Assembly (NCBI GenBank): GCA_015272515.1
Contig: JACYLN010000064.1
Location: forward strand, 1 to 64,000
Source of the DNA: Leptolyngbyaceae cyanobacterium C42_A2020_001
GTDB lineage: Bacteria > Cyanobacteriota > Cyanobacteriia > Leptolyngbyales > Leptolyngbyaceae
Length of the DNA: 64,000 nucleotides
Direction of reading: 5' to 3'
The position numbers and the translations under genes are program-made. The notes below the pieces were generated by a model. The model searched no databases. It saw only the letters and a program-made list of their open reading frames with translations, and was not told the origin of the DNA. Below are positions 1-64,000 of this stretch, piece by piece (position 1 is the first letter of the stretch; each line of letters opens with the position of its first letter).

Positions 1-78
1 CGAGGACATCGAACCATCCTCGGCTTGCTGGCGCGCGTCCGACTGCTATGGTCATATCGTAAAACTCCAGATGTTTGA
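1..78 (+). CDS. Possible C-terminal end of a gene entering from the left
   Basis: Frame 1 is open from the first base to a TGA at 76-78 (25 codons, Arg/Leu-rich, ending in residues RKTPDV). The first 60 bases are clearly more GC-rich than the AT-rich stretch that follows, which fits the end of a coding region here. The piece is too short to assign to a family. Frame 2 is also open for about 110 bases, so the frame choice rests only on the composition change. No function is proposed. Confidence 0.3.
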   Translation, partial: RGHRTILGLLARVRLLWSYRKTPDV

Positions 79-536
79 GTATGAGTACTTAAGACGTGAT
101 TTACTCTGAGTTACCTTGAGCTTTCCAGGTGACCAAGCACGGAGACACCCAAAGTATGAGTAGAGTTTACGTTTCTTTACTGATTAACAATTATACGGGG
201 CATATCCTGAAATTTCCAGGGAATTTCTTAACTTAATTCCTTTCTTTTGCAACCTAAATTTATCGAGTTCTCAGCAATATCCTTTCTATTTCTTAAGACC
301 CTGCAAGCCTGACTGGGTCTAAGCTCCACACAAAGCGCTCGATAACTGCAAGTTTGGAATTCTTTAAGAGAGTAGTTGTTGATAAACAAACGTTAAGTAC
401 TAATACTCACAAAATTATGGAAACACATTAAATTTATCCATAAGGCTAGATTTTAGTGCGTTTGTAGATTGCTTACTGAAGCTCCAAAGGGTTTCGCAGG
501 TAAGGTTCAGCATTGAGACAGGCATTTAGCTGCTGA
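79..536. other. Intergenic stretch, no gene seen
   Basis: This AT-rich stretch lies beyond the 3' end of the minus-strand peptide-export cluster. I see no long reading frame with a ribosome binding site, no RNA gene and no strong hairpin with a T-run. The cluster may end here without a recognisable intrinsic terminator. Confidence 0.4.
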
Positions 537-1268
537 TTAACTGCTCAAGAGATAGTTCAGTTCTGTTGCTAACCACTCGTTAAACATCCGATTCAAGATC
601 TCCTGGTACCGTTCAGGCGTTAGTTCAGCAGGAATAGACTCTTCAACTAGCAATAGATGGCATGATTGGTCAATCACCAGTGGACCGATGAGATTTCCAG
701 GTGGGGAACCAAATACGATCGCAGATAAGTCTGGCTTCAGGTTCCAGCGGTAAAATCTCCCTTCATAGCCACAGTTGCAGCGTCGTTGCCCATCAATGTC
801 GTAAATGTGAGCGGCTTCATAAAAGCTGACCTCGCCTTCCTGAATTTCGTAAAAAATCTCTTGCGCCAGTTTCTCGTAAGGCACGACGAGCCGATAGAGT
901 GAAACCTGGTCAAAATCAGCTTGATGTTCAGCAAAGTATTTTTTAGCTTCATTGGCAAACAGGGATTGAGCCAGTTTTTCAGCCAAGAGGCGATCGCGAA
1001 TCCCGGTTTCCCATTCCTCGGCTGTAATGAGCTGATCAGTTAGCCACGCAAACGTGTCACTCGCGCGAAACAATCGATGCTCATACCGCTGTTGATCCGC
1101 GACAGCTTGAATTTCCTCAGGAGTAATGCTAATGCCTCGTTCTTCAACCGCCCGATTAATAATGCGTTGATAAATAATTTTTTGACAGATTTCCTTGATC
1201 TGTATGTTCTTCTTGAGAGTAGAAATAACTTCTTCTGATTCAATATTTCCACCTTTGAAAATAATCAT
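537..1268 (-). CDS. Parvulin/SurA-like peptidyl-prolyl isomerase of the export cluster
   Basis: The 243-residue product looks like a SurA-type protein. A helical N-terminal part (about 1-105) contains the run ISITPEEIQAVADQQRYEHR. A parvulin-like part follows (about 110-215), with FYEAAHIYDIDG, a Gly/Cys patch (CNCGYEGRF) and the terminal pattern PPGNLIGPLVIDQSCHLLLV. Parvulins catalyse cis-trans isomerisation of prolyl bonds or act as chaperones. There is no signal peptide, so it should work in the cytoplasm, unlike classical periplasmic SurA. The start ATG has a GAGGTGG binding site. It is the last gene of the minus-strand cluster, after the precursor peptides. By inference it could hold exported peptides or exporter parts in a competent fold. 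The family call is fairly safe; the role is not shown by sequence. Confidence 0.75.
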   Translation of the reverse strand: MIIFKGGNIESEEVISTLKKNIQIKEICQKIIYQRIINRAVEERGISITPEEIQAVADQQRYEHRLFRASDTFAWLTDQLITAEEWETGIRDRLLAEKLAQSLFANEAKKYFAEHQADFDQVSLYRLVVPYEKLAQEIFYEIQEGEVSFYEAAHIYDIDGQRRCNCGYEGRFYRWNLKPDLSAIVFGSPPGNLIGPLVIDQSCHLLLVEESIPAELTPERYQEILNRMFNEWLATELNYLLSS

Positions 1269-1423
1269 AGTGCACCACCTCTAGAATCGCATTCAATACA
1301 AGGTGAGAAGAAATTACACAGATGTAAGCCTTGTCTGCATTCAAATCTGTAGTTCTTCTTGAGAAAATTTTTAGTTTTCGACTTGGACGTACTTTAGATG
1401 CCATCTCTTACACTAAGCTAGCA

Positions 1424-1448
1424 GCCAGACTCCAATTTGGAGACTGGC
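1424..1448 (-). terminator. Intercistronic hairpin after the Ser-rich protein gene
   Basis: This 25-nt inverted repeat (GCCAG-A-CTCCAA on one side, TTGGAG-A-CTGGC on the other, one A-A mismatch) is a very stable stem. It lies between the stop of the gene at 1506-1934 and the start of the isomerase gene. No T-run follows on the minus strand, so it may be a processing or stability hairpin rather than a true terminator. Confidence 0.45.
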
Positions 1449-1505
1449 AAATATTGATCCAAGGCTAAAGCGTAAGTTCAGCACATCACCTACTCAACTA
1501 GCAGC

Positions 1506-1934
1506 CTAAAGTTCAGTGCTTGTCGCCTGATTCTCAGTTGAAAACGTGTAGTAAGCAATGTTCACAGGGCTTTGCATCAAAGACTCCGGGTTCATTTGAA
1601 CATAAACGGTTTCAACGCCTGAATTGAACAACCATCCATTATGTACATTTGAGTTAAGAATTGCCTGTTCTGGCATAAATAATGATCCATTCAAAAAGCT
1701 TGGCGACATCAATGAATGACTAACCATTCCAAACTCACCAGCCGGATCAAGGTGAATTGAATAATCCATTGAACTACTTGATTGTGAGACTTGCGAACCA
1801 GTTAAATATGGATCATTTAATCTGACTAACAGGGCGGAATGTAGCGCATTAGCTTGAGAATATAACCCCGATGTATGGATAGAACTTGAGTCAGTTGTTG
1901 TAAACGGAACAGGAAGATCAATCTCAGAAAACAT
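1506..1934 (-). CDS. Unrecognised Ser/Thr-rich protein in the peptide-export cluster
   Basis: I do not recognise this 142-residue protein. The start chosen is the ATG at 1934 (MFSEIDLPVPFTTTDSSS), which has an AAGAAGG binding site; the frame extends 17 codons upstream without one. The protein has no Cys, no signal peptide, no transmembrane segment and no double-glycine site. It is rich in Ser, Asn and Thr with scattered hydrophobic beta-like stretches (GVETVYVQMNPESLMQSPV). It sits between the leader peptides and the isomerase, with the same strand and spacing as the cargo genes, so it may be cargo with another signal, an immunity factor or an accessory protein. None of these is shown. Confidence 0.6.
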   Translation of the reverse strand: MFSEIDLPVPFTTTDSSSIHTSGLYSQANALHSALLVRLNDPYLTGSQVSQSSSSMDYSIHLDPAGEFGMVSHSLMSPSFLNGSLFMPEQAILNSNVHNGWLFNSGVETVYVQMNPESLMQSPVNIAYYTFSTENQATSTEL

Positions 1935-1999
1935 TGTGAACCTTCTTTTGTGCAAAAACACAACTAGAGAGTGGATAGAAATCAAACAATATCAATCTG

Positions 2000-2029
2000 A
2001 AAAATGCTTGAACCAGTAGCAAGAAGCAT
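2000..2029 (-). terminator. Weak terminator-like hairpin after the fourth leader peptide gene
   Basis: On the minus strand ATGCTT and AAGCAT (2024-2029 and 2004-2009) form a 6-bp stem with a 14-nt loop followed by ATTTTTC, directly after the stop codon of the gene at 2030-2338. It could attenuate transcription into the next gene. Confidence 0.4.
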
Positions 2030-2338
2030 CTAGAAGCTAAAAGGGAAGCCTGAAAAGAAACCAGAGCCTCTGCGAGAATAAGAGCCTCCAAATAAACTGG
2101 CTCCATAACCATTCATGGCAATCAAAACCGGCATAAAGATATTCATTGAAACTGCCGTATTGCCAATTGAAGTTCCTCCCAAGTTGATCACAGAGGCAGA
2201 AGAGGCAGGATAAAGACTTAATGATTGGAAAAAGGATTGAAAAATGTAGGGAAAAAGGTTGCTATTTTTTGATTTTCCCTCTCCTAAAACTGTTGAATCA
2301 TACTCCTCTTCCAAATACTCGATATCAGAAATAATCAT
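2030..2338 (-). CDS. Secreted-peptide precursor with variant GEG cleavage site
   Basis: The 102-residue product starts MIISDIEYLEEEYDSTVLGE, clearly related to the leaders of the three neighbouring precursors (MxIS-x-L/I-x-Y-x-E). It has Gly-Glu-Gly where they have Gly-Gly. The rest is longer than in its neighbours, hydrophobic, and ends in a Gly/Phe/Ser-rich tail (SLFGGSYSRRGSGFFSGF). There is no Cys. A GAAGGAG binding site precedes the ATG. It is probably another substrate of the neighbouring C39 exporter, but the altered site may change or block cleavage. A second possible GG lies inside the chain (NLGGTS). Gene call fairly safe; role inferred. Confidence 0.65.
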   Translation of the reverse strand: MIISDIEYLEEEYDSTVLGEGKSKNSNLFPYIFQSFFQSLSLYPASSASVINLGGTSIGNTAVSMNIFMPVLIAMNGYGASLFGGSYSRRGSGFFSGFPFSF

Positions 2339-2368
2339 TGATTAGCTCCTTCGTTGCAACTAATTTGA

Positions 2369-2414
2369 TGCCCCTGCTAAAGTTCATAAATTTAACTTTT
2401 CCTTAACAGGGGCA
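2369..2414 (-). terminator. Intercistronic inverted repeat between precursor genes
   Basis: Perfect 8-bp arms TGCCCCTG (2369-2376) and CAGGGGCA (2407-2414) enclose 30 nt. Partly matching bases inside the arms (TTAAG against CTTTA on the minus strand) can lengthen the stem. No T-run follows. It lies between the second duplicated precursor gene and the GEG-type precursor gene and may set relative transcript levels. Confidence 0.4.
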
Positions 2415-2466
2415 ATGATTACACTCTTACAACTTTACTCCTCACAGAGTTTGAGTGTGTTGTTAA

Positions 2467-2685
2467 CTACAGACCCAATACAATCAACGATGCACTGAGG
2501 CTATTGATATCCAGTTGAGCGGCACCATTTGCTGAGTAGCTACCTCCTGGACCGGCAGCAGTTACCGTATAGAAGGTCGAGAAATCATAGGTGTAGTTGC
2601 TAAGACTAGCTCCCAAATCAATTCCACCTTCCAGGTTGGTTGCTTCAACAGCGGTTTCTTGATAGTTGAGTTCAGAGATAATCAT
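2467..2685 (-). CDS. Double-glycine leader precursor peptide (copy 2 of a tandem pair)
   Basis: A 72-residue precursor. The ATG at 2685 is preceded by AAAGGAG; a longer in-frame start 13 codons upstream has no such support. The leader (1-21) begins MIISELNYQETAVEA and ends NLEGG, with acidic/hydrophobic positions at -8, -7 and -4 as in C39-processed double-glycine leaders. The 51-residue core has no Cys or His and contains TAAGPGGSYSANGAAQ, then a hydrophobic end (SLSASLIVLGL). It is nearly a copy of the gene at 2766-2984. The core cannot form lanthionine or disulfide rings. It is most likely a bacteriocin-like or signalling peptide exported unmodified by the neighbouring exporter; the activity is unknown. 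Confidence 0.75.
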   Translation of the reverse strand: MIISELNYQETAVEATNLEGGIDLGASLSNYTYDFSTFYTVTAAGPGGSYSANGAAQLDINSLSASLIVLGL

Positions 2686-2765
2686 GGTTGACTCCTTTGA
2701 GATGTGTGATTGAAACATGAACAATGGTCGTTTAGACCCAATACAAACTACAGACCAAACGTAAA

Positions 2766-2984
2766 CTACAGACCCAAGGCGATTAGGGATGCACCAAGAC
2801 TGCTGATATCAATTTGGGTTGCAACATTTGCCGAATAGGTTCCGCCTGGACCTGTTGCTGAAACTGTTCCAAATTGTTGCAAGCTGTAATCCCAAGTGCT
2901 GAGACTAGCTCCCAGGTCGATTCCACCTTCTAAGTTGGCTGCTTCAACAGCCGTTTCTTGGTAATTTAGTTCAGAGATAATCAT
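2766..2984 (-). CDS. Double-glycine leader precursor peptide (copy 1 of a tandem pair)
   Basis: A 72-residue precursor starting at the ATG at 2984, with GAAGGAG upstream. The frame continues 26 codons further up, but that part is not shared by the paralogues. The leader ends NLEGG at residue 21. The core contains SATGPGGTYSANVATQIDIS and the same hydrophobic end as its twin (SLGASLIALGL). Leader and start region are almost identical at DNA level to 2467-2685, while the middle of the core differs (TWDYSLQQF against NYTYDFSTF). This is the pattern of a recent duplication with variation in the exported part. Confidence 0.75.
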   Translation of the reverse strand: MIISELNYQETAVEAANLEGGIDLGASLSTWDYSLQQFGTVSATGPGGTYSANVATQIDISSLGASLIALGL

Positions 2985-3023
2985 GGTTGACTCCTTCAAG
3001 CAGATATTGATTAATAAACGAAG

Positions 3024-3050
3024 AATGAAAGTGCTCATATTGCTTTCATT
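3024..3050 (-). terminator. Intercistronic hairpin between the first two precursor genes
   Basis: Perfect 8-bp arms AATGAAAG (3024-3031) and CTTTCATT (3043-3050) with an 11-nt loop lie between the genes at 3112-3333 and 2766-2984. No T-run follows on the minus strand, so mRNA stabilisation or processing is as likely as termination. Confidence 0.4.
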
Positions 3051-3111
3051 ACTCGTGCTCATTCAAAAACTGATCAAGATGCACCATTTCAACAAGTCAG
3101 ACAGGCGATCG

Positions 3112-3333
3112 CTAAGGATTTCCTAAATTGAGGAATGCTGCACCAAAGGTTTCTATGATTGACTGCAACCCTGTTGTGCCTGCATAGCTACCAGTAGGTC
3201 CGGAGAAGGATACCGTCTGAATTTGAGATAGCTTCTGGATAAAAGACGAGAGAGTAGCTCCAAAATTATTTCCACCTTCTAAGTTGTCTATTTCAACAGC
3301 ATCTTCCAGGTAATTCAGGTTAGAAATATTCAC
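3112..3333 (-). CDS. Double-glycine leader precursor peptide, divergent member
   Basis: A 73-residue precursor with a GTG start at 3333 directly behind a very strong AAAGGAGGAG binding site. The leader (1-21) reads MNISNLNYLEDAVEI and ends NLEGG, closely matching the leaders of the tandem pair. The core (52 residues) shares the spaced motif SFSGPTGSYAG but is otherwise diverged and ends FGAAFLNLGNP. There is no Cys. It is the first precursor gene after the HetP-like gene in the direction of transcription. It is probably a substrate of the neighbouring C39 exporter, cut after the second Gly. Confidence 0.72.
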   Translation of the reverse strand: MNISNLNYLEDAVEIDNLEGGNNFGATLSSFIQKLSQIQTVSFSGPTGSYAGTTGLQSIIETFGAAFLNLGNP

Positions 3334-3772
3334 TTCTCCTCCTTTGCAATCTGCACTTTTCTATTTCAAATTAGCTTTATCTGAGCTGTTATCTAAACTG
3401 TATACGCTTATATTCTGAATTGGGTTGTTTTTTGCATTTTATGTTGCCACTTTGGCGGGGAGATTTTCTAATAGAATCTTCTAAAATTAGCCAAAAAAAT
3501 AAGCAGCATAAATTACATGCATCTCAATTTTGCGACATGATTATCTTGCTTACGGGTGAGGTACCCGCACTACAAAGAATAATCTGTAAAACTCAGATGC
3601 ATTCCACGAATTGACTTATTTTATTGGTAGGATGATCTAGCTAATGTAGGACACATTAAAGGTATTTCAATTGCGTAACGTCCTAAACTAATGCAAATCA
3701 CGTAGAGTATGTTAAGTGTCGCGCTAACGAACTATTAATCGATACACAAACGTTTTGGAAAGGATTGCCTAA
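3334..3772. other. Gap between HetP-like gene and precursor genes
   Basis: About 440 bases, AT-rich. A 64-codon plus-strand frame here has no binding site and no protein-like composition. The stretch probably holds the promoter of the precursor genes. I found no exact GTA-N8-TAC site and no strong terminator. A small 5-bp stem CGGGT/ACCCG occurs near 3555. Confidence 0.4.
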
Positions 3773-4231
3773 CTAGTTGAATAACGATTTTTTGAGACAT
3801 TGCCAATCAAACAGATTGTAATGGGGGGAGGTTTCAGTCCATTGTGGGAGATTACCCCCCAAAAGTTCGTTTTCCTGAAAGTCAATTATTTCTAAATCTC
3901 GTAACTCATGAACTGAAGCTAAGTGATTAGATGAGGTGCAATCGCCTGTTTCTCCCACAACTAATTCTTGATCAGGGGAAAGTTGTTTGCTGGACTTTGT
4001 TGGGTTGGTAGATGGTTCTGCGATCGTGTTCAGGAGACGATTTTCTTTGACTAAACGGCTGTAAGTGCGGTAGGGAATAAAGTACACCGGATTGTATCCG
4101 GCAAATCGCAAAATTAACACACACGCCCAGGAATAGCGCCCGTCTGTAATCGCCTGAACCACCTGGTTAAACTGTTCAGGACTCATTACTTTGTTGCGTT
4201 TTTCTGGGGTATTACTTCTGTGAAAGTTCAT
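3773..4231 (-). CDS. HetP-family protein with a Gly-Gly motif near the C-terminus
   Basis: The 152-residue product carries the HetP domain at about residues 14-66: the runs VMSPEQFNQVVQAITDGRYS, WACVLILRFAGYNPVYFIPY and RTYSRLVKEN are characteristic of HetP, a regulator of commitment to heterocyst formation in Nostoc that has several homologues. Non-heterocystous cyanobacteria also have HetP-like proteins. The ATG has an AGAGGA site and starts 33 bp after the HlyD gene stop, so the two are probably cotranscribed. After a variable linker comes RDLEIIDFQENELLGG (Gly-Gly at about 125-126) and a 26-residue tail. That stretch resembles a double-glycine leader end, a suggestive feature given the C39 exporter next door. 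Family assignment is firm; biochemical role unknown. Confidence 0.85.
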   Translation of the reverse strand: MNFHRSNTPEKRNKVMSPEQFNQVVQAITDGRYSWACVLILRFAGYNPVYFIPYRTYSRLVKENRLLNTIAEPSTNPTKSSKQLSPDQELVVGETGDCTSSNHLASVHELRDLEIIDFQENELLGGNLPQWTETSPHYNLFDWQCLKKSLFN

Positions 4232-4264
4232 AGGAATCCTCTTTTTTTGGGGGCTAATGCTGGT

Positions 4265-5854
4265 TTACAAGCTCAAGTTACTGTCTTGCAACTTGCGGAT
4301 TGGATCGAGCAACACATCGGCAATGCGGCGGCGACGCGTGACGATTTCTGCAGTTGCCGTTTGACCCGCTTTCAACGCAATCAGTTGCTGATTTTTGGTG
4401 AGAGAACTGCGGTCTAGGGCAATTTCTACCCGATAAACGGCTCCTAACCGTTCATCAGATTTGATATCAGGAGAAATTGAGAGCACCTTTCCCGAAATGA
4501 TTCCGTAATCTTGATAGGGATAGGCATCAAACTTAACCTGGACGGGATCACCTGCTTTTACAAAACCCGCTTCTCGCGTAGGTAGAGCAGCCGTCAACAC
4601 CAGGGGCGCACCCGCCGGAGCAATTTCGGCGATCGCGTGCCCTGCCTGCGCCACATCCCCATTTCTCCGCACGTTCAGTGTAGAGATCACTCCATCTGTT
4701 AGTGCTTTCAGCGTTAATTGTTCCAGCTCTGTTCTGGCTTGCTGAAACTGCTTGAAATTCTGCTGAATTTTTGCCTGAAGTTGGGTTTTTTGTACCAACA
4801 ATTGCTGCACTTTTTGCTGCGATCGCAGTTGAGCATCCTGAGCCTCGGCATCTTTGCGAACTCGTTCAGCCTGGAGACGATTGAATTCAGCATAAACCTG
4901 CTCCAGATCTGCCCGTAATCGCTTGGCTTCTGCCAAAGATTGCTGAATGTCTCCCAACTGTTGCGTGACGCTACGCTGCCGATCTGCCAACTGCTGCTGT
5001 GCCTGAAACAACTGCTCACGGGCAAGCGCGCCCTCGTTCACCAGGTACTCAAACCGGGAGAGCCGTTCCTGTTGGGTAGCGGCGTTAGCCTGCAACTGAT
5101 TCAGCAACATTCGACTGGTTGCAGTGCGATCTTCGGTTTGCAAGATTGCAGCTTTTTGGCTGGCAATTCTGGCTTGCACCTGGGCAATGGCGGCAGTTTG
5201 GGCGCGACTTTCGGCATGAGCGATCGCCCGCTGCGTTTGCGCCTCCAGTCGAGTTTTGTCAATTAGCGACTCGACTTGCAACAGTTCTTGTTTGTAGTTG
5301 ACGTGTGCCTGCACCGACCACTCCACCCGGTTGCGGGCAATTTCATCGTCCAGTTTGGCAATCACCTGCCCTGCTTTCACCATCTGGCTTTCTTGCACAT
5401 ATACCTGGGCAACCTTGCCAGAAACCACTGGATTGACCTTATAGGTTTCGCCCTGCGGAATCAGCCGCCCTTGCGCCCGCCCCACTTCATCAATTTGACC
5501 AACCGCCGCCCAGGTAGCAAACGCCGCACAAAACAGGACGCTGCTGGCAAGCAACTGGTTGGGCAGTTTTGCTGGAGGTCGATCCAGCACGGTTTGTAAA
5601 GAATTTGACCAGTTGACCGGAGTGGTTACGATCGCCGAAGGCGCAGAACTGGCGCTTTGGGGTACATTTCCAGGTGGAGGCATCACCGCAACAGAAGCGC
5701 TGGTACCACCATAAATGGAGGCAATTTCTGGAGTAATATCTGGCTCACAATGCCACTGAGAACCGTGAGCATACAAAAACAGCGTTTCAGATTCGGGCGG
5801 GGCAACAGAGTGATTTGGATAATCGGGGAACAACGACTCAATACGAATAGACAT
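4265..5854 (-). CDS. HlyD-family membrane-fusion (adaptor) protein
   Basis: The 529-residue protein has a cytoplasmic N-terminus of about 95 residues, one membrane segment (LLASSVLFCAAFATWAAVG, about 100-118), a lipoyl-like half (KVNPVVSGKVAQVYVQESQM), a long Gln-rich coiled coil (about 170-375), the returning lipoyl half (TLKALTDGVISTLNVRRNGD) and a beta-barrel end. This is the layout of type I secretion adaptors that link an inner-membrane ABC exporter to an outer-membrane channel such as TolC. It lies downstream of the HetC-like exporter on the same strand and upstream of the HetP-like gene. No TolC-like gene is in the window, so an outer-membrane channel elsewhere would be needed. The start is not supported by a clear binding site. 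Confidence 0.88.
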   Translation of the reverse strand: MSIRIESLFPDYPNHSVAPPESETLFLYAHGSQWHCEPDITPEIASIYGGTSASVAVMPPPGNVPQSASSAPSAIVTTPVNWSNSLQTVLDRPPAKLPNQLLASSVLFCAAFATWAAVGQIDEVGRAQGRLIPQGETYKVNPVVSGKVAQVYVQESQMVKAGQVIAKLDDEIARNRVEWSVQAHVNYKQELLQVESLIDKTRLEAQTQRAIAHAESRAQTAAIAQVQARIASQKAAILQTEDRTATSRMLLNQLQANAATQQERLSRFEYLVNEGALAREQLFQAQQQLADRQRSVTQQLGDIQQSLAEAKRLRADLEQVYAEFNRLQAERVRKDAEAQDAQLRSQQKVQQLLVQKTQLQAKIQQNFKQFQQARTELEQLTLKALTDGVISTLNVRRNGDVAQAGHAIAEIAPAGAPLVLTAALPTREAGFVKAGDPVQVKFDAYPYQDYGIISGKVLSISPDIKSDERLGAVYRVEIALDRSSLTKNQQLIALKAGQTATAEIVTRRRRIADVLLDPIRKLQDSNLSL

Positions 5855-5920
5855 GGCAGTGCTCTAACACGAAGTAGGGAACAGATCGGCAGAGCAGCCC
5901 TGATTGGAATTATTTTGTGA

Positions 5921-6032
5921 ACAATCAAATCTTAAAGAAATGGCTTTAGAGTGCCCTTTTCAAGAAGCACTCAAATAAAGCCTGTTACGCTTCGCCAACC
6001 CATCCTACAATTGCTTGTCAAGATTTGATTGT
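5921..6032. repeat. Inverted-repeat element, possible MITE
   Basis: Perfect 13-bp terminal inverted repeats ACAATCAAATCTT (5921-5933) and AAGATTTGATTGT (6020-6032) bound a 112-bp unit. Inside is a second nested inverted pair (GAGTGC/GCACTC) and the string TTACGCTTCGCCAACCCATC, of a type I recall from many cyanobacterial intergenic repeats. No target-site duplication is evident. It lies in the 370-bp gap between exporter and adaptor genes and would form a long hairpin in the transcript, so it may also affect cotranscription. Confidence 0.5.
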
Positions 6033-6224
6033 CTTACAGTGATTGATGCAAGTATTTGATAAGCGATTGAACTAAGTGAAATAAAGACAGGGACTTCCCT
6101 GGTTACTGGTGAGGAGGATATCGAACTCTTTTGGGAATCAGTTTCATTTTTATCATATCTAACCTTTATTCAATTCATCGTTATGGGTGCCAATTTGGCA
6201 GACTTCTTTCTACACAAACAGAAA

Positions 6225-9200
6225 CTAAATATCAATCTGTTGCTGAACTAATTGAGCATACAATCCTTGTTTTTCCATTAGTTGCTCATGATTGCCCTGC
6301 TCCGTAATTACGCCCCGATCAAGCACTAAAATGCGATCGCTGTTTCGCACAGTTGCCAACCGATGGGCAATGATAAACGTGGTACGGCTGTGGCGAATGT
6401 GCTGCAAATTCTTTTGAAATCGCCGTTCCGACTCAGTATCAAGGGAACTGGTCGCTTCGTCCAAAATCAAAATGCGCGGGTCGCTGAGCAGGGCACGGGC
6501 GATCGCAATTCGCTGGCGTTGTCCACCGGACAGGGTCGATCCCCGTTCACCCACTTTGGTGTAGTAACCCAGCGGCAAATTTTGGATGAACGGATGCGCT
6601 TCTGCCAGTTTTGCCACCTCAATCACGGCATCCAGACTGTATTCCGGGCGATACAGGGTAATGTTGTCCAAAATTGTGCCAGAAAACAAAAAGCATTCCT
6701 GCGGCACCACGCCCAACTGTTGTCGCAAGGATGGCGGTGAGACATGGCGCAAATCGTGCCCGTCGATTGTAATTCGCCCAGTCGTGGGGTAATACAAGCC
6801 TTGCAACAGGTTAATCAGCGTAGTTTTGCCAGAGCCACTGCGCCCCACCACGGCGATCGTTTCTCCGGCCTGGACGGTAAACGAGATGTTTTGCAAAATA
6901 TTGCGATCGTCGTCTGGGTTGTAGCGAAACGTTACATTCTCAAAACAAACCATGCCCTGAATCGGTGGCAACGTCAGCATTGGCTGATCGGGGCGTTCTT
7001 CCGGTGGCGTATTGAAAATATCTTCCAACCGTTCCACCGATACCATCACCTCTTGCAGTTCATCCCATAACCCCACTAGCGCCAGCATGGGACCAATGAC
7101 GCTGCCAATCATCATGTTGAACGCTACCAACTGCCCAATACTAAGCTGGTCTTGAATCACCAGGGTTGCGCCGTACCAAAGCAGTGCCGTTGTACCGATG
7201 GTGTTAATCAGTCCACCCATTCCCTGCAATCCATTTGCTAACTTTTGCCCGCGAAACTGGGCATTAAATTGGCTGGTTAAATGGTCTTCCCACTGCCAGC
7301 GCACATCTCGCTCAGCGGCGGCGGTTTTCACGGTGGCAATCCCGGTCAACATTTCCACCAGGGCAGAGTTTTGTTTCGCCGCTTCATGAAAAACCTGCCG
7401 TGACACTCGACGCAGAAACGGACTGGCGATCGCGGTTAGTAGAATAATCGGCGGCAGCAACCCCAGAATCAAAAAGGTCAGGCGCTGATTGTAATACAGC
7501 ATCAACCCCACATAAGCGACTGCCATCAAAGCATCAATCCCCGTGGTAATTGCCTGTCGGGTGAGAAACAGTTGAATCTTTTGGTTTTCTTGCACCCGCG
7601 TCACAATATCGCCCACGTGTCGCGCCGCAAAGAACTGCAACGGCAGATTCAGGGTGTGGCTGATGAACCCGCTAATCAGGGTTAGATCCACCTGGTTTGA
7701 GAAATAATCCAGCAGGTATTGCCGCACACTCACTGTGCCCACGCGCCAGATACCCGCCAGCAGCAAGCCAATGATGAAAATGTGTAGCGTCATCAGGCTT
7801 TTATGCACCACCACCTGATCCAGAATGATTTGGGTAAACAATGGTGTGACCAAGCCCAGTATCTGAAGCAGTAGCGATGCCAGCAGAATCGGCACCAGCA
7901 TGGAGCGATAGGGCGAAAATGCCCCCAAAAATCGTCCCAAAGATAGCTTGGAGGATGGCATTGCCTGCAATAGCTCGGTGGGGGTGAGCAGCAGCGCGTA
8001 GCCCGTCCAGCTTGCCTGAAATTCTGCAATGGTGAGCGATCGCTTCCCCAGGGCTGGATCGGCTACAATCACCTGATTGCGCCGTACTCGATACACGACT
8101 ACGTAATGATCTCCCTGCCAGTGAGCAATCCACGGAGTTGTTTGTTCTGCCAAGCGGCTAAAGCTAGATTTTACTGGACGCACAAGAAAACCTAGACTTT
8201 CTGCTGCCTTTGCCAAACCCTTAAGGGAAGCTCCCGTTCGTCCCACCCCTGCCAACCCGCGCAGCATATTTAAGCTCAACCGTTTGCCCCAATATTGGGC
8301 AACCATTGCCAAACAAGTTGCTCCGCAGTCTGAACTGCTTTGCTGCTGGAGAAAGGGGTACCCCTGCCAAAACCATCGTCGTCGCCACTGTCGCGATCGC
8401 GGCTTGGCAAAGGTGATCGGTGCGGGTTCTGCCGGAGTTGGTAGTGATCTTGCCGCAGCACTAGGAATGGAGATAGTGGGCGATCGCAGCGCAGGTCGAG
8501 CAGCAGGCGGTTGAGCAGCAGAAACCTGGGGCAGAGATCCAGATTGGATAGGAGTGGGGGGATTGACTGATTGATTCCCCAATGGTGGGATAGTTACCTG
8601 TGCCATTTCCCAATGCTCGTGAGACAGTTGATATACCTGCAAATCGGTGGCTGTCACCCAGTCAGCAGGAATAGCAGCCGGATAGCCCCAAGCATCGCCA
8701 ATCGCAGGCGGTGAACTGTTCTGCCCCTGAATTTGCCCATTTCGCAGCCAATAGTGCCCACTGTCTGAAGGCGTTGCGTCTGCCAGCACAGTTCCGGGGG
8801 GCAGGTGAATTTCGTGCAGGTAGGGAAGCAGGCGTTTGAGTTGATGGCTGGACCACGATCGCAGGTCGGTTAAAGCTTTGAAGAAAATGAGTTGTTGTCG
8901 TGTCGTCGTCGCGTTTTGCAGGTTCGCCTGTAATTCGGGCACCTGTTGCAACCAGCGATGTAATTTTGCTCCTGGCATAACTGCCACCAACCCCCCACTG
9001 GCCGCGATCGCATGGTAGGGCAAAGGGGACGCATAAAATTGCTCATCTGCTCCCCAGGTTTCTCCAGCTTCCAATAATGCAACGGATGCCGCTTGCTGTT
9101 GGGCGGTAGCGTGGCTCAGCAGCCGCACTCGTCCCTGACAAATGATGTAAAGGTTGCGATTGAGGGAAGCCAACTCTACCTCGCGATCGCCCTTGAAAGA

Positions 9201-9371
9201 TTCCCTTAGGTCGTCTCCCAATTGAACCACCTGAAACGTACAAGCTTGACTAAACTGAACCAGCCATTCACGTCCAGTTGGGAATAAACTCAACAGCAGT
9301 TCAGTTAAAAGCTCATTCGCATTAGACGGTACCGGAAGATCATTTCTTCCAGTTTCTACGACCCATTTCAT
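6225..9371 (-). CDS. hetC: HetC-like peptidase C39/ABC exporter with cyclic-nucleotide-binding-like regions
   Basis: The 1048-residue protein has an N-terminal half with two cNMP-binding-like regions (about 30-170 and 180-270, for example NLYIICQGRVRLL), then a Pro/Ala linker. A C39 peptidase domain (about 335-465) has its catalytic Cys349 in SSDCGATC, His422 in GDHYVVVYRV and Asp in VADPALGKR. A six-helix ABC membrane domain and a nucleotide-binding domain follow, with Walker A GRSGSGKTT, signature LSGGQRQRIAIARALL and Walker B ILILDEATSSLD. This order and length match HetC of Nostoc, needed early in heterocyst differentiation and encoded beside hetP. C39 exporters cut leader peptides after Gly-Gly and export the rest. 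All catalytic residues seem present, so it should be active. Its likely substrates lie downstream. The symbol rests on architecture and the hetP neighbour; orthology is unproven. Confidence 0.85.
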   Translation of the reverse strand: MKWVVETGRNDLPVPSNANELLTELLLSLFPTGREWLVQFSQACTFQVVQLGDDLRESFKGDREVELASLNRNLYIICQGRVRLLSHATAQQQAASVALLEAGETWGADEQFYASPLPYHAIAASGGLVAVMPGAKLHRWLQQVPELQANLQNATTTRQQLIFFKALTDLRSWSSHQLKRLLPYLHEIHLPPGTVLADATPSDSGHYWLRNGQIQGQNSSPPAIGDAWGYPAAIPADWVTATDLQVYQLSHEHWEMAQVTIPPLGNQSVNPPTPIQSGSLPQVSAAQPPAARPALRSPTISIPSAAARSLPTPAEPAPITFAKPRSRQWRRRWFWQGYPFLQQQSSSDCGATCLAMVAQYWGKRLSLNMLRGLAGVGRTGASLKGLAKAAESLGFLVRPVKSSFSRLAEQTTPWIAHWQGDHYVVVYRVRRNQVIVADPALGKRSLTIAEFQASWTGYALLLTPTELLQAMPSSKLSLGRFLGAFSPYRSMLVPILLASLLLQILGLVTPLFTQIILDQVVVHKSLMTLHIFIIGLLLAGIWRVGTVSVRQYLLDYFSNQVDLTLISGFISHTLNLPLQFFAARHVGDIVTRVQENQKIQLFLTRQAITTGIDALMAVAYVGLMLYYNQRLTFLILGLLPPIILLTAIASPFLRRVSRQVFHEAAKQNSALVEMLTGIATVKTAAAERDVRWQWEDHLTSQFNAQFRGQKLANGLQGMGGLINTIGTTALLWYGATLVIQDQLSIGQLVAFNMMIGSVIGPMLALVGLWDELQEVMVSVERLEDIFNTPPEERPDQPMLTLPPIQGMVCFENVTFRYNPDDDRNILQNISFTVQAGETIAVVGRSGSGKTTLINLLQGLYYPTTGRITIDGHDLRHVSPPSLRQQLGVVPQECFLFSGTILDNITLYRPEYSLDAVIEVAKLAEAHPFIQNLPLGYYTKVGERGSTLSGGQRQRIAIARALLSDPRILILDEATSSLDTESERRFQKNLQHIRHSRTTFIIAHRLATVRNSDRILVLDRGVITEQGNHEQLMEKQGLYAQLVQQQIDI

Positions 9372-10043
9372 GGTTTATCACAGGGATACTGAAGTGGTTA
9401 TGAAGTGAGAAAGAACCACCTTTAGAAGGAAGTTTCTGCTACTAGAAAAATTAGTAGCGATCGACTGAGTAACTCTACGTCAAACAGTCATTTCATCAAC
9501 AACAGCCGTGCAGTGCATCAAGTAGTAGATAGTACTTAAACACTTGATTCATTGTAGATGAGATAAACGTTGGAAACCCATCACCCAAAAGGGGCACACT
9601 GCCATCTAAAGCGGCTTAAAAATCATCCTTTTCTACTACTTACAACAATTATCGATTGGTAGATGAGCCTTCACAAAATAGCTTTATCATTCAATCAGAG
9701 GTGCTGATTTAAGCGTTTTATCACGATTTTATCTGAATGGAAATCTTACTTTGATTCTATTCTCCGCTATCAGTAGTAACAACTTTATAAGCAGGGCTTC
9801 CGCCATAAATTCACAGATCTTTATTTCCAATCTGTTTGTTGTTTGAGATGTGTTCAAATTGTTACTTAAATTGGTATTGGTGAGATGGGGGTTGAAGCTA
9901 CTTCTGCCAGACGAAACCGGTTTTGACGATTTTGGGGATAAAAATTCTATTTGGCTTAAGATTAATATTCATTCATCCTGGTAGTTCTCCAGGTTTCCAT
10001 CCGTGCCTTTTAAAATCAAGACATATTCCTTCGCCTGTCAACT
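9372..10043. other. Divergent regulatory gap between exporter and PEP-synthase-like genes
   Basis: About 670 AT-rich bases separate two divergent genes. No small reading frame with a convincing binding site was found on either strand. The only notable structure is the palindrome at 9520-9537. Both genes must have promoters here, but I could not place -10 boxes with confidence. Confidence 0.5.
9520..9537. promoter_or_regulatory. NtcA-like palindrome AAGTA-N8-TACTT
   Basis: The bases AAGTA GTAGATAG TACTT contain an exact GTA-N8-TAC, the core of the consensus for NtcA, the global nitrogen regulator of cyanobacteria; the symmetry extends two bases further on each side. It lies about 150 bp upstream of the HetC-like start and 507 bp upstream of the divergent gene. 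hetC in Nostoc is known to be NtcA-dependent. A matching TAN3T -10 box about 22 bp downstream is not clear on either strand, and an exact core is expected by chance about once in 4 kb, so this is a candidate only. Confidence 0.4.
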
Positions 10044-12533
10044 GTGATTAACCTCTATTGGCTTGAGCAGATCCGCTCTACACATCGTGCCTCCGTAGGA
10101 TTGAAGGCATTGCATCTGAGCCATCTGCTACAGGAGGGATGTCCTGTAGTGCCAGGTTTTGTGGTGTCGGCGGAGACCCTCCGCGCGTTTCTAGAAACGA
10201 TCAACTGGGTAGAACCGTTTTTTACTGATCTGCCAGGCTCCTCGCTACATCTTGATATTGACAATCCTCAACAGTTGCAGGCGATCGCACGCCAACTGCG
10301 CCAGGCGATCGCAGCGGCACCCCTACCCGACTCTCTGTTGCAAGAGTTAGAGACTGCTGTAGCTCGGTTTCACCCGTCTCCCCTGATCTTGCGTGCGTCG
10401 CTGATTGTCAACTCCCGGACCCGCAACATCCCAGAGCCAATGTTATCGGATTTGGCGCTTGGTGGCTCTCGATTACTTACCAGTCAATTTTGCCCTTCTG
10501 ACGTGAGGGCACTAGCGCAGGGGTTGAAAAAACTATGGGGGGAGCTATTTGGCGCAAAAACCTTATTTTACTGGCAACGATATAACGTTCCAATTCAGCA
10601 AATTGGGCTTGGAGTGTTAGTGCAACTGGTACAGCCAGCGATCGCGTCGGGCATCGTTCGCACAACAGACAGCCATTTTGAAATTTACTCCACGATTGGG
10701 CTGGGCATGGCAATCTCGCGTGGGGAAGTGATTCCAGATTATGACCAGATCGACGCTGCAACTAACAGTGTTCAAACCCGCCAGCTTGGACAAAAAAGCA
10801 TCGCCTACCGCCTCGTGGGTCAACTGTCCTCTGGTATGGAGGCTGAGTCTTATTCCTCTGAACCCTGCGAACCTCTGATTTTTCCAAACTGGCAGCCTTC
10901 TATTGGCGATACAACCATACTGCAATCAAACGCCGATTCCCCTAATCCATCGAGTTTGGTTGAGGCGTATCTTCTTTCTGAACCACAACGCAGCAGCTTT
11001 ACGCTGACGGAGACTACCATCCAAACCCTGATCCATCTGACGCGAACGGCGTTGGCTTCTAGCAGGATCCCTTTAGAACTGGAATGGATCCTCTTACCAG
11101 AATCGAGGCACCCACCCAGGCTATATCTGACTCAAGCCAATCCTCAACCACCACCCACCCGTAACGTTGCCCTTCCAGTGATCAACAAGCGTGCTCATCG
11201 ACCAGTGGAAATCTTTCCGGGTGCAGTGCTGATTGCAACGGGGTTGTCGGTTGCATCAGGTCAGGCGATCGCCCGTGCCAGTGTCGTTACCGATATTCAT
11301 ACATTGCCAACCGATTTCTTACCTCATACGATTTTGGTCACGCCAACGGTTCCGCTCGATTGGTTGCCCCTGATTGAGCAATCCGCTGCGTTGGTGTCAG
11401 AGTACGGTAGCATGACTAGCCATAGCGCCATTATTGCTCGAGAGATCGGTATTCCCGCGGTGACGGGCGTTCCGGCAATTACAGCACAAATTCAACCTGG
11501 AGAATTACTGTGGGTTGATGGCGATCGCGGCAAAATTTACCGTCTCAATCAAGCGCCTGCAAGTTCTCCGACGATGTGGCACGATGCTCCTTTTTTACCC
11601 TCCCAGCCTCTGGACTCCGCCCCTTCACATATACCGCTCGTCACAGGGTTGATGGTGAATCTTAGCCAGCCCAATCAAGTGTTGAAAGCTGCCCATCTTC
11701 CCATCACAGGGGTGGGCTTGTTGCGAGCAGAACTGCTGGCACTGACCGCTCTCGACAATCAACACCCGCGACTGTGGCTAGAGCAAAATCGTAAGCATGA
11801 ATTTGTTGAACGCATGATCAGCGCGATCGCGCGGTTTGCCGAAGCATTTGATCCGCGTCCCGTGTTTTACCGCTCCTTTGATTTTCGCCCCCACGAGTTC
11901 CAAAATTTGCACCTTACCTCGCCCTTAACAACTGCCCATTCGACCCTGGGAATGCGAGGGACATTCAGTTATATGCAGAATGCAACTCTGTTCAAACTGG
12001 AACTCGCCTACCTTGCAACCCTACAACAGGCAGGGCACACCAATATTCATTTGATCTTGCCGTTTGTTCGTACAGTAGAAGAATTTTTGTTTTGTCGCCG
12101 CCTGGTAGAGCAAGCAGGGTTGACACGCCTTGCCGATTTTCAACTGTGGATAATGGCAGAAGTGCCTTCAGTGCTGTTATTGCTGCCAGACTACGTGAGC
12201 GCTGGAGTACAGGGTATCTCAATTGGCACCAATGACTTGACTCAACTACTGTTAGGAGCAGATCGAGATAGCGCTGAGTTGGCAGCCGTGTTTGAGGAAC
12301 GCCACCCTGCTGTGCAACGCGCGATCGCACATCTGATTCAGGAGGCTGGCAAACTGGGTATTCCGTGCTCAATTTGTGGGGAAGCTCCTGTGCGGTATCC
12401 AGAGATGATTATCGACCTTGTACGCTGGGGAATTCAGTCGATTTCGGTTGCCCCTGAAGCCGTCGAAACTACTTATTGGGAAATTGCCCGGGCTGAACAG
12501 ATGTTGTTGCTAGAATCTCTGCGATCGCCCTAA
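10044..12533 (+). CDS. PEP synthase-like PEP-utilising enzyme
   Basis: The 829-residue protein follows the PEP synthase plan. The N-terminal nucleotide-binding domain is poorly conserved (ASVGLKALHLSHLLQEGCPV; the usual Arg/Ser signature is changed). The swivelling phosphohistidine domain has His460 in GSMTSHSAIIAREIGIPAVT. The PEP/pyruvate barrel contains GVGLLRAELLAL, the DLTQ motif SIGTNDLTQLLLGADRD and catalytic Cys778 in CSICGEAP. PEP synthases interconvert pyruvate+ATP with PEP+AMP+Pi. Here the ATP-grasp part may be weak or altered, so a different phosphoryl donor or a non-canonical substrate is possible. It is divergent from the HetC-like operon across 670 bp and alone on its strand; a link to the export system is not shown. 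GC content and HIP1 sites look native. Confidence 0.75.
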   Translation: MINLYWLEQIRSTHRASVGLKALHLSHLLQEGCPVVPGFVVSAETLRAFLETINWVEPFFTDLPGSSLHLDIDNPQQLQAIARQLRQAIAAAPLPDSLLQELETAVARFHPSPLILRASLIVNSRTRNIPEPMLSDLALGGSRLLTSQFCPSDVRALAQGLKKLWGELFGAKTLFYWQRYNVPIQQIGLGVLVQLVQPAIASGIVRTTDSHFEIYSTIGLGMAISRGEVIPDYDQIDAATNSVQTRQLGQKSIAYRLVGQLSSGMEAESYSSEPCEPLIFPNWQPSIGDTTILQSNADSPNPSSLVEAYLLSEPQRSSFTLTETTIQTLIHLTRTALASSRIPLELEWILLPESRHPPRLYLTQANPQPPPTRNVALPVINKRAHRPVEIFPGAVLIATGLSVASGQAIARASVVTDIHTLPTDFLPHTILVTPTVPLDWLPLIEQSAALVSEYGSMTSHSAIIAREIGIPAVTGVPAITAQIQPGELLWVDGDRGKIYRLNQAPASSPTMWHDAPFLPSQPLDSAPSHIPLVTGLMVNLSQPNQVLKAAHLPITGVGLLRAELLALTALDNQHPRLWLEQNRKHEFVERMISAIARFAEAFDPRPVFYRSFDFRPHEFQNLHLTSPLTTAHSTLGMRGTFSYMQNATLFKLELAYLATLQQAGHTNIHLILPFVRTVEEFLFCRRLVEQAGLTRLADFQLWIMAEVPSVLLLLPDYVSAGVQGISIGTNDLTQLLLGADRDSAELAAVFEERHPAVQRAIAHLIQEAGKLGIPCSICGEAPVRYPEMIIDLVRWGIQSISVAPEAVETTYWEIARAEQMLLLESLRSP

Positions 12534-12540
12534 GAAAAAG

Positions 12541-12574
12541 GGGCACCGAAACGATAAAAACCGAATCGCTGCCC
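12541..12574 (-). terminator. Candidate terminator of the small Cys-containing ORF
   Basis: On the minus strand GGGCA and TGCCC pair (with an inner CGA/TCG) around a 24-nt loop and are followed by CCTTTTTCTT. It lies 45 bases beyond the stop of the small gene at 12619-12798 and overlaps the end of the convergent PEP-synthase-like gene region. The stem is short, so confidence is moderate. Confidence 0.4.
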
Positions 12575-12618
12575 TCTCTATGCGGTGCTAACCTCAATTA
12601 ACAGTTTGTTGAAACGAT

Positions 12619-12798
12619 TTAACGAGAAACAACACACTTCCAACCTTTGAGCGACCAATAGTTAGGATAGTTTTCCTGAGTCTCAGGCAGTTGTGGCGTT
12701 AACTGAGGTGCCCAACTGCTGATGTGTTTTAGCTTAGAATCTACGCTTTCTTCGGAACACACATTCATACTGGTTGCGGTTTTCACTGACTTACACAT
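12619..12798 (-). CDS. Small hypothetical protein (59 residues)
   Basis: An open frame from ATG 12798 to TAA 12619 encodes 59 residues beginning MCKSVKTATSMNVCSEESVD and ending NYWSLKGWKCVVSR. It has Cys at 2, 14 and 55, two Trp near the end, and no membrane segment. There is no obvious ribosome binding site. It stands alone on the minus strand between chlD and the PEP-synthase-like gene, with a terminator-like hairpin behind it. I do not recognise it. The Trp/Lys/Cys-rich end looks protein-like, and it could be a small regulatory or secreted peptide. Confidence 0.45.
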   Translation of the reverse strand: MCKSVKTATSMNVCSEESVDSKLKHISSWAPQLTPQLPETQENYPNYWSLKGWKCVVSR

Positions 12799-13066
12799 GA
12801 TGAAACAAAAATCTCATTGACTCAGCTTGCGAGTAAATATCGACACAGCTCTGCGGGCACTCGTTTACCAGAAGCCCAGCAGAGGAATTTCAGACTCGCT
12901 GGAGAAAACTAAGAAAACCTTAGCAGTTTTTGCCTCTGTTTTCTAGTTCAGGGGAAATACTAGGGATTCCAATACAATACACCTTTATTTTATGAAATTC
13001 TGATAAAGCGTGTAAGTAATTTCACGACAGGCACTGATGATTTCATCTTTTACTGGTGTCTTGCCT

Positions 13067-15124
13067 CTAACGGGCTTTTATATCGGAAATCGCCGATCGC
13101 GCCATGGATGCGATCGCCTGATCCGTCGCTTTGGGTAAGTGGTAATACTTGCCACCCGCGTGTTTTGCCAGTTCTTTGGCAAATCCAGTTGAGATGAATT
13201 TGTTTTCCGTATCAATCACCAGCAACTGGAAGCCGATTGCACGAATTTTGCCTGCAATGTCTAGCAACTCTGCCTTAATGTCAGGCTTTTCCCCCTCCGG
13301 CAACGTCTCACCCAAAGACTTGGCCAGGGGAATATTGCCGCGCCCATCCGTAATTGCCACGATCACCACCTGCCCAATGTCGCCAGATTGTTGAGCATTC
13401 ATCCCCACTCTCACCGCTTGAGTCAAACCATGTGCCAGCGGCGATCCTCCCCCACAGGGCATCCGATCTAACCGACGCTTAGCCGCTTCAATCGAGCGGG
13501 TGGGTGGCAGCAACACTTCCGCCTGTTCGCCCCGGAACGGAATTAGCGATACCTGATCTCGGTTCTGGTATGCCTCCGTTAACAAGCGCAACACCGCTCC
13601 CTTCGCCGAATTCATCCGGTTCAACGCCATCGATCCCGATGCATCCACCACAAACACCACCAACGCTCCGGCTTTGCGAGCAAGGCGTTTGGCGCGAATG
13701 TCAGATTGCTCCACAAAGACCCGCTTACGAGAGAAACCTGACTCCTGACTCCTCGCCCGTCTCACTTTTTGATAGGGAGCCGCCGCTCTGAGGGTGGCAT
13801 CCACCGCGATGCGACGAACTGTACCACGGGGCAGAACAGGTTTAATGTAACGTCCGCGATCGCTGGAGAAAATCATTGTGCGGCTACCGGACTTACCGCG
13901 ACGGGTTGCCATCTGCGCGAAGTACAACACATCCGGATCCAGAATCACCCCTTCGGGATCAAACACGAATTCTTCAGGAATGGTGTTGGGTTCCTGGTCA
14001 GGTTTGTTCTCGTCTTCGTCTTCTTTTTCCTCTTCGTCTTCCTGTTCCTGCTCCGATTGGTCTTGTGGCGGGGGCGGCGGGGGCGGCGGAGGTTGCTGCT
14101 CGTCTGGAGGTGGTTGCAGAATCGTCGATCGCGGAATGATGACTAACTCCACCGCACGACGCAAATCATCGGCGTTGACTTCGGTACGACCTTCTAAGGC
14201 TGCATTGGCTTTAGCGACTCGTACAGCAAACAACTCGGCACGATGCCCCTGCACTCCGCCCCGAACTGCTTCCGTCACCAGGTATTGAATCTGGTCGTGG
14301 GTGATTCTCACATCTTTGAGCCATTCCCGCGCCAGGATGATTTGAGTTTTTAAGTTATCGATGTCTTCAACGTACTGCTGCAAAAAGGTTTGGGGGGAAT
14401 TGGCGTAGTTTGTTGCCTGCTCCACTGCCTGGACGCGATCGTCCAAACCCAGGACGCTATCAGCCGAGAGGGCGATCGCAATCCGATCCAGCAAATGATC
14501 CCGTAAATCGCCTTCATCCGGGTTGTAAGTCGCAATCAGCAATGGTTTGCAGGGATGGCGAAAGCTAATGCCCTCCCGCTCAATCTGGTTCCAGCCATCG
14601 GTCAACACAGTCAGCAACAGGTTGGCGTTCTGGTCATCCAGCAAATTGATTTCATCCACGTACATCACACCACGATGCGCTTCTGCTAGCAATCCCGGTT
14701 GAAAGACTGTTTCTCCCTTTTTAATCGACAGACTCACATCCACCGACCCCAGCAGTCGATCTTCCGTCACTCCCAACGGCACCTGCACAAATGGAGCCGG
14801 AATCACCTCTGTCTCAATCACCGATTCCCCATTTCCCGTTCCCCATTCCCTCCTTTCCCCAAGCCGTTTTACCGTCTCATCATCCCACTCCTCCGGCGAG
14901 TTGGGATCGCAGTTGAGAGAGCCTTTGACGATTTCAATGGGTGGCAGCAGCGCATGGATCGCCCGTGCCATAACGGATTTTGCTGTACCGCGTCGTCCCG
15001 CAATCACTACGCCGCCCAAACCGGGATCGATCGCTGCCAGCAGCAATGCCAGTTTGATCGCTTCTTGACCGACAACAGCAGCGAGGGGAAAGGAGATTGA
15101 GGAGGTAGCAGTGAGGGATGGCAT
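13067..15124 (-). CDS. chlD: Magnesium chelatase subunit D
   Basis: The 685-residue subunit of magnesium chelatase inserts Mg2+ into protoporphyrin IX together with ChlI and ChlH, the first committed step of chlorophyll synthesis. Seen here: an AAA+ domain with Walker A-like AGRRGTAKS (about 41-49) and the run [20 protein letters not shown]; a Pro-run and acidic linker (about 330-380: [12 protein letters not shown], then many Glu/Asp); and a C-terminal von Willebrand A domain with the MIDAS motif DASGSM (about 492). Two low-complexity DNA strings sit in frame: one at 14823-14860, adding about a dozen residues ([10 protein letters not shown]), and one near 13739-13760 (RSQESGFS). Both are at surface-loop-like places. 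It appears to be monocistronic. Confidence 0.97.
14823..14860. repeat. In-frame low-complexity repeat inside chlD
   Basis: The string GATTCCCCATTTCCCGTTCC and its continuation CCCATTCCC is a short repeat type usually found between genes in filamentous cyanobacteria. Here it is translated as EWGTGNGES between the [11 protein letters not shown] segment and the conserved [10 protein letters not shown] segment of the AAA+ domain. Confidence 0.5.
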
Positions 15125-15304
15125 GGGACGGGTTCAACAGGTTTAAGTTCAACAGATCTAACAAACTCCGGATCTCAGCATACCAATAGAGGCGGCGCGA
15201 TGGGTGTGGCGGATCTTTATGAAAGAAACATAGGAATCATCAGCAAACGCTGGTGCTGCCAGTGAAGCCTGACTGGACTAGCAAATCCCAATACTAGAGG
15301 TTGT

Positions 15305-16255
15305 ATGACGAGTCAGCCAAGTTTCAAACCCACTTACCTGGAAATGCAGCGTCGAATTAATCCGTTCATCGATCGCTATCTGGCAAAGGAGCAATTGCGC
15401 GATCGCCTGGAGGATTTGCCCGCTCAGTTTGAAACGCCTCACGTGCGTGCCTGGAAGCCGATTGATTGGCAGACGATTTCGTCCGAGCAAGTCATAGGGC
15501 TGGATCTAGACGTTTTTCTGGCGATTCTCAAGGGCGCAATGGATACGGAAGCGCCAATTCGGCACTATACCCAGACCAGCCGCAAATACCTGGAACAGTT
15601 GCATCCCAATATGGCCCGGTTCGTCGGCGGAACCGTCAGCGACGATGGGGCGTTGTTGGAACCGGGCTTGTGGGAAAAGGAGGAACGGCAACACACCCCC
15701 GCCCTGCTGAAAATTTACACGCACTTGACTGGCGAGAAAGCAGTCCTGAACCCGCATCAGGTGAGAGCCTATCAGCCCTCGGATAACCCATATCAGGATT
15801 TGTATCGGCATGGGTTACACCGCATCGCGACTGAATATGGTGCAACTTGCCTCTATCTTTGGCTGATGGCGCACACAACGGGAACGATCCAAGCGGTGTT
15901 GGAAGAACTACTGAAAGACGAAATTAACCACATGACCAAATTCTGGGGTTTTGGCGTGTGGGCGTATCCCGAAACGTCGCTGATGCGCGTGGGGCAAATC
16001 TTACTGCACACCGCAAAAGGCAAAGTTCGCTATAGCCGCGATCGCAGTAGTTTACTGGGCACCCTACATCGCATGACTCAAGTGTTGGCATGGCAATCCT
16101 GGACATGGACAAATCGCGCCACCTTCACCTACACCTGCGCGCGATCGCTCCACCGCATTTCCCAATGGAACACCAATCTCACTCCTGATTATTTACAAAC
16201 CCTGTTTGGAGCACAGCAAAATAGAAACGATCATTCATACGCTCTACGCCGCTAG
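15305..16255 (+). CDS. Ferritin-like diiron-type protein
   Basis: The 316-residue protein has the paired metal-binding patterns of ferritin-like or acyl-ACP-desaturase-like diiron proteins: EKEERQHTPALL (E-x-x-x-H, about 123-131) and LLKDEINHMTKFWG (D/E-x-x-H, about 201-209) in a helical frame. The substrate is unknown. It may be an oxygenase, desaturase-like or iron-handling enzyme. It is divergent from chlD with 180 bp between them. A 14-bp palindrome CCGCTAGCTAGCGG (16249-16262) covers its stop codon, between it and the convergent toxin gene. Confidence 0.65.
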   Translation: MTSQPSFKPTYLEMQRRINPFIDRYLAKEQLRDRLEDLPAQFETPHVRAWKPIDWQTISSEQVIGLDLDVFLAILKGAMDTEAPIRHYTQTSRKYLEQLHPNMARFVGGTVSDDGALLEPGLWEKEERQHTPALLKIYTHLTGEKAVLNPHQVRAYQPSDNPYQDLYRHGLHRIATEYGATCLYLWLMAHTTGTIQAVLEELLKDEINHMTKFWGFGVWAYPETSLMRVGQILLHTAKGKVRYSRDRSSLLGTLHRMTQVLAWQSWTWTNRATFTYTCARSLHRISQWNTNLTPDYLQTLFGAQQNRNDHSYALRR

Positions 16256-16284
16256 CTAGCGGTGAAGTTGTAATGTCTAGGTAG

Positions 16285-16740
16285 TCAACTTCGAGCGATC
16301 GTTTGCCACAGCTCTGCTGCTATAAACTTTGACAAATGACCTACATTTGTTGTCGCAATAACGATATCAGGAGTTGCTAAAGTCATTGCTTGAGCCACCA
16401 GAATCATATCACCATCAATTGTTTTGTCACCTGCTGTTGGTCGTCCTTGTTGCCGAGCTTGTGCCCAAAGGTAAGCTGCATGACGCATTGCAGTTGTCGT
16501 AATCGGCAAGTACTCAAGAGACTTTGCTAACTCGTCTAGACGAGCAATACCTTTCGTCTTGTTTGCCCGTAATAACTCACGCCGAATCTCGTAATCTGCA
16601 ATCTCTGGAATAAGCACTCGATTATTCGCTGCGATGTTGGCTTGGAGCCATTGGGCACAAGCAACACTCTCAGCAGACAACTTTGGATTTGTAACCAGAC
16701 CAAGCGGTCCTGAATCTAATACAATGACTCGGCTCACCAA
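16285..16740 (-). CDS. PIN-domain ribonuclease toxin (VapC-like)
   Basis: The 151-residue PIN-domain protein begins VIVLDSGPLG (first Asp), has Glu/Asp in RVLIPEIADYEIRRELLR, and DGDMILVAQAM with the later acidic residues, then VIATTNVGHLSKF. These are the acidic metal-binding positions of PIN nucleases, the toxins of VapBC-type modules. The gene overlaps the upstream antitoxin-like gene by 7 bp, the typical arrangement. RNA target unknown. Confidence 0.8.
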   Translation of the reverse strand: MVSRVIVLDSGPLGLVTNPKLSAESVACAQWLQANIAANNRVLIPEIADYEIRRELLRANKTKGIARLDELAKSLEYLPITTTAMRHAAYLWAQARQQGRPTAGDKTIDGDMILVAQAMTLATPDIVIATTNVGHLSKFIAAELWQTIARS

Positions 16741-17018
16741 GTGATGCCCTTTAACTCAACCGGAAATAGTTTACGCTCAGACAACCGATCATCATCCAAA
16801 GCTTGAATTAAGTACTGCCCCGTCTCCTGCTGTTCTTCATCGTCCTCATCGTCTATCCAAGACTGGAGTAAACTAACTGCCTCAGTTTGCTTTTGCTTCA
16901 GCAGGATAGAGTTTGTCAGAAGGTGCAATGCTAAAGCCTCCACAGAAAGCCCGCATTGATTGGCTTCCTGTAAAAGATATTGCTCTAACTCTGGTGATAG
17001 GTTAAGGGTTAGTGTCAT
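16734..17018 (-). CDS. Antitoxin partner of the PIN toxin
   Basis: A 94-residue protein from the ATG at 17018 (MTLTLNLSPELEQYLLQEAN). The frame extends 22 codons upstream, but the N-terminus from 17018 matches the short beta strand followed by helices of ribbon-helix-helix-like antitoxins. The middle is very acidic (WIDDEDDEEQQE), suited to neutralising the toxin. Translation is coupled to the toxin gene by a 7-bp overlap. The assignment comes mainly from position and size. Confidence 0.65.
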   Translation of the reverse strand: MTLTLNLSPELEQYLLQEANQCGLSVEALALHLLTNSILLKQKQTEAVSLLQSWIDDEDDEEQQETGQYLIQALDDDRLSERKLFPVELKGITW

Positions 17019-17091
17019 AAGCATTGCGAGAACATATCCTAGATTGTAACCCTGTGAAGTTGGAGAGTAGGCTAATGCTTCCAACCGATAA

Positions 17092-17123
17092 GCTTGGGCT
17101 GCGTCCTCACCAGGAACCCAAGC
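17092..17123 (-). terminator. Hairpin after polA
   Basis: GCTTGGG (17092-17098) and CCCAAGC (17117-17123) form a 7-bp stem with an 18-nt loop, 25 bases past the polA stop. No T-run follows, so termination is only possible, not clear. Confidence 0.3.
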
Positions 17124-17147
17124 CTCTACAACCCAATCAACATTGAG

Positions 17148-20075
17148 CTACTTCGCTTCCATCCAGTTGTCGCCGACGCGAATTTCCACACCGAGCGGAA
17201 CGGAGAGTTCAACGGCTGTTTCCATCGCGGTTTGAATCTTGGGTTTGAGTGCCTGCCACTCTTCAGGAGCCATTTCAAACACCAGTTCATCATGCACTTG
17301 CAGTAGCAAATGGGCTTCGTGCGATTTCAACAGATCGTGCAGTCGGATCATGGCAATTTTAATAATGTCGGCACTGGAACCTTGAATTGGCGCGTTGGCG
17401 GCGGCTCGTAGCAACTGAGCATCAAATTGATCCCGAACTTTGACCTTACCCAGGTCAATTTCGTTGGGATCAGCGCCTCTCAGTCGTTTGAGGCTGTCGC
17501 TGGCAAAGTTGAAGTAACGCCGCCGACCCAGGATGGTTTCGACATAACCACGGGCGATCGCTTCTTTTTGCATCCGTTGCAGGTACTCAAACACTTTGGA
17601 GTAGCGGGTGTTGAAGCGATCAATAAACTCCTGCGCTGTTTTGCGATCGACTTTGGCTTCGCGGGCAAAGCGCTGGGCACCCATGCCGTAAATCACCCCA
17701 AAGTTAATCACCTTGCCCAAACGACGCTCCTCAGACGTGATGTCGTCTTTCTCAAACAGCAGTTGAGCCGTGAGGGTGTGGATGTCCTGGTTGTTCTGGT
17801 AGGTTTCCAGCAATACGGCTTCCTGACTCAGGTGCGCCAAAATCCGCAGTTCAATTTGGGAATAATCCGCCGCCACCATGCACCAGCCCGGTTCGGGGAT
17901 GAAGGCTTTGCGGATTTGACGGCTAAATGCAGTCCGAATGGGGATGTTTTGCAGGTTGGGATCAGACGAGGAGAGCCGCCCTGTGGTGGTAATCGCCTGG
18001 TTGAAATCGGTATGCACCCGTTCTGTGTCTTTACGAACTAGGGTGGGTAGCGCGTCAACAAAGGTTGACTTTAGTGTGGAGAGGGCACGACGTTCCAAAA
18101 TGGTTTCGACTACTGGATGATCGTCCCGTAATTTTTCTAGAGTGGCGGCATCAGTGGAGTAACCCGTTTTGATTTTGCGAGATTTCCGCTTATCTAACCC
18201 CAATTTATTAAACAGTAAATCGCTCAACTGTTTGGTGGAACCAAGGCTGAAGGTTTGCCCTGCTGCTTCGTAGGCGCGTTTCTCGATTCCGGCTAAATCC
18301 GCTTCAATTTGTTTAGAAAATTCGCGCAGGTATTCCTGGTCAATTCTCACCCCCTGCCATTCCATCTCAGCCAGGACGGGTTCCAAAGGCTGTTCAACCT
18401 CCGTGAGCAGGCGATACAGTGCTGGAGTTTCTTCCAGGCGCGATCGCAAAATGGGAACCAGGTGATAGACGGTGTACACGTCCATGCCGCAGTATTGGGC
18501 TACATCAGCGATCGCGATATCGGCGATGGTCTTCCCTTTGGGTACCAGTTGGGTGTAGCTGGTGGTCATCAAGTTCAGCAAACCGAGGCTGAGATCGCTG
18601 AGGTTGTGGCTGGCTTCGGGATTGAGCACATAGCTCATCAGCATGGTGTCAAACGCCACCCCATTCAAGGTGATGCCATGATGACGCAGTGCCAGGCGAT
18701 CGAATTTGGCGTTTTGCAGGGCTTTGGGATAATCAGACCCTTCCAGAATGGGGCGTAGGGCATCCAGCACCAGGGTTTTATCCAGATTGTGTCCACTGGT
18801 GTGACTCAGAGGAATATATGCCACGTCTGACACATTCTCACCCCAGCAGCAGCCAATCCCTACTAGTTCTGCATCACGGGGTTCTAGCGCTGTAGTTTCG
18901 GTATCCCAGGCAGTGAGTGTATCGGGTTGGTTGCGGGTTTCCAGAATGCTAATCAGTTCATACAGTTTTTCGGGCGTGTCGATAATGCGAGGCTTGAGGG
19001 TTACCGTCTGCACGGGGTTGGCGGCTTCCGTTTCCTCAGCAGTGAAGAAAGCTAAATCATCGTCCTCAAAGTCGGGCTGAGCCAGTTGTTCTGCCGCGAT
19101 CGCGCTGCCCTCTGCTTCAGAGACATCGGCTTCCGCTGCTCCGCTGAACTGACGATGCAGTTTTTGAATTTTGCCGATGAAGGAGCGAAACTCTAATTTT
19201 TCCAGCAAGGGCACCACTGCGTTATCGTCAAACCCATGCAGTTTACAATCTTCCAAATTAGCTTCTAGCGGTACATCTAGATGAATTTGGGCGAGGTACT
19301 GCGATCGCTGCGCGTCATCCCGTCCTTCTTCCAATTTTTTGCGAGTTGCCCCTTTAATGCTGTCGATAGAGGCATAAACCTGATCCAGAGAGCCGTACTG
19401 GGTCAACAATTGCACCGCAGTCTTTTCGCCAATGCCGCGCACACCGGGAATATTATCGGACGAGTCGCCGCACAGAGCTTTGAAGTCCACAATCTGTGAG
19501 GGGAGGATGCCCATCTTGGCTTTGACTTCTTCGCTACCGTATTCCTTGAGTGACTGTAAGCCTTTGCCGTACACCGTACTCATATACAGCACAGTGGTGT
19601 TGTCTTCTTCATCCACCAGTTGAAACAGGTCGCGATCGCCGCTGAGAATCTTAACCCGCATCCCGGCAGTGCTTGCTCGGCGGGATAAAGTGCCAATCAC
19701 ATCATCCGCTTCGTACCCAGGCACCATGAAAATCGGGAGTTTCAGCGCCAGCAGCAACTCTTGAAGATTTTCCAGGTCGGGCATGAAGTCCTCCGGCGCG
19801 TCTGGTCTGCCCTCTTTGTAAGTCGCATCGTGATCGTGACGAAAGGTTTTTTCCCCCAGATCGAACGCGATCGCCACGTACTGCGGCTTCTCCGTTTCCA
19901 TCACTTCTAGCAAAGATTTGAGGAAGCCATAGGAAACGCTGGTGGGAATTCCGCTTTTGGTTCGCAGCCCGCCGTCTCTTCCTTTGGCAAAGGCAAAGTA
20001 GGAGCGAAACGCCAGAGAATGCCCATCGATCAGAATAAATGTCGGTTTGGTTGAATCAGACACGGTTGCTGCCAA
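17148..20075 (-). CDS. polA: DNA polymerase I
   Basis: The 975-residue protein contains all three domains. The 5'-3' exonuclease (1-290) has LIDGHSLAFRSYFA, SGDRDLFQLV and ALCGDSSDNIPGVRGIGEKT. The 3'-5' proofreading domain (about 360-560) has D-x-E in AWDTETTAL, LQNAKFDRLAL and YCGMD as exo III. The polymerase domain has AADYSQIELRILAHLS, RRLGKVINFGVIYGMG and LLQVHDELVFE. The proofreading residues appear intact, unlike in Taq-type enzymes. It works in replication primer removal and repair. It is followed on the same strand by the toxin-antitoxin pair but shares no obvious operon. Confidence 0.97.
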   Translation of the reverse strand: MAATVSDSTKPTFILIDGHSLAFRSYFAFAKGRDGGLRTKSGIPTSVSYGFLKSLLEVMETEKPQYVAIAFDLGEKTFRHDHDATYKEGRPDAPEDFMPDLENLQELLLALKLPIFMVPGYEADDVIGTLSRRASTAGMRVKILSGDRDLFQLVDEEDNTTVLYMSTVYGKGLQSLKEYGSEEVKAKMGILPSQIVDFKALCGDSSDNIPGVRGIGEKTAVQLLTQYGSLDQVYASIDSIKGATRKKLEEGRDDAQRSQYLAQIHLDVPLEANLEDCKLHGFDDNAVVPLLEKLEFRSFIGKIQKLHRQFSGAAEADVSEAEGSAIAAEQLAQPDFEDDDLAFFTAEETEAANPVQTVTLKPRIIDTPEKLYELISILETRNQPDTLTAWDTETTALEPRDAELVGIGCCWGENVSDVAYIPLSHTSGHNLDKTLVLDALRPILEGSDYPKALQNAKFDRLALRHHGITLNGVAFDTMLMSYVLNPEASHNLSDLSLGLLNLMTTSYTQLVPKGKTIADIAIADVAQYCGMDVYTVYHLVPILRSRLEETPALYRLLTEVEQPLEPVLAEMEWQGVRIDQEYLREFSKQIEADLAGIEKRAYEAAGQTFSLGSTKQLSDLLFNKLGLDKRKSRKIKTGYSTDAATLEKLRDDHPVVETILERRALSTLKSTFVDALPTLVRKDTERVHTDFNQAITTTGRLSSSDPNLQNIPIRTAFSRQIRKAFIPEPGWCMVAADYSQIELRILAHLSQEAVLLETYQNNQDIHTLTAQLLFEKDDITSEERRLGKVINFGVIYGMGAQRFAREAKVDRKTAQEFIDRFNTRYSKVFEYLQRMQKEAIARGYVETILGRRRYFNFASDSLKRLRGADPNEIDLGKVKVRDQFDAQLLRAAANAPIQGSSADIIKIAMIRLHDLLKSHEAHLLLQVHDELVFEMAPEEWQALKPKIQTAMETAVELSVPLGVEIRVGDNWMEAK

Positions 20076-20155
20076 GAGTCACGCTGCACTTGAAAGTCAA
20101 GCCTTATTGTAACGAGTTGCATTAGAGAATTAGGGAATCCTCCAAAAATCAAAAT

Positions 20156-20179
20156 AGGGCAGCCACGAATGACTGCCCT
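20156..20179 (-). terminator. Intrinsic terminator of infB
   Basis: On the minus strand the perfect 7-bp stem AGGGCAG/CTGCCCT with a 10-nt loop is followed by ATTTTGATTTTT, 28 bases after the infB stop. It closes the rimP-nusA-ylxR-infB group. Confidence 0.7.
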
Positions 20180-20206
20180 GCAAAACTCCATCTCTTATTG
20201 AGTGAG

Positions 20207-23200
20207 TTACTTCGAGAGCGTCCGACGCTTGGAGATCATGCGGTAGGCTTCGATGATATCGCCCATCTCCCAAGAGTTAAAGCCATCAATGCCAATGCCG
20301 CACTCATACCCGGCGTTGACTTCCCGCGCATCTTCCTTCATCCGCTTCAAGGAATCCAGATTGTCTTCGTGAATGACGTTGCCACCCCGACGGATGCGGA
20401 TCTTGCAGTTGCGGATGACTTTTCCAGACTGAATGTAGCAACCCGCAACCTGACCACGACCCACCGGGAAGACTGCCCGCACTTCTGCCTGACCCAGCGC
20501 TTCTTCAACCAGTTCGGGTTCTAACAACCCTTCCATCGCCGCTTGAATATCATCCAGCAGCTTATAGATGATGTTGTAGTCGCGCACGTCTACGCCGAGG
20601 CGATCAGCCGCCTGACGGGCACCAGGAGCCAGGGTGGTGTTGAAACCAATGATCACCGCCGAACTCGCAGCCGCCAGGTCAACATCGGTTTCGGTAATCT
20701 CACCAGGAGCCGCATACAGCACCCGTACTTGCACTTCATTCTGTGGCAGTTGCTTGAAGGAACCTAAAATCGCTTCGACTGAACCTTGAACGTCTGCTTT
20801 AAGTACGAGGTTCAATTCCTTCAGTTCGCCTTCTTGAGCACGAGCCGACAAAGTGTTCAAGCTGACGCGACGAGAAGACATGGCTGCCAACAAGCGAGAC
20901 TGACGTTGCTCATCGGTTCGGTCAGAAGCAGTAGACCGGGCTTCCTTCTCATCCAGGAAGACATCAAATTCATCTCCAGCAGCAGGAACATCGGTTAAAC
21001 CCAGCACCTCAACCGCAAAAGATGGGCTGGCTTCTTTCACCCGCTGACCGCGATCATCCACCATTGCCCGAACTTTGCCAAACATGGATCCGGCCACCAG
21101 CACATCGCCGACGCGCAAGGTTCCGTTTTGCACCAATAGCGTTGCCACAGGACCCTTTGCCTTGTCGAGGTGAGCTTCGATCACGGTTCCCTTGGCGGGG
21201 CGATCGGGGTTGGCGTAGAGGTCTTCCACCTCTGCCACCAACAGAATCATCTCTAGCAGGGTGTCGAGGTTTTCCCCGGTAAGAGCGCTGACGGGTACCA
21301 TGATGGTTTCACCGCCCCATTCTTCGGGTACTAGCTGAAACTCGGTGAGTTCTTGCTTAACGCGATCGGGTTGCGCCCCTTCTTTATCGACCTTGTTGAT
21401 AGCGACCACAATCGGGACTTCAGCCGCTTTGGCGTGGCTAATTGCCTCGACCGTTTGGGGTTGGACACCGTCATCGGCAGCCACTACCAGGATGGCAATG
21501 TCAGTCACTCGTGCTCCCCGGGCACGCATCGCGGTGAAGGCTTCGTGACCAGGCGTATCCAAAAAGACCACCTGTTGCATCTCGCCATTGTGCTCAACAT
21601 CCACGTGATATGCACCGATGTGTTGAGTAATACCACCTGCCTCGCCCTGAGCTACCTTTGTTTTACGAATGGAGTCAAGTAGTGAGGTTTTACCGTGGTC
21701 AACGTGTCCCATGATGGTGACGACTGGCGGACGGCGATGGAGATTTTCCAAATCTGCCGCATCCAACATCTCGGTAATCTTACGAGCTTTAGATTCATGA
21801 GTGCCAGTTTCTACTTCCACGCCTAGCTCTTGAGCGACCATCGTGGCAGTCTCAATATCCAGCGTTTGGGTCACTGTTGCCATAATGCCCTTCATGAACA
21901 GCGTTCTGATGATGTCGGTTTCAGGCACCACCATCAGCACAGCTAACTCTTGAACAGTGAGACTGCCTCTTAGCGTAATCTTTTCTGGCTTCTCAGCTTT
22001 TGCTTCCTGCTCACGACGATCGCGGCGATCGCGAGAAGATGACTTTCTCGCCTTTGGAGCAGCCGCAGCTACTGGTTTTGCCGCAGGTTGTCGCATTGCC
22101 TTAGGCTTAGCTGGGCGCACCAACGACAAACTAACCTGATCTGCGGCATCTTCTCCATCCTCGTCCTCGTTTAGTAAGAGTTCGAGATCTTCATCTTCAT
22201 CCAGTTCTGGTTGAACACGCCGTTTCGTTTTTGTTCCAACTTTAGAAGTTTTTCCAGCAAACTCTTTCCCTTCCTCTTCTTCCTCCCATTCCTTCGCCTT
22301 CTTAGAAGTTCGAGGCAGAGTCGGTCTAGGTTGCAGCAATTGCGAATCGTCTTGACCCAGGGTAGGAGCAGTTGCAGCATCCCCCGCATCCCGTTTGGGG
22401 CGGAGCTTCAGACCACTGTCCTCCCCTCCTGCAAAGCCCGTTGTTCTTCCTGAAGAGGCACCATCTTCCGAATCAGGAAGAACGGGCTTAGGTCGTCTTA
22501 ATTCAACGATGGTTTGCTGTTGCGGACGAACAGGTTTTTCAGCACCCTTACCAACAGGCTGTCTGCCAGGAGAGGGCTTGGTTGGCGAAGAAACTGATTT
22601 AACCGCAGGCTTCGAGGGTCTTGGAGTACCTCCTTCGGATCTCGAAGGAGTGGAAACAGCTTGGTCAGCCTTCTCACGCTTGAGGATTGGACGGCTTGAC
22701 AAATTAGATTTGAATACTGCTTGGGGAGCCGGGGAATCGGTACGTTGAGGTGGAGAAACAAGTTCTGGTGAAACTTCTGGTGAAATGGGAGCCGGAGGAT
22801 TGAGGGGTGCCACATTCAACGTTGGACTTTCCAGTTGCATCTCAACCGGAGCTGCGTCTTCTGAATCTGATGTTTCGGGAGGGATTGACAGCACTGCTGG
22901 CTGAATCTCCTCGATCGCGCTAGCCTCCACCTCCGTCTCTTCAACTTCTGCGACAGGAGCAGGTTGGTTCAGGGTTGGTGCCTTAGCGGGTATCTGAGGT
23001 TGAGGGGGATTTGGCGCTTGCCCAGCGTAGTTATTGGGTGGGGTTGGCGCTTCCAAATTCGGTTGGCGAGTAACTGATTTAATCGCCACGATCTGCTGCT
23101 TTTTCTGCACTGGAGCAGACGCTCGCGATTTACCCTCCTGAGCAGATTGGTTGCTTCCTTGTCGATTTGGTGTTGGCTTCATAGAAGAGGAACTGGCGGC

Positions 23201-23365
23201 GTATTTTTCAGCGGCGGTACGAATGCGTTCCGCCTCAGAGTCGCTAATGGTGCTGCTATGACTCTTGACAGAAATATTCAACTGTTCACAGACTGCCAAT
23301 ATATCTTTATTATCCAAGTTTAATTCCCGCGATAGCTCGTAAATTCTGACTTTGCCGCTATTCAT
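20207..23365 (-). CDS. infB: Translation initiation factor IF-2
   Basis: The 1052-residue GTPase places initiator tRNA on the ribosome. The N-terminal domain begins [20 protein letters not shown]. It is followed by a very long, Pro/Ala/Lys-rich disordered region (about 60-460), long even for cyanobacteria. The G domain has [30 protein letters not shown] and NKVDKEG, and domains II-IV follow to the C-terminus. The disordered part varies freely in this family. Confidence 0.97.
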
Positions 23366-23951
23366 CCAGTCCTTTCCTCTTCGTATTTACCCAGGTTTCA
23401 CATAAGTTGCCTACCGTTTCGCCTAAAACAACATCAGATCAAAACTCAGACCCTTTGATTTTAGAACTCCAACACCCTACTCACCATACAGCGATAGGAT
23501 GATCCATCATCACCACAAAGCAATGTGACTTTGCGACGTTACTCTAAAGAAGCTTAGCTTTCTTTACCAGCACTCACTCTCTAATTTTGCACAAATCTTT
23601 GTAGATAAGTTTTTTTGTCAGTCAACCAGTGAGGAGTGACCCTGTGTGTTTAATTTGTTTCTCTCTTTTGAGCGTTGTTAAAAGCGTCGGTAGGAATTCT
23701 GCTTTTGCTAGCCAACTGCTTTTTCCCAACAAGAACACTAAACTCCTTCAAAAATACTCAACATCAGGGTTTATCTTATGGCGAGACCTACAGGGTAGCG
23801 TCTGAGCAAAAATTTTGCAAAGCCAGTTTGCCAAATGAGGTTAACTTGAGTCTGAATTTGGTGATGAATTGAGGGAATAAGAATCGCTCTCTCTTACGGG
23901 TTGGGTGGCAAGAGATGAACCAGACATCAATTCTAGTGAAATTAGGAGTGA
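23366..23951. other. Long gap between ylxR and infB
   Basis: About 585 bases split two genes that are usually nearly adjacent in bacteria. A 64-codon plus-strand frame near 23675 has no binding site and unusual composition and is not called. There is no clear terminator, repeat or RNA structure. It may hold a separate infB promoter. Confidence 0.45.
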
Positions 23952-24209
23952 TTAGCCAAGACTTTGCCTCAAACGTGCCTCTAACTCATGATAGATCGAT
24001 TCTGGAACAGGAGCCTTTAATGCTTTTCCTAGCCTGTTTTTCTTCTGAGCGGTTTTCAAACAGTTCGCCTGCGGACACAGGTAGGCTGAACGCCCCATTC
24101 CCTGATCCAGCACGATCGCGTGGAATCCATGAATTCTGACAATGCGCCAAAATTCTGCTTTGGGCGCGGTTTTTCTACAAGCCACACAGCGACGAACATT
24201 CGGCTCCAT
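23952..24209 (-). CDS. ylxR: YlxR/RnpM-family RNA-binding protein
   Basis: The 85-residue protein has the family signature RRCVACRKTAPKAEFWRIVR and GRSAYLCPQANC. YlxR proteins bind nucleic acid, and in Bacillus the homologue modulates RNase P. Its place directly behind nusA (14-bp gap) is the conserved one. Confidence 0.92.
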   Translation of the reverse strand: MEPNVRRCVACRKTAPKAEFWRIVRIHGFHAIVLDQGMGRSAYLCPQANCLKTAQKKNRLGKALKAPVPESIYHELEARLRQSLG

Positions 24210-24223
24210 AAGAAAATAGTTTC

Positions 24224-25477
24224 TTACTCTTCAACCAAAGCTTCATCAATGTCCTCTTCTTCTTCCATTTCATCTTGATAGTCATCCTCAGCTTGTTGTT
24301 GACTCTCAGCCGCGATCGCTGCCATCTTGCGATCTTCCGCTTCGTAGTCGTATTTCGCAGAGTCTTTGATATCAATTTTCCAATTTGTTAAGCGGGCAGC
24401 CAAGCGAACATTTTGTCCTTCCTTGCCGATCGCCAGGCTGAGTTGATCTTCTCCAACCAATACATGGGCTTGTCGCCCTTCTGGATCCACTAAGCGAACC
24501 TCATCCACTCGGGCAGGGCTGAGGGCATTGGCAATGTAAGTTGCCGGATCGGGTGACCAGCGGATCACATCAATTTTTTCGCCGCGTAGTTCGTTCACCA
24601 CGACTTGAATTCGCGATCCTCTAGCACCAATGCAAGCTCCCACCGGGTCAACATCTCGCTCTAGCGTATCTACTGCAATTTTGGTACGCGGACCTACGGA
24701 GCGAGACGGCGGATTGGCTTCGCGAGCGATCGCCACTACCCGCACAATTTCATCCTCAATTTCGGGAACTTCATTGGCAAACAAATACACCACCAACCCC
24801 GCATCTGCTCGTGAAACCAACAACTGTGCCCCGCGATGCGACCCTTCCGACACGCGCTTCAAGTAGACCTTAAACGTGGCATTCGCGCGGTAATTGTCAT
24901 TAGGCAGTTGCTCCCGTTTTGGCAGCTCAGCTTCTACCTCAGGCTGTCCAAATCCGCTACTCACCGCCATAATCACTGATTGTCGCTCAAACCTTAGTAC
25001 TCGCGCCTGGAGTACCGTTCCTTCCAAATCTTGAAATTCTTCCTGAACCAATTTACGCTGCTGATCTCGTAGTTTTTGGGACAGCACCTGCTTCGTTTGA
25101 ATCGCTGCCATCCGCCCAAACTCACCCTGGTCAGGAGTTACATCCAGCACTACCGTGTCGCCTGGTTGGGCTTCTGCCGCAACTTCTTGAACTTCTTGCA
25201 GCGCAATCTGATGGTCGGGATTGTCAACTTCTTCCACAATCGTTTTGGTTGCCAGTACGCGGAAGCCTTCTTCCTCCACATCTAGCTCCACTTCAAAATT
25301 CAAAAAATATTCTTCATCAAAACTGCCGCCATCCAGCCGTTGAGTCCGACGATACCGCTCATACCCCTTGAGTAGTGCTTCTCGCAAAGCTGCCTGAACC
25401 GCGTTCTTGGGCAAATTTCGCTCCCGACTGATATTGTCAATCATGTCTCTGAGTCCAGGGAGGGCAACCATTGACAT
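24224..25477 (-). CDS. nusA: Transcription factor NusA
   Basis: The 417-residue product has the NusA N-terminal domain (DMIDNISRERNLPKNAVQAA), the S1 domain (about 140-210), and KH domains with IGARGSRIQVVVNELRGEKID and AIGKEGQNVRLAARLT, ending in an acidic tail (MEEEEDIDEALVEE). As is usual in cyanobacteria, the C-terminal acidic repeats of the E. coli protein are absent. It acts in RNA polymerase pausing, termination and antitermination. It lies between rimP and ylxR on one strand. Confidence 0.96.
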   Translation of the reverse strand: MSMVALPGLRDMIDNISRERNLPKNAVQAALREALLKGYERYRRTQRLDGGSFDEEYFLNFEVELDVEEEGFRVLATKTIVEEVDNPDHQIALQEVQEVAAEAQPGDTVVLDVTPDQGEFGRMAAIQTKQVLSQKLRDQQRKLVQEEFQDLEGTVLQARVLRFERQSVIMAVSSGFGQPEVEAELPKREQLPNDNYRANATFKVYLKRVSEGSHRGAQLLVSRADAGLVVYLFANEVPEIEDEIVRVVAIAREANPPSRSVGPRTKIAVDTLERDVDPVGACIGARGSRIQVVVNELRGEKIDVIRWSPDPATYIANALSPARVDEVRLVDPEGRQAHVLVGEDQLSLAIGKEGQNVRLAARLTNWKIDIKDSAKYDYEAEDRKMAAIAAESQQQAEDDYQDEMEEEEDIDEALVEE

Positions 25478-25615
25478 AACTGAATTCTCCGTAGTGTGAG
25501 GATAAGAATTAACAAAAAGACTGAAAGAAGATTCGACAGTAGTTCAAGCAACCACGTTCCTGAAGATCCCTAAAACCAATGGGCTTATGGTAGGAATTGC
25601 ATTGAATTCTCCGCT

Positions 25616-26077
25616 TCATGGTTGTTCTGTGAGTTGAACGCGGGTAACCAGATTCCTGGGAATGGCGATCGCACGCCCCTTCACACTCACATGAACAGCC
25701 GTCTCATCTCGTCGAATCAACTGCCCGCTCCATTCTCGCTGCCCAGCATAAGGCTCAGATGCCGTTACAACGACCGGAAATCCTTTGAAGGAAGTGAACT
25801 CTCGGTCTGTGCTCAATACACCTGGAACCCCAGGACTAGAGACTTCTAAAACATAAGCATCTGGAATCAATCCCACTTCGTCTAAAGCGGATTCTAAAGC
25901 TCGACTCATTTGCTCACAGTCATCTAAACCGGTATCGGCACTGAGATTGCGGATATCAACCCGCAACACAGGTGGACTTTGATTTGTGTGAAAAACTGCC
26001 CCAATCAACTCCAAACCGAGGGATGCTGCTACAGGCGTAGCAAGATCTAGGACTTGTGGAATGAGCGGATGAGTCAT
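25616..26077 (-). CDS. rimP: Ribosome maturation factor RimP
   Basis: A 153-residue protein from the ATG at 26077 (MTHPLIPQVLDLATPVAASL); a 13-codon upstream extension crosses the leader hairpin and is rejected. Family signs are LGLELIGAVF, VDIRNLSADTGLDDCEQMSR and LEVSSPGVPGVLSTDREF. It assists 30S subunit assembly. It is the first gene of the nusA group, and the terminator-like hairpin in its leader (26095-26119) suggests attenuation. Confidence 0.93.
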   Translation of the reverse strand: MTHPLIPQVLDLATPVAASLGLELIGAVFHTNQSPPVLRVDIRNLSADTGLDDCEQMSRALESALDEVGLIPDAYVLEVSSPGVPGVLSTDREFTSFKGFPVVVTASEPYAGQREWSGQLIRRDETAVHVSVKGRAIAIPRNLVTRVQLTEQP

Positions 26078-26094
26078 AGAACGCCATCTAAAAC

Positions 26095-26119
26095 AAAAAA
26101 GTGGGCACAAACCCACCTT
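26095..26119 (-). promoter_or_regulatory. Terminator-like attenuator in the rimP leader
   Basis: On the minus strand GTGGG-TTTGTG-CCCAC, extendable by AA/TT pairs and one G-T pair, is followed directly by TTTTTTGTTTT, ending 12-18 bases before the rimP ATG. A rho-independent terminator placed just upstream of a start codon is the usual sign of leader attenuation. rimP leaders with such structures are known in other bacteria. Confidence 0.6.
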
Positions 26120-26311
26120 CCAAGAAAGTAATCATTTTCCTTAAAACCTGGAAGTCCCGCGAGAACATCGCAGTACACCCCATAGTGTAGCCTAATCATC
26201 TTTCAAGTTGCAGGGAATTTTGTTGCTAAAACCCAAAATTAAACACTTGCCGCGATGGCAGAACTCGTTGTAGGATTGTAGACTGTGTTGATTTTAGTAA
26301 AGTGTCCTTCC

Positions 26312-26509
26312 ATGCCTAAGCTAAAAACCCGGAAAGCGGCTGCTAAGCGACTGAGAGCCAGCGGCTCTGGCAAAATTATGCGTCGCCAAACCTACAGAAG
26401 TCACTTGCTGGAGCATAAGAGTGCTTCTCGTCGTCGTCGCCTCGCAGGAGTGGTAGTTGTCAACGAGCGTGATGTCGCCAACGTACACCTGATGCTTCCT
26501 TATCTATAA
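26312..26509 (+). CDS. rpmI: 50S ribosomal protein L35
   Basis: The 65-residue product starts at the ATG at 26312 ([20 protein letters not shown]), the universal start of L35; 9 upstream in-frame codons are not part of the family. It is very basic, with the [10 protein letters not shown] run. It is followed by rplT after 125 bp, the standard order, and is divergent from rimP. Confidence 0.97.
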
Positions 26510-26634
26510 GCCTGAGGCGAAATTATAGATTCCTCCGGCACGAGTCATGTCTGAGTTTGGCTTTGCTCAAATAGGTACGCTGCACCACCATCTTTATCTA
26601 GAAAATTTCCTACAAGTTCAGAGGTAACGTCATC

Positions 26635-26988
26635 ATGGCACGGGTGAAACGCGGTAACGTGGCGCGCAAACGTCGCAAAAAGGTTTTGAAGCTGGCAAAA
26701 GGCTTCCGAGGTTCTCATTCTAAGCTTTTTCGCACAGCTAACCAGCAGGTGATGAAGGCGTTGCGCTATGCCTACGCCGATCGCCGCAAGCGCAAACGAG
26801 ATTTTCGTCGTCTTTGGATTACTCGCATCAATGCTGCCGCTCGTCTACATGGGATGAGCTACAGCCAACTGATCGGTAACTTAAAAAAGGCAAATGTCGA
26901 AATTAATCGTAAAATGCTGGCACAAATGGCGATCCTTGATCCCGCTGGCTTTAGCAAACTGTTGGAACTAGCTCACTCTGCAAAATAA
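26635..26988 (+). CDS. rplT: 50S ribosomal protein L20
   Basis: The 117-residue product is full length, beginning [20 protein letters not shown] and containing [17 protein letters not shown]-like sequence and [16 protein letters not shown]20 is needed for early 50S assembly and in several bacteria represses its own operon. I cannot show an operator in the 125-bp rpmI-rplT gap. Confidence 0.97.
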
Positions 26989-27066
26989 ACTTTGCTATGT
27001 CCAAATCTGTTGTTCCTCCTTAGAGAAGCCTCCAGTTTTCGAGGTGGACATGGTTTAGCTGAGTTT

Positions 27067-27888
27067 ATGCTGACCGTTACCATGATGCTTAAACAACTGC
27101 CAGTTCTGGCGAGCCTGTTGCTCAGCGTTACAGCACCAGGGTTTTTAGTACTAACGCCCTCACGGGTTGATGCGGCTGATCTTCAGACCATCAAACGGCG
27201 GGGGCGTTTAATTGTGGCAGTGAAAGATAATCTGCGTCCACTGGGGTTTCGGGGGGCAGATGGGCAAATTCAAGGATTTGAGATCGATCTAGCTCGACAG
27301 CTAGCCCAAGAGCTTTTGGGGCGAGCGGATGCGGTGGAGTTACGCCCTGTATTGAATCAGGATCGATTTAAGGTAATTACGACGGGTGAAGTTGATTTCG
27401 CGATCGCTAAAGTTACGCTTACACCGTCTCGCTTTCGTATTCTTAATCTCAGCCAACCGTATTACCGAGATGGAGCTGTGGTGGCAACGCGTGATCCCGC
27501 AATTCAAACATGGGCGAATTTGGCGGGCAAACCCATTGCCGTTCTCAATGATTCCAGCACTGTTGAAGCTGTTCGGAGAAAATTGCCGACTGCTGTACTG
27601 ATCTCGGTGCCATCCTACGAGGAGGCGAAGGCAGCGATCGAACGAGGACAAGCACTCGCGGTTGCGGCAGATGCCTCGGTTTTAGCAGGATGGGTTCAAG
27701 AATTCCCGCAATATCGCTTGTTGAGTCCGTTTTTGTCTACGCAAGACTTGGTGATTGCCTTCCCTAAAGGGCAACAGTATGAGGAACTGCGACAGGAAAT
27801 TGAGCAGATTTTGCGCCGACTTTACACCCGTGGATGGTTGGAACAGCGAGCAAATTATTGGGGATTGCCACGCAATTTGTCGTTTTGA
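27067..27888 (+). CDS. Extracellular solute-binding protein, amino-acid type (family 3)
   Basis: About 273 residues from the ATG at 27067, with a signal-peptide-like start (LKQLPVLASLLLSVTAPGFL) and likely cleavage near SRVDA-AD. The body is a type 3 solute-binding protein: LIVAVKDNLRPLGFRGADGQ, GFEIDLARQLAQELLG, VDFAIAKVTLTPSRF, and GWLEQRANYWGL at the end. Such proteins bind amino acids for ABC uptake, but no permease or ATPase gene is beside it, so it may serve a distant transporter or act as a sensor. The track start at 26992 would bury the signal peptide and is less likely; 27082 is another option. Confidence 0.8.
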   Translation: MLTVTMMLKQLPVLASLLLSVTAPGFLVLTPSRVDAADLQTIKRRGRLIVAVKDNLRPLGFRGADGQIQGFEIDLARQLAQELLGRADAVELRPVLNQDRFKVITTGEVDFAIAKVTLTPSRFRILNLSQPYYRDGAVVATRDPAIQTWANLAGKPIAVLNDSSTVEAVRRKLPTAVLISVPSYEEAKAAIERGQALAVAADASVLAGWVQEFPQYRLLSPFLSTQDLVIAFPKGQQYEELRQEIEQILRRLYTRGWLEQRANYWGLPRNLSF

Positions 27889-27940
27889 GATAAGTTGAGT
27901 GTGGATGTGATTTTGACTCCTTTTTATAGATCTTGTTGAT

Positions 27941-28468
27941 ATGGATACTGGTTTTCCTGTTTTGTATTTGTCGCTGTTGCTAGGGATACTTGCGATCGCC
28001 AGCTTTTTTTTGGTTCGGCAAATTTTAAGAACTCGTAAGGTTGAGAATGCCTTAGGACGTTTGCAGAAAAAACTTTCCAAAGAAAAAGGCACAGCTCAAG
28101 ATTATTTTGAATTAGGCAGCATTTACCTCAACAAACGGATTTACGCCCAGGCGATCGCTCAATTTCAAAAAGCCTTGAAATCAGACGATTTGCCAGAAGC
28201 CGAAAGCGCTTTAGTTTACAACGCGCTGGGCTATGCCTACTTTGCTCAAGAGCAGTATGATCTGGCGATTCGTCAGTATAAAGAAGCCCTCAAAGCTGAT
28301 CCCGGTTACATCACAGCACTCAACAACATGGGACACGCTTACGAACGCAAGCAGCTTACCAGTTCTGCTTTGGAAGCCTATGAGCAGGTGCTCACCCTTG
28401 ATCCCAATAATACGACTGCTAAACGCCGAGCTGATTCCCTCCGCAAACGGTTGGTTCCCTCAGCTTAA
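27941..28468 (+). CDS. Ycf37-like TPR protein, photosystem I assembly
   Basis: The 175-residue protein has one N-terminal membrane segment (LYLSLLLGILAIASFFLV) and then three TPR units (about 55-165: AQDYFELGSIYLNKRIYAQA, ALVYNALGYAYFAQEQYDLA, ITALNNMGHAYERKQLTSSA). The pattern RKVENALGRLQKKLSKEKGT matches Ycf37, which in Synechocystis helps photosystem I assembly or stability. It lies between the binding-protein gene and proS on the same strand. Confidence 0.75.
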   Translation: MDTGFPVLYLSLLLGILAIASFFLVRQILRTRKVENALGRLQKKLSKEKGTAQDYFELGSIYLNKRIYAQAIAQFQKALKSDDLPEAESALVYNALGYAYFAQEQYDLAIRQYKEALKADPGYITALNNMGHAYERKQLTSSALEAYEQVLTLDPNNTTAKRRADSLRKRLVPSA

Positions 28469-28543
28469 AAACCCCCTCTAAAACTTGCTGCGTCTGAACT
28501 AGACTGAGATGATGATCGACTGAAGCGGAAAAGGAACCTGGCA

Positions 28544-30379
28544 ATGCGACTGTCTCAAATGTTGTTTGTAACCCTGCGTGAAGATCCAGCAGAGGCAGAG
28601 ATTCCTAGCCATAAGCTGATGCTACGGGCAGGATACATCCGACGGGTTGCTAGCGGGGTGTATGCCTATTTACCGCTGATGTGGCGAGTATTGCAAAAAG
28701 TGTCCCAAATCGTTCGTGAGGAGATGAATGCGGCAGGTGCTCAGGAATGCTTGCTGCCACAGCTACAACCGTCTGAATTGTGGCAGGAATCGGGACGGTG
28801 GGACACTTACACAAAAGCAGAAGGAATCATGTTTTCTCTGGTTGATCGCCAGGAGCGGGAGATGGGTTTAGGGCCTACGCATGAGGAAGTGATCACCGCG
28901 ATCGCTCGCGACATGATCCGCTCTTATCGTCAATTGCCCATTAACCTATATCAAATTCAAACAAAATTTCGGGATGAAATTCGCCCCCGGTTTGGTTTAA
29001 TGCGCGGACGCGAATTCATCATGAAAGATGCTTACTCCTTCGATGCTGATGAAGCCGGAATGAAGCAGACGTATCAGAAGATGAATCAGGCGTATCACAA
29101 CATTTTGCGCCGTTCTGGGCTGAAATTTCGGGCAGTGGATGCCGATTCTGGCGCGATTGGGGGTTCTGGTTCCCAAGAATTTATGGTGCTAGCAGACGCA
29201 GGCGAAGACGAAATTCTTTATACAGAAGATGGAAAATACGCTGCCAACGTCGAAAAAGCGAATTCCCTCCCAGCGGATGCCGAAATCTCCCCTTTCACAA
29301 CCTCTGAGAAACGCGAAACTCCTGGTACTGAAACCATCGAGAAAATGTGTCAGTTCCTTCAGTGTTCGCCTACCTGTGTGGTTAAAAATGTCTTGTATCA
29401 GGCAAACTACGATAATGGCATGACCGTTTTAGTGCTGGTCAGCATTCGCGGTGACCAGGATGTGAATGAAGTCAAACTGCAAAACGAGTTGGTGAAACTT
29501 GCCAGTCAGTATCGAGCCAGCACCGTGTTGGCACTTACGGTTCCGGATGCAGCGGCGCAAGCCAAATGGGCAGCAAAGCCTTTGCCACTGGGTTATATGG
29601 CACCCGATCTGGCGGATAGTTACATCAAACCACCCAAACCCGCTCCTGTGGAAATGAAGGCGGCAGGTTCTGTGGTACCCAAATTTCTGCGAATGGTTGA
29701 TAAAACAGCGGTTGATTTGAAGAATTTTGCCACAGGGTCAGATGAATCTGGTTATCACATAGTTGGAGCAAACTGGGGCAGTGAGTTCAAATTGCCTGAT
29801 TTAGTAGTCGATGTCCGAAAAGCCGTAGCTGGCGATCGCGCCCTGCACGACCCCACTCAAACGCTTCAAACCGCACGCGGCATCGAAATTGGACACATCT
29901 TTCAATTGGGGACAAAATACTCCAAATCGATGGGTGCGACCTACACAAATGAGCAGGGCGAGGAAATGCCGCTCGTTATGGGCTGTTATGGTGTGGGTGT
30001 ATCCCGCTTGGCACAGGCAGCCGTTGAACAATCTCACGACAAAGACGGGATTGTGTGGTCTGTGGCGATCGCCCCTTACCATGCGATCGTCGTCATTCCC
30101 AACGTCAGTGATGAAACTCAAGTCCAGGCAGCCGAAACCTTGTACACCGAACTTAATCAGGCAGGGGTTGAAACCCTGCTAGACGATCGCAACGAACGAG
30201 CCGGAGTCAAGTTCAAAGATGCTGACCTGATCGGGATTCCCTATCGCATCGTCACCGGCAAGTCACTCAAAGACGGCAAGGTAGAAGTGGTCAACCGTGC
30301 CACCCGCGAAGCTCAAGAACTACCGCTTGAAGATATTGTCCCTACCCTCAAACAATGGATTGCCGCCGCTCTGGAATAA
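28544..30379 (+). CDS. proS: Prolyl-tRNA synthetase
   Basis: The 611-residue protein is a bacterial-type class II prolyl-tRNA synthetase. Motif 2 lies in [20 protein letters not shown], motif 3 in [17 protein letters not shown], and there is an inserted editing domain (about 225-400) between them. The C-terminal anticodon-binding domain begins near [10 protein letters not shown]. It charges tRNA-Pro. The binding site AAAAGGAAC precedes the ATG. Confidence 0.96.
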
Positions 30380-30504
30380 ACCCATCAGGATGAGCGATCG
30401 CAAACAAATACTTTCATCCATTCAAAAATCAGACGTGGAATGGTACGTTGGTCACACATCTCTGATCATGAGATGGATAATCATTGCCCGCCAACGCTTA
30501 ACCT

Positions 30505-31347
30505 ATGGAAATTTTTATCCTCATCCTCTCCAGCCTCATCAGCGTCCTATCCCCTGCCAATTTTGCAGGCGACAAAATTGCAGAAAACGCGGTTCGTGCT
30601 CAGTTCAAGCAAGTTGAGCAAATCAACGTTCGGATTGACAACGCCCCAATTCATAATCTTGCAGCTGGAAAAGTTGATCGCCTCCGAGTAGCAGGGCGAG
30701 GATTTTACCCACTCGACGACATCCGCATTGACACCTTAGAGCTTGAGACTGATCCCATCAATGTTAGTCGCACTCGCCTGGTGAAGGGCAAAGTGCTGTT
30801 TGAGGAGCCATTTGGTGTTGGCGTGCGGGCAGTGATCCGGCAAGAGGATGTGGTACGAGCACTCCGATCCAAATGGGTCGCCCAACGAATTCAGCGATTA
30901 CTCCGTGGCTTAAACCAGAGCAAGCAACTTGAATCATCTCTAGCTCAAGGTGGACTGAGAGAAAACCTGCAAGAACTGCGGCAAACATTGGATGAATATC
31001 GGCTCCTTAACCCAAGAGTGCAAATTCTAGAAAACGCCAGAATTCAAATTCAAGCCGACATCGAGGAAGTTCAAACTGGTGAAAAACTACAACTCGCAAT
31101 AGAAACCGGAATTGAAATCCGAGAGGGACGACAGATTAAACTGCTAAAGCCTGTTGTTAGCTTGAATCAACAGCCTGTTCCTGAGGAACTGCTTAGGGGG
31201 CTGGCAGAAAACCTTGAGCAAGAACTTAACCTCGATCGCCTGGAACGATTGCTTCAAGTGAGAGCAAGAATCTTTAAGGTGCGCTTCTACAAAGGCTCTT
31301 TAGAAATCGCGGCATTTCTAGGACTCCCCGCTGGATTTAAAGTCTGA
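30505..31347 (+). CDS. DUF2993 (LmeA-like) lipid-binding-type protein
   Basis: The 280-residue protein shows the DUF2993 pattern: AENAVRAQFKQVEQINVRID, KVDRLRVAGRGFYPLDDIRI, LELETDPINVSRTR and later paired amphipathic beta strands. The family is common in cyanobacteria and actinobacteria and is thought to bind lipid at the membrane. The start (MEIFILILSSLISVLSPANF) is weakly hydrophobic and could be a signal or peripheral anchor. Function unknown. Confidence 0.7.
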   Translation: MEIFILILSSLISVLSPANFAGDKIAENAVRAQFKQVEQINVRIDNAPIHNLAAGKVDRLRVAGRGFYPLDDIRIDTLELETDPINVSRTRLVKGKVLFEEPFGVGVRAVIRQEDVVRALRSKWVAQRIQRLLRGLNQSKQLESSLAQGGLRENLQELRQTLDEYRLLNPRVQILENARIQIQADIEEVQTGEKLQLAIETGIEIREGRQIKLLKPVVSLNQQPVPEELLRGLAENLEQELNLDRLERLLQVRARIFKVRFYKGSLEIAAFLGLPAGFKV

Positions 31348-31491
31348 AGAGTCTTAACTATTTTGCTGAAACTCCAAAAACCGGGTGTAAATCTATAGCA
31401 CTGTGGCAACATAGGTGTTGCCTAATTAGACTACGAATATCACTGCTAAGTCCTGTCAATGTGATGTGCCCACCTCATAAGGAGTTTCCCT

Positions 31492-32154
31492 ATGCAAGAC
31501 CAACAACCGCGCCGTTCAATTCCCGTGGGTATCATTGCGGGTTTTTCAGCACTTGTGCTTGCAACTGGCACTGGAGTTGCCTGGTGGACCTGGAAATCTC
31601 ATTCTGAAACGATAGTTCCCAAAGCCTCTGAACATGCCCAGCCATCTGACAACGGCAACTCTGCTTTATCAACCGACCCAGCCAAATCTCAAAAAGCTCA
31701 AACTGCCCCTCTCCCAGCAACGGCGGATAAAACACTACAGGTTTACTGGCTGAAAGCATCAGATAGCAAAATTCAACTTGCTCCCAGTCCGGTTAAACTC
31801 ACAACCAGTGCGGCTCCTGAAGATTTGCTCGAAACAGCAATTAAACAGTTACTGGCAGGACCTCCCAACCCTGATGTCTCCTCTACCGTTCCAAAGGGTA
31901 CGCAACTCCTTGACTTCTCTGTTAAAAGCGATGGTATTCACATTGATTTGTCCCGTGAATTCACTGCTGGAGGCGGGAGTGTTTCGATGGAAGGTCGATT
32001 AGCTCAAGTTCTCTACACCGCCACTAGTCTAAATCCAGATGCGTCAGTTTGGCTGTCAGTTGAAGGTAAACAACTGGAGACATTGGGTGGAGAAGGACTG
32101 GTTCTAGAGCAACCTGTCACCCGTAAACAGTTTGAGCGAGATTTCCCGTTGTAA
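31492..32154 (+). CDS. GerMN-domain membrane-anchored protein
   Basis: The 220-residue protein has one membrane segment near the N-terminus (VGIIAGFSALVLATGTGVAW), a Ser/Pro/Ala-rich linker and a C-terminal GerMN domain (about 80-200) with LQVYWLKASDSKIQLAPSPV, LLETAIKQLLAGPP, GIHIDLSREF and RLAQVLYTATSLNPDASVWL. GerMN domains occur in spore-germination and cell-envelope proteins; the cyanobacterial role is unknown. The ATG has an ATAAGGAG binding site. Confidence 0.8.
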   Translation: MQDQQPRRSIPVGIIAGFSALVLATGTGVAWWTWKSHSETIVPKASEHAQPSDNGNSALSTDPAKSQKAQTAPLPATADKTLQVYWLKASDSKIQLAPSPVKLTTSAAPEDLLETAIKQLLAGPPNPDVSSTVPKGTQLLDFSVKSDGIHIDLSREFTAGGGSVSMEGRLAQVLYTATSLNPDASVWLSVEGKQLETLGGEGLVLEQPVTRKQFERDFPL

Positions 32155-32207
32155 TTATTGATTAAGTCGGTTTATAAGCAAAGAAAGGGCATTTTTGGAT
32201 GTGAACA

Positions 32208-32600
32208 ATGGGTAACAGCAATCAAACTCATCAGTCTCATTTGCAGCCTCTAGCAGCCGACATTACTCGTATTAGACCCTGGGGCACTGTTACGCTCCTG
32301 GAGGAGGGAAATCATTACCGAATTAACCGAATCGAGGTCGCCCCTGGGCAACACATCAGCACGCAGATGCATTTTCATCGAAGCGAGCACTGGGTAGTTG
32401 TTTCTGGAACTGCTAGGGTGATTTGTGATGATCAAGAGACCATCTTAGTGCAAAAGCAATCAACGTATGTGCCGATGGGAACTTCGCATCGAGTAGAGAA
32501 CCCTGGAGTCATTCCGTTAGTCATGATTGAAGTGCAGAACGGTGAGTATCTGGGGGAAGATGACATTACTCGTTTTGAAGATGCACCCTCTGCCATCTAG
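32208..32600 (+). CDS. Cupin, phosphomannose isomerase type II C-terminal-like
   Basis: A 130-residue single cupin with DITRIRPWGTVTLLEEGNHY, PGQHISTQMHFHRSEHWVVV and the later His of MGTSHRVENPG, giving the metal-binding His/Glu set. It equals the C-terminal half of bifunctional mannose-1-phosphate guanylyltransferase/mannose-6-phosphate isomerase. Standing alone it may isomerise mannose-6-phosphate; the activity is inferred. Confidence 0.8.
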   Translation: MGNSNQTHQSHLQPLAADITRIRPWGTVTLLEEGNHYRINRIEVAPGQHISTQMHFHRSEHWVVVSGTARVICDDQETILVQKQSTYVPMGTSHRVENPGVIPLVMIEVQNGEYLGEDDITRFEDAPSAI

Positions 32601-32609
32601 CGGTTTTAG

Positions 32610-32792
32610 CTACGCAGGACGCATCAGCACTTCTAGCTCAACAAGTTTAGAGTCGTGATTAGAGGCGCTTGGGTTATTGGGATCAATCTCTATGTCAACT
32701 TGGCTAGATTGGGCAAGATGCTGAATAAGCACTTTACTTTGAACAACCACTTTGTTGAGGTGTGTAGATTCTAGCCGGATCTGAATTTTCAT
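32610..32792 (-). CDS. Possible small hypothetical protein
   Basis: A 60-residue frame on the minus strand, beginning MKIQIRLESTHLNKVVVQSK and ending KLVELEVLMRPA. The alternation of polar and hydrophobic residues suggests beta strands, and the composition is protein-like. No ribosome binding site is visible (the bases before the ATG are C-rich). It is convergent with the cupin gene. Not recognised. Confidence 0.4.
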   Translation of the reverse strand: MKIQIRLESTHLNKVVVQSKVLIQHLAQSSQVDIEIDPNNPSASNHDSKLVELEVLMRPA

Positions 32793-33053
32793 GGGGGAGT
32801 ATGCAATAGCATCGACTCTTCTAATTTGCCTTGATACGAAGAAGTGACAGGTGATGGGAAGAGTCGCTTTGTGTGAGAATCACCAACTGTTGTTATGACC
32901 TACACCCTCCAAACTGTGTGGCAAGGGTACGGCTAAAGTGTAATTCAGGCTGTTAGTTGAGATGACCCTAATCTGTAGAGGGGAGTGATGAGTGTCACAT
33001 GGCTCGAATTTCCACAGGACGCGATCGCCTCCTTCCAGGCTCAACATTAAGCA
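32793..33053. other. Gap without a gene
   Basis: Between the small frame at 32610-32792 and the outer-membrane-type gene at 33126-33659, whose terminator starts at 33054. A 63-codon minus-strand frame here lacks a binding site and protein-like composition. Nothing else is seen. Confidence 0.4.
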
Positions 33054-33084
33054 TAAAAAAACTCTGGACAACGATCATCCAGAG
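33054..33084 (-). terminator. Strong intrinsic terminator
   Basis: On the minus strand the 7-bp stem CTCTGGA/TCCAGAG with a 9-nt loop is followed by TTTTTTT, about 40 bases after the stop of the gene at 33126-33659. Confidence 0.85.
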
Positions 33085-33125
33085 CATCTACCAAAAACTT
33101 GCACGCAGAAACACCAGAACTTAGA

Positions 33126-33659
33126 TCAGAACCGTAGCCCTGCACCACCCTGAATTGATACAGCCGTGCCGTTGTTAGAACGGTAGCCATCAAACGAGAT
33201 GATAGCGTTAGTAAACAACGACAGACTAGTGTTCGGTAGAGCATAATCTACCCCAGGCTGAATTACAAAACTTCCCTTGTTCCCGATGGGTGTTTTGTCT
33301 CCTCGCACAATGGATGCACCTGCGCCAACATAGGCATCCGCTTGCCAGTTAATTGGGATGTCGTAGGAAACCGTCGGGACGACCGCGACTCCATTGCCAC
33401 CAATCAAAACTTGTGTTCTTAAAGAGATGGGCGCTCTCAAGAACTTATAACGAACTGCAAAGAAACCAGATGTGTTGCTATCTTCATTAATAGCGGACTG
33501 ATTGGTTACACCAAACGCTGCCCCAGCCCCGAGGTAACTGCCGTAAGCGGCTTGGGCATTGGCCGAAGATGGGGATCCGAGAGTGAAACCAGTGGCAAGG
33601 GCAACGCTGCCAAACGCAAAGATTCCACTACCCCAGAGGTATGACATTCGTTTTTTCAT
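33126..33659 (-). CDS. Secreted, probably outer-membrane beta-barrel protein
   Basis: About 177 residues from the ATG at 33659 (MKKRMSYLWGSGIFAFGSVA). This gives a clear signal peptide with cleavage near SANAQA-AYG; a GTG start 10 codons upstream would spoil it. The mature part is Gly/Ser/aromatic-rich with alternating strands (FFAVRYKFLRAPISLRTQVL, AVSIQGGAGLRF), and the final Phe is typical of outer-membrane barrels. Size suggests an 8-strand barrel. Function unknown. Confidence 0.65.
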   Translation of the reverse strand: MKKRMSYLWGSGIFAFGSVALATGFTLGSPSSANAQAAYGSYLGAGAAFGVTNQSAINEDSNTSGFFAVRYKFLRAPISLRTQVLIGGNGVAVVPTVSYDIPINWQADAYVGAGASIVRGDKTPIGNKGSFVIQPGVDYALPNTSLSLFTNAIISFDGYRSNNGTAVSIQGGAGLRF

Positions 33660-33861
33660 ACGAAACCCTTGAAATGGTGCATAGTTCACTCATTTAACCC
33701 CTGCAAGGCAGAGTTCTTTATCATTTAAGCCCATTTCTCAAAAACTGAACCAAGTTTTTTGCAAGTGCCACTTCTACAACAGGATCAAATGTCCTGAAGA
33801 GCAGTTGTAGGTTTGGGATACTAGAGGTAGACAGAATGTTTGATGCGGTGGAGGTAGTGAA

Positions 33862-34284
33862 ATGGGTTTTTCAATTCGATGGTCTGCAATTCCGTTTGCG
33901 TTGGCGATCGCAACAGTGGGGATTAAGCCAGCGCTGAGTCAGCCAATTATGATTTCGCCAAGTTCCCAACCTATTCAGGTGAGTGGAATGTCTGGTGGTA
34001 ATCAAAAAGATAGCAATTGTGCTGGATTTGTTGCTCCAATGCCTAATCACATCGTTCAGGTTACAGAAGACACCGATCTTCGGTTTGTGTTGCAGGGGGC
34101 AACGAGTTCTGCACTATTGATTCGGAGCTCTACAGGTCAGAAGTTTTGCGTTCCTGCCGATAGTTATTCACAAGGCAAGATTGAAATTCCTGGGCGTTGG
34201 GTAAAAGGAACCTATTCAGTGTTCGTCGGCGATCGCGCCAACGAAAATCACTCCTATACGCTTCTAATTTCTCGCAGCCAGTAA
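33862..34284 (+). CDS. Small secreted hypothetical protein
   Basis: The 140-residue protein has a signal peptide (IRWSAIPFALAIATVGIKPA, cleavage near LSQ). The mature part has two Cys (SNCAGF and KFCVPA) that could form a disulfide, and a beta-rich domain ending GTYSVFVGDRANENHSYTLL, similar in feel to small periplasmic carbohydrate-binding or pre-peptidase C-terminal-like domains. Not assigned. Confidence 0.6.
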   Translation: MGFSIRWSAIPFALAIATVGIKPALSQPIMISPSSQPIQVSGMSGGNQKDSNCAGFVAPMPNHIVQVTEDTDLRFVLQGATSSALLIRSSTGQKFCVPADSYSQGKIEIPGRWVKGTYSVFVGDRANENHSYTLLISRSQ

Positions 34285-34354
34285 TTTGATTTGAGTCATC
34301 TACTACAAGTTGACCGACAGCAGATCTTCATCATGTCAATCTACGTGATGTAAA

Positions 34355-34380
34355 AAGGGACGTTGGATACAGCGTCCCTT
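34355..34380 (-). terminator. Intrinsic terminator between convergent genes
   Basis: The perfect 8-bp stem AAGGGACG/CGTCCCTT with a 10-nt loop is followed on the minus strand by TTTA after the paired TT, giving a T5 run. It serves the zinc-ribbon gene and may also stop plus-strand transcription. Confidence 0.7.
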
Positions 34381-34423
34381 CCGGTATTTCTTGTACAGTA
34401 AATGGCTTGCAGGTAAAACTAAA

Positions 34424-34804
34424 TTAGTCTTCAATCTGCTGAACTGGTACCTCAATGGCATTCACATCAATTGTTCCTGCCGGAACCAAGCGGGCGAAAT
34501 GACCATTTTCTGCCTTTAGCGGTTCACTGCAATTGGGGCAGCGAAATTCTGACTTGTTGAGGCTAACAAACTCATAGCGGCAAACAGGGCATTCACTTTG
34601 GATCAAATTACGTTTGATCCACCACCGAAAGCCGACAAATGCCAGAATTGGCGCGAGTAAAAGCAGCCCAAACAAAATCAATAGAGATTTAACCAGCCAT
34701 CCAAGTCCGATCGCGCCTAATAGCCAGATGAGCAAAAAGGGAAGCAATAATCGGCTGACTTCTGTCATGCCAAGTTGCAGATTTTTTAAGTTATCTTGAT
34801 TCAC
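34424..34804 (-). CDS. Membrane protein with zinc ribbon
   Basis: The 126-residue protein has two close membrane segments (about 20-64: LLLPFLLIWLLGAIGLGWLV, LLILFGLLLLAPILAFVGF), then a four-Cys zinc ribbon (CPVC...CPNC, about 72-95) and a short C-terminal region (FARLVPAGTIDVNAIEVPV). Conserved-looking; function unknown. It is upstream of its own terminator. Confidence 0.7.
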   Translation of the reverse strand: MNQDNLKNLQLGMTEVSRLLLPFLLIWLLGAIGLGWLVKSLLILFGLLLLAPILAFVGFRWWIKRNLIQSECPVCRYEFVSLNKSEFRCPNCSEPLKAENGHFARLVPAGTIDVNAIEVPVQQIED

Positions 34805-34897
34805 CGCAATCTCCTGTATGCAGTGCTTTCTAATTCTTCTATCCTAAACACCGATTACTCGCATCGTCTGATATTGCACGATTATCAATCAATCTTC

Positions 34898-34958
34898 AAA
34901 AATAGAACACCTGCCGAACACTGAGCTACTTCCAAGTAAGCTAAGCGCCAGCAGGTGT
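34898..34958 (-). terminator. Terminator of petB-petD
   Basis: On the minus strand ACACCTGC pairs with GCAGGTGT (34951-34958 with 34907-34914). An inner imperfect stem AGCTTACTT/AAGTAGCT lies inside, and TCTATTTTTG follows. It starts about 20 bases after the petD stop. Confidence 0.7.
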
Positions 34959-34978
34959 ACACACTGTCAAAGCACAAA

Positions 34979-35461
34979 CTAGAACAAGCCCAGAGTCAAC
35001 GCTTTGCTAATTGGGAAGGTTGCTCCAATACCGAGGTAAAGCGTTACTACCGTACCAAAAAGGAAGACAGTAGTAGCGACGGGTCGGCGGAAAGGGTTCT
35101 GGAATTTATTGACGCTCTCAATGAAAGGAACCGTAATCAATCCCAGAGGCACCGATGCCATCAGAACCACGCCCAGAAGCTTGTTAGGAACCAGGCGTAG
35201 AATGTTGAACACAGGGTAAAGGTACCACTCAGGCAAAATTTCGAGAGGGGTTGCAAACGGATCGGCAGGCTCTCCAACCATTGCGGGATCAAGCACAGCA
35301 AGCCCAACACACAGTGCAATTGTTCCCAAAATTACGATTGGGAAGGTGTATAACAGGTCATTGGGCCAGGCAGGTTCACCATAGTAGTTGTGACCCATAC
35401 CTTTAGCAAGTTTGGCACGAAGTTGAGGATCTGCTAGATCCGGTTTCTTAAGAGTTGGCAT
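34979..35461 (-). CDS. petD: Cytochrome b6f subunit IV
   Basis: The 160-residue, three-helix subunit IV of the thylakoid cytochrome b6f complex: [60 protein letters not shown] (containing the PEWY motif of the quinol-oxidising site). Length and sequence are standard. It is downstream of petB on the same strand. Confidence 0.98.
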
Positions 35462-35572
35462 AGTTAGGAACGTACTCCTTAGTCTGTAAGGTCGGCAGAT
35501 TGGAATAGGCTAACAGGAATCCGTCTAATGTCACTGCGACAGATGTTGCAGGCAACGTCTAATCAAAGCAAT

Positions 35573-36241
35573 TTAGAGAGGACCAGAAATTCCTTGCTTG
35601 CGGATCATCAGGAAATGCAACAGCATGAAAACCGCAATCAGCCAGGGCAAAACAAAAGTGTGAGCACTGTAGTAGCGAGTCAAGGTTGCTTGACCGACAC
35701 TAGAACCACCTCGCAAGAGATCAGCAATCAACGTTCCAACAACGGGAATTGCCTCAGGTACACCAGACACAATCTTGACTGCCCAGTATCCAACCTGGTC
35801 CCAGGGGAGTGAGTATCCAGTTACACCAAAAGAAACAGTGATGACTGCCAGAACCACGCCAGTTACCCACGTTAACTCGCGGGGTTTTTTGAAACCACCC
35901 GTCAAGTAAACGCGGAAAACGTGAAGAATCATCATCAGCACCATCATGCTGGCAGACCAACGGTGGATAGAGCGAATCAACCATCCAAAGTTCACGTCAG
36001 TCATGATGTACTGAACGGATTGGAAGGCTTCAGCAACAGTAGGTCTGTAATAAAAGGTCATTGCAAATCCAGTGGCGAACTGGATGAGGAAGCAAACGAG
36101 TGTAATTCCACCCAAGCAATAAAAAATGTTTACATGGGGAGGGACATATTTACTGCTGATGTCATCAGCAATCCCCTGAATTTCCAGTCTTTCCTCGAAC
36201 CACTGGTAAGCCTTTGATTCGGTTACCTGCTTAGTGAACAT
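35573..36241 (-). CDS. petB: Cytochrome b6
   Basis: 222 residues from the ATG at 36241 ([20 protein letters not shown]). Twelve upstream codons in the open frame are not part of the family. Haem-ligand histidines lie in [20 protein letters not shown] and [20 protein letters not shown]. It carries two b haems and the covalent c-type haem of the b6f complex. It is followed by petD after 111 bp. It is divergent from ctpA. Confidence 0.98.
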
Positions 36242-36569
36242 GAAGGGAGAATTCCTAAAAAATGTATTGCTGTTCATAAAGAATGTAACACAGACACCAG
36301 GCGGTTTTCATCAAAACGCAAAAGAGTCATGGCAACACAGGATTTGGTGCCGGTGCAGTTGGATTAAGATGATAAATTGTTTAAGATTGTTTACAAAATG
36401 CTTTTCGATTCTTGATTTTTATGCTGTTAAGCAGCAGTTGCATCCCGATTTGAAAATTCTTAAGCTAGGACAACGTATCTCTGGCAAATATCTATTTTTT
36501 AGAGGGATTTGTCTCGAAAGCTGCGTCAAACGTAAAGGCTTTAATTTAGGTTTTAGATTGCTGTCATTT
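36242..36569. other. Divergent petB-ctpA promoter region
   Basis: 328 bases between the two start codons. The ctpA frame happens to be open through it, but the encoded residues are Lys/Phe/Cys-rich and unlike the family. It must hold the petBD and ctpA promoters; no individual box is assigned. Confidence 0.5.
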
Positions 36570-37838
36570 ATGGGAAACCGTTTTGTCTGGGTTCGACGAC
36601 TGGTTATTTGGTTAGCCGTTGTCATGACTGCATTTTTCTGTTCAGTTGGGTCAGCAGATTCTGCGATCGCGTTAACTGAGGAGCAACGCTTAGTTGCTGA
36701 AGTATGGCGATTGGTGGATCGAGCATATGTGGATGACACGTTTAATCATCAAAACTGGTGGTTAGTACGTCAGAAAGCGCTGAAGCAACCGTTGAATGAT
36801 AAAGACCAAGCCTATGCTGCCATTCAGCAGATGCTTGCCAGCTTAGACGATCCATTCACCCGATTGCTGAAGCCTGATCAGTACCGCAGTCTACAAACGA
36901 ATACGTCTGGTGAATTAACGGGTGTGGGCTTACAAATTGCCCTGGATGGTGACACTGGAGAATTGAAGGTGATTGCACCGATCGCGGGTTCTCCGGCTGA
37001 TCAAGCAGGAATTCGTCCGGCAGATACCATTCTCAAAATTGACGGCACACCTACCACAGGGCTGAGCCTGGATGAAGCGGCTGAGCGGATGCGTGGACCT
37101 GTGGGCAGTCGAGTTAAGCTTACAATCCGGCGGGATAGTGAAGAACTGGCAGATCTGGATGTGGTCCGCGATCGCATTGAACTGAACCCTGTGTATGCAG
37201 ACCTGCGGTTGCAATCAGTTGGCGAATCGAACAACATTCAGCGAAAAATTGGCTACATTCGACTCAGCCAATTCAACGCCAATGCCTCGACTGAAGTTAA
37301 CCACGCGATTCAGCGGCTAGAAAAGCAAGGTGCAGAAGCCTACGTACTAGATTTGCGGAGTAATCCAGGCGGCTTGTTGCAGTCAGGAATTGAAATTGCC
37401 CGTCTCTGGCTGGACGAAGGTACAATTGTCTACACCGTGAATCGTCAGGGAATTGAAGGCAGCTTTGAGGCAACTGGGCAAGCGTTGACCAAAGACCCGT
37501 TGGTAGTGCTGGTAAATCAGGGCACTGCAAGCGCCAGCGAGATTTTAGCTGGTGCCTTGAAGGATAATGGACGTGCCACAATTGTGGGTGAGCGGACGTT
37601 TGGCAAAGGTTTAATTCAATCGCTGTTTGATCTCTCAGATGGGTCCGGGCTGGCTGTGACGGTTGCGAAGTATGAAACGCCTGGACACATCGATATTAAC
37701 AAGCAGGGAATTAAGCCGGATGTTACCGTTTCGCTCGACCCCATTGCCATGACTCAACTGGGGACGCAAAGCGATCGCCAGTATGAGGCAGCAGTGGAAT
37801 TATTAACCACTCACACAATGGTTGCTGGTGCTGCCTAA
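36570..37838 (+). CDS. ctpA: Carboxyl-terminal processing protease (D1 processing)
   Basis: 422 residues from the ATG at 36570 (MGNRFVWVRRLVIWLAVVMT), which gives a signal peptide for the thylakoid lumen, with cleavage near SADSAIA. The PDZ domain (about 110-200) contains GELTGVGLQIALD and IRPADTILKIDGT. The catalytic Ser lies in NQGTASASEILAGALKDNGR and the Lys in GERTFGKGLIQSLF. CtpA removes the C-terminal extension of the D1 photosystem II protein so that the manganese cluster can assemble. Its 3' end overlaps the next gene by 17 bp. Confidence 0.93.
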   Translation: MGNRFVWVRRLVIWLAVVMTAFFCSVGSADSAIALTEEQRLVAEVWRLVDRAYVDDTFNHQNWWLVRQKALKQPLNDKDQAYAAIQQMLASLDDPFTRLLKPDQYRSLQTNTSGELTGVGLQIALDGDTGELKVIAPIAGSPADQAGIRPADTILKIDGTPTTGLSLDEAAERMRGPVGSRVKLTIRRDSEELADLDVVRDRIELNPVYADLRLQSVGESNNIQRKIGYIRLSQFNANASTEVNHAIQRLEKQGAEAYVLDLRSNPGGLLQSGIEIARLWLDEGTIVYTVNRQGIEGSFEATGQALTKDPLVVLVNQGTASASEILAGALKDNGRATIVGERTFGKGLIQSLFDLSDGSGLAVTVAKYETPGHIDINKQGIKPDVTVSLDPIAMTQLGTQSDRQYEAAVELLTTHTMVAGAA

Positions 37839-39084
37839 CCCTGGACGAACCTATCACGACCCGCTACACGGCGCGATTTCGCTGGACTGGAACGACCCCA
37901 CCGAATCATTGCTGATTCGCCTCATTGATACGCCTGCTTTCCAACGGTTGCGGCGCATTCGGCAGTTGGGTCCTGCCAGCATGACATTTCATGGAGCCGA
38001 GTCTTCTCGCTTCACTCATTCCATTGGCGTGATGGCGATCGCGCGTCGAGCTTTTGACCGCATCTGTAAGGCTTACCCTCAACTGAAACCGCACCGTCCA
38101 GTTGTTCTATGCGCGGCAATGTTGCACGACATTGGGCATGGACCATTTAGCCACACAGCAGAGGAAATTTTCGGGTGTCATCACGAACTTTGGACAGAAC
38201 GAATTTTGCAAGAATCAGCCCCGATTCGACAAGCACTAGAGACATTTAGCCCAACTCTTTTGGAACAGATTATTCAGGTTTATCAGCACAGCTATCCAGT
38301 CCCCCTAGTGTGGCAGTTGGTATCGAGTCAACTAGACTGCGATCGCCTGGATTACCTGATGCGCGACAGCTACTTTACAGGAGCATCCTACGGCAAAATC
38401 GACCTGGATCGAATTCTCATGGCGCTGGGATACGATCCCGTTTCGCAGCAGCTAGTGGTTGCCCGCAAAGGCATGGCTGCGGTTGAGCATTATCTGATCG
38501 TGCGCTATTTCATGTATGCCCAGGTGTATAACCATCCCAAAAACATTGCTGCCACCTGGATTTTGGAACAAGCATTCAATCGGGCACGAGAATTATTAAA
38601 CAAACGGCAGCTAGTTGCCGATGAAACGGTACAAGCGTGGCTGATGGGTGATTGCGATCGCCTCTCACTCACCGAGTATCTTGCCGCAGATGACGGTGTT
38701 TTCTCGTACCACTTGCAACGCTGGCAACACCATTCTGATCCCATTTTGACTGATTTGTGTCGGCGCTTCGTCGATCGCGACTTGTTCAAATGTTTAGATG
38801 TGACTCATCTAAATCACGAGCAGCGGGAAACTCTCCTTAGCAAAACCCATCACTGGTTGGCAGAAGCTAGTTTCAACGCTCCCTACTACAGCGGCATTCG
38901 CATCTCCTTCAGCCGCGGCTACACACTTTATCAAAAAGGGATCAAAATTCAGACCGCATCCGGTTTAGACCAAATCAGCGAACTCTCTCCTCTGATTCAG
39001 ACCCTGACTCAACCCTATGAACGTGCTTGGTTAATTTACCCACGTGAGGTTGAGCCGATTTTGCTCTCTGTTCAGTTGAAATGA
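37822..39084 (+). CDS. HD-domain phosphohydrolase (SAMHD1/dGTPase-like)
   Basis: The 420-residue protein has the SAMHD1-like HD pattern: DPLHGAISLDWNDP, FQRLRRIRQLGPASMTFHGA, SRFTHSIGVM, AMLHDIGHGPFSHTAEEIF and SQLDCDRLDYLMRDSYFTG. Relatives hydrolyse deoxynucleotides or other phosphoesters. The start is probably the TTG at 37822, inside ctpA, though a GTG at 37828 is equally possible. Translation is likely coupled to ctpA. Substrate unknown. Confidence 0.85.
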   Translation: MLVLPNPGRTYHDPLHGAISLDWNDPTESLLIRLIDTPAFQRLRRIRQLGPASMTFHGAESSRFTHSIGVMAIARRAFDRICKAYPQLKPHRPVVLCAAMLHDIGHGPFSHTAEEIFGCHHELWTERILQESAPIRQALETFSPTLLEQIIQVYQHSYPVPLVWQLVSSQLDCDRLDYLMRDSYFTGASYGKIDLDRILMALGYDPVSQQLVVARKGMAAVEHYLIVRYFMYAQVYNHPKNIAATWILEQAFNRARELLNKRQLVADETVQAWLMGDCDRLSLTEYLAADDGVFSYHLQRWQHHSDPILTDLCRRFVDRDLFKCLDVTHLNHEQRETLLSKTHHWLAEASFNAPYYSGIRISFSRGYTLYQKGIKIQTASGLDQISELSPLIQTLTQPYERAWLIYPREVEPILLSVQLK

Positions 39085-39103
39085 GCGTAGAAACAAGTAT
39101 TCG

Positions 39104-41845
39104 CTACTTCAAATCGCCACTCCAAACACCATAGATTGCCCAAATTGCCAATGCCCGCAAATAATGACAGGCGCGAAAAGTCCCAGACGGCGTAATTGCT
39201 TCTGGAGTGCGAAACTGTAAGCCGTTGTCATAAACCTGCTGAACCACTGCCTGGGTCAACTCCATTGCCTCATCCTGCATTCCCATCTGCACCAGAAATG
39301 CTGCCAATCCAAAATTGATGCCTGTCCACACTTCTAAAGGATGGGTTGAATTGGGATTTTCTGGAGAACCATCTGGTTTAACACCATTTGCGGCACCGAG
39401 GGGGAAGAGGGAAGGAGAGGGAGAAGGTATTGAAGATTGAAGATTGGGGATTGTAGATTGAGAAGTTAGAGAGTTTTGAATTTTGGCTTCCGGTGAGTCA
39501 GCCGAACCGAATTTTGAATTTTGAATTTCTCCTCCCTTACCTTCCTCACCTCCTGGCTCCTGCTTGCTGCCTTCTGGCTCCTGCCGTCTGTCTCCTGTCT
39601 CCTGCTGTTCTGCAATTCTCGCTTCTTGAACAGTGGTGAATTGCTGTAGTTTAAGAGCACCGGATTTCAGGTAGTCATTGAACTTAATAAAGCAAGCGTC
39701 GTAAATGGTTTTAAGGGCGGTTCGGGCGCAGTCAGGATGAACAACATCGGGCAGATTCAACAAACGGGCGTAGAACTGTCCGCAGAGCTGGTCTGCCATC
39801 ACCACGTCGGAGCCGCTGTTGCTGTCGAGCCGATAGTATTGCCCGTTCCATAGGGTATCGTGATAGATCGATCGCGCCTGTTCTAACCACACCTGGAAGT
39901 TGCCGATGTCGTTTGAGATAGTTGTGAGCTGGCGGACGTTAGGGGTGTGTTCGGCAAGGATGCGACCAATCTCCAGGGCAGCTTCTAGCGCCGCTATCCA
40001 CAAGCCACCACAGTAAGCGCTGATGCCGTTGAGTTTCCAATCGTCAAAGGTTTGGTCTGGGGCACCGCTGTTTTCGGGGATGCCATCGAAGTCGTGATCA
40101 AAGGTTTTCAGGTAATGCAGGGTTTGGGCGATCGCGCTCCAGCATTCTTGTAGGAAGGCGATATCTTTCGAGCCTGTGTAGAGAAAATCCCGATAGACTT
40201 GCAGCACAAAATCGCAGGGCAAATCTTTCCAGAGGTTGCAGTCTTGATAGCTGGTGTAGTTGGTCTTTTCCCAAACGTGTTCGTTGGGTGCGCCTAGATC
40301 GTGGGGGGTGGCTCCGGCGGCTTTTCGCACGGCTTGGGGACTGTTTGCACCAATGGTGTAGTAGTAGCCGATGATCCGGGTGCTATCGTCGCTGGCGGGA
40401 ATGGCTCGCGCAAAAGCTCGCATGACAGACTTTTCTAGCTCTGGAAACAGCATCAGTAGGGCAAAAGAGCCGTATAGCCGCACATCCAGGCTTTCATACC
40501 AGCGGTAATCAATACACTCCAACACCGCAAATTGCCCAACGGGATCGCGCTCGGTTGCGGCACTCCACACAGTTCCGCCATCCGTCAGGTTGTAGAGTTC
40601 ATTGAACAGTGCCATTTTGAACCAATCGGGCAAATCGGTTTGAGCCAGAATTGGTTGCTGCCAGGTGCAAATTTGTTCTTGCCAGATTGAGTATTGTTCC
40701 AGCGCAGTTTGGGCGATCGCCCAGGCATTCTGCCCATTACGTCCAAAAAAATCGGTATAGCGCTTGAAATACGTCACCCCTTCCGCAAACTCCATCACTG
40801 GAAAATCCCAACTGAGGGCAAAGGGAATTTGCAGGGTTTCGCCTGGTTGCAGGGTGAACCGCACGGCGATCGCGCCCGCAATCTGCTCGCCTGCTTTTGC
40901 AGGAGTGGTATTACTCACATTTGCTAGCGAACCATCCTGAGAGAAGGATTGCCAAACGTCTGCTCCATCCCCCACTGGATTCCAGCACGTGTGGTAAAAC
41001 GCTTCCGCCTGAGCGGGTAGCTTCGCCGCGATCGCCCATTGCCCATCCCCTTCTGCTGGCGGCTGGCGGCTGGCTCCTGCCATCACAATGCCAACGCGTT
41101 GCCCATCCTCAGTGACCTGGTTCCAATTTCCAACACTCTCATACAGTCGTGGTTGATAGTCATACACAGGGCTACCATCGTCCCGCACCTGCACCTCTGG
41201 TGATTTGGACGCATTAGTAAACCAGCCCACCATGTTTTGCCAGGTGAGCATGATGCTGAGGGTGATGGGATGGTCAGTGGGGTTGTGGGCTGTCCACTTG
41301 AAGATCGCAACTGGGTAGCTGGTTTCTTGGTAGTTGTGGGGCAGGATGGGCGAAAACTGTTCGCAGGTGAGTTCTGCCAGAAACACATTTTGGTAGGTGA
41401 ACCAACTGCGCGGGTAGAGGGCGTGATAAGTCCCCGTGTGGGGGGAGAGTTGCGATCGCACGGCATCAAACAACGTGTCGCCTGCCTCAGCAGAATCTTC
41501 CAGGGTGGGATACCAGCGCCAACTTGCTAGACTGCCATCCCCAGGTGCTTCGGTGCAAAGAGCAAAGGCTTGAGCGTCTTTGTCAACACCTTCAAAAATG
41601 CTGAACTGGCAGGCAGGCATGGACTGGAAAATGTGTTCGCCCCCGTCAATGTGCCAGAGGTTAAAATCTCCTCGGTGAGAGCGACCAATGCATCCCGCGC
41701 CAAATCCGCCCAGAGGCATTCCATGAAAGGGACCGTCGTCTAAATTGCTGGGATAACGAACGGTATAAGGACGCTCCCAACCAAGACCGATGGGGCGACT
41801 CCAGGCGCAAGCAGGGATGACAGGGGTAGGCGGATGATTTTGCAT
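39104..41845 (-). CDS. GH116-family beta-glucosidase (GBA2-like)
   Basis: The 913-residue protein resembles the GBA2-type glucosylceramidase family: PSNLDDGPFHGMPLGGFGAG, GRSHRGDFNLWHIDGGEH, and in the (alpha/alpha)6 domain YRWYESLDVRLYGSFALLML, the acid/base region FDDWKLNGISAYCGGLWIAA and FRTPEAITPSGTFRACHYLR. No signal peptide. A block of about 80 residues (738-818), rich in Glu/Gln/Ser/Pro, is encoded by intergenic-type repeats at 39395-39625 and lies between two conserved segments. Another short Gly/Ala/Ser run (AGASRQPPAEGDGQ) comes from a GGCGGCT repeat near 41057-41085. The reading frame stays intact. Glycoside substrate unknown. Confidence 0.85.
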   Translation of the reverse strand: MQNHPPTPVIPACAWSRPIGLGWERPYTVRYPSNLDDGPFHGMPLGGFGAGCIGRSHRGDFNLWHIDGGEHIFQSMPACQFSIFEGVDKDAQAFALCTEAPGDGSLASWRWYPTLEDSAEAGDTLFDAVRSQLSPHTGTYHALYPRSWFTYQNVFLAELTCEQFSPILPHNYQETSYPVAIFKWTAHNPTDHPITLSIMLTWQNMVGWFTNASKSPEVQVRDDGSPVYDYQPRLYESVGNWNQVTEDGQRVGIVMAGASRQPPAEGDGQWAIAAKLPAQAEAFYHTCWNPVGDGADVWQSFSQDGSLANVSNTTPAKAGEQIAGAIAVRFTLQPGETLQIPFALSWDFPVMEFAEGVTYFKRYTDFFGRNGQNAWAIAQTALEQYSIWQEQICTWQQPILAQTDLPDWFKMALFNELYNLTDGGTVWSAATERDPVGQFAVLECIDYRWYESLDVRLYGSFALLMLFPELEKSVMRAFARAIPASDDSTRIIGYYYTIGANSPQAVRKAAGATPHDLGAPNEHVWEKTNYTSYQDCNLWKDLPCDFVLQVYRDFLYTGSKDIAFLQECWSAIAQTLHYLKTFDHDFDGIPENSGAPDQTFDDWKLNGISAYCGGLWIAALEAALEIGRILAEHTPNVRQLTTISNDIGNFQVWLEQARSIYHDTLWNGQYYRLDSNSGSDVVMADQLCGQFYARLLNLPDVVHPDCARTALKTIYDACFIKFNDYLKSGALKLQQFTTVQEARIAEQQETGDRRQEPEGSKQEPGGEEGKGGEIQNSKFGSADSPEAKIQNSLTSQSTIPNLQSSIPSPSPSLFPLGAANGVKPDGSPENPNSTHPLEVWTGINFGLAAFLVQMGMQDEAMELTQAVVQQVYDNGLQFRTPEAITPSGTFRACHYLRALAIWAIYGVWSGDLK
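39395..39625. repeat. Cluster of short low-complexity repeats inside the GH116 gene
   Basis: Several repeat types stand side by side: GAAGATTGAAGATTGGGGAT, TTTTGAATTTTGAATTT, CTCCTGGCTCCTGCTTGCTG, and CTGTCTCCTGTCTCCTG. Each is a heptamer-like short tandem repeat of the sort found in cyanobacterial spacers. The total length keeps the reading frame and is translated as a disordered loop. Confidence 0.65.
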
Positions 41846-41891
41846 TTCCTGATTTTAAGGGCGATCGCGCCGATTCCAACTGCTCAATTGC

Positions 41892-42980
41892 CTACATTGC
41901 GCTTAAAACCTCTTTCCAGTTCAGGGAAGCAAGTTGCAAAACAGCTTTGGGTCTGGCTAATCCAAATCCCTGTCCATAATCCACCCCCTCATCTCGGCAA
42001 AACTGAATATCCAGGGAATCTTCCAAGCCTTCTGCCAGCACAGGCACGCCTAGTTCATGTGCTGATCGCACCAGATTTTTCACCAAGATCTGCTTTAACG
42101 GGTGACGGCCGCAGCCAGATACCATCAGGCGATCGAGCTTAATTACATCCGGGCGAAACTCCATGAAGTAATGATCAATGGCAACATTACCATACAGATC
42201 ATCCACAGCAATGCCAAACCCTAACTGCTGAATTTCATCAATCAGTTTTGGCAGCGTGTGATGGTGCAGCAGCGACTCGACCTCCGTTAGCTCAAACATG
42301 ATTTGTTGAGGATGCAGCCCTAAGTCTTTCACCTGCTGCAATGTTTGTTCTAAGAAGTGGGGGTTGCTGGCGATCGCGTTCGGCAACAGATTGACGTAAA
42401 AGGTGTCTGAACTGCCCGTGTTGGCGATCGCTTGCAGACAAGTTGCCAATGCCAGTTCATCAAACTCACTCGTCAAGCTGAGAGAAACAGCGCCATCAAT
42501 TAACTGTTGCCCAGTAAAGCACGCGTCGTTCTGGTCACTACAGGCCCGCGCCAAGCATTCGTAGGCAATCACATGACCGTGACGCAAATCAAAAATGGGC
42601 TGGTAATTAAAGAAAAGCCGTTGCTGCGCCAGCACCCGTAAAAACCAGGCGTGTTTGACTGAAACGGTAATCGTGCTCAACGGTTGGGCATCTAAGAAAT
42701 CCAACAACAGCGCTTGAGAATCAAGCGACGAACGAGTAATGCAGTACCGGGATTGAGTTTGGCTGAAATCGGACAAGGATTGACTAATCTGGGTAAACAC
42801 TTCCGAAAGCTGATGCTGAAGTGTTACTTGATACAGAAGTTGAGAAACTTGAGGAACCGAGCAAAATCCAAGATTGCTCAGGATATAGCGAGTCTCCGGA
42901 CTATCGGGCTGAATAATCAGCTTGAGTGGTTCAGTCAATGGAGTTGCAGTACGCACGATGCTATCTTCCGTCTTCTCCAA
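41892..42980 (-). CDS. EAL-domain protein (c-di-GMP phosphodiesterase-like)
   Basis: The 362-residue protein has an N-terminal region of about 120 residues, unassigned, and an EAL domain. The signature is AYECLAR (ECL for EAL). Other key positions are kept: Asn in FYVNLLPNAI, FELTEVES, the acidic pair in VDDLYGNVA, Lys in VIKLDRLMV, VLAEGLED and YGQGFGLARP. It may hydrolyse c-di-GMP, though the variant signature leaves room for a binding-only role. The TTG start at 42980 is uncertain. Confidence 0.85.
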   Translation of the reverse strand: MEKTEDSIVRTATPLTEPLKLIIQPDSPETRYILSNLGFCSVPQVSQLLYQVTLQHQLSEVFTQISQSLSDFSQTQSRYCITRSSLDSQALLLDFLDAQPLSTITVSVKHAWFLRVLAQQRLFFNYQPIFDLRHGHVIAYECLARACSDQNDACFTGQQLIDGAVSLSLTSEFDELALATCLQAIANTGSSDTFYVNLLPNAIASNPHFLEQTLQQVKDLGLHPQQIMFELTEVESLLHHHTLPKLIDEIQQLGFGIAVDDLYGNVAIDHYFMEFRPDVIKLDRLMVSGCGRHPLKQILVKNLVRSAHELGVPVLAEGLEDSLDIQFCRDEGVDYGQGFGLARPKAVLQLASLNWKEVLSAM

Positions 42981-43511
42981 GTTTTACTTGGCAAGATTCA
43001 CCCCAACTTTATAAATGCGGACAATCAAAACCGCACACTCTTTACATTTTAGAAAGCAATACGATTTATTATTTTATTGCCCCATGTTCAGATGAATAGG
43101 TTAGCCATTCTCAGGCGATAGTTTCCAGGGCAATGTACGTAGATTAACGGCATCTCGCAATTTTGCCAATTGATTAACAGACAGATTCCTGATTGTCTTG
43201 ATAAGAAGATAAATGCGGGTAGTGTTTTTGACACGTAAGAAGGGAATGCTAGAAGTACAAAAAACATCAGACAGATCAAGCTGTAGCCCTAACAATTCAA
43301 TGCCCTACTGAGTGGCTGAAGGTGCATAAAGCGCTGCCATCCTCCTGATTGTTATATAGGCAGTCCACAATGATTCGATTTGAGCACGTTTCTGGTTAGC
43401 GGTTTTATTTCCTGTAGAGATACATGTTGTATTCTCTCCCACCCGGAAAAGGTTGGCTTGAATCCGTAGTTGTAGACATACCGTTTCCTCCTTGCGACTG
43501 GAAGGTATCTG
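42981..43511. other. Gap between EAL gene and secreted protein gene
   Basis: About 530 AT-rich bases. The only candidate is the small minus-strand frame at 43101-43295. No repeat, terminator or RNA gene is seen. Confidence 0.4.
43101..43295 (-). CDS. Possible small hypothetical protein
   Basis: A 64-codon frame opening with TTG. The second half (LLIKTIRNLSVNQLAKLRDA, NLRTLPWKLSPENG) is helix-like and protein-like in composition; the first half is less so. No clear binding site. Another frame over the same bases is also open, so this is a weak call. Confidence 0.25.
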   Translation of the reverse strand: MLGLQLDLSDVFCTSSIPFLRVKNTTRIYLLIKTIRNLSVNQLAKLRDAVNLRTLPWKLSPENG

Positions 43512-44117
43512 ATGAGACTGAAGGCTATTTGTCTAACCGTAGTAAGTGTGTCAACTCTCACTTTAGTGGCGGCTATTCCACTAAGTGAGTCGGCGGTACA
43601 ACTTTGGAATCCTGAGATTGCCCATGCAGCCAAAGTGACTGCTAACCTATTTAAGCGGAAGTCGCTGCATCCTAGCTTACTAACCCGCCGTGAAAAGTCT
43701 TACGTTCGTTCAGGGCAACCATTTACAATCAATGCGGCTAAGTCCGAAGAGTTGATCAATTACACGCTAACCCAACGCCTGTCTTTGGATTATCCTCTGT
43801 GGCAGAGCGATCGCAATTCTCAGTCTTTGCTCACTTCTCGCCGTACCCAAACAGTTTTAACCAATCAGGACACCAACTCCAACCAGTTTTTTCCCCTAGG
43901 GCACGATTTACTTTTACAGAATCGCCCCAATTCCCTAGAGGGAACGCTCAGGCAACAGAAATATCAAATCAAGAAATTGGAGTTGGATTTAGCAAGAGAA
44001 CGGTACGAGGATGGCAAAATTTCACGAGGCGCTTTCAATCAAACAGTAAAAGACTATCAAACCGCACTCGAAGAATTCAAAGCATTCACCCATTCCTCGA
44101 ATAAAATGGCTGATTAG
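43512..44117 (+). CDS. Secreted hypothetical protein with C-terminal helix
   Basis: The 201-residue protein has a signal peptide (LKAICLTVVSVSTLTLVAAI), a polar middle, and a charged helical end (QQKYQIKKLELDLARERYED, then GKISRGAFNQTVKDYQTALE) resembling a coiled coil followed by a short SHOCT-like helix. Not assigned. The ROK kinase gene begins 20 bp behind it. Confidence 0.6.
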   Translation: MRLKAICLTVVSVSTLTLVAAIPLSESAVQLWNPEIAHAAKVTANLFKRKSLHPSLLTRREKSYVRSGQPFTINAAKSEELINYTLTQRLSLDYPLWQSDRNSQSLLTSRRTQTVLTNQDTNSNQFFPLGHDLLLQNRPNSLEGTLRQQKYQIKKLELDLARERYEDGKISRGAFNQTVKDYQTALEEFKAFTHSSNKMAD

Positions 44118-44137
44118 CTGTTAGTCATATCGTTATC

Positions 44138-45061
44138 ATGGGAACTTTCCCAACTCCATCTACAAACGTCGCTCAAGTTTTAGGGATTGATTTGGGCGGT
44201 ACTGCTATCAAACTTGGTTGCTTTGGTGCCGATGGCACTTGTCTCAAGTCTTTAAGTATTGCCACACCTCAACCTGCAACTCCGGAGGCAGTGGTTGCGG
44301 TAATGGCAGAGGCGATCGCGCAATTAGATCCGGAGCGAGCAGCGATCGCGATCGGCGTTGGTACACCCGGACCAGCCGATGCCAATGGTCGGATTGCTCG
44401 CGTTGCCATTAACCTCAGCGGTTGGCATGATGTGCCCCTCGCAGACTGGTTGGAAGCAAAAACCAATCGCCCCACCGTCATTGCAAACGATGCTAACTGT
44501 GCCGGGCTAGGAGAAGCCTGGTTGGGAGCCGGACGCTGGTACCGCAACTTAATTTTGCTGACCTTAGGAACGGGAGTGGGCGGAGCGATAATTTTGGACG
44601 GCAAATTGTTTGTGGGACATCACGGCACAGCGGCAGAACTGGGATTAATTACGCTAAATCCTGATGGACCACCGTGCAACAGTGGTAATCAGGGATCGTT
44701 GGAGCAATACGCATCTGTACAGGCAATTCGGCGGCGTATGGGGTTAGAACCTAATCAACTGGGCAAAATGGCGTTAGCAGGCGATCCCAAAGCCCTGGAG
44801 TTTTGGCAAGCCTACGGCAAAGATTTGGGTGCAGGACTCGCTAGCCTAATTTACGTCTTAACTCCCGAAGCAATTATTATCGGGGGTGGAGTGAGTGCCA
44901 GCGCTGATTTCTTTTTGCCGACGGTGCAGGCAGAAATTGAACGTCGGGTGTTACCTAGTTCTCGTGCGGGCTTGCAACTGCTAAAGGCAGAGTTGGGCAA
45001 TCAAGCTGGAATTGTGGGCGCGGCAAAACTGGCGTGGCAGTTGGTGGCGGCTAATGGGTAA
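44138..45061 (+). CDS. ROK-family sugar kinase (glucokinase-like)
   Basis: The 307-residue protein begins VLGIDLGGTAIKLGCF (phosphate-binding loop) and has VGTPGPADANGRIARVAINL, VIANDANCAGLGEAWLGAGR and LTLGTGVGGAIILDGKLFVG, with the catalytic Asp in NDAN. The usual zinc motif CxCGxxGCxE is replaced by PPCNSGNQGSLEQ. It probably phosphorylates glucose or a related sugar; the donor is not predictable from sequence. Confidence 0.85.
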   Translation: MGTFPTPSTNVAQVLGIDLGGTAIKLGCFGADGTCLKSLSIATPQPATPEAVVAVMAEAIAQLDPERAAIAIGVGTPGPADANGRIARVAINLSGWHDVPLADWLEAKTNRPTVIANDANCAGLGEAWLGAGRWYRNLILLTLGTGVGGAIILDGKLFVGHHGTAAELGLITLNPDGPPCNSGNQGSLEQYASVQAIRRRMGLEPNQLGKMALAGDPKALEFWQAYGKDLGAGLASLIYVLTPEAIIIGGGVSASADFFLPTVQAEIERRVLPSSRAGLQLLKAELGNQAGIVGAAKLAWQLVAANG

Positions 45062-45110
45062 TGGGAAGTAGGTAATGGGGATGGGGTGTAGGGGATAGGG
45101 AGTGGGAATG
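45058..45110. repeat. Purine-rich short repeat
   Basis: GGTAATGGGAAGTAGGTAAT, then GGGGATGGGGTGTAGGGGAT and AGGGAGTGGG, directly behind the ROK kinase stop. This is the same repeat type that is translated inside chlD, here in an intergenic place. Confidence 0.55.
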
Positions 45111-45237
45111 AACTGCTCAACCAATTGCCAATTAGGAGTGAGAAATAAGTTGAAAATGGTTTCCAGTAAGGTTTTGCCACCTTTAATTTTACATTTTGAA
45201 TTATTCATTTATTCTCCTTAAATCAGTCCTAGCGTGG

Positions 45238-45450
45238 TTAGATGATCGATAAACCCGTTTTTTTCTCGATGTAATCTAAAATTGCCTGGTAAGATGCGGG
45301 ATCGCTTTGCTGATTGACAACAATTGTGGTGCTACCATCCATCACTGAAAATGAGATTCGACCATTGGGCGTGTGACAAAATGCACCCACTCGATCTAAA
45401 TCTATGATGTAGGTATTACGGTCGTAGAGCAGCTTGATCCAGTAAGTCAC
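45238..45450 (-). CDS. Small conserved-looking hypothetical protein
   Basis: The 70-residue protein (MTYWIKLLYDRNTYIIDLDR at the start, ILDYIEKKTGLSII at the end) looks like a compact alpha/beta fold with an amphipathic C-terminal helix. No signal or membrane segment. It is between pyrG and the ROK kinase gene. Function unknown. Confidence 0.65.
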   Translation of the reverse strand: MTYWIKLLYDRNTYIIDLDRVGAFCHTPNGRISFSVMDGSTTIVVNQQSDPASYQAILDYIEKKTGLSII

Positions 45451-45597
45451 AAGGCTTTCTCACATCCTGCGTTTTAACAGTATGGGTCTAAATAGATACT
45501 TCACACGCAAGACTCTAATTCGGGAAATTACACGTCGTCCACGCCCAACCCCATGTGTTCTTTGGGAACAACCTTTAGTTTTGGAGTGGAAGTTGGT

Positions 45598-47328
<1,731 letters not shown>

Positions 47329-47357
47329 TCATTCTGCCATAGCCGCTTCCTCTCAGC

Positions 47358-50318
47358 CTAAGGATTCAATGAACAGAGGCGGGCGATCGCAGCGTTCAAC
47401 GCATCGGGGTCGAGGGGTTTGGTCAAATGTTCCTGGTAACCTGCGGCTAAAGCAGTTTGCTGATCTGTTTCACCCACATAAGCAGTTAGGGCGATCGCGG
47501 GAATTCCTCCACCTTGCCAGGCAGGACGCGATCGTACCTGACGAATTAACTCATAACCATCCATCTCTGGCATTCCAATATCACTAATGAGTAAATCAAA
47601 CGAAGCATTCCCTAATGCTGCCAAAACTGCCTGTCCAGAACTTACCGCCGTTACCGTACCGCCTTCCTGCTCCAGAAGAACAGCAACTAGCGCAAGCGAA
47701 TCGGGTTCATCATCCACCACCAGGATGCGAATGCCGCTGAAATCTCCGGCTGAGTTGGTATGCTCTCGATGGGCAGTGCGGGCAGAGGCAACGACCAGCG
47801 GTAATCGTACTGTGAAAGTTGCCCCTTGTCCTAAACCACGACTATCGACTGCAACAGAACCACCATGCGCTTCAACCACCTGCCGTACGATTGCCAATCC
47901 CAATCCTAATCCACCAAATTGTCGCGTAGTCGAGCTATCTTGCTGGCGAAACAACTCAAACACGTGAGGCAAAAACTCTGGACTGATACCCTTACCGTTA
48001 TCGGTTACGGTGATTTGGGCGTAGGAGGAGGCTAGTGGGTAGGTGGGTAGGGTTTCATCTGTTGGCTCACTCATCTGCTCGCCCACTTGTTTACTCTCTA
48101 CCCGTTCTAGCCGTACCTGCACTCGTCCGCCTTCTGGCGTGAATTTAATTGCGTTGGATAGCAAATTCCACACCACCTGTTGCAATCTTCCTGAATCACC
48201 CAACATAGTTCCCACATCCGGCTCCAGCAGAGTTTCAATCTGGATGGCTTTAGCTTCTGCTGATAAACGAACCGTTTCTATGGCAGCAGTAATTGAACCA
48301 GAGAGAGAAAGAGGAGTGAGATTGAGGGTGAGTTTGCCACGAATAATTCGGGAAATATCTAATAAATCGTCGATCAGTTGTGCTTGAAGTTTGGCATTGC
48401 GCTCGATAGTGCTTAACCCAGCTTGAAGCTTCTCTGGGCTGGTTTTACCTGTTTGCAGCAATTTTGCCCAACCCAAGATCGGGTTTAATGGTGTTCGCAG
48501 TTCATGGGAAAGAACGGCAAGAAACTCATCTTTGATGCGGTTTGCCTGCTCAGCCTGCTGACGGGCACTTTGCTCTTGTTTTAGGAGGCGATCGTGCTCT
48601 TCTTCAAGCTGCATTTGCTGGGTGATATCCTGTGCTAATGACAACACGGATACCAACTTACCAGACTCATCTAGCAGCGTGGAGTTATACCAGGTGCAAT
48701 AAACAATCCCACCATCTTTGGTATAGTTGCGATTAGAAGAAGCAGTTCGGCGCACTGTTCCAGCACTTAACTGCGAAACAATTGCTTCTACTTGAGAAAC
48801 ATCATCTCCAAATATAAATTGCCACTCATCAAATCGCTTTCCAATAACATCTTCTGCACTCCATCCAAATATTCGTTCTGCCTCATCCGACCATCGAGCA
48901 ATGCGAAATTCAGAGTTCCATTCAATTACCCCCAGTGGTGAATTTTCGACATGGAATGTCAGCTTTTGTAAGGCATCTTTCAGCGCTTCTTCTGCCTGTT
49001 TGCGATCAGTAATATCAGTAATGCTAACCAGCACGCAATCAAATGATTCGGTTGAAATGGGAAACGTTACTGTAAAAAGGACATCAATCCGGTTGCCTTG
49101 TAGCGTTTGCAAAACTGTTTCAGTCTGAATAAATGTGCGTCCTTCTGCGATCGCAACTAACTCTTCTACAAATGCTCCCAGAGTTTCTGGCAGAAATATT
49201 GAGTGTAATGATTCAAGCAGTTCTGTTTTATCGTGCGCTTCAAACAATTGCATCGTCATTTCGTTGACGTTGACAATGTTGACCGCTTGCAGCGCCCACT
49301 GAACAAAATCAGGATGCGTTGCACAATATTGACGAAAATCTTGAATGCCTTGAGATTTCAAACGATCAATCTCTATCTTAATCGCTGAAAAATCTTCTTC
49401 CCATAACGATACTCCTGTCGCTTCAAAAATATACCGATACCGTTCTTTCTGGTGTCTCAGAGCCGTTTCTATCTGCCGACGCTCGGTAACATCTACCCCA
49501 ATGCCCCAGCCAGCCCAACCTGCAATTGGGCAAAGAGCACTGATATTTGACCAGGCAATGGTTTTGCGAGTGCCATCTTTTGCGGTTAATGTCCACTCCC
49601 AGTTGCGGTAATTGTTGGTTTGGGTTTCCCATGCTTTTAACTTCTGCTGAAGGTACTCTTCATCCGGGTAGAGTCGTTTCATGATGTCCGAACTGCCCAG
49701 CACTTCCGCAGCGCTATACCCGGTCACCCGCTCGCACTCCTGATTCCACAGCACAAATGCACCCTGTTCATTGGTGGCGTTCATTAAAACAGGCATTTGC
49801 TCAATCACTTGCCGCAACCGATTTTCATGTTCAAGTTGAACGGTGCGATCTGTCATGTGTGGGGTGGGTTGTTCCACCTGTGACCAGGCGCGATCGCGGA
49901 GGGTTTGCCCTGTTACGTAGATTGACTGCGAATTTCTACTGGAGGCAAGCATCCAGGTGATCCATTGACAGGTGCCGTCAGCGCCACAGCAGCCAGTTTC
50001 AATCTGCAAGGAATTCGCTTCAGTCTTGAGACTGGTCAGTGCGGCGTTGAAGGAAGCCTGATCGGTGGGGTGAATGAATTCCAGCAAGCGGCGATCGCGC
50101 AGTTCCTCAGCAGATTGCCCTAAAAGCCGTTCAAATGCTGGATTCACCTGCTGAAAGGTGCCATCCTGGGTCAACACCCCTAGCAAACCTGGCGATAGGT
50201 TGAATAAGTCAATCGCTTCAGCGGGAGATAGGGTAGAGTCTTGAGCTTGATTTTGGATGGAAAGTCTTTGTTCTCTTTCGCCCACCGATACACTCCCAAA
50301 AATACTGAAATGCCTCAA
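47358..50318 (-). CDS. Multi-PAS hybrid sensor histidine kinase
   Basis: The 986-residue soluble kinase has about four PAS-type regions (roughly 30-140, 170-290, 300-440, 455-575), a HisKA domain with the phosphoacceptor His in FLAVLSHELRTPLNPILGWA (about 603), an HATPase domain (LQQVVWNLLSNAIKFTPEGG, VTDNGKGISPEFL, GGLGLGLAIVRQVVEAHGGS) and a C-terminal receiver (ILVVDDEPDSLALVAVLLEQ, Asp in LLISDIGMPEMDGYEL). A 25-30-residue low-complexity insert (about 737-766) lies between LERVE and SYAQITVTDNG, encoded by GTGGGTAGGTGGGTAGGG-type repeats. No membrane segments. The TTG start at 50318 is uncertain; a GTG lies just downstream. Signal unknown. Confidence 0.9.
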   Translation of the reverse strand: MRHFSIFGSVSVGEREQRLSIQNQAQDSTLSPAEAIDLFNLSPGLLGVLTQDGTFQQVNPAFERLLGQSAEELRDRRLLEFIHPTDQASFNAALTSLKTEANSLQIETGCCGADGTCQWITWMLASSRNSQSIYVTGQTLRDRAWSQVEQPTPHMTDRTVQLEHENRLRQVIEQMPVLMNATNEQGAFVLWNQECERVTGYSAAEVLGSSDIMKRLYPDEEYLQQKLKAWETQTNNYRNWEWTLTAKDGTRKTIAWSNISALCPIAGWAGWGIGVDVTERRQIETALRHQKERYRYIFEATGVSLWEEDFSAIKIEIDRLKSQGIQDFRQYCATHPDFVQWALQAVNIVNVNEMTMQLFEAHDKTELLESLHSIFLPETLGAFVEELVAIAEGRTFIQTETVLQTLQGNRIDVLFTVTFPISTESFDCVLVSITDITDRKQAEEALKDALQKLTFHVENSPLGVIEWNSEFRIARWSDEAERIFGWSAEDVIGKRFDEWQFIFGDDVSQVEAIVSQLSAGTVRRTASSNRNYTKDGGIVYCTWYNSTLLDESGKLVSVLSLAQDITQQMQLEEEHDRLLKQEQSARQQAEQANRIKDEFLAVLSHELRTPLNPILGWAKLLQTGKTSPEKLQAGLSTIERNAKLQAQLIDDLLDISRIIRGKLTLNLTPLSLSGSITAAIETVRLSAEAKAIQIETLLEPDVGTMLGDSGRLQQVVWNLLSNAIKFTPEGGRVQVRLERVESKQVGEQMSEPTDETLPTYPLASSYAQITVTDNGKGISPEFLPHVFELFRQQDSSTTRQFGGLGLGLAIVRQVVEAHGGSVAVDSRGLGQGATFTVRLPLVVASARTAHREHTNSAGDFSGIRILVVDDEPDSLALVAVLLEQEGGTVTAVSSGQAVLAALGNASFDLLISDIGMPEMDGYELIRQVRSRPAWQGGGIPAIALTAYVGETDQQTALAAGYQEHLTKPLDPDALNAAIARLCSLNP

Positions 50319-50413
50319 TCTCGGTTCTCATTGACGTACACCCCCACACTATGCGGCAGAAGCTCATAGCCGAAGTTCTGCTCTACCTAACAGAGAATCA
50401 CTCTCTCTTTCTA

Positions 50414-50581
50414 CCCTAATTCATCGAATATCTGATCACTATTGCCAAAATTTGGTCACATTGCGCGATCGCGCAGTTGATCCATTTGCCAGTTGGCAGG
50501 ATTGTTCTCAATGTAGTTCCAAATTCGCCTTAAAGAAACCTCGTTTTTGACCCAGCTATTGATGTGGTGCTGCCACTGCCT
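50414..50581 (-). pseudogene. Remnant of a REP-associated/IS200-like transposase
   Basis: Right behind the stop of the beta-helix gene, the minus strand reads QWQHHINSWVKNEVSLRRIW, then NYIENNPANWQMDQL. This matches the C-terminal end of Y1-type (REP-associated tyrosine) transposases. Everything before it, including the HUH motif and catalytic Tyr, is missing. The recognisable part covers about 50460-50581; the frame runs on to a stop near 50414. Confidence 0.55.
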
Positions 50582-50584
50582 ACT

Positions 50585-53524
50585 TCAGAACCCACAGGTT
50601 CCGGCAGCAACGTTGGTAATCACGCCAATATCTGCTTGGCGAGTGCCTGCATTTGCGGTGAATGGTTCCAACTGTAACGCAGTAGTTGCCAAGTTCTTTC
50701 TGAGTAAGTAACCAGAATTACTTGCGGTGTTATTTGAGAAGCGAACACAACCACTTGCAGTAGTAGAACCACCAAACACGCCGACTTGAGCTTTGAATTC
50801 AACGAGATCGCTAGCTACAAAAGGATTTGGATTGGTGACTCGATTGTTCGTCACGGAAGCAAATAATTGACTTGTGCCACCCGCTTCAACGGAGAGTCCT
50901 AACTGAAGTCCGCTTGCGTTAATGACATTGAAAATTTGGTTATTATCGATGAGCGTTCGCAACCGAGAATTGTTCAATGAAATTGCTAAAATCCCAATTC
51001 CAACGGCGTTGCTGATAGTATTGTTTGCGATAGTTGCAGAGGTTTGGCTATTGCCTGCCGAATTCAGTTGAATCCCCCAGAAACCAGTTTGAGGTAGGGT
51101 GTTATTTGCGATTCTAACTTGCAGCGGATTGGTGGCAGGTTGATTGATGTCTAAAAATATTCCCCGTGCATTGTTCGCAGCGGTTGTGATGGTGTTGTTT
51201 GAAATACTGAGGTCTGCGATCGCGCTAGTATTTTGAGGAATGACATAAATACCACTCGCGCCTACACCGCTCGTTGAAATTCTGTTGTCCGAGGCGGTCA
51301 TGGTTGTTATCACACCACTATTAATCGGAATGACATGAATGCCAAAACTATTGGCTCCACTAGTTGAAATAGTATTTCTCGATGTTGTCATGGTTGTAAT
51401 CGAGCCACTATTTCTGGGATTCACGATAATGCCGTAGGCATCACCTCCTGTTGTTGTGATGGTGTTATCCGAAACGATCGCGGTCTTAATTGAACTGGTA
51501 TCTCGCGGATTGACCGAAACACCATACGCAAAAGTATTACCAGTATTAATGGTGTTGTTAGCAAGTGTTACGGTATCAATCAAACTGGTGTTAAGTGAAA
51601 GTACCAAAATGCCCAAGCCGCTAGTGGCTGTAGTTTTAATCGTGTTGTTTGTAACTGTTGCATTTGCGATCGCTCCCGTATTCCGAGTCGTAACCGAAAC
51701 ACCATGTCCTGCACTTCCGCTAGTAGTGATAGTGTTATTGGTCAAAATCAAGTTTGGCAGTGTTGTGTTTGAAATGTCGGCAAAAATGCCAAAGGCTCCT
51801 GTTGGAAATACAACGGTAGCCCCTGCTGTAGACACCGTGTTATTGGTTGCGATTGCTGTACCAGATACATTTTGCAACCGAATTCCCGGTGTATCATTTC
51901 CAGTCGCTTGTACCTGATTATCCCGAATCGTTACATTCTGCACCCCATTCGCCACGATTGGCGTATTGCCAGTGGGAGGTGTTACGGCAAAGCCAGACAA
52001 CACAGTGTTATTGCCCATTGTCACAGTGTTCGTCACACTAGGTAGGGTTCCTGCGCCTGAGAGCGGTAATTGCACAGTGCCAAGTTGCACCGTTGCTAAG
52101 GTTTGCACAGGTCCGGTAGACAACACCTGAACATTATCTTTGACGGTGAAAGCTGGGATTCCTGGGTTAGTTCCTGGTTGTACATAAACAATGCCATTAC
52201 CATCTCCTGGAACGGCTGTCAGTGCCGCTGCGACCGTACCAAAAGGATTTTCAAAAGTGCCATTCCCTGCTGCATTGCCCAACACCACATGCTCAAACAC
52301 GTAGGGTTCCCCAGTCGTAGGATTGAGTGCTGCTTCAGCACTGGTGGTAATGTTGCTCGTGCTGGCGCTTGTGGTCATGCCAAAGCTACTGGTACGGGTA
52401 CGCTCCGTGATAGCAACGATATTGCTACGGCTGACGCTATCTCCCATCCGTACCCAGTTGGATGTTGATTCCGACGTGTGGACACGGCTCATACCTGGAA
52501 ACGTCAAACCTACCGTTACAGCGGCTGTGGTGCCAAATTCGCGATCGCTCTGCACAGAAAGCCCCACACTGGCATACTGATTAATCCGCGCAACCAAACG
52601 CCCGCGAACTCCAACAAAGCCGTTGATATTAGAACCAGAGTAGTGATACAAGCCCAGGTACGATCGCAAATCACCATCTGGCTTCCATTGCAACAGTTTT
52701 AACCCTGCTTCTAAATCAAACCCACCTAAAGCAACCTCATCCCTACTGCGATTGAATTGGGTCGTATTAGTAATGACAGTAGTGTTTGTGGTTTGAGCGA
52801 TGTCGAATAGAAGATTATTGCCTTGAAATCGAAATGCTCCTGTTGGGGTAGAACTTCTATTTGTAGTGGTAGTGCTGGTGGAACTGGAAAAGTTTTGGCT
52901 GTCTACCGTTTGACGAGTACTGCCTACAGGTAAGTAGCCATTCAATCGCACCTCAAACCCAGACCAGATACCTTCTACTCCTGCACCGAGTTGGCTAAAA
53001 GTTGCTCTACCAGTGTCTCGCACATCAAAACCCACGTATCCGCCTAAGATGGAGTTTTGAGCAGGGTTGAAGCGACGATAGCCTACCACTACATTCCCAC
53101 CGGTTTTACCTTCAGTTGATAGAAGCAAACGACCTTGCAGATAAGCCAGATCTTTGCCAGGTGTTTGAGCTAGAGGAACAAATCCATCAATTCCTAAAAA
53201 GGATGGCTCATACCCGCTTCCAGAACCACTCGTGAAGGTGCCGTTAATCTGTTCTGGGATTCGAGGAAAGGCAGAAGGAGTAGCCGCAGCAGGGGTGGGG
53301 AATGTGGGGAGTTCAGGGGAAGATTCAGAAGGCGTTTGTGTGAGGATTTCGGTGGAAGCGATGCCAGCATCCTTGAGCGTTTTGGGAGGTGCGGAGTCGT
53401 TGTATGTTGCAGAAGTTTCTGGTTCCGAGGCGTTAGCAGGGGGTTGCTCAATGTAAAGTGCCACAACTGCTAGCAGACAAACCAGGGGGAAGTTTGCCAG
53501 AAGATACTGAATGGTTTTCCTCAC
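50585..53524 (-). CDS. Inverse-autotransporter-like barrel with C-terminal beta-helix
   Basis: The 979-residue surface protein has a signal peptide (YLLANFPLVCLLAVVALYIE), a Pro/Ser linker, and a barrel-like domain (about 115-350) with YLQGRLLLSTEGKTGGNVVV, GGYVGFDVRDTGRATFSQLG and FEVRLNGYLPVGSTR, as in inverse autotransporter barrels. Then comes a right-handed beta-helix (about 430-950). At least seven consecutive units of 30 residues begin with NNTI, DNTI or RNTI plus TTSG-like Ser/Thr and contain GI/GV-x-V-x-P-x-N. The end has two Cys (ASGCVRF and GTCGF) that may close the helix. Probably exported passenger exposed on the outer membrane; binding partner unknown. The Thr/Asn-rich repeats suggest slippage-prone DNA. 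Confidence 0.8.
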   Translation of the reverse strand: MRKTIQYLLANFPLVCLLAVVALYIEQPPANASEPETSATYNDSAPPKTLKDAGIASTEILTQTPSESSPELPTFPTPAAATPSAFPRIPEQINGTFTSGSGSGYEPSFLGIDGFVPLAQTPGKDLAYLQGRLLLSTEGKTGGNVVVGYRRFNPAQNSILGGYVGFDVRDTGRATFSQLGAGVEGIWSGFEVRLNGYLPVGSTRQTVDSQNFSSSTSTTTTNRSSTPTGAFRFQGNNLLFDIAQTTNTTVITNTTQFNRSRDEVALGGFDLEAGLKLLQWKPDGDLRSYLGLYHYSGSNINGFVGVRGRLVARINQYASVGLSVQSDREFGTTAAVTVGLTFPGMSRVHTSESTSNWVRMGDSVSRSNIVAITERTRTSSFGMTTSASTSNITTSAEAALNPTTGEPYVFEHVVLGNAAGNGTFENPFGTVAAALTAVPGDGNGIVYVQPGTNPGIPAFTVKDNVQVLSTGPVQTLATVQLGTVQLPLSGAGTLPSVTNTVTMGNNTVLSGFAVTPPTGNTPIVANGVQNVTIRDNQVQATGNDTPGIRLQNVSGTAIATNNTVSTAGATVVFPTGAFGIFADISNTTLPNLILTNNTITTSGSAGHGVSVTTRNTGAIANATVTNNTIKTTATSGLGILVLSLNTSLIDTVTLANNTINTGNTFAYGVSVNPRDTSSIKTAIVSDNTITTTGGDAYGIIVNPRNSGSITTMTTSRNTISTSGANSFGIHVIPINSGVITTMTASDNRISTSGVGASGIYVIPQNTSAIADLSISNNTITTAANNARGIFLDINQPATNPLQVRIANNTLPQTGFWGIQLNSAGNSQTSATIANNTISNAVGIGILAISLNNSRLRTLIDNNQIFNVINASGLQLGLSVEAGGTSQLFASVTNNRVTNPNPFVASDLVEFKAQVGVFGGSTTASGCVRFSNNTASNSGYLLRKNLATTALQLEPFTANAGTRQADIGVITNVAAGTCGF

Positions 53525-53805
53525 AGCCGAAAAATCCTTTTTGAGATGTAGCTTTGGTTAAAACGCTTAGGACAAGGAAAAGCTGAAAAGCCAATGGTGA
53601 GTAGGCGTTCTGACTCACCTTCGCCACGTTACATATGGCTACGCCTATCCCTACCAGGATCTTGCGCTTTGAGGAAAGTTGTAAGAGGTACTTCTACGGA
53701 AAATTAGATAAAGAAACAGCACGAGCGCGATTGAAATCGTGGAATGTACTGAGAGGACTTGAACAATGATTGACAGTTGAGTACTTCGTTCATGCAACCA
53801 TCCTC

Positions 53806-55563
53806 CTACATTCGTTCGAGAGTGGGGATGCCTAGCAAGGAAAGTCCGAGTTTGAGGGTGCGGGCGGTGAGGTCGCAAAGGGCAAGGCGGGAAGTTCGCA
53901 GCGGTTCTTCTGCCTGCAATACGGGGCAGCGATCGTAGAACTGGTTGAACTTTTGGCTGAGTTCAAATAAGTATTGACAAAGTTTATTTGGGAATAAGTC
54001 TTGACTGACTTCTTCTACGATTTCATCCAGTTGCAATAGATGTTTTGCTAATGTAAATTCGGTGTCTTCTTGCAGCAAAATCTTGGCATTCGCACCGAGT
54101 TTTTCAAAATCAATTTGCCCTTTGCGGCTAATACCCTGCACCCGCACATAGGCATAGAGCATGTAGGGTGCAGTGTTACCATTCAGCGCCAACATTTTGT
54201 CAAAGCTGAAGATGTAATTGCTGGTGCGGTTTTGACTCAGATCAGCATATTTGACAGCACTGATGCCGACTACCTGCGCTACATGGTTGATAAATTCTGC
54301 CGTTTCTTGCCGTCCTTCTGCCTGAATCCGAGTTTCCAGATCTGCACGAGCACGGTCAACCGCTTCATCCAGCAGATCTCGCAGGCGCACGGTTTCTCCC
54401 GATCGCGTCTTCAGCTTTTTGCCATCTTCTCCCTGCACCAAACCAAACGGCACATGCACCACTTCCACCGTATCCGGGAGCCAACCCGCCCGTTTCGCCA
54501 CCTGGAAGAATTGGGCAAAGTGGTTCGCCTGTCCAGCATCGGTGACATAAATGATGCGATCGCTGTGGTCTTGCTGAATCCGGTAGCGCAGGGCTGCCAG
54601 GTCAGTCGTGGCATAGTTGTAACCGCCATCCGACTTTTGCACAATCAGCGGCAGGGGATTGCCGTCCTTATTGGTGAAACCTTCCAGGAACACGCACTTG
54701 GCACCGTCATCCTCCACCAATAAGCCCGCTTTCTCCAGATCTTCCACCACTCCTGGTAGCAAAGGATTGTAGAACGATTCACCTCGCTCCGTCAGGCAAA
54801 TATCCAGCAAGTCGTAAATTACCTGAAACTCTCGCCGCGACTGATCACACAGCAATTCCCAGGCACGCCGACTGTCCTGATCTCCCGCCTGCAACTTCAC
54901 CACTTCCAGGCGTGCCGTCTCGCGAAAGGCTGCGTCTTCATCAAAGCGCTGCTTGGCTTTTTTATAAAACGCGACTAAATCACCCAGATCGATCGCGTCG
55001 GCTGTGGTTAAGGCTTCTGGGGCAACCTCTTTCAGGTAGGTGATCAGCATGCCAAACTGCGTGCCCCAATCGCCCACGTGGTTCAGGCGCAGCACATCAT
55101 GCCCCTGGAACTCTAGAATGCGCGCGATCGAATCGCCAATGATGGTCGATCGCAGATGCCCCACGTGCATTTCCTTCGCAATGTTGGGGCTGGAAAAATC
55201 CACAATCACACGCTGGGGTTCCTTCACAGGTGCCACACCTAACCGCGCATCCGCCTGCGTCACTGCCAGTTGCGCTTCCAAATACGCTGGTTTCAGCGTC
55301 AGGTTAATGAATCCGGGTCCGGCGATTTGAGGCGGTTCGCAGAGTTCGCTCACATCCAAATGCTGCACCAGTTGTTCAGCGATCGCGCGGGGTGCTTTGC
55401 CCAATGGCTTTGCCAGCGACATTGCCACGTTGGCTTGATAATCACCAAAATTGGGATTGCTGGTTGGCACTAACATCGGGTTAGTGGTGGCAAAGTCATC
55501 CCCAAAAGCTGCGACTAAGGCAGATTGGAGAGCCGTGTGTAGATAGGCGATCGTGGATTTCAT
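53806..55563 (-). CDS. argS: Arginyl-tRNA synthetase
   Basis: The 585-residue class I synthetase has an N-terminal additional domain ([20 protein letters not shown]), the HIGH-type motif in [20 protein letters not shown], the KMSKS-region [20 protein letters not shown] and the anticodon-binding DALR-like end ([20 protein letters not shown]). Full length. It charges tRNA-Arg. Confidence 0.97.
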
Positions 55564-55603
55564 GAATTCAGCAATAAATGCGCCTATCTAATTTAACAAG
55601 CTT

Positions 55604-56605
55604 CTACTGCTCTAGCGATCGCTGTTGCAGTTCAGGGGGTGTGCGGCGAGATTTAGATTGGGACTGAAACTCAGTAAAACCGGATGCTTCCGAGAGGGTG
55701 TAGAGGGGGCGATTTTTCACCTCATCATAAATCCGCCCAATGTATTCGCCCAAAATCCCAATACTGAAGAGTTGCACTGCCCCCAAAAAGAAGATGGCAG
55801 CGGCGATAATCGCGTATCCCGTTAAAGGAGAGGTTGGATAGAACAAGCGCCAGTAAATCACCAGAAACGCCATCACCAGAGCGGCGCAGGCAGAAAACAT
55901 GCCCAGATAGGTAGAAAGTCGCAGGGGCACAGTGGAGAACGAAACCAGCCCATTGATTGCCAATCCCAGGGATTTACGGAAGGTGTATTTCACGTCTCCA
56001 GCAAAGCGAGGGTCACGCTCAAATGGAACCGCAGTTTGGCGAAACCCCAACCACGATCGCAGCCCGCGAATGTAGCGGTTTCGTTCTGGCATGGAATTCA
56101 ACACGTCTACCACCTGCCGATCCATTAAGCAAAAATCCCCCGTATCGGTGGGCATTTCCACATCTGCCAGATGCTTCAACACACGGTAGAACACAAAGGC
56201 TGTGAGCCGCTTAAACCAACCTTCTCGCCGACGTTGAATGCGCTGAGCATAGACGACATCAAACCCGTGCTGCCATTGCTCCACCAGTTTTGGAATCAGT
56301 TCCGGCGGGTCTTGCAAATCCGCATCCAGCACTACCACCGCTTGTCCACGAGCAAAATTCAGCCCGGCGGTGACTGCCACCTGATGCCCAAAATTGCGGG
56401 CAAGACTGAGGTAACACACTCGCGTATCCTGTTCTCGCAATTCTCGCATCAACATCAACGAGCGATCGCGGCTACCATCATTCACCAAAATCAACTCCAC
56501 CGCTCCATCCAGCCCATCCATCACCGCCGCCATGCGACGATACAACTCTGGGATCGTCTCCTCTTCGTTATAAATCGGAATAATAAACGAGTATTTGAGA
56601 ACCAT
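55604..56605 (-). CDS. Membrane GT2 glycosyltransferase (GtrB/DPM-like)
   Basis: The 333-residue protein has a GT2 domain ([59 protein letters not shown], with [11 protein letters not shown]) and two C-terminal membrane helices ([40 protein letters not shown]). Such enzymes move glucose or another sugar onto polyprenyl phosphate for later transfer outside the membrane. Its partner flippase or transferase is not in the window. It lies 40 bp upstream of argS on the same strand. Confidence 0.88.
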
Positions 56606-56638
56606 AGAGGAAAGGAGTCAGAAGTCAGGGGTCAGGAG

Positions 56639-56758
56639 GTGGAGGAGTAGAGGAGTATGCGGGTGGAGGAGTAGAGGAGTATGCGGGTGGAGGAGTGGAG
56701 GAGTATGCGGGTGGAGGAGTGGAGAGGTATGCGGGTGGAGGAGTAGAGGAGTATGCGG
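56639..56758. repeat. Tandem repeat, 24-bp unit, five copies
   Basis: The unit GTGGAGGAGTAGAGGAGTAT plus GCGG is repeated five times head to tail with only a few changes (AG to GG, GGAG to GAGG). It lies between the glycosyltransferase and pentapeptide-repeat genes. It is built itself from GGAGGAG-type heptamers. Confidence 0.9.
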
Positions 56759-56775
56759 GTGCATGGGTGCGTGAA

Positions 56776-56828
56776 ATTCCAACACTCCAACACTCCAACA
56801 CCCCGTCACCCCATCACCCCATCACCCC
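56776..56828. repeat. Octamer tandem repeats
   Basis: Three CCAACACT-type octamers are followed by CACCCCGT and three CACCCCAT octamers, running up to the stop codon of the pentapeptide-repeat protein gene. It is the second of two adjoining repeat arrays. Confidence 0.75.
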
Positions 56829-56829
56829 A

Positions 56830-58143
56830 TCACCTGCCCAATTTATTCGGAATCCCCTCACAGCCACCGGGAATCGTACTGCGAGTTTTGGCACCACCCC
56901 AGGCGCAGCAGTAATAGCGCTGGTCGTCGGTCATTTGCTCGGCTCCGGTGAAATCAGCACCTTCAATTACGGCTCCGGTGTGTTTGCCTGTGCGATAGTC
57001 GGGTGGCTCGATGCGGCTGCGGGGACTGGCATCTTCTGCTTTGCCGTAGAAGAAGCGAGTGTTGTTGAGGTCGGCATGGCGCAGTTTGGCATCACACAAA
57101 ATTGTCCGTGCCAGGTTGGCTTTGACCAGATCAGAGCGGCTGAGGTTGGCGCGAATCAAATTGGCTTCACTAAGATCTGTCCAGCGCAGATCCGTTCCAG
57201 ACAAGTCAGCTCCTGCCAGCATTACACCCAGGTCAATCACGCGCACTCCCCGCATCCGGTCTTCTTCGTATCCACCCGTTCCGTCTAAAATGGCTCGTCC
57301 TAACCGCAAGTCCCGTCGCAAAGGGGAGAGCAGGCGAGCACGACTAAGGAAGCGAATGATTTTAGCTTTACCGGAGGCATCCACACTGCTAAAAATGGCG
57401 GCAGTGCGTCCTTCGGCGATCGCTCGTTCCTGGGGCCAATCTTCCAGCAAGCCTTCTTCATCCAGCACTAGATCTGACACACCCTGGAAATAAGCATCAA
57501 TGGTTTGCTGTTGGGTAATGGTGTTTTGTTGAATCGTCAAATCCCGCGAAATCACGTATTGCCGCCATGCGATATAAACTGCCAGGATTGCGATCAAAAT
57601 TTGCCCAACCGCGCCCAGCACTTCACCCAATGCCCCGATCGCATCCCAGCCCAGGTTGGCAAGTGAGGTGCCAATTCGCCGAAAGACCCCAGTGATTTTC
57701 AAAAAGCCCAGCAGCGCGATCGCCCCAAACACGCTACCAAACAGAATGGCGCGTTCCTGTTCGGGAATGAACTCGACCAGGACACGGCGTAAGGGTACCC
57801 ACAGAATTTGGATGGAAATGATCAGTGCAACGGTCGATCCGGCGATGCTCACCCAGAAGCTATTTAGAGCTAGCCCCAGAAACATGATCGTGATTGCCAG
57901 CAGCAGAATCAGCACTCGTGGTGGCTGATTTCCCGGCAGCATGGCTTCCAACGCCGACGGCTTAGAATTAGAAGGAAGCGATCGGGCTTCAGCCAATTGC
58001 ATGAGATTCCTTTGCGAAATTGCCGCAATCTCTTCTGCGGAAAGGGCGGTTCGCAACGATTCTCCTTCGCCAGAAGTGAGTCCGTTGGGCATCCCGTTGC
58101 CAGGAGTATTATCAGATTTTGAGAACTTGGGATCGGTGGTCAT
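56830..58143 (-). CDS. Membrane protein with pentapeptide repeats
   Basis: The 437-residue protein has about four membrane segments in the first half (PPRVLILLLAITIMFLGLAL, NSFWVSIAGSTVALIISIQI, AILFGSVFGAIALLGFLKIT, LGAVGQILIAILAVYIAWRQ). A long soluble part follows, then a pentapeptide-repeat block (about 305-365: LAGADLSGTDLRWTDLSEAN, LIRANLSRSDLVKANLARTI, A(D/N)L pattern) and a tail with two Cys. Such right-handed quadrilateral helices mediate protein contacts; the role is unknown. Pentapeptide-repeat proteins are numerous in cyanobacteria. Confidence 0.85.
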   Translation of the reverse strand: MTTDPKFSKSDNTPGNGMPNGLTSGEGESLRTALSAEEIAAISQRNLMQLAEARSLPSNSKPSALEAMLPGNQPPRVLILLLAITIMFLGLALNSFWVSIAGSTVALIISIQILWVPLRRVLVEFIPEQERAILFGSVFGAIALLGFLKITGVFRRIGTSLANLGWDAIGALGEVLGAVGQILIAILAVYIAWRQYVISRDLTIQQNTITQQQTIDAYFQGVSDLVLDEEGLLEDWPQERAIAEGRTAAIFSSVDASGKAKIIRFLSRARLLSPLRRDLRLGRAILDGTGGYEEDRMRGVRVIDLGVMLAGADLSGTDLRWTDLSEANLIRANLSRSDLVKANLARTILCDAKLRHADLNNTRFFYGKAEDASPRSRIEPPDYRTGKHTGAVIEGADFTGAEQMTDDQRYYCCAWGGAKTRSTIPGGCEGIPNKLGR

Positions 58144-58209
58144 GCCTCAAACCACGCATGGGACGTTTAGCTTATACTACCCTAGCCCTTTTAGCCCCAA
58201 ATACAAGTC

Positions 58210-58623
58210 ATGACATCGAATCCTGCAATGCTGACGTTAGAATCTGCCCAAAAGTTGCTCAGACAGTTTATTTGCATTGAGCGGATTCCATCAGAACGGT
58301 TGCCGAATCAAGCAACAATTCGACAGGCAGTGATGCTCGTTCGCGACCATTCTGATTATCAAATTTTAGGGATTTGTGCAGATACGGCAGAGCAAGCGAT
58401 CGCCACACTCCATGCCTACCTCACCGCCTTTGGATTTTCAGACCTGCCCCAACCATCCCCCATCGAAGGCGTTGTTTATCTCAAGTTCAATCCCAAAACG
58501 GGGCTGTGCTACCTAGAACCCTACGACGGCAATCATCGCGGTGTCTTGGTTTCCTGCCAGTCTGCCTACGATGGCGATGTCAACGAAACCTTCGGGCATT
58601 TGCCATTGGATTTGTTTAACTAA
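58210..58623 (+). CDS. DUF1824 family protein
   Basis: The 137-residue cyanobacterial protein matches the DUF1824 pattern: LESAQKLLRQFICIERIPSE, YQILGICADTAEQAIATLHA, GVVYLKFNPKTGLCYLEPYD and a terminal GHLPLDLF. No signal or membrane segment. Function unknown. It is divergent from the pentapeptide gene with 66 bp between the starts. Confidence 0.85.
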   Translation: MTSNPAMLTLESAQKLLRQFICIERIPSERLPNQATIRQAVMLVRDHSDYQILGICADTAEQAIATLHAYLTAFGFSDLPQPSPIEGVVYLKFNPKTGLCYLEPYDGNHRGVLVSCQSAYDGDVNETFGHLPLDLFN

Positions 58624-58698
58624 AATTCAGCTCCAACCCTCAAAAATTGCCCTAGACTTTCTGTACTCGACCTCTCATCATCAGAACTGCTTTCGCCC

Positions 58699-59157
58699 AT
58701 GACCCTCGAAGAACTGACCCAACTCGCCGCCGTTCAGCAAACCATCCTCACCCGCCACGATCGCGAAATGGCGGAATTCCGTGAATCCTTAAGATTATCG
58801 AGCGAACAACATCGACGCGAAATGGCAGAATTTCGTGAATCGTTGAAACAACAGGAGGAAGTTCGCCAGCAGTTTGAGGAACAACATCAGCGGGAAATGG
58901 CAGAATTTCGTGAATCTTCCAGAATCGCCAGCGATCGCCATCAGCGGGAAATGGCAGAATTTCGCGAATCGTTGAAACAACAGGAGGAAGCTCGCAAGCA
59001 GTTTGAAGAACGTCATCAGCGGAGTGTTGAAGCAACCCAACGACTGGCTGACTTAAACCAGGAGCAACTCAACCAACTCACTGCCGGACTACTTGAACTC
59101 CGCATCCTCGTCGCTAACTACCTGCAAGGACGCTCCTCCCTCGACCAGTCTGAATAA
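58699..59157 (+). CDS. Coiled-coil protein built from an internal repeat
   Basis: The 152-residue protein has four copies of REMAEFRES (DNA GAAATGGCAGAATTTCG). The last three are embedded in a larger duplicated block, REMAEFRESLKQQEE with QF-E-E and H-Q-R. It is predicted to be one long coiled coil with a final helical segment (LLELRILVANYLQGRSSLDQ). Such short proteins, recombining by repeat number, are frequent in filamentous cyanobacteria. It lies 36 bp before the helicase gene. Function unknown. Confidence 0.7.
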   Translation: MTLEELTQLAAVQQTILTRHDREMAEFRESLRLSSEQHRREMAEFRESLKQQEEVRQQFEEQHQREMAEFRESSRIASDRHQREMAEFRESLKQQEEARKQFEERHQRSVEATQRLADLNQEQLNQLTAGLLELRILVANYLQGRSSLDQSE

Positions 59158-59193
59158 CTCCTTCCTCATCGCCCCATCTCCCCTACCTTCCCC

Positions 59194-61440
59194 ATGCCCA
59201 CGATCGCTCCTATCAAAACTGTTGACGATCTCCGCAAAACCCTCAGACCCGGTCAGCGGGAACTAGCAGACTGGGACGGTGGACCCTTAGCTGTTTCAGC
59301 CGTGCCCGGAGCCGGAAAATCGACTGGGATGGCAGTTGCTGCCACGATCGCGATCGCCCGTCATCAGCTTCATGCGCGTCGGCAACTCATTGTGGTAACC
59401 TTCACGCGATCCGCCGCCGCCAATATCAAAGCCAAGATTAAACAGAATTTAAAAGACCTGGGAGTGCCGCAGCAAGGCTTCCAGGTCTACACCCTGCACG
59501 GGCTGGGCTGGGCGATCGCTCGTACCCATCTGGAACTGACCGAACTCAACAATGAAAGTGTTCTAGTCACCCCGACGCAGAACAATCGCCTCATCCGCAC
59601 CTGCGTGGAACAGTGGATCGCCACCAATCCTCAGCTTTATCAGCGCTTGCTGGAAGGGCGACAGTTTGATGGGGAAGAAACTGAGCGCCTGCGGCGACAA
59701 TCTGTTCTGCGTACCGAAGTCTTACCAGAACTTGCCAGCACTACGATTCGTGAGGCAAAAAGTTCTGGTTTATTTCCGGCTGATTTGCGCCGCCTGGCAG
59801 ATGAAATGACCGATGATTACTCGGTGCTGGCGATCGCGGCTGGCTTGTACGAGCTGTATCAGGAGCAACTGCGCCGCCGCAACTGGATGGACTACGACGA
59901 AATGATCCTGGCTGCCCTGCGCGTCTTGGATGATCTAACCGTGCGGCACTACTGGCAAACGCAGGTGTTTGCCGTGTTTGAGGATGAAGCGCAAGATTCC
60001 AGCCCGTTGCAAACTCGCCTGCTGGAAATTCTGGCGGCTGACCCCGATGACCCCAGCAATCTCGCTAAACAGAATCTGGTCAGAGTTGGCGACCCCAACC
60101 AGGCAATCAACTCCACCTTCACTCCCGCCGACCCAATCTTTTTTCGTGAATTCTGCGATCGCTGCCGCAAACAACGCCGCCTCGCCACTATGACCCAAGC
60201 TGGACGCAGCACTCGCACGGTCATGGAAGCGGCTAACTTTGTGTTGCAATGGGCAAATGCCGCCAAACTGACTGGCAACGAAGAACCCTTCCGCCATCAA
60301 CTGATTCAGCCCGTCGGCGCAAAAGACCCCCAGCCTAACCCACCTGTGGAAGGGCAGGGACTGGAACTTTACACGCCAGATGATACCTATCAAACCGTGG
60401 AATTGATTGGGCAACGGGCGATCGCATTATTCAAGAAATATCCCGAAGCCACCGCTGCCGTGCTAGTGCGGGAAAACAGACAGGGACAATTCGTAGCGCG
60501 AGAACTCTATCGCTGGTATGGCGAAGCTCTTAACCTGTATGAAGTGGGCGGACTGGAACGGCAATCTCACGTGCCTGCCGAAATGCTGACCTTGCTGCAA
60601 TTTTGCGATCGCCCACACTCACCGGATTACCTGAAATCCGCTCTCAGCACCTTAGTCGAACGCAAACTGATTCCCGCTCAAGACCTGAATGCGCTCACCA
60701 GTTTTCCCGAACAATTCCTCTATCCTGGACCGCTTGACCCACCCCAGGATGAACCTGTGCAACAAGCCCGTCGTTTCTGCATCAGCCTCTTGCAAGCACG
60801 GCTGGAACTGCCCGCCTATCAATTGATTCCCTTCTTTGCCTACACTCTGCGCTACGAGCAAAACGAGCTGGCAACAGCGGATAAACTCAGCGATCGCATT
60901 AGCCAGCAAATGCAAGGCGAAAATACCCTCTCTGCCATGATCAGCGTCCTCAATGACATTGTGGGATCTGAGCGGTTTGAACCAGTCAATGCCGATGACA
61001 ATGATCAGCGCTACACCCAACCCGGACAACTCACCATCATCACCATGCATAAAGCGAAAGGGTTGGATTGGGACTACGTGTTTCTGCCTTTCCTGCACGA
61101 CAGCTTCATTCCCGGCAGATTCCGCATCCCGCCACAGGGACAGTTCTTAGGCGACTTCACCCTGTCCGAAATTGCCCGTGCCCAAATCCGCGCCTACCTG
61201 CACCAGCAACCTACTTTTCTCGATACACCCGCTGCCTGGGAACGTGCCCAAAATCTGAAAACAGCCGAAGAATTTCGCCTGCTCTATGTAGCAATGACCC
61301 GCGCCAAACGTCTGTTGTGGATGTCTGCCGCGAGTCAAGCACCCTTCACCTGGAACAAACCGGAAAACGTAGACGATCGCAAACCCAGTCCTGTTTTTTT
61401 GGTGTTACAAGAACAGTTCCCCAGTTCCGTAATTCCGTAG
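59194..61440 (+). CDS. UvrD/Rep-like superfamily 1 helicase
   Basis: The 748-residue protein has SF1 motifs: Q motif (RPGQRELADWDGG), Walker A AVSAVPGAGKSTGMAV, VVTFTRSAAANIKAKI, Walker B-like VFEDEAQDSS, motif III VGDPNQAINSTF and C-terminal motifs (LTIITMHKAKGLDWDYVFLP, EEFRLLYVAMTRAKRLLWMS). It unwinds DNA in repair or replication restart. No nuclease domain is seen, so it is not AddAB-like. Confidence 0.92.
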   Translation: MPTIAPIKTVDDLRKTLRPGQRELADWDGGPLAVSAVPGAGKSTGMAVAATIAIARHQLHARRQLIVVTFTRSAAANIKAKIKQNLKDLGVPQQGFQVYTLHGLGWAIARTHLELTELNNESVLVTPTQNNRLIRTCVEQWIATNPQLYQRLLEGRQFDGEETERLRRQSVLRTEVLPELASTTIREAKSSGLFPADLRRLADEMTDDYSVLAIAAGLYELYQEQLRRRNWMDYDEMILAALRVLDDLTVRHYWQTQVFAVFEDEAQDSSPLQTRLLEILAADPDDPSNLAKQNLVRVGDPNQAINSTFTPADPIFFREFCDRCRKQRRLATMTQAGRSTRTVMEAANFVLQWANAAKLTGNEEPFRHQLIQPVGAKDPQPNPPVEGQGLELYTPDDTYQTVELIGQRAIALFKKYPEATAAVLVRENRQGQFVARELYRWYGEALNLYEVGGLERQSHVPAEMLTLLQFCDRPHSPDYLKSALSTLVERKLIPAQDLNALTSFPEQFLYPGPLDPPQDEPVQQARRFCISLLQARLELPAYQLIPFFAYTLRYEQNELATADKLSDRISQQMQGENTLSAMISVLNDIVGSERFEPVNADDNDQRYTQPGQLTIITMHKAKGLDWDYVFLPFLHDSFIPGRFRIPPQGQFLGDFTLSEIARAQIRAYLHQQPTFLDTPAAWERAQNLKTAEEFRLLYVAMTRAKRLLWMSAASQAPFTWNKPENVDDRKPSPVFLVLQEQFPSSVIP

Positions 61441-61498
61441 AGGCGGGTTTAAGTTAGAGTCGCCTGTCTTAACACTAATAGCGTTTCCAAACCCGCCT
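61441..61498. repeat. Inverted-repeat hairpin of a cyanobacterial spacer type
   Basis: Perfect 10-bp arms AGGCGGGTTT and AAACCCGCCT around a 38-nt spacer, starting right after the helicase stop. Elements with GCGGGTTT...AAACCCGC ends recur in many cyanobacterial genomes (recollection, not a search). It may serve as a weak terminator between convergent genes. Confidence 0.5.
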
Positions 61499-61519
61499 GC
61501 ACAAATCAATTGGCATACC

Positions 61520-62086
61520 CTAAGCAGCAGTGGTTTGATCCGGACTCGTGGCGGTTGCACCAGGATTGACCGACAGCATCACCCGCGAAATGCCAGTGAA
61601 GATGACGCTAGCTCCCACTGCCGTTCCTAACAACCAGGGCGCATTTGAGGGCCACTGAAACCAGACGATCGCGCCCAGCAACAGCGTCACAATGCTATTT
61701 GCCAGTACAGAAGTCCAGTTGCGTTGGGGCCGAATACGAAACGCCAAAATCAGTTCAAATACGCCTTCTGTAAGCAAGAAGCTACCTAACAACAGCGTCA
61801 GCGTCAATACACCTGTGAGCGGGTTGACAAACAGCATAATGCCAGTGGCAACGTAGAGCGCTCCCAACAGCAATTTCCAGATGAAGCCGCCCTGTTCGCG
61901 AGTTTGGAAGGCATAGAATAGCTTGGTTGCACCGGAGGAGATTAGAATCAGCGCAATCCAGGTTTCAGTGACGATAGTTGAAACTCGTGGTAGCGCGATC
62001 GCCAGTAAACCAATGGCAACTAAAACAATTCCCATCCACAGGGGGCTGTTAACTTTGCGGGTGTCGTTTGTCATGTTAGCTGTCAT
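61520..62086 (-). CDS. HdeD-family membrane protein (DUF308)
   Basis: The 188-residue protein has six membrane segments in three pairs (PLWMGIVLVAIGLLAIALPR, TETWIALILISSGATKLFYA, LLGALYVATGIMLFVNPLTG, LLLGSFLLTEGVFELILAF and two more). This pattern, with GLLAI and GLF repeats, is typical of HdeD, which is linked to acid stress in E. coli. Role here unknown. Confidence 0.8.
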   Translation of the reverse strand: MTANMTNDTRKVNSPLWMGIVLVAIGLLAIALPRVSTIVTETWIALILISSGATKLFYAFQTREQGGFIWKLLLGALYVATGIMLFVNPLTGVLTLTLLLGSFLLTEGVFELILAFRIRPQRNWTSVLANSIVTLLLGAIVWFQWPSNAPWLLGTAVGASVIFTGISRVMLSVNPGATATSPDQTTAA

Positions 62087-62204
62087 CTCAATTTTCCTAC
62101 CTGCATGAATTCACTTCTACAAAGTAGAGAAATTTCATCGCCTGCAATAGCTCCTCAAGATAGATCTGTGTGCAGTCGATTGGGTAGAAATACGACCCTA
62201 AGCC

Positions 62205-62699
62205 CTATTGTTTACTCGCCGCAACTTGAACAATTTCCATATCTTGAATTGGTTTGCCCTGAAACACCAAATCATCATGTCCGTTGGTATTGAGCGTTAC
62301 CATAATTTTGTTAACACCTGGTTTGAGGCTAGAGTTTGGAATGTGATACCAGGTGCTATACAAACGGGCAACTTTCTGACCGTTGATATACAAATGAGCG
62401 TGTCCTTCGTTTGAACGAGCGCTCTTGGTGTTGATTCGTTCAGGCGCAAAGGTGAAATTAGTGACTTTCACTTCTAGATTCCAACCGTTCATTGGGTCAG
62501 GATGCACAACCAAATTTACCGTTGGTACTGGTTGCCCTGCCGAAATTTCCACTGCTCTATGTTTGTGGGTTGCGCCAGAATGATGCCGATGATCCGTGCC
62601 AGGTTTAGTTTCATGGGCAGCAAGTGATCCGGAGTTGACCACAAGACTGCCAGCGATCGCAGCCGCTCCCAACATAACCATTCTCATTAAGCTTTCCAC
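62205..62699 (-). CDS. Periplasmic His-rich protein next to cytochrome c6
   Basis: The 164-residue protein has a signal peptide (MLGAAAIAGSLVVNSGSLAA) and a His-rich segment (HETKPGTDHRHHSGATHKHR) that could bind copper or other metals. A beta-rich domain has NEGHAHLYINGQKVARLYST and IMVTLNTNGHDDLVFQGK. Its start lies inside the petJ gene end (13-bp overlap), so the two are probably cotranscribed and translationally coupled. Its place beside a copper-regulated gene makes a metal-related role plausible, but this is inference. Confidence 0.7.
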   Translation of the reverse strand: MESLMRMVMLGAAAIAGSLVVNSGSLAAHETKPGTDHRHHSGATHKHRAVEISAGQPVPTVNLVVHPDPMNGWNLEVKVTNFTFAPERINTKSARSNEGHAHLYINGQKVARLYSTWYHIPNSSLKPGVNKIMVTLNTNGHDDLVFQGKPIQDMEIVQVAASKQ

Positions 62700-63034
62700 C
62701 CCTGCTCTGATTGATTGAGTACATACTCTGCTACTGCTTGAATTTGTGCATCACTGAGTCTATTTTTGAATGCGGGCATGGCACTTTTTCCATTCGTAAC
62801 CTGGTTGATAATCGCATCCAGTGAATCCATCCCATATTGATGTAATACCTCTGCTTTCAGATTTTTGCTGGCATTGATCACATTGTTGCCATTTGCATGA
62901 CAGGCAGCACAGTTCGCATTAAATACGTTCGCTCCAGTTGCCAACACATCGGCTGAAGCTTCTGCCCACACTGGACGGATCATTAGCAAAAATAGAGCGA
63001 TCGCGATCGCCAGGGTTGCAAGAACCTTGCTCAT
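62687..63034 (-). CDS. petJ: Cytochrome c6
   Basis: 115 residues from the ATG at 63034, which has a strong AAAGGAGGAG site; a long upstream frame extension is rejected. The signal peptide (ATLAIAIALFLLMIRPVWA) directs it to the lumen. Haem-binding CAACH lies in ANCAACHANGNNVI, and the Met ligand is in KSAMPAFKNRL. It carries electrons between cytochrome b6f and photosystem I as the iron-based substitute for plastocyanin. The mature length of about 91 fits. It is divergent from the BlaI-type gene, matching a copper-controlled switch. Confidence 0.9.
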   Translation of the reverse strand: MSKVLATLAIAIALFLLMIRPVWAEASADVLATGANVFNANCAACHANGNNVINASKNLKAEVLHQYGMDSLDAIINQVTNGKSAMPAFKNRLSDAQIQAVAEYVLNQSEQGWKA

Positions 63035-63092
63035 ATCTCCTCCTTTCCGGCAGTTTTCTGCTGTTTTCTTTCTAAAAGTCTGTAAAAACCTG

Positions 63093-63123
63093 TCAGGGGC
63101 AATGGTTAAGGTCATGCCCCTGA
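63093..63123. promoter_or_regulatory. Inverted repeat in the petJ leader/promoter
   Basis: A perfect 9-bp pair, TCAGGGGCA (63093-63101) and TGCCCCTGA (63115-63123), with a 13-nt loop lies about 60 bases before the petJ start. On the minus strand CAGGTTTTTA follows, so it could be a terminator-like attenuator as well as an operator. Confidence 0.45.
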
Positions 63124-63198
63124 ACCAGGAATAGATGCTTTCGAGAAGCAAACTGTAGATACTGATTATCATGCGGTGAGTGGTTGCCACCGTCAAAA

Positions 63199-63209
63199 GA
63201 CAGACTGTC
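63199..63209. promoter_or_regulatory. Candidate repressor operator GACAG-A-CTGTC
   Basis: A perfect 11-bp palindrome between the divergent petJ and BlaI-type genes. BlaI-type dimers bind short palindromes in such regions. No experimental consensus is claimed. Confidence 0.4.
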
Positions 63210-63288
63210 AAACTTGGCGTATATAGCCGTTCGCTATCATTCTCGATTTCGCGGTACCCTAATGAGATATTGCTTCCGTCATTACCTC

Positions 63289-63708
63289 ATGGCTGCCTTA
63301 CCGAACCATCGCCCCAAACACCTGTCGCTCGGTCCCTTAGAGCGAGAAATTTTGCACATCGTCTGGGAATTGGGAACCGTTAGCGTCAAAGATGTGCACG
63401 ATCGTATTCTGGCAGATCCCGATCGCGAACTGGCATACACTTCCGTCACAACGGTGTTGAATCGGCTTACGAATAAGGGTTGGCTGGCGCGTGATAAGCA
63501 GAGACGCAGCTTTACCTGGCGATCGCTGATTTCACAGGATCAGGCGAAAGCGCTGGAATCCTATGAGCAGTTGAATCAGTTTTTGGCGGTGAGTAATCCG
63601 GATGTGGTGGCGGCATTTGCCGATAGTTTGGATCAAACCAGTGTGGAGCAACTGGAAGCGATCGCTGCCAAACTCCGCGCCGTTCGCAAAGCTAGGGAGG
63701 CACAGTAA
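63289..63708 (+). CDS. petR: BlaI/MecI-family repressor, PetR-like
   Basis: 139 residues from the ATG at 63289 (MAALPNHRPKHLSLGPLERE). The winged helix covers about 12-80 with EREILHIVWELGTVSVKDVH, YTSVTTVLNRLTNKGWLARD and a helical dimer domain. In Synechocystis a BlaI-type repressor (PetR) with a BlaR-type protease (PetP) switches petJ and petE by copper. The same arrangement is seen here: divergent petJ, and a one-base overlap (TAATG) with a following membrane-protease-like gene. The start at 63262 (MRYCFRHYL) is an alternative. Symbol by context. Confidence 0.8.
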   Translation: MAALPNHRPKHLSLGPLEREILHIVWELGTVSVKDVHDRILADPDRELAYTSVTTVLNRLTNKGWLARDKQRRSFTWRSLISQDQAKALESYEQLNQFLAVSNPDVVAAFADSLDQTSVEQLEAIAAKLRAVRKAREAQ

Positions 63709-64000
63709 TGCATTTCCTAATGATGATTGTAGGACTGGGACTGGCATGGAGTGTTCGTTCTTTTGCCAGTGGCGCAACGGGTAACTTAGCCAAACGCTGG
63801 CAGCAAACATTGGGCTTATTTTTGTTTTCGCCGCTGCTATTGCTGATGACCGCGATCGCCATCCTGTGCATGGGTCCAACCGGGCAAATGCTGGGGCATT
63901 GGGAAGGTTGGTTGAGCTACGATCTGGCGCTGGGGTTTCTGGTGTGGGCGGTTGCCTCTGGCATCAAACTGGCATGGGAAGGACATCAAACCGTTCAACG
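63708..64000 (+). CDS. petP: BlaR/M56-type membrane protease, PetP-like (partial)
   Basis: The first 97 codons run to the window edge without a stop. They encode a membrane segment at the start (FLMMIVGLGLAWSVRSF), a second (LGLFLFSPLLLLMTAIAILC) and a third (LALGFLVWAVASGIKLAW), as in the membrane part of M56 (BlaR1-like) metalloproteases. The zinc motif HExxH would be outside the window. An AGGGAGG site precedes the ATG, and the start overlaps the repressor stop by one base. The call depends mostly on context. Confidence 0.6.
   Translation, partial: MHFLMMIVGLGLAWSVRSFASGATGNLAKRWQQTLGLFLFSPLLLLMTAIAILCMGPTGQMLGHWEGWLSYDLALGFLVWAVASGIKLAWEGHQTVQ

What the first reader, a model, noticed from the sequence alone, without database searches (positions are those of the whole stretch)
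537..9371. Peptide-export system joining HetC- and HetP-type proteins with double-glycine precursors and a cytoplasmic parvulin
All genes lie on the minus strand in the order HetC-like C39/ABC exporter, HlyD, HetP-like, three GG peptides, a GEG peptide, a Ser-rich protein, a prolyl isomerase. HetC and HetP are known from heterocyst control, yet here they stand with bacteriocin-like cargo. The C39 Cys349, His422 and Asp are all present, so leader cleavage is plausible. This suggests that the hetC-hetP pair derives from, or also works as, a peptide secretion/signalling module.
Basis: partly seen in the sequence, partly recalled or inferred. Interest (0 to 1): 0.85.

Follow-up and report, generated by a model that had tools for sequence, protein, structure and literature searches.

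The report
HetP carries a hidden export leader
A cyanobacterial peptide-export gene cluster contains a relative of the heterocyst regulator HetP whose family has a tail that looks like the cut-and-export signal of the neighbouring secreted peptides, which makes HetP itself a testable candidate for the unknown substrate of the heterocyst exporter HetC.

Summary
The layout is not new: Wang et al. 2011 described long-type C39 exporter + HlyD + SurA clusters with double-glycine peptides, HetP neighbours and a HetP motif KIxDLxYLEx10GG.

New here: (1) A profile built only from HetP tails, run over 47,671 other ORFs, finds N-terminal leaders of small peptides in 82 of 85 hits (E<=1), 70 of them downstream of HetP; shuffled profiles find none. 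HetP thus ends in an internal copy of the cargo leader plus a 'core'. (2) HetP next to this exporter type or HlyD keeps the motif in 75 of 92 cases, otherwise in 3 of 65. (3) In the HetC-bearing family HetP has GG in 44 of 49 genomes with HetC and 11 of 57 without; on the tree 'GG plus core' follows HetC (7.4 pairs for, 0 against, p about 0.016), GG alone does not reach significance (p about 0.125). (4) The window's exporter lies in the sister clade of HetC.

Best reading: HetC-HetP descends from a peptide-export module in which HetP is itself a substrate. Cleavage is untested; the window's own HetP leader scores about zero, and published HetP-GFP data do not suggest cleavage.

The parts
6225..9371 (-). 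Peptidase-containing ABC exporter (PCAT), long type: N-terminal cNMP-like domain, C39 peptidase, TMD, ATPase
   Evidence: Pfam; catalytic C349/H422/D438; tree
4265..5854 (-). HlyD-type membrane fusion protein
   Evidence: PF13437 72.8 bits; TIGR01843 203.5 bits, just under cut-off 208.65
3773..4231 (-). HetP-like protein, 152 aa: 3-helix domain (helices within residues 18-70) and disordered tail
   Evidence: NF037966 108.6 bits; AlphaFold2
3776..3913 (-). Part of the HetP-like gene: leader-like segment VHELRDLEIIDFQENELLGG (residues 107-126) and the 26-residue tail after GG
   Evidence: sequence; position matches the family motif; the window copy itself scores only about 0 bits with both leader profiles
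3112..3333 (-). GG-leader peptide 3 (GTG start), leader NISNLNYLEDAVEIDNLEGG after the start codon, 52-aa core
   Evidence: NF038167 CTB family 29.9 bits (cut-off 32); leader profile
2766..2984 (-). GG-leader peptide 2, 51-aa core
   Evidence: NF038167 15.0 bits; leader DNA 89% identical to peptide 1
2467..2685 (-). GG-leader peptide 1, 51-aa core
   Evidence: NF038167 25.2 bits
2030..2338 (-). GEG peptide, 102 aa, leader MIISDIEYLEEEYDSTVLGEG
   Evidence: sequence; weak leader-profile hit (5.2 bits)
1506..1934 (-). Ser-rich 142-aa ORF, no relatives found in the ORFs of L001-L063 searched
   Evidence: only itself
537..1268 (-). Parvulin/SurA-like PPIase
   Evidence: PF00639 24.5 bits over cut-off 21.7; TIGR04500 69.7 bits, under cut-off 180

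Best explanation
This is a type I peptide-export operon of a cyanobacterium without a recognisable nitrogenase. The PCAT and HlyD (with an outer-membrane channel presumably encoded elsewhere) recognise small precursors by an I-x-D/E-L-x-Y-x-E...GG leader, cut after GG and export the cores. The HetP-like protein is a two-part substrate: an N-terminal helical HetP domain, then an internal copy of the same leader, then a short core. The C39 domain is expected to bind this leader, cut after GG, export the C-terminal piece and leave the HetP domain in the cell, so that the state of secretion is reported to a cytoplasmic regulator. In heterocyst formers the hetC-hetP pair descends from such a module that lost HlyD and the cargo genes; HetP is then the best candidate for HetC's unknown substrate. 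Shown by computation: leader likeness, its dependence on the exporter, the sister relation of HetC. Inferred: recognition, cleavage, export, regulatory role.
For: Tail profile finds cargo leaders: 42 of 43 hits at E<=0.1 and 82 of 85 at E<=1 (99 of 110 at E<=10) among 47,671 non-HetP ORFs; 70 of the 82 lie downstream of HetP on the same strand within 9 kb; 10 column-shuffled profiles hit 0-3 ORFs, none a leader. A reverse profile, from leaders found that way and so not independent, hits 71 of 167 HetP ORFs at E<=10, all in the C-terminal half, including a heterocyst-type HetP (L100, E 6.5e-4). HetP near HetC/operon-type PCAT or HlyD: motif 75 of 92; neither near: 3 of 65. In 107 family-f7 genomes: GG 44 of 49 with HetC, 11 of 57 without (1 more unscorable); GG plus core>=20 aa 43 of 49 vs 6 of 57; tree-aware pairs 7.4 for, 0.0 against, median p 0.016; tail length 5.7 vs 0.0, p 0.031; control segment before the cut site 2.5 vs 1.6, p 1. 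Eight of the 11 HetC-less genomes with GG keep hetC remnants beside hetP, against 5 of 14 inspected without GG. In 18 hetC-hetP loci no other small ORF carries this leader at E<=1. PCAT tree: HetC sister to the operon clade. Published: moderate hetP over-expression restores a hetC peptidase mutant (PMC4133259); HetC peptidase is active and needed, substrate unknown (PMC10986499, abstract and passages); a C39 domain cuts GG leaders in MBP-tagged and N-truncated substrates (PMC6363468, passages), so an internal leader is no obstacle in principle.
Against: The window's HetP motif is divergent (about 0 bits with both profiles). GG alone on the tree: 5.7 pairs for, 1.0 against, median p 0.125 (0.29 without three genomes with partial HetC hits); three traits plus a control were tried. 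Without the tree the control segment also differs (47 of 49 vs 44 of 58, Fisher 0.005). Five genomes with an open HetC frame or hit lack GG: GR in three of one genus, GA in one, GS in one. Ten operon-type HetPs beside an exporter lack the GG motif (L004, L006, L009, L018, L025, L030, L040, L061, L106 with GS, L121). The upstream half of the leader persists in most HetC-less genomes, so it may have another role. HetP-GFP (C-terminal fusion) localises alike with and without the HetC peptidase, which does not suggest cleavage. Many genomes of the family lack HetC altogether, so processing cannot be universally required.
Confidence: 0.58

Rival explanations
1. Docking, not cleavage: HetP's tail binds the exporter's C39 domain like a leader but is not cut; HetP senses or gates the exporter and is released when cargo is abundant.
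For: The leader part before GG persists when HetC is gone (44 of 58 HetC-less genomes keep it); HetP-GFP C-terminal fusions stay visible at cell poles with and without the HetC peptidase; some HetPs beside HetC have GR, GS or GA.
Against: The part that tracks HetC on the tree is the cut site together with the piece after it, which docking alone does not need.
Confidence: 0.23
2. HetP-like proteins are plain bacteriocin precursors cut by another peptidase (M16), as proposed in 2011.
For: PMC3140520 passages: motif KIxDLxYLEx10GG in HetP, attributed to M16 of group II clusters.
Against: No M16 family among the 10 proteins scanned at 537-12533; the motif equals the leaders of the C39 exporter's neighbours; apart from the GG, the conserved columns lie mostly in the N-terminal HetP domain (on 59 sequences chosen mostly with GG), unlike a bare leader.
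Confidence: 0.06
3. HetP is only a neighbouring regulator; the tail likeness is convergence on a short acidic-hydrophobic motif with no bond to the exporter.
For: The motif is short; window copy weak; HetP homologues act in commitment control in Nostoc (PMC9045159, passages), and the short HetP paralogues in my loci lack the tail, though I did not test that these are the same genes.
Against: Selectivity of the profile search and shuffled controls, adjacency table, loss of cut site plus core with HetC.
Confidence: 0.11

Closest known systems
Cyanobacterial bacteriocin gene clusters group I/II (Wang et al. 2011, PMC3140520)
   Same: Long-type C39 ABC with CAP_ED domain, HlyD, SurA rotamase, GG precursors, HetP neighbour with KIxDLxYLEx10GG
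   Different: That paper reads HetP as a precursor and ascribes its motif to M16; in the passages seen it does not equate the motif with the cargo leaders, and 'hetc' does not occur in its main text
HetC-HetP of Nostoc PCC 7120 (PMC10986499, PMC4133259)
   Same: cNMP + C39 + ABC exporter followed by HetP; in 18 hetC-hetP loci fetched here HetP reads GG in 16, and a parvulin of the operon type is near in 11
   Different: No HlyD directly between, no small leader-bearing cargo found; HetC forms a sister clade to the window's exporter
PteB-EbfG1-4 of Synechococcus elongatus (PMC4997328)
   Same: C39 exporter with a set of small GG proteins, secreted; mass spectrometry supports cleavage after GG/GA (Results section read)
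   Different: No HetP partner mentioned in the section read
PCAT1 / ComA and the LahT peptidase
   Same: C39-TMD-NBD architecture; solved relatives 4ry2, 6v9z, 8vp3, 8hf4 by sequence
   Different: Solved chains of about 720-750 residues lack the long N-terminal extension; leaders at the N-terminus of the substrate (recalled)

Membership tests
Peptidase-containing ABC transporter (PCAT) | C39 domain with catalytic Cys/His/Asp fused to TMD and ATPase | tested here: met
Peptidase-containing ABC transporter (PCAT) | cuts and exports GG-leader peptides | not testable with these tools
   needs biochemistry
HetC (heterocyst exporter) | falls in the HetC clade | tested here: not met
   sister clade
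HetC (heterocyst exporter) | no HlyD gene between exporter and hetP | tested here: not met
   HlyD at 4265-5854
HetP family NF037966 | score over curated cut-off | tested here: met
   108.6 vs 45 bits
CTB family bacteriocin NF038167 | score over curated cut-off 32 | tested here: not met
   29.9, 25.2 and 15.0 bits
Cyanobacterial bacteriocin cluster group I/II | long-type C39 ABC, HlyD, SurA-type rotamase, GG precursors | tested here: met
Cyanobacterial bacteriocin cluster group II | additional modification genes | tested here: inconclusive
   none recognised among the 10 proteins scanned at 537-12533; 1506-1934 unknown
TIGR04500 peptide maturation PPIase | score over cut-off 180 | tested here: not met
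   69.7 bits

The most novel reading that the evidence does not exclude
HetP is the long-sought substrate of HetC: the exporter cuts HetP after the internal GG, keeps the HetP domain in the differentiating cell and sends out a peptide of about 36 residues as a signal. A secretion leader placed in the middle of a regulator would then couple export to cell fate, and this use was inherited from peptide-secretion operons of non-heterocystous cyanobacteria such as the one in this window.
Probability: 0.38. Interest if true: 0.92.

Novelty: new variant of a known kind. Interest (0 to 1): 0.72.

Why it matters
The 2024 study of HetC ends with the substrate unknown, no leader-bearing gene seen near hetC, and the open question whether peptides from PatS, HetN or HetP are exported. 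The tests here give sequence and evolutionary reasons to single out the very next gene, hetP. If right, this supplies a defined cut site, a defined fragment and a simple in vitro assay, and offers a reason why over-expressed HetP bypasses a HetC peptidase mutant. It also gives an evolutionary source for part of a bacterial developmental pathway: a peptide-secretion operon.

Tried and rejected
PatC (asr2819) as a relict cargo gene: no small ORF with a leader was found near hetP in 18 hetC-hetP loci (small ORFs of 12 of those 18 loci and of 5 further HetP loci listed by eye), so not supported; PatC itself was not identified in those loci. Fold of the HetP domain: AlphaFold2 gives a confident three-helix domain and a disordered tail; Foldseek finds nothing at E<=0.001; no sequence relative in the PDB at E<=1. 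Promoters and terminators at 300-10100: no excess over shuffles, so operon limits are unknown. Rfam: nothing at gathering threshold.

Scoring changes. A first tree test on 46 genomes was underpowered (4 pairs, p 0.25), mis-scored G334 and dropped G004; it was repeated on 107. G438 was first scored HetC-less because of the search threshold; its hetC is there. G199 and G418 were first scored as broken because the genome search reported one stop each; their hetC frames are open over 1017 and 1062 codons, so the final count scores both as HetC-bearing. G514, G425 and G463 (partial HetC hits) are scored as HetC-bearing; without them GG alone is p 0.29, GG plus core 0.016, tail length 0.0625. Of the 29 genomes first taken as HetC-less from the threshold search, DNA around hetP was checked in 19; the other 10 (G403, G406, G407, G408, G410, G475, G481, G488, G491, G505) rest alone. 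G505 has a PCAT hit of 787 bits on another contig than its HetP and was scored HetC-less.

The motif pattern misses L045 (which has a GG motif), counts L147 and L148 as near a PCAT of another kind, and counts L017, cut by a contig end, as lacking the motif; these were left as scored. Several loci are the same genome twice (for example L104/L013, L105/L056, L109/L014, L110/L045), so the ORF counts include duplicates; the table is de-duplicated by sequence. The 67 tails of the profile were chosen by a motif pattern (74 of 147 HetP ORFs matched it), one false match (L107) removed.

That family f7 consists of heterocyst formers is inferred from its named members among my loci (Nostoc, Calothrix and the like), not tested; HetR was not searched (one search failed).

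Papers: PMC10986499 abstract and passages; PMC3140520 passages; PMC4558948 passages; PMC9846622 passages; PMC4997328 outline and Results; PMC4133259 abstract, passages, section 14 and part 1 of section 16; PMC12756182 passages; PMC9045159, PMC11298460, PMC6363468 passages. The 2016 HetP study is not held. That the leader identity and the HetC dependence are not in print rests on eight searches of an open-licence library only.
Full report
What is there. Positions 537-9371 of the window hold, on the minus strand and in transcription order, a C39 peptidase-ABC exporter, HlyD, a HetP-like gene, three GG-leader peptides, a GEG-leader peptide, a Ser-rich ORF and a parvulin. The catalytic Cys349, His422 and Asp438 are present. 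A 100-nt stretch with the leaders and ribosome-binding regions of peptides 1 and 2 is 89% identical, another stretch over the rest of the genes 72%, so they are tandem copies. The genome (5.55 Mb, 149 contigs) has this one HetP only and no NifH over the family cut-off, its best hit at 220.7 bits against 394; so a heterocyst role here is unlikely. Two genomes of its own family, G185 and G289, have contigs of the same lengths as the Myxacorys records of L013 and L056, and the exporter's nearest relative is that of Phormidesmis priestleyi (80% identity); the organism is most likely a Leptolyngbyaceae-type cyanobacterium (inference).

How common. The exporter search brought 62 loci of this kind (L002-L063; 61 titled cyanobacteria, one MAG titled Gracilibacteria); 52 have HetP and, counting the window, 40 of 53 HetP-bearing loci have at least one small ORF with a leader of this type. 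In a phylum sample HetP occurs in 64 of 386 genomes. Of 24 HetP regions outside family f7 (L104-L127), 23 have HlyD, 21 the exporter and 21 the parvulin. It was described in 2011 as group I/II bacteriocin clusters with frequent HetP neighbours and a putative HetP motif KIxDLxYLEx10GG, ascribed there to an M16 peptidase (PMC3140520, passages).

The HetP tail is a leader. I built a profile from 67 distinct HetP tails alone (chosen by a motif pattern) and searched all other ORFs of the loci, 47,671 of them. At E<=0.1, 42 of 43 hits, and at E<=1, 82 of 85 hits, are the N-termini of small ORFs (Met within 8 residues, at most 175 aa); 70 of the 82 lie downstream of HetP on the same strand within 9 kb. 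Ten column-shuffled versions of the profile hit 0 to 3 ORFs and no leader. The reverse profile, made from the leaders found this way and so not independent, hits 71 of 167 HetP ORFs at E<=10, all in the C-terminal half. In the window itself the segment is VHELRDLEIIDFQENELLGG; spacing fits the motif but the score is about zero. The argument for this copy rests on its relative L002, INELAYLETIEPPENAPHGGSLPAW, against the window's ...GGNLPQW. AlphaFold2 shows a firm three-helix HetP domain and a disordered tail, so the leader should be exposed.

The tail goes with the exporter. De-duplicated over all loci, HetP near an exporter of the HetC/operon kind or near HlyD keeps the motif in 75 of 92 cases (exporter only 17 of 25; both 53 of 62; HlyD only 5 of 5), HetP with neither in 3 of 65. 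Within family f7 I scored 107 genomes for HetC and for the HetP cut site. HetC present: GG in 44 of 49 (exceptions GR in G300, G449, G451, one genus; GA in G424; GS in G199). HetC absent: GG in 11 of 57, one more (G428) not scorable. Near relatives are not independent, so I counted pairs on a tree of the HetP gene without the motif: GG alone goes with HetC in 5.7 pairs, against in 1.0 (median p 0.125); GG with a core of 20 or more residues (43 of 49 vs 6 of 57) 7.4 to 0.0 (p 0.016, range 0.008-0.031); tail length (46 of 49 vs 15 of 58) 5.7 to 0.0 (p 0.031, range 0.016-0.125). The segment just before the cut site, as control, gives 2.5 to 1.6 (p 1), although without the tree it too differs (47 of 49 vs 44 of 58, Fisher 0.005). 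HetC changed state at least 14 times. So the case rests on cut site and core together; the cut site alone is suggestive only, and three traits were tried. Of the 11 HetC-less genomes that still have GG, eight (G036, G068, G167, G400, G466, G469, G498, G517) keep pieces of hetC beside hetP; of 14 inspected HetC-less genomes without GG, five do (G409, G447, G459, G464, G471). This fits decay after loss but is a small contrast.

Relation to HetC. In a tree of 122 exporters (short search, simple model, some long branches flagged) the 16 heterocyst-type HetC form a clade (99) sister to the 73-row clade of PCAT-HlyD-HetP operons with the window (96), joined at 100; a third group of 26 f7 exporters with HlyD lies outside (100). 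Since HlyD is present in the operon clade and in the outer group, loss of HlyD on the way to HetC is the simplest reading (inference). In 11 of 18 hetC-hetP loci a parvulin of the operon type (340 bits or more) still lies near, in L142 at 6 kb, and in none of the 18 is there another small ORF with this leader at E<=1. This would explain why the 2024 study saw no leader-bearing gene near hetC: the only one is inside hetP. That study did ask whether peptides from PatS, HetN or HetP might be exported by HetC, without naming a leader in HetP in the passages seen.

How it may work. C39 domains bind a leader helix and cut after GG; the LahT domain cuts MBP-tagged and N-truncated substrates (PMC6363468, passages), so a folded domain ahead of the leader need not stop it. 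Expected products are a cytoplasmic HetP domain and an exported C-terminal piece, 26 residues in the window and 36 in 24 of 46 HetC-bearing genomes (range 4-43, before the re-scoring). Published genetics agree with a HetC-to-HetP line: hetP transcript at three to four times the parental level (a HetP-GFP strain) restores differentiation in a hetC peptidase mutant. Against it, the C-terminal HetP-GFP looks alike in both backgrounds. Whether the cargo peptides kill, signal or build biofilm cannot be told; 'CTB bacteriocin' is a database label, and all three fall under its cut-off. PteB-EbfG of Synechococcus elongatus shows that such cargo can serve biofilm formation.

Verdict. The cluster is an ordinary member of a known kind; the embedded leader in HetP, its likeness to the cargo leaders, and its tie to HetC are the new part and make the HetC substrate question testable.

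Noticed in passing
family f7 genomes: HetC-level hits occur in only 87 of 205 genomes of family f7 at E<=1e-235 (operon-type hits included, G438 missed by the threshold), with at least 14 state changes on a tree of 107 HetP genes: HetC seems lost again and again.
   Followed up: partly
L143, L149, L140, L163: HetP paralogues in f7 regions without the exporter end at or before the leader (..VLSKIN, ..RKINDLDYL) or have lost GG: a possible stepwise decay series of operon-type HetP (type inferred).
   Followed up: partly
L154:4563-7613 and 8759-9274: G199 has an open hetC frame of 1017 codons but its HetP reads GS, while the same-genus G251 has hetC and GG; the TAG reported by the genome search lies outside that frame.
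   Followed up: yes
L098:13498-19899, L129:342-6584: A second f7 exporter-HlyD-parvulin cluster, a separate clade in the tree, lies next to a short convergent HetP paralogue and in several loci next to hetC-hetP.
   Followed up: no
L174:13245-13505: Small ORF with a KIKDLDY...MEKIQGG leader several kb beyond that second cluster; possible cargo of it.
   Followed up: no
L006, L018, L025: HetP directly behind the exporter but with a degenerate motif (QGANVP, PGMNV, QGINVP); HlyD and parvulin stand upstream of the exporter there.
   Followed up: no
window 2462-2996: Tandem peptide genes: 100-nt leader plus ribosome-binding stretch 89% identical, the other 107-nt repeat 72%.
   Followed up: yes
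window 1506-1934: 142-aa Ser-rich ORF with no relative among the ORFs of L001-L063.
   Followed up: partly
window 50585-53524: 979-aa ORF (GTG start) without any Pfam match at E<=1e-8.
   Followed up: no
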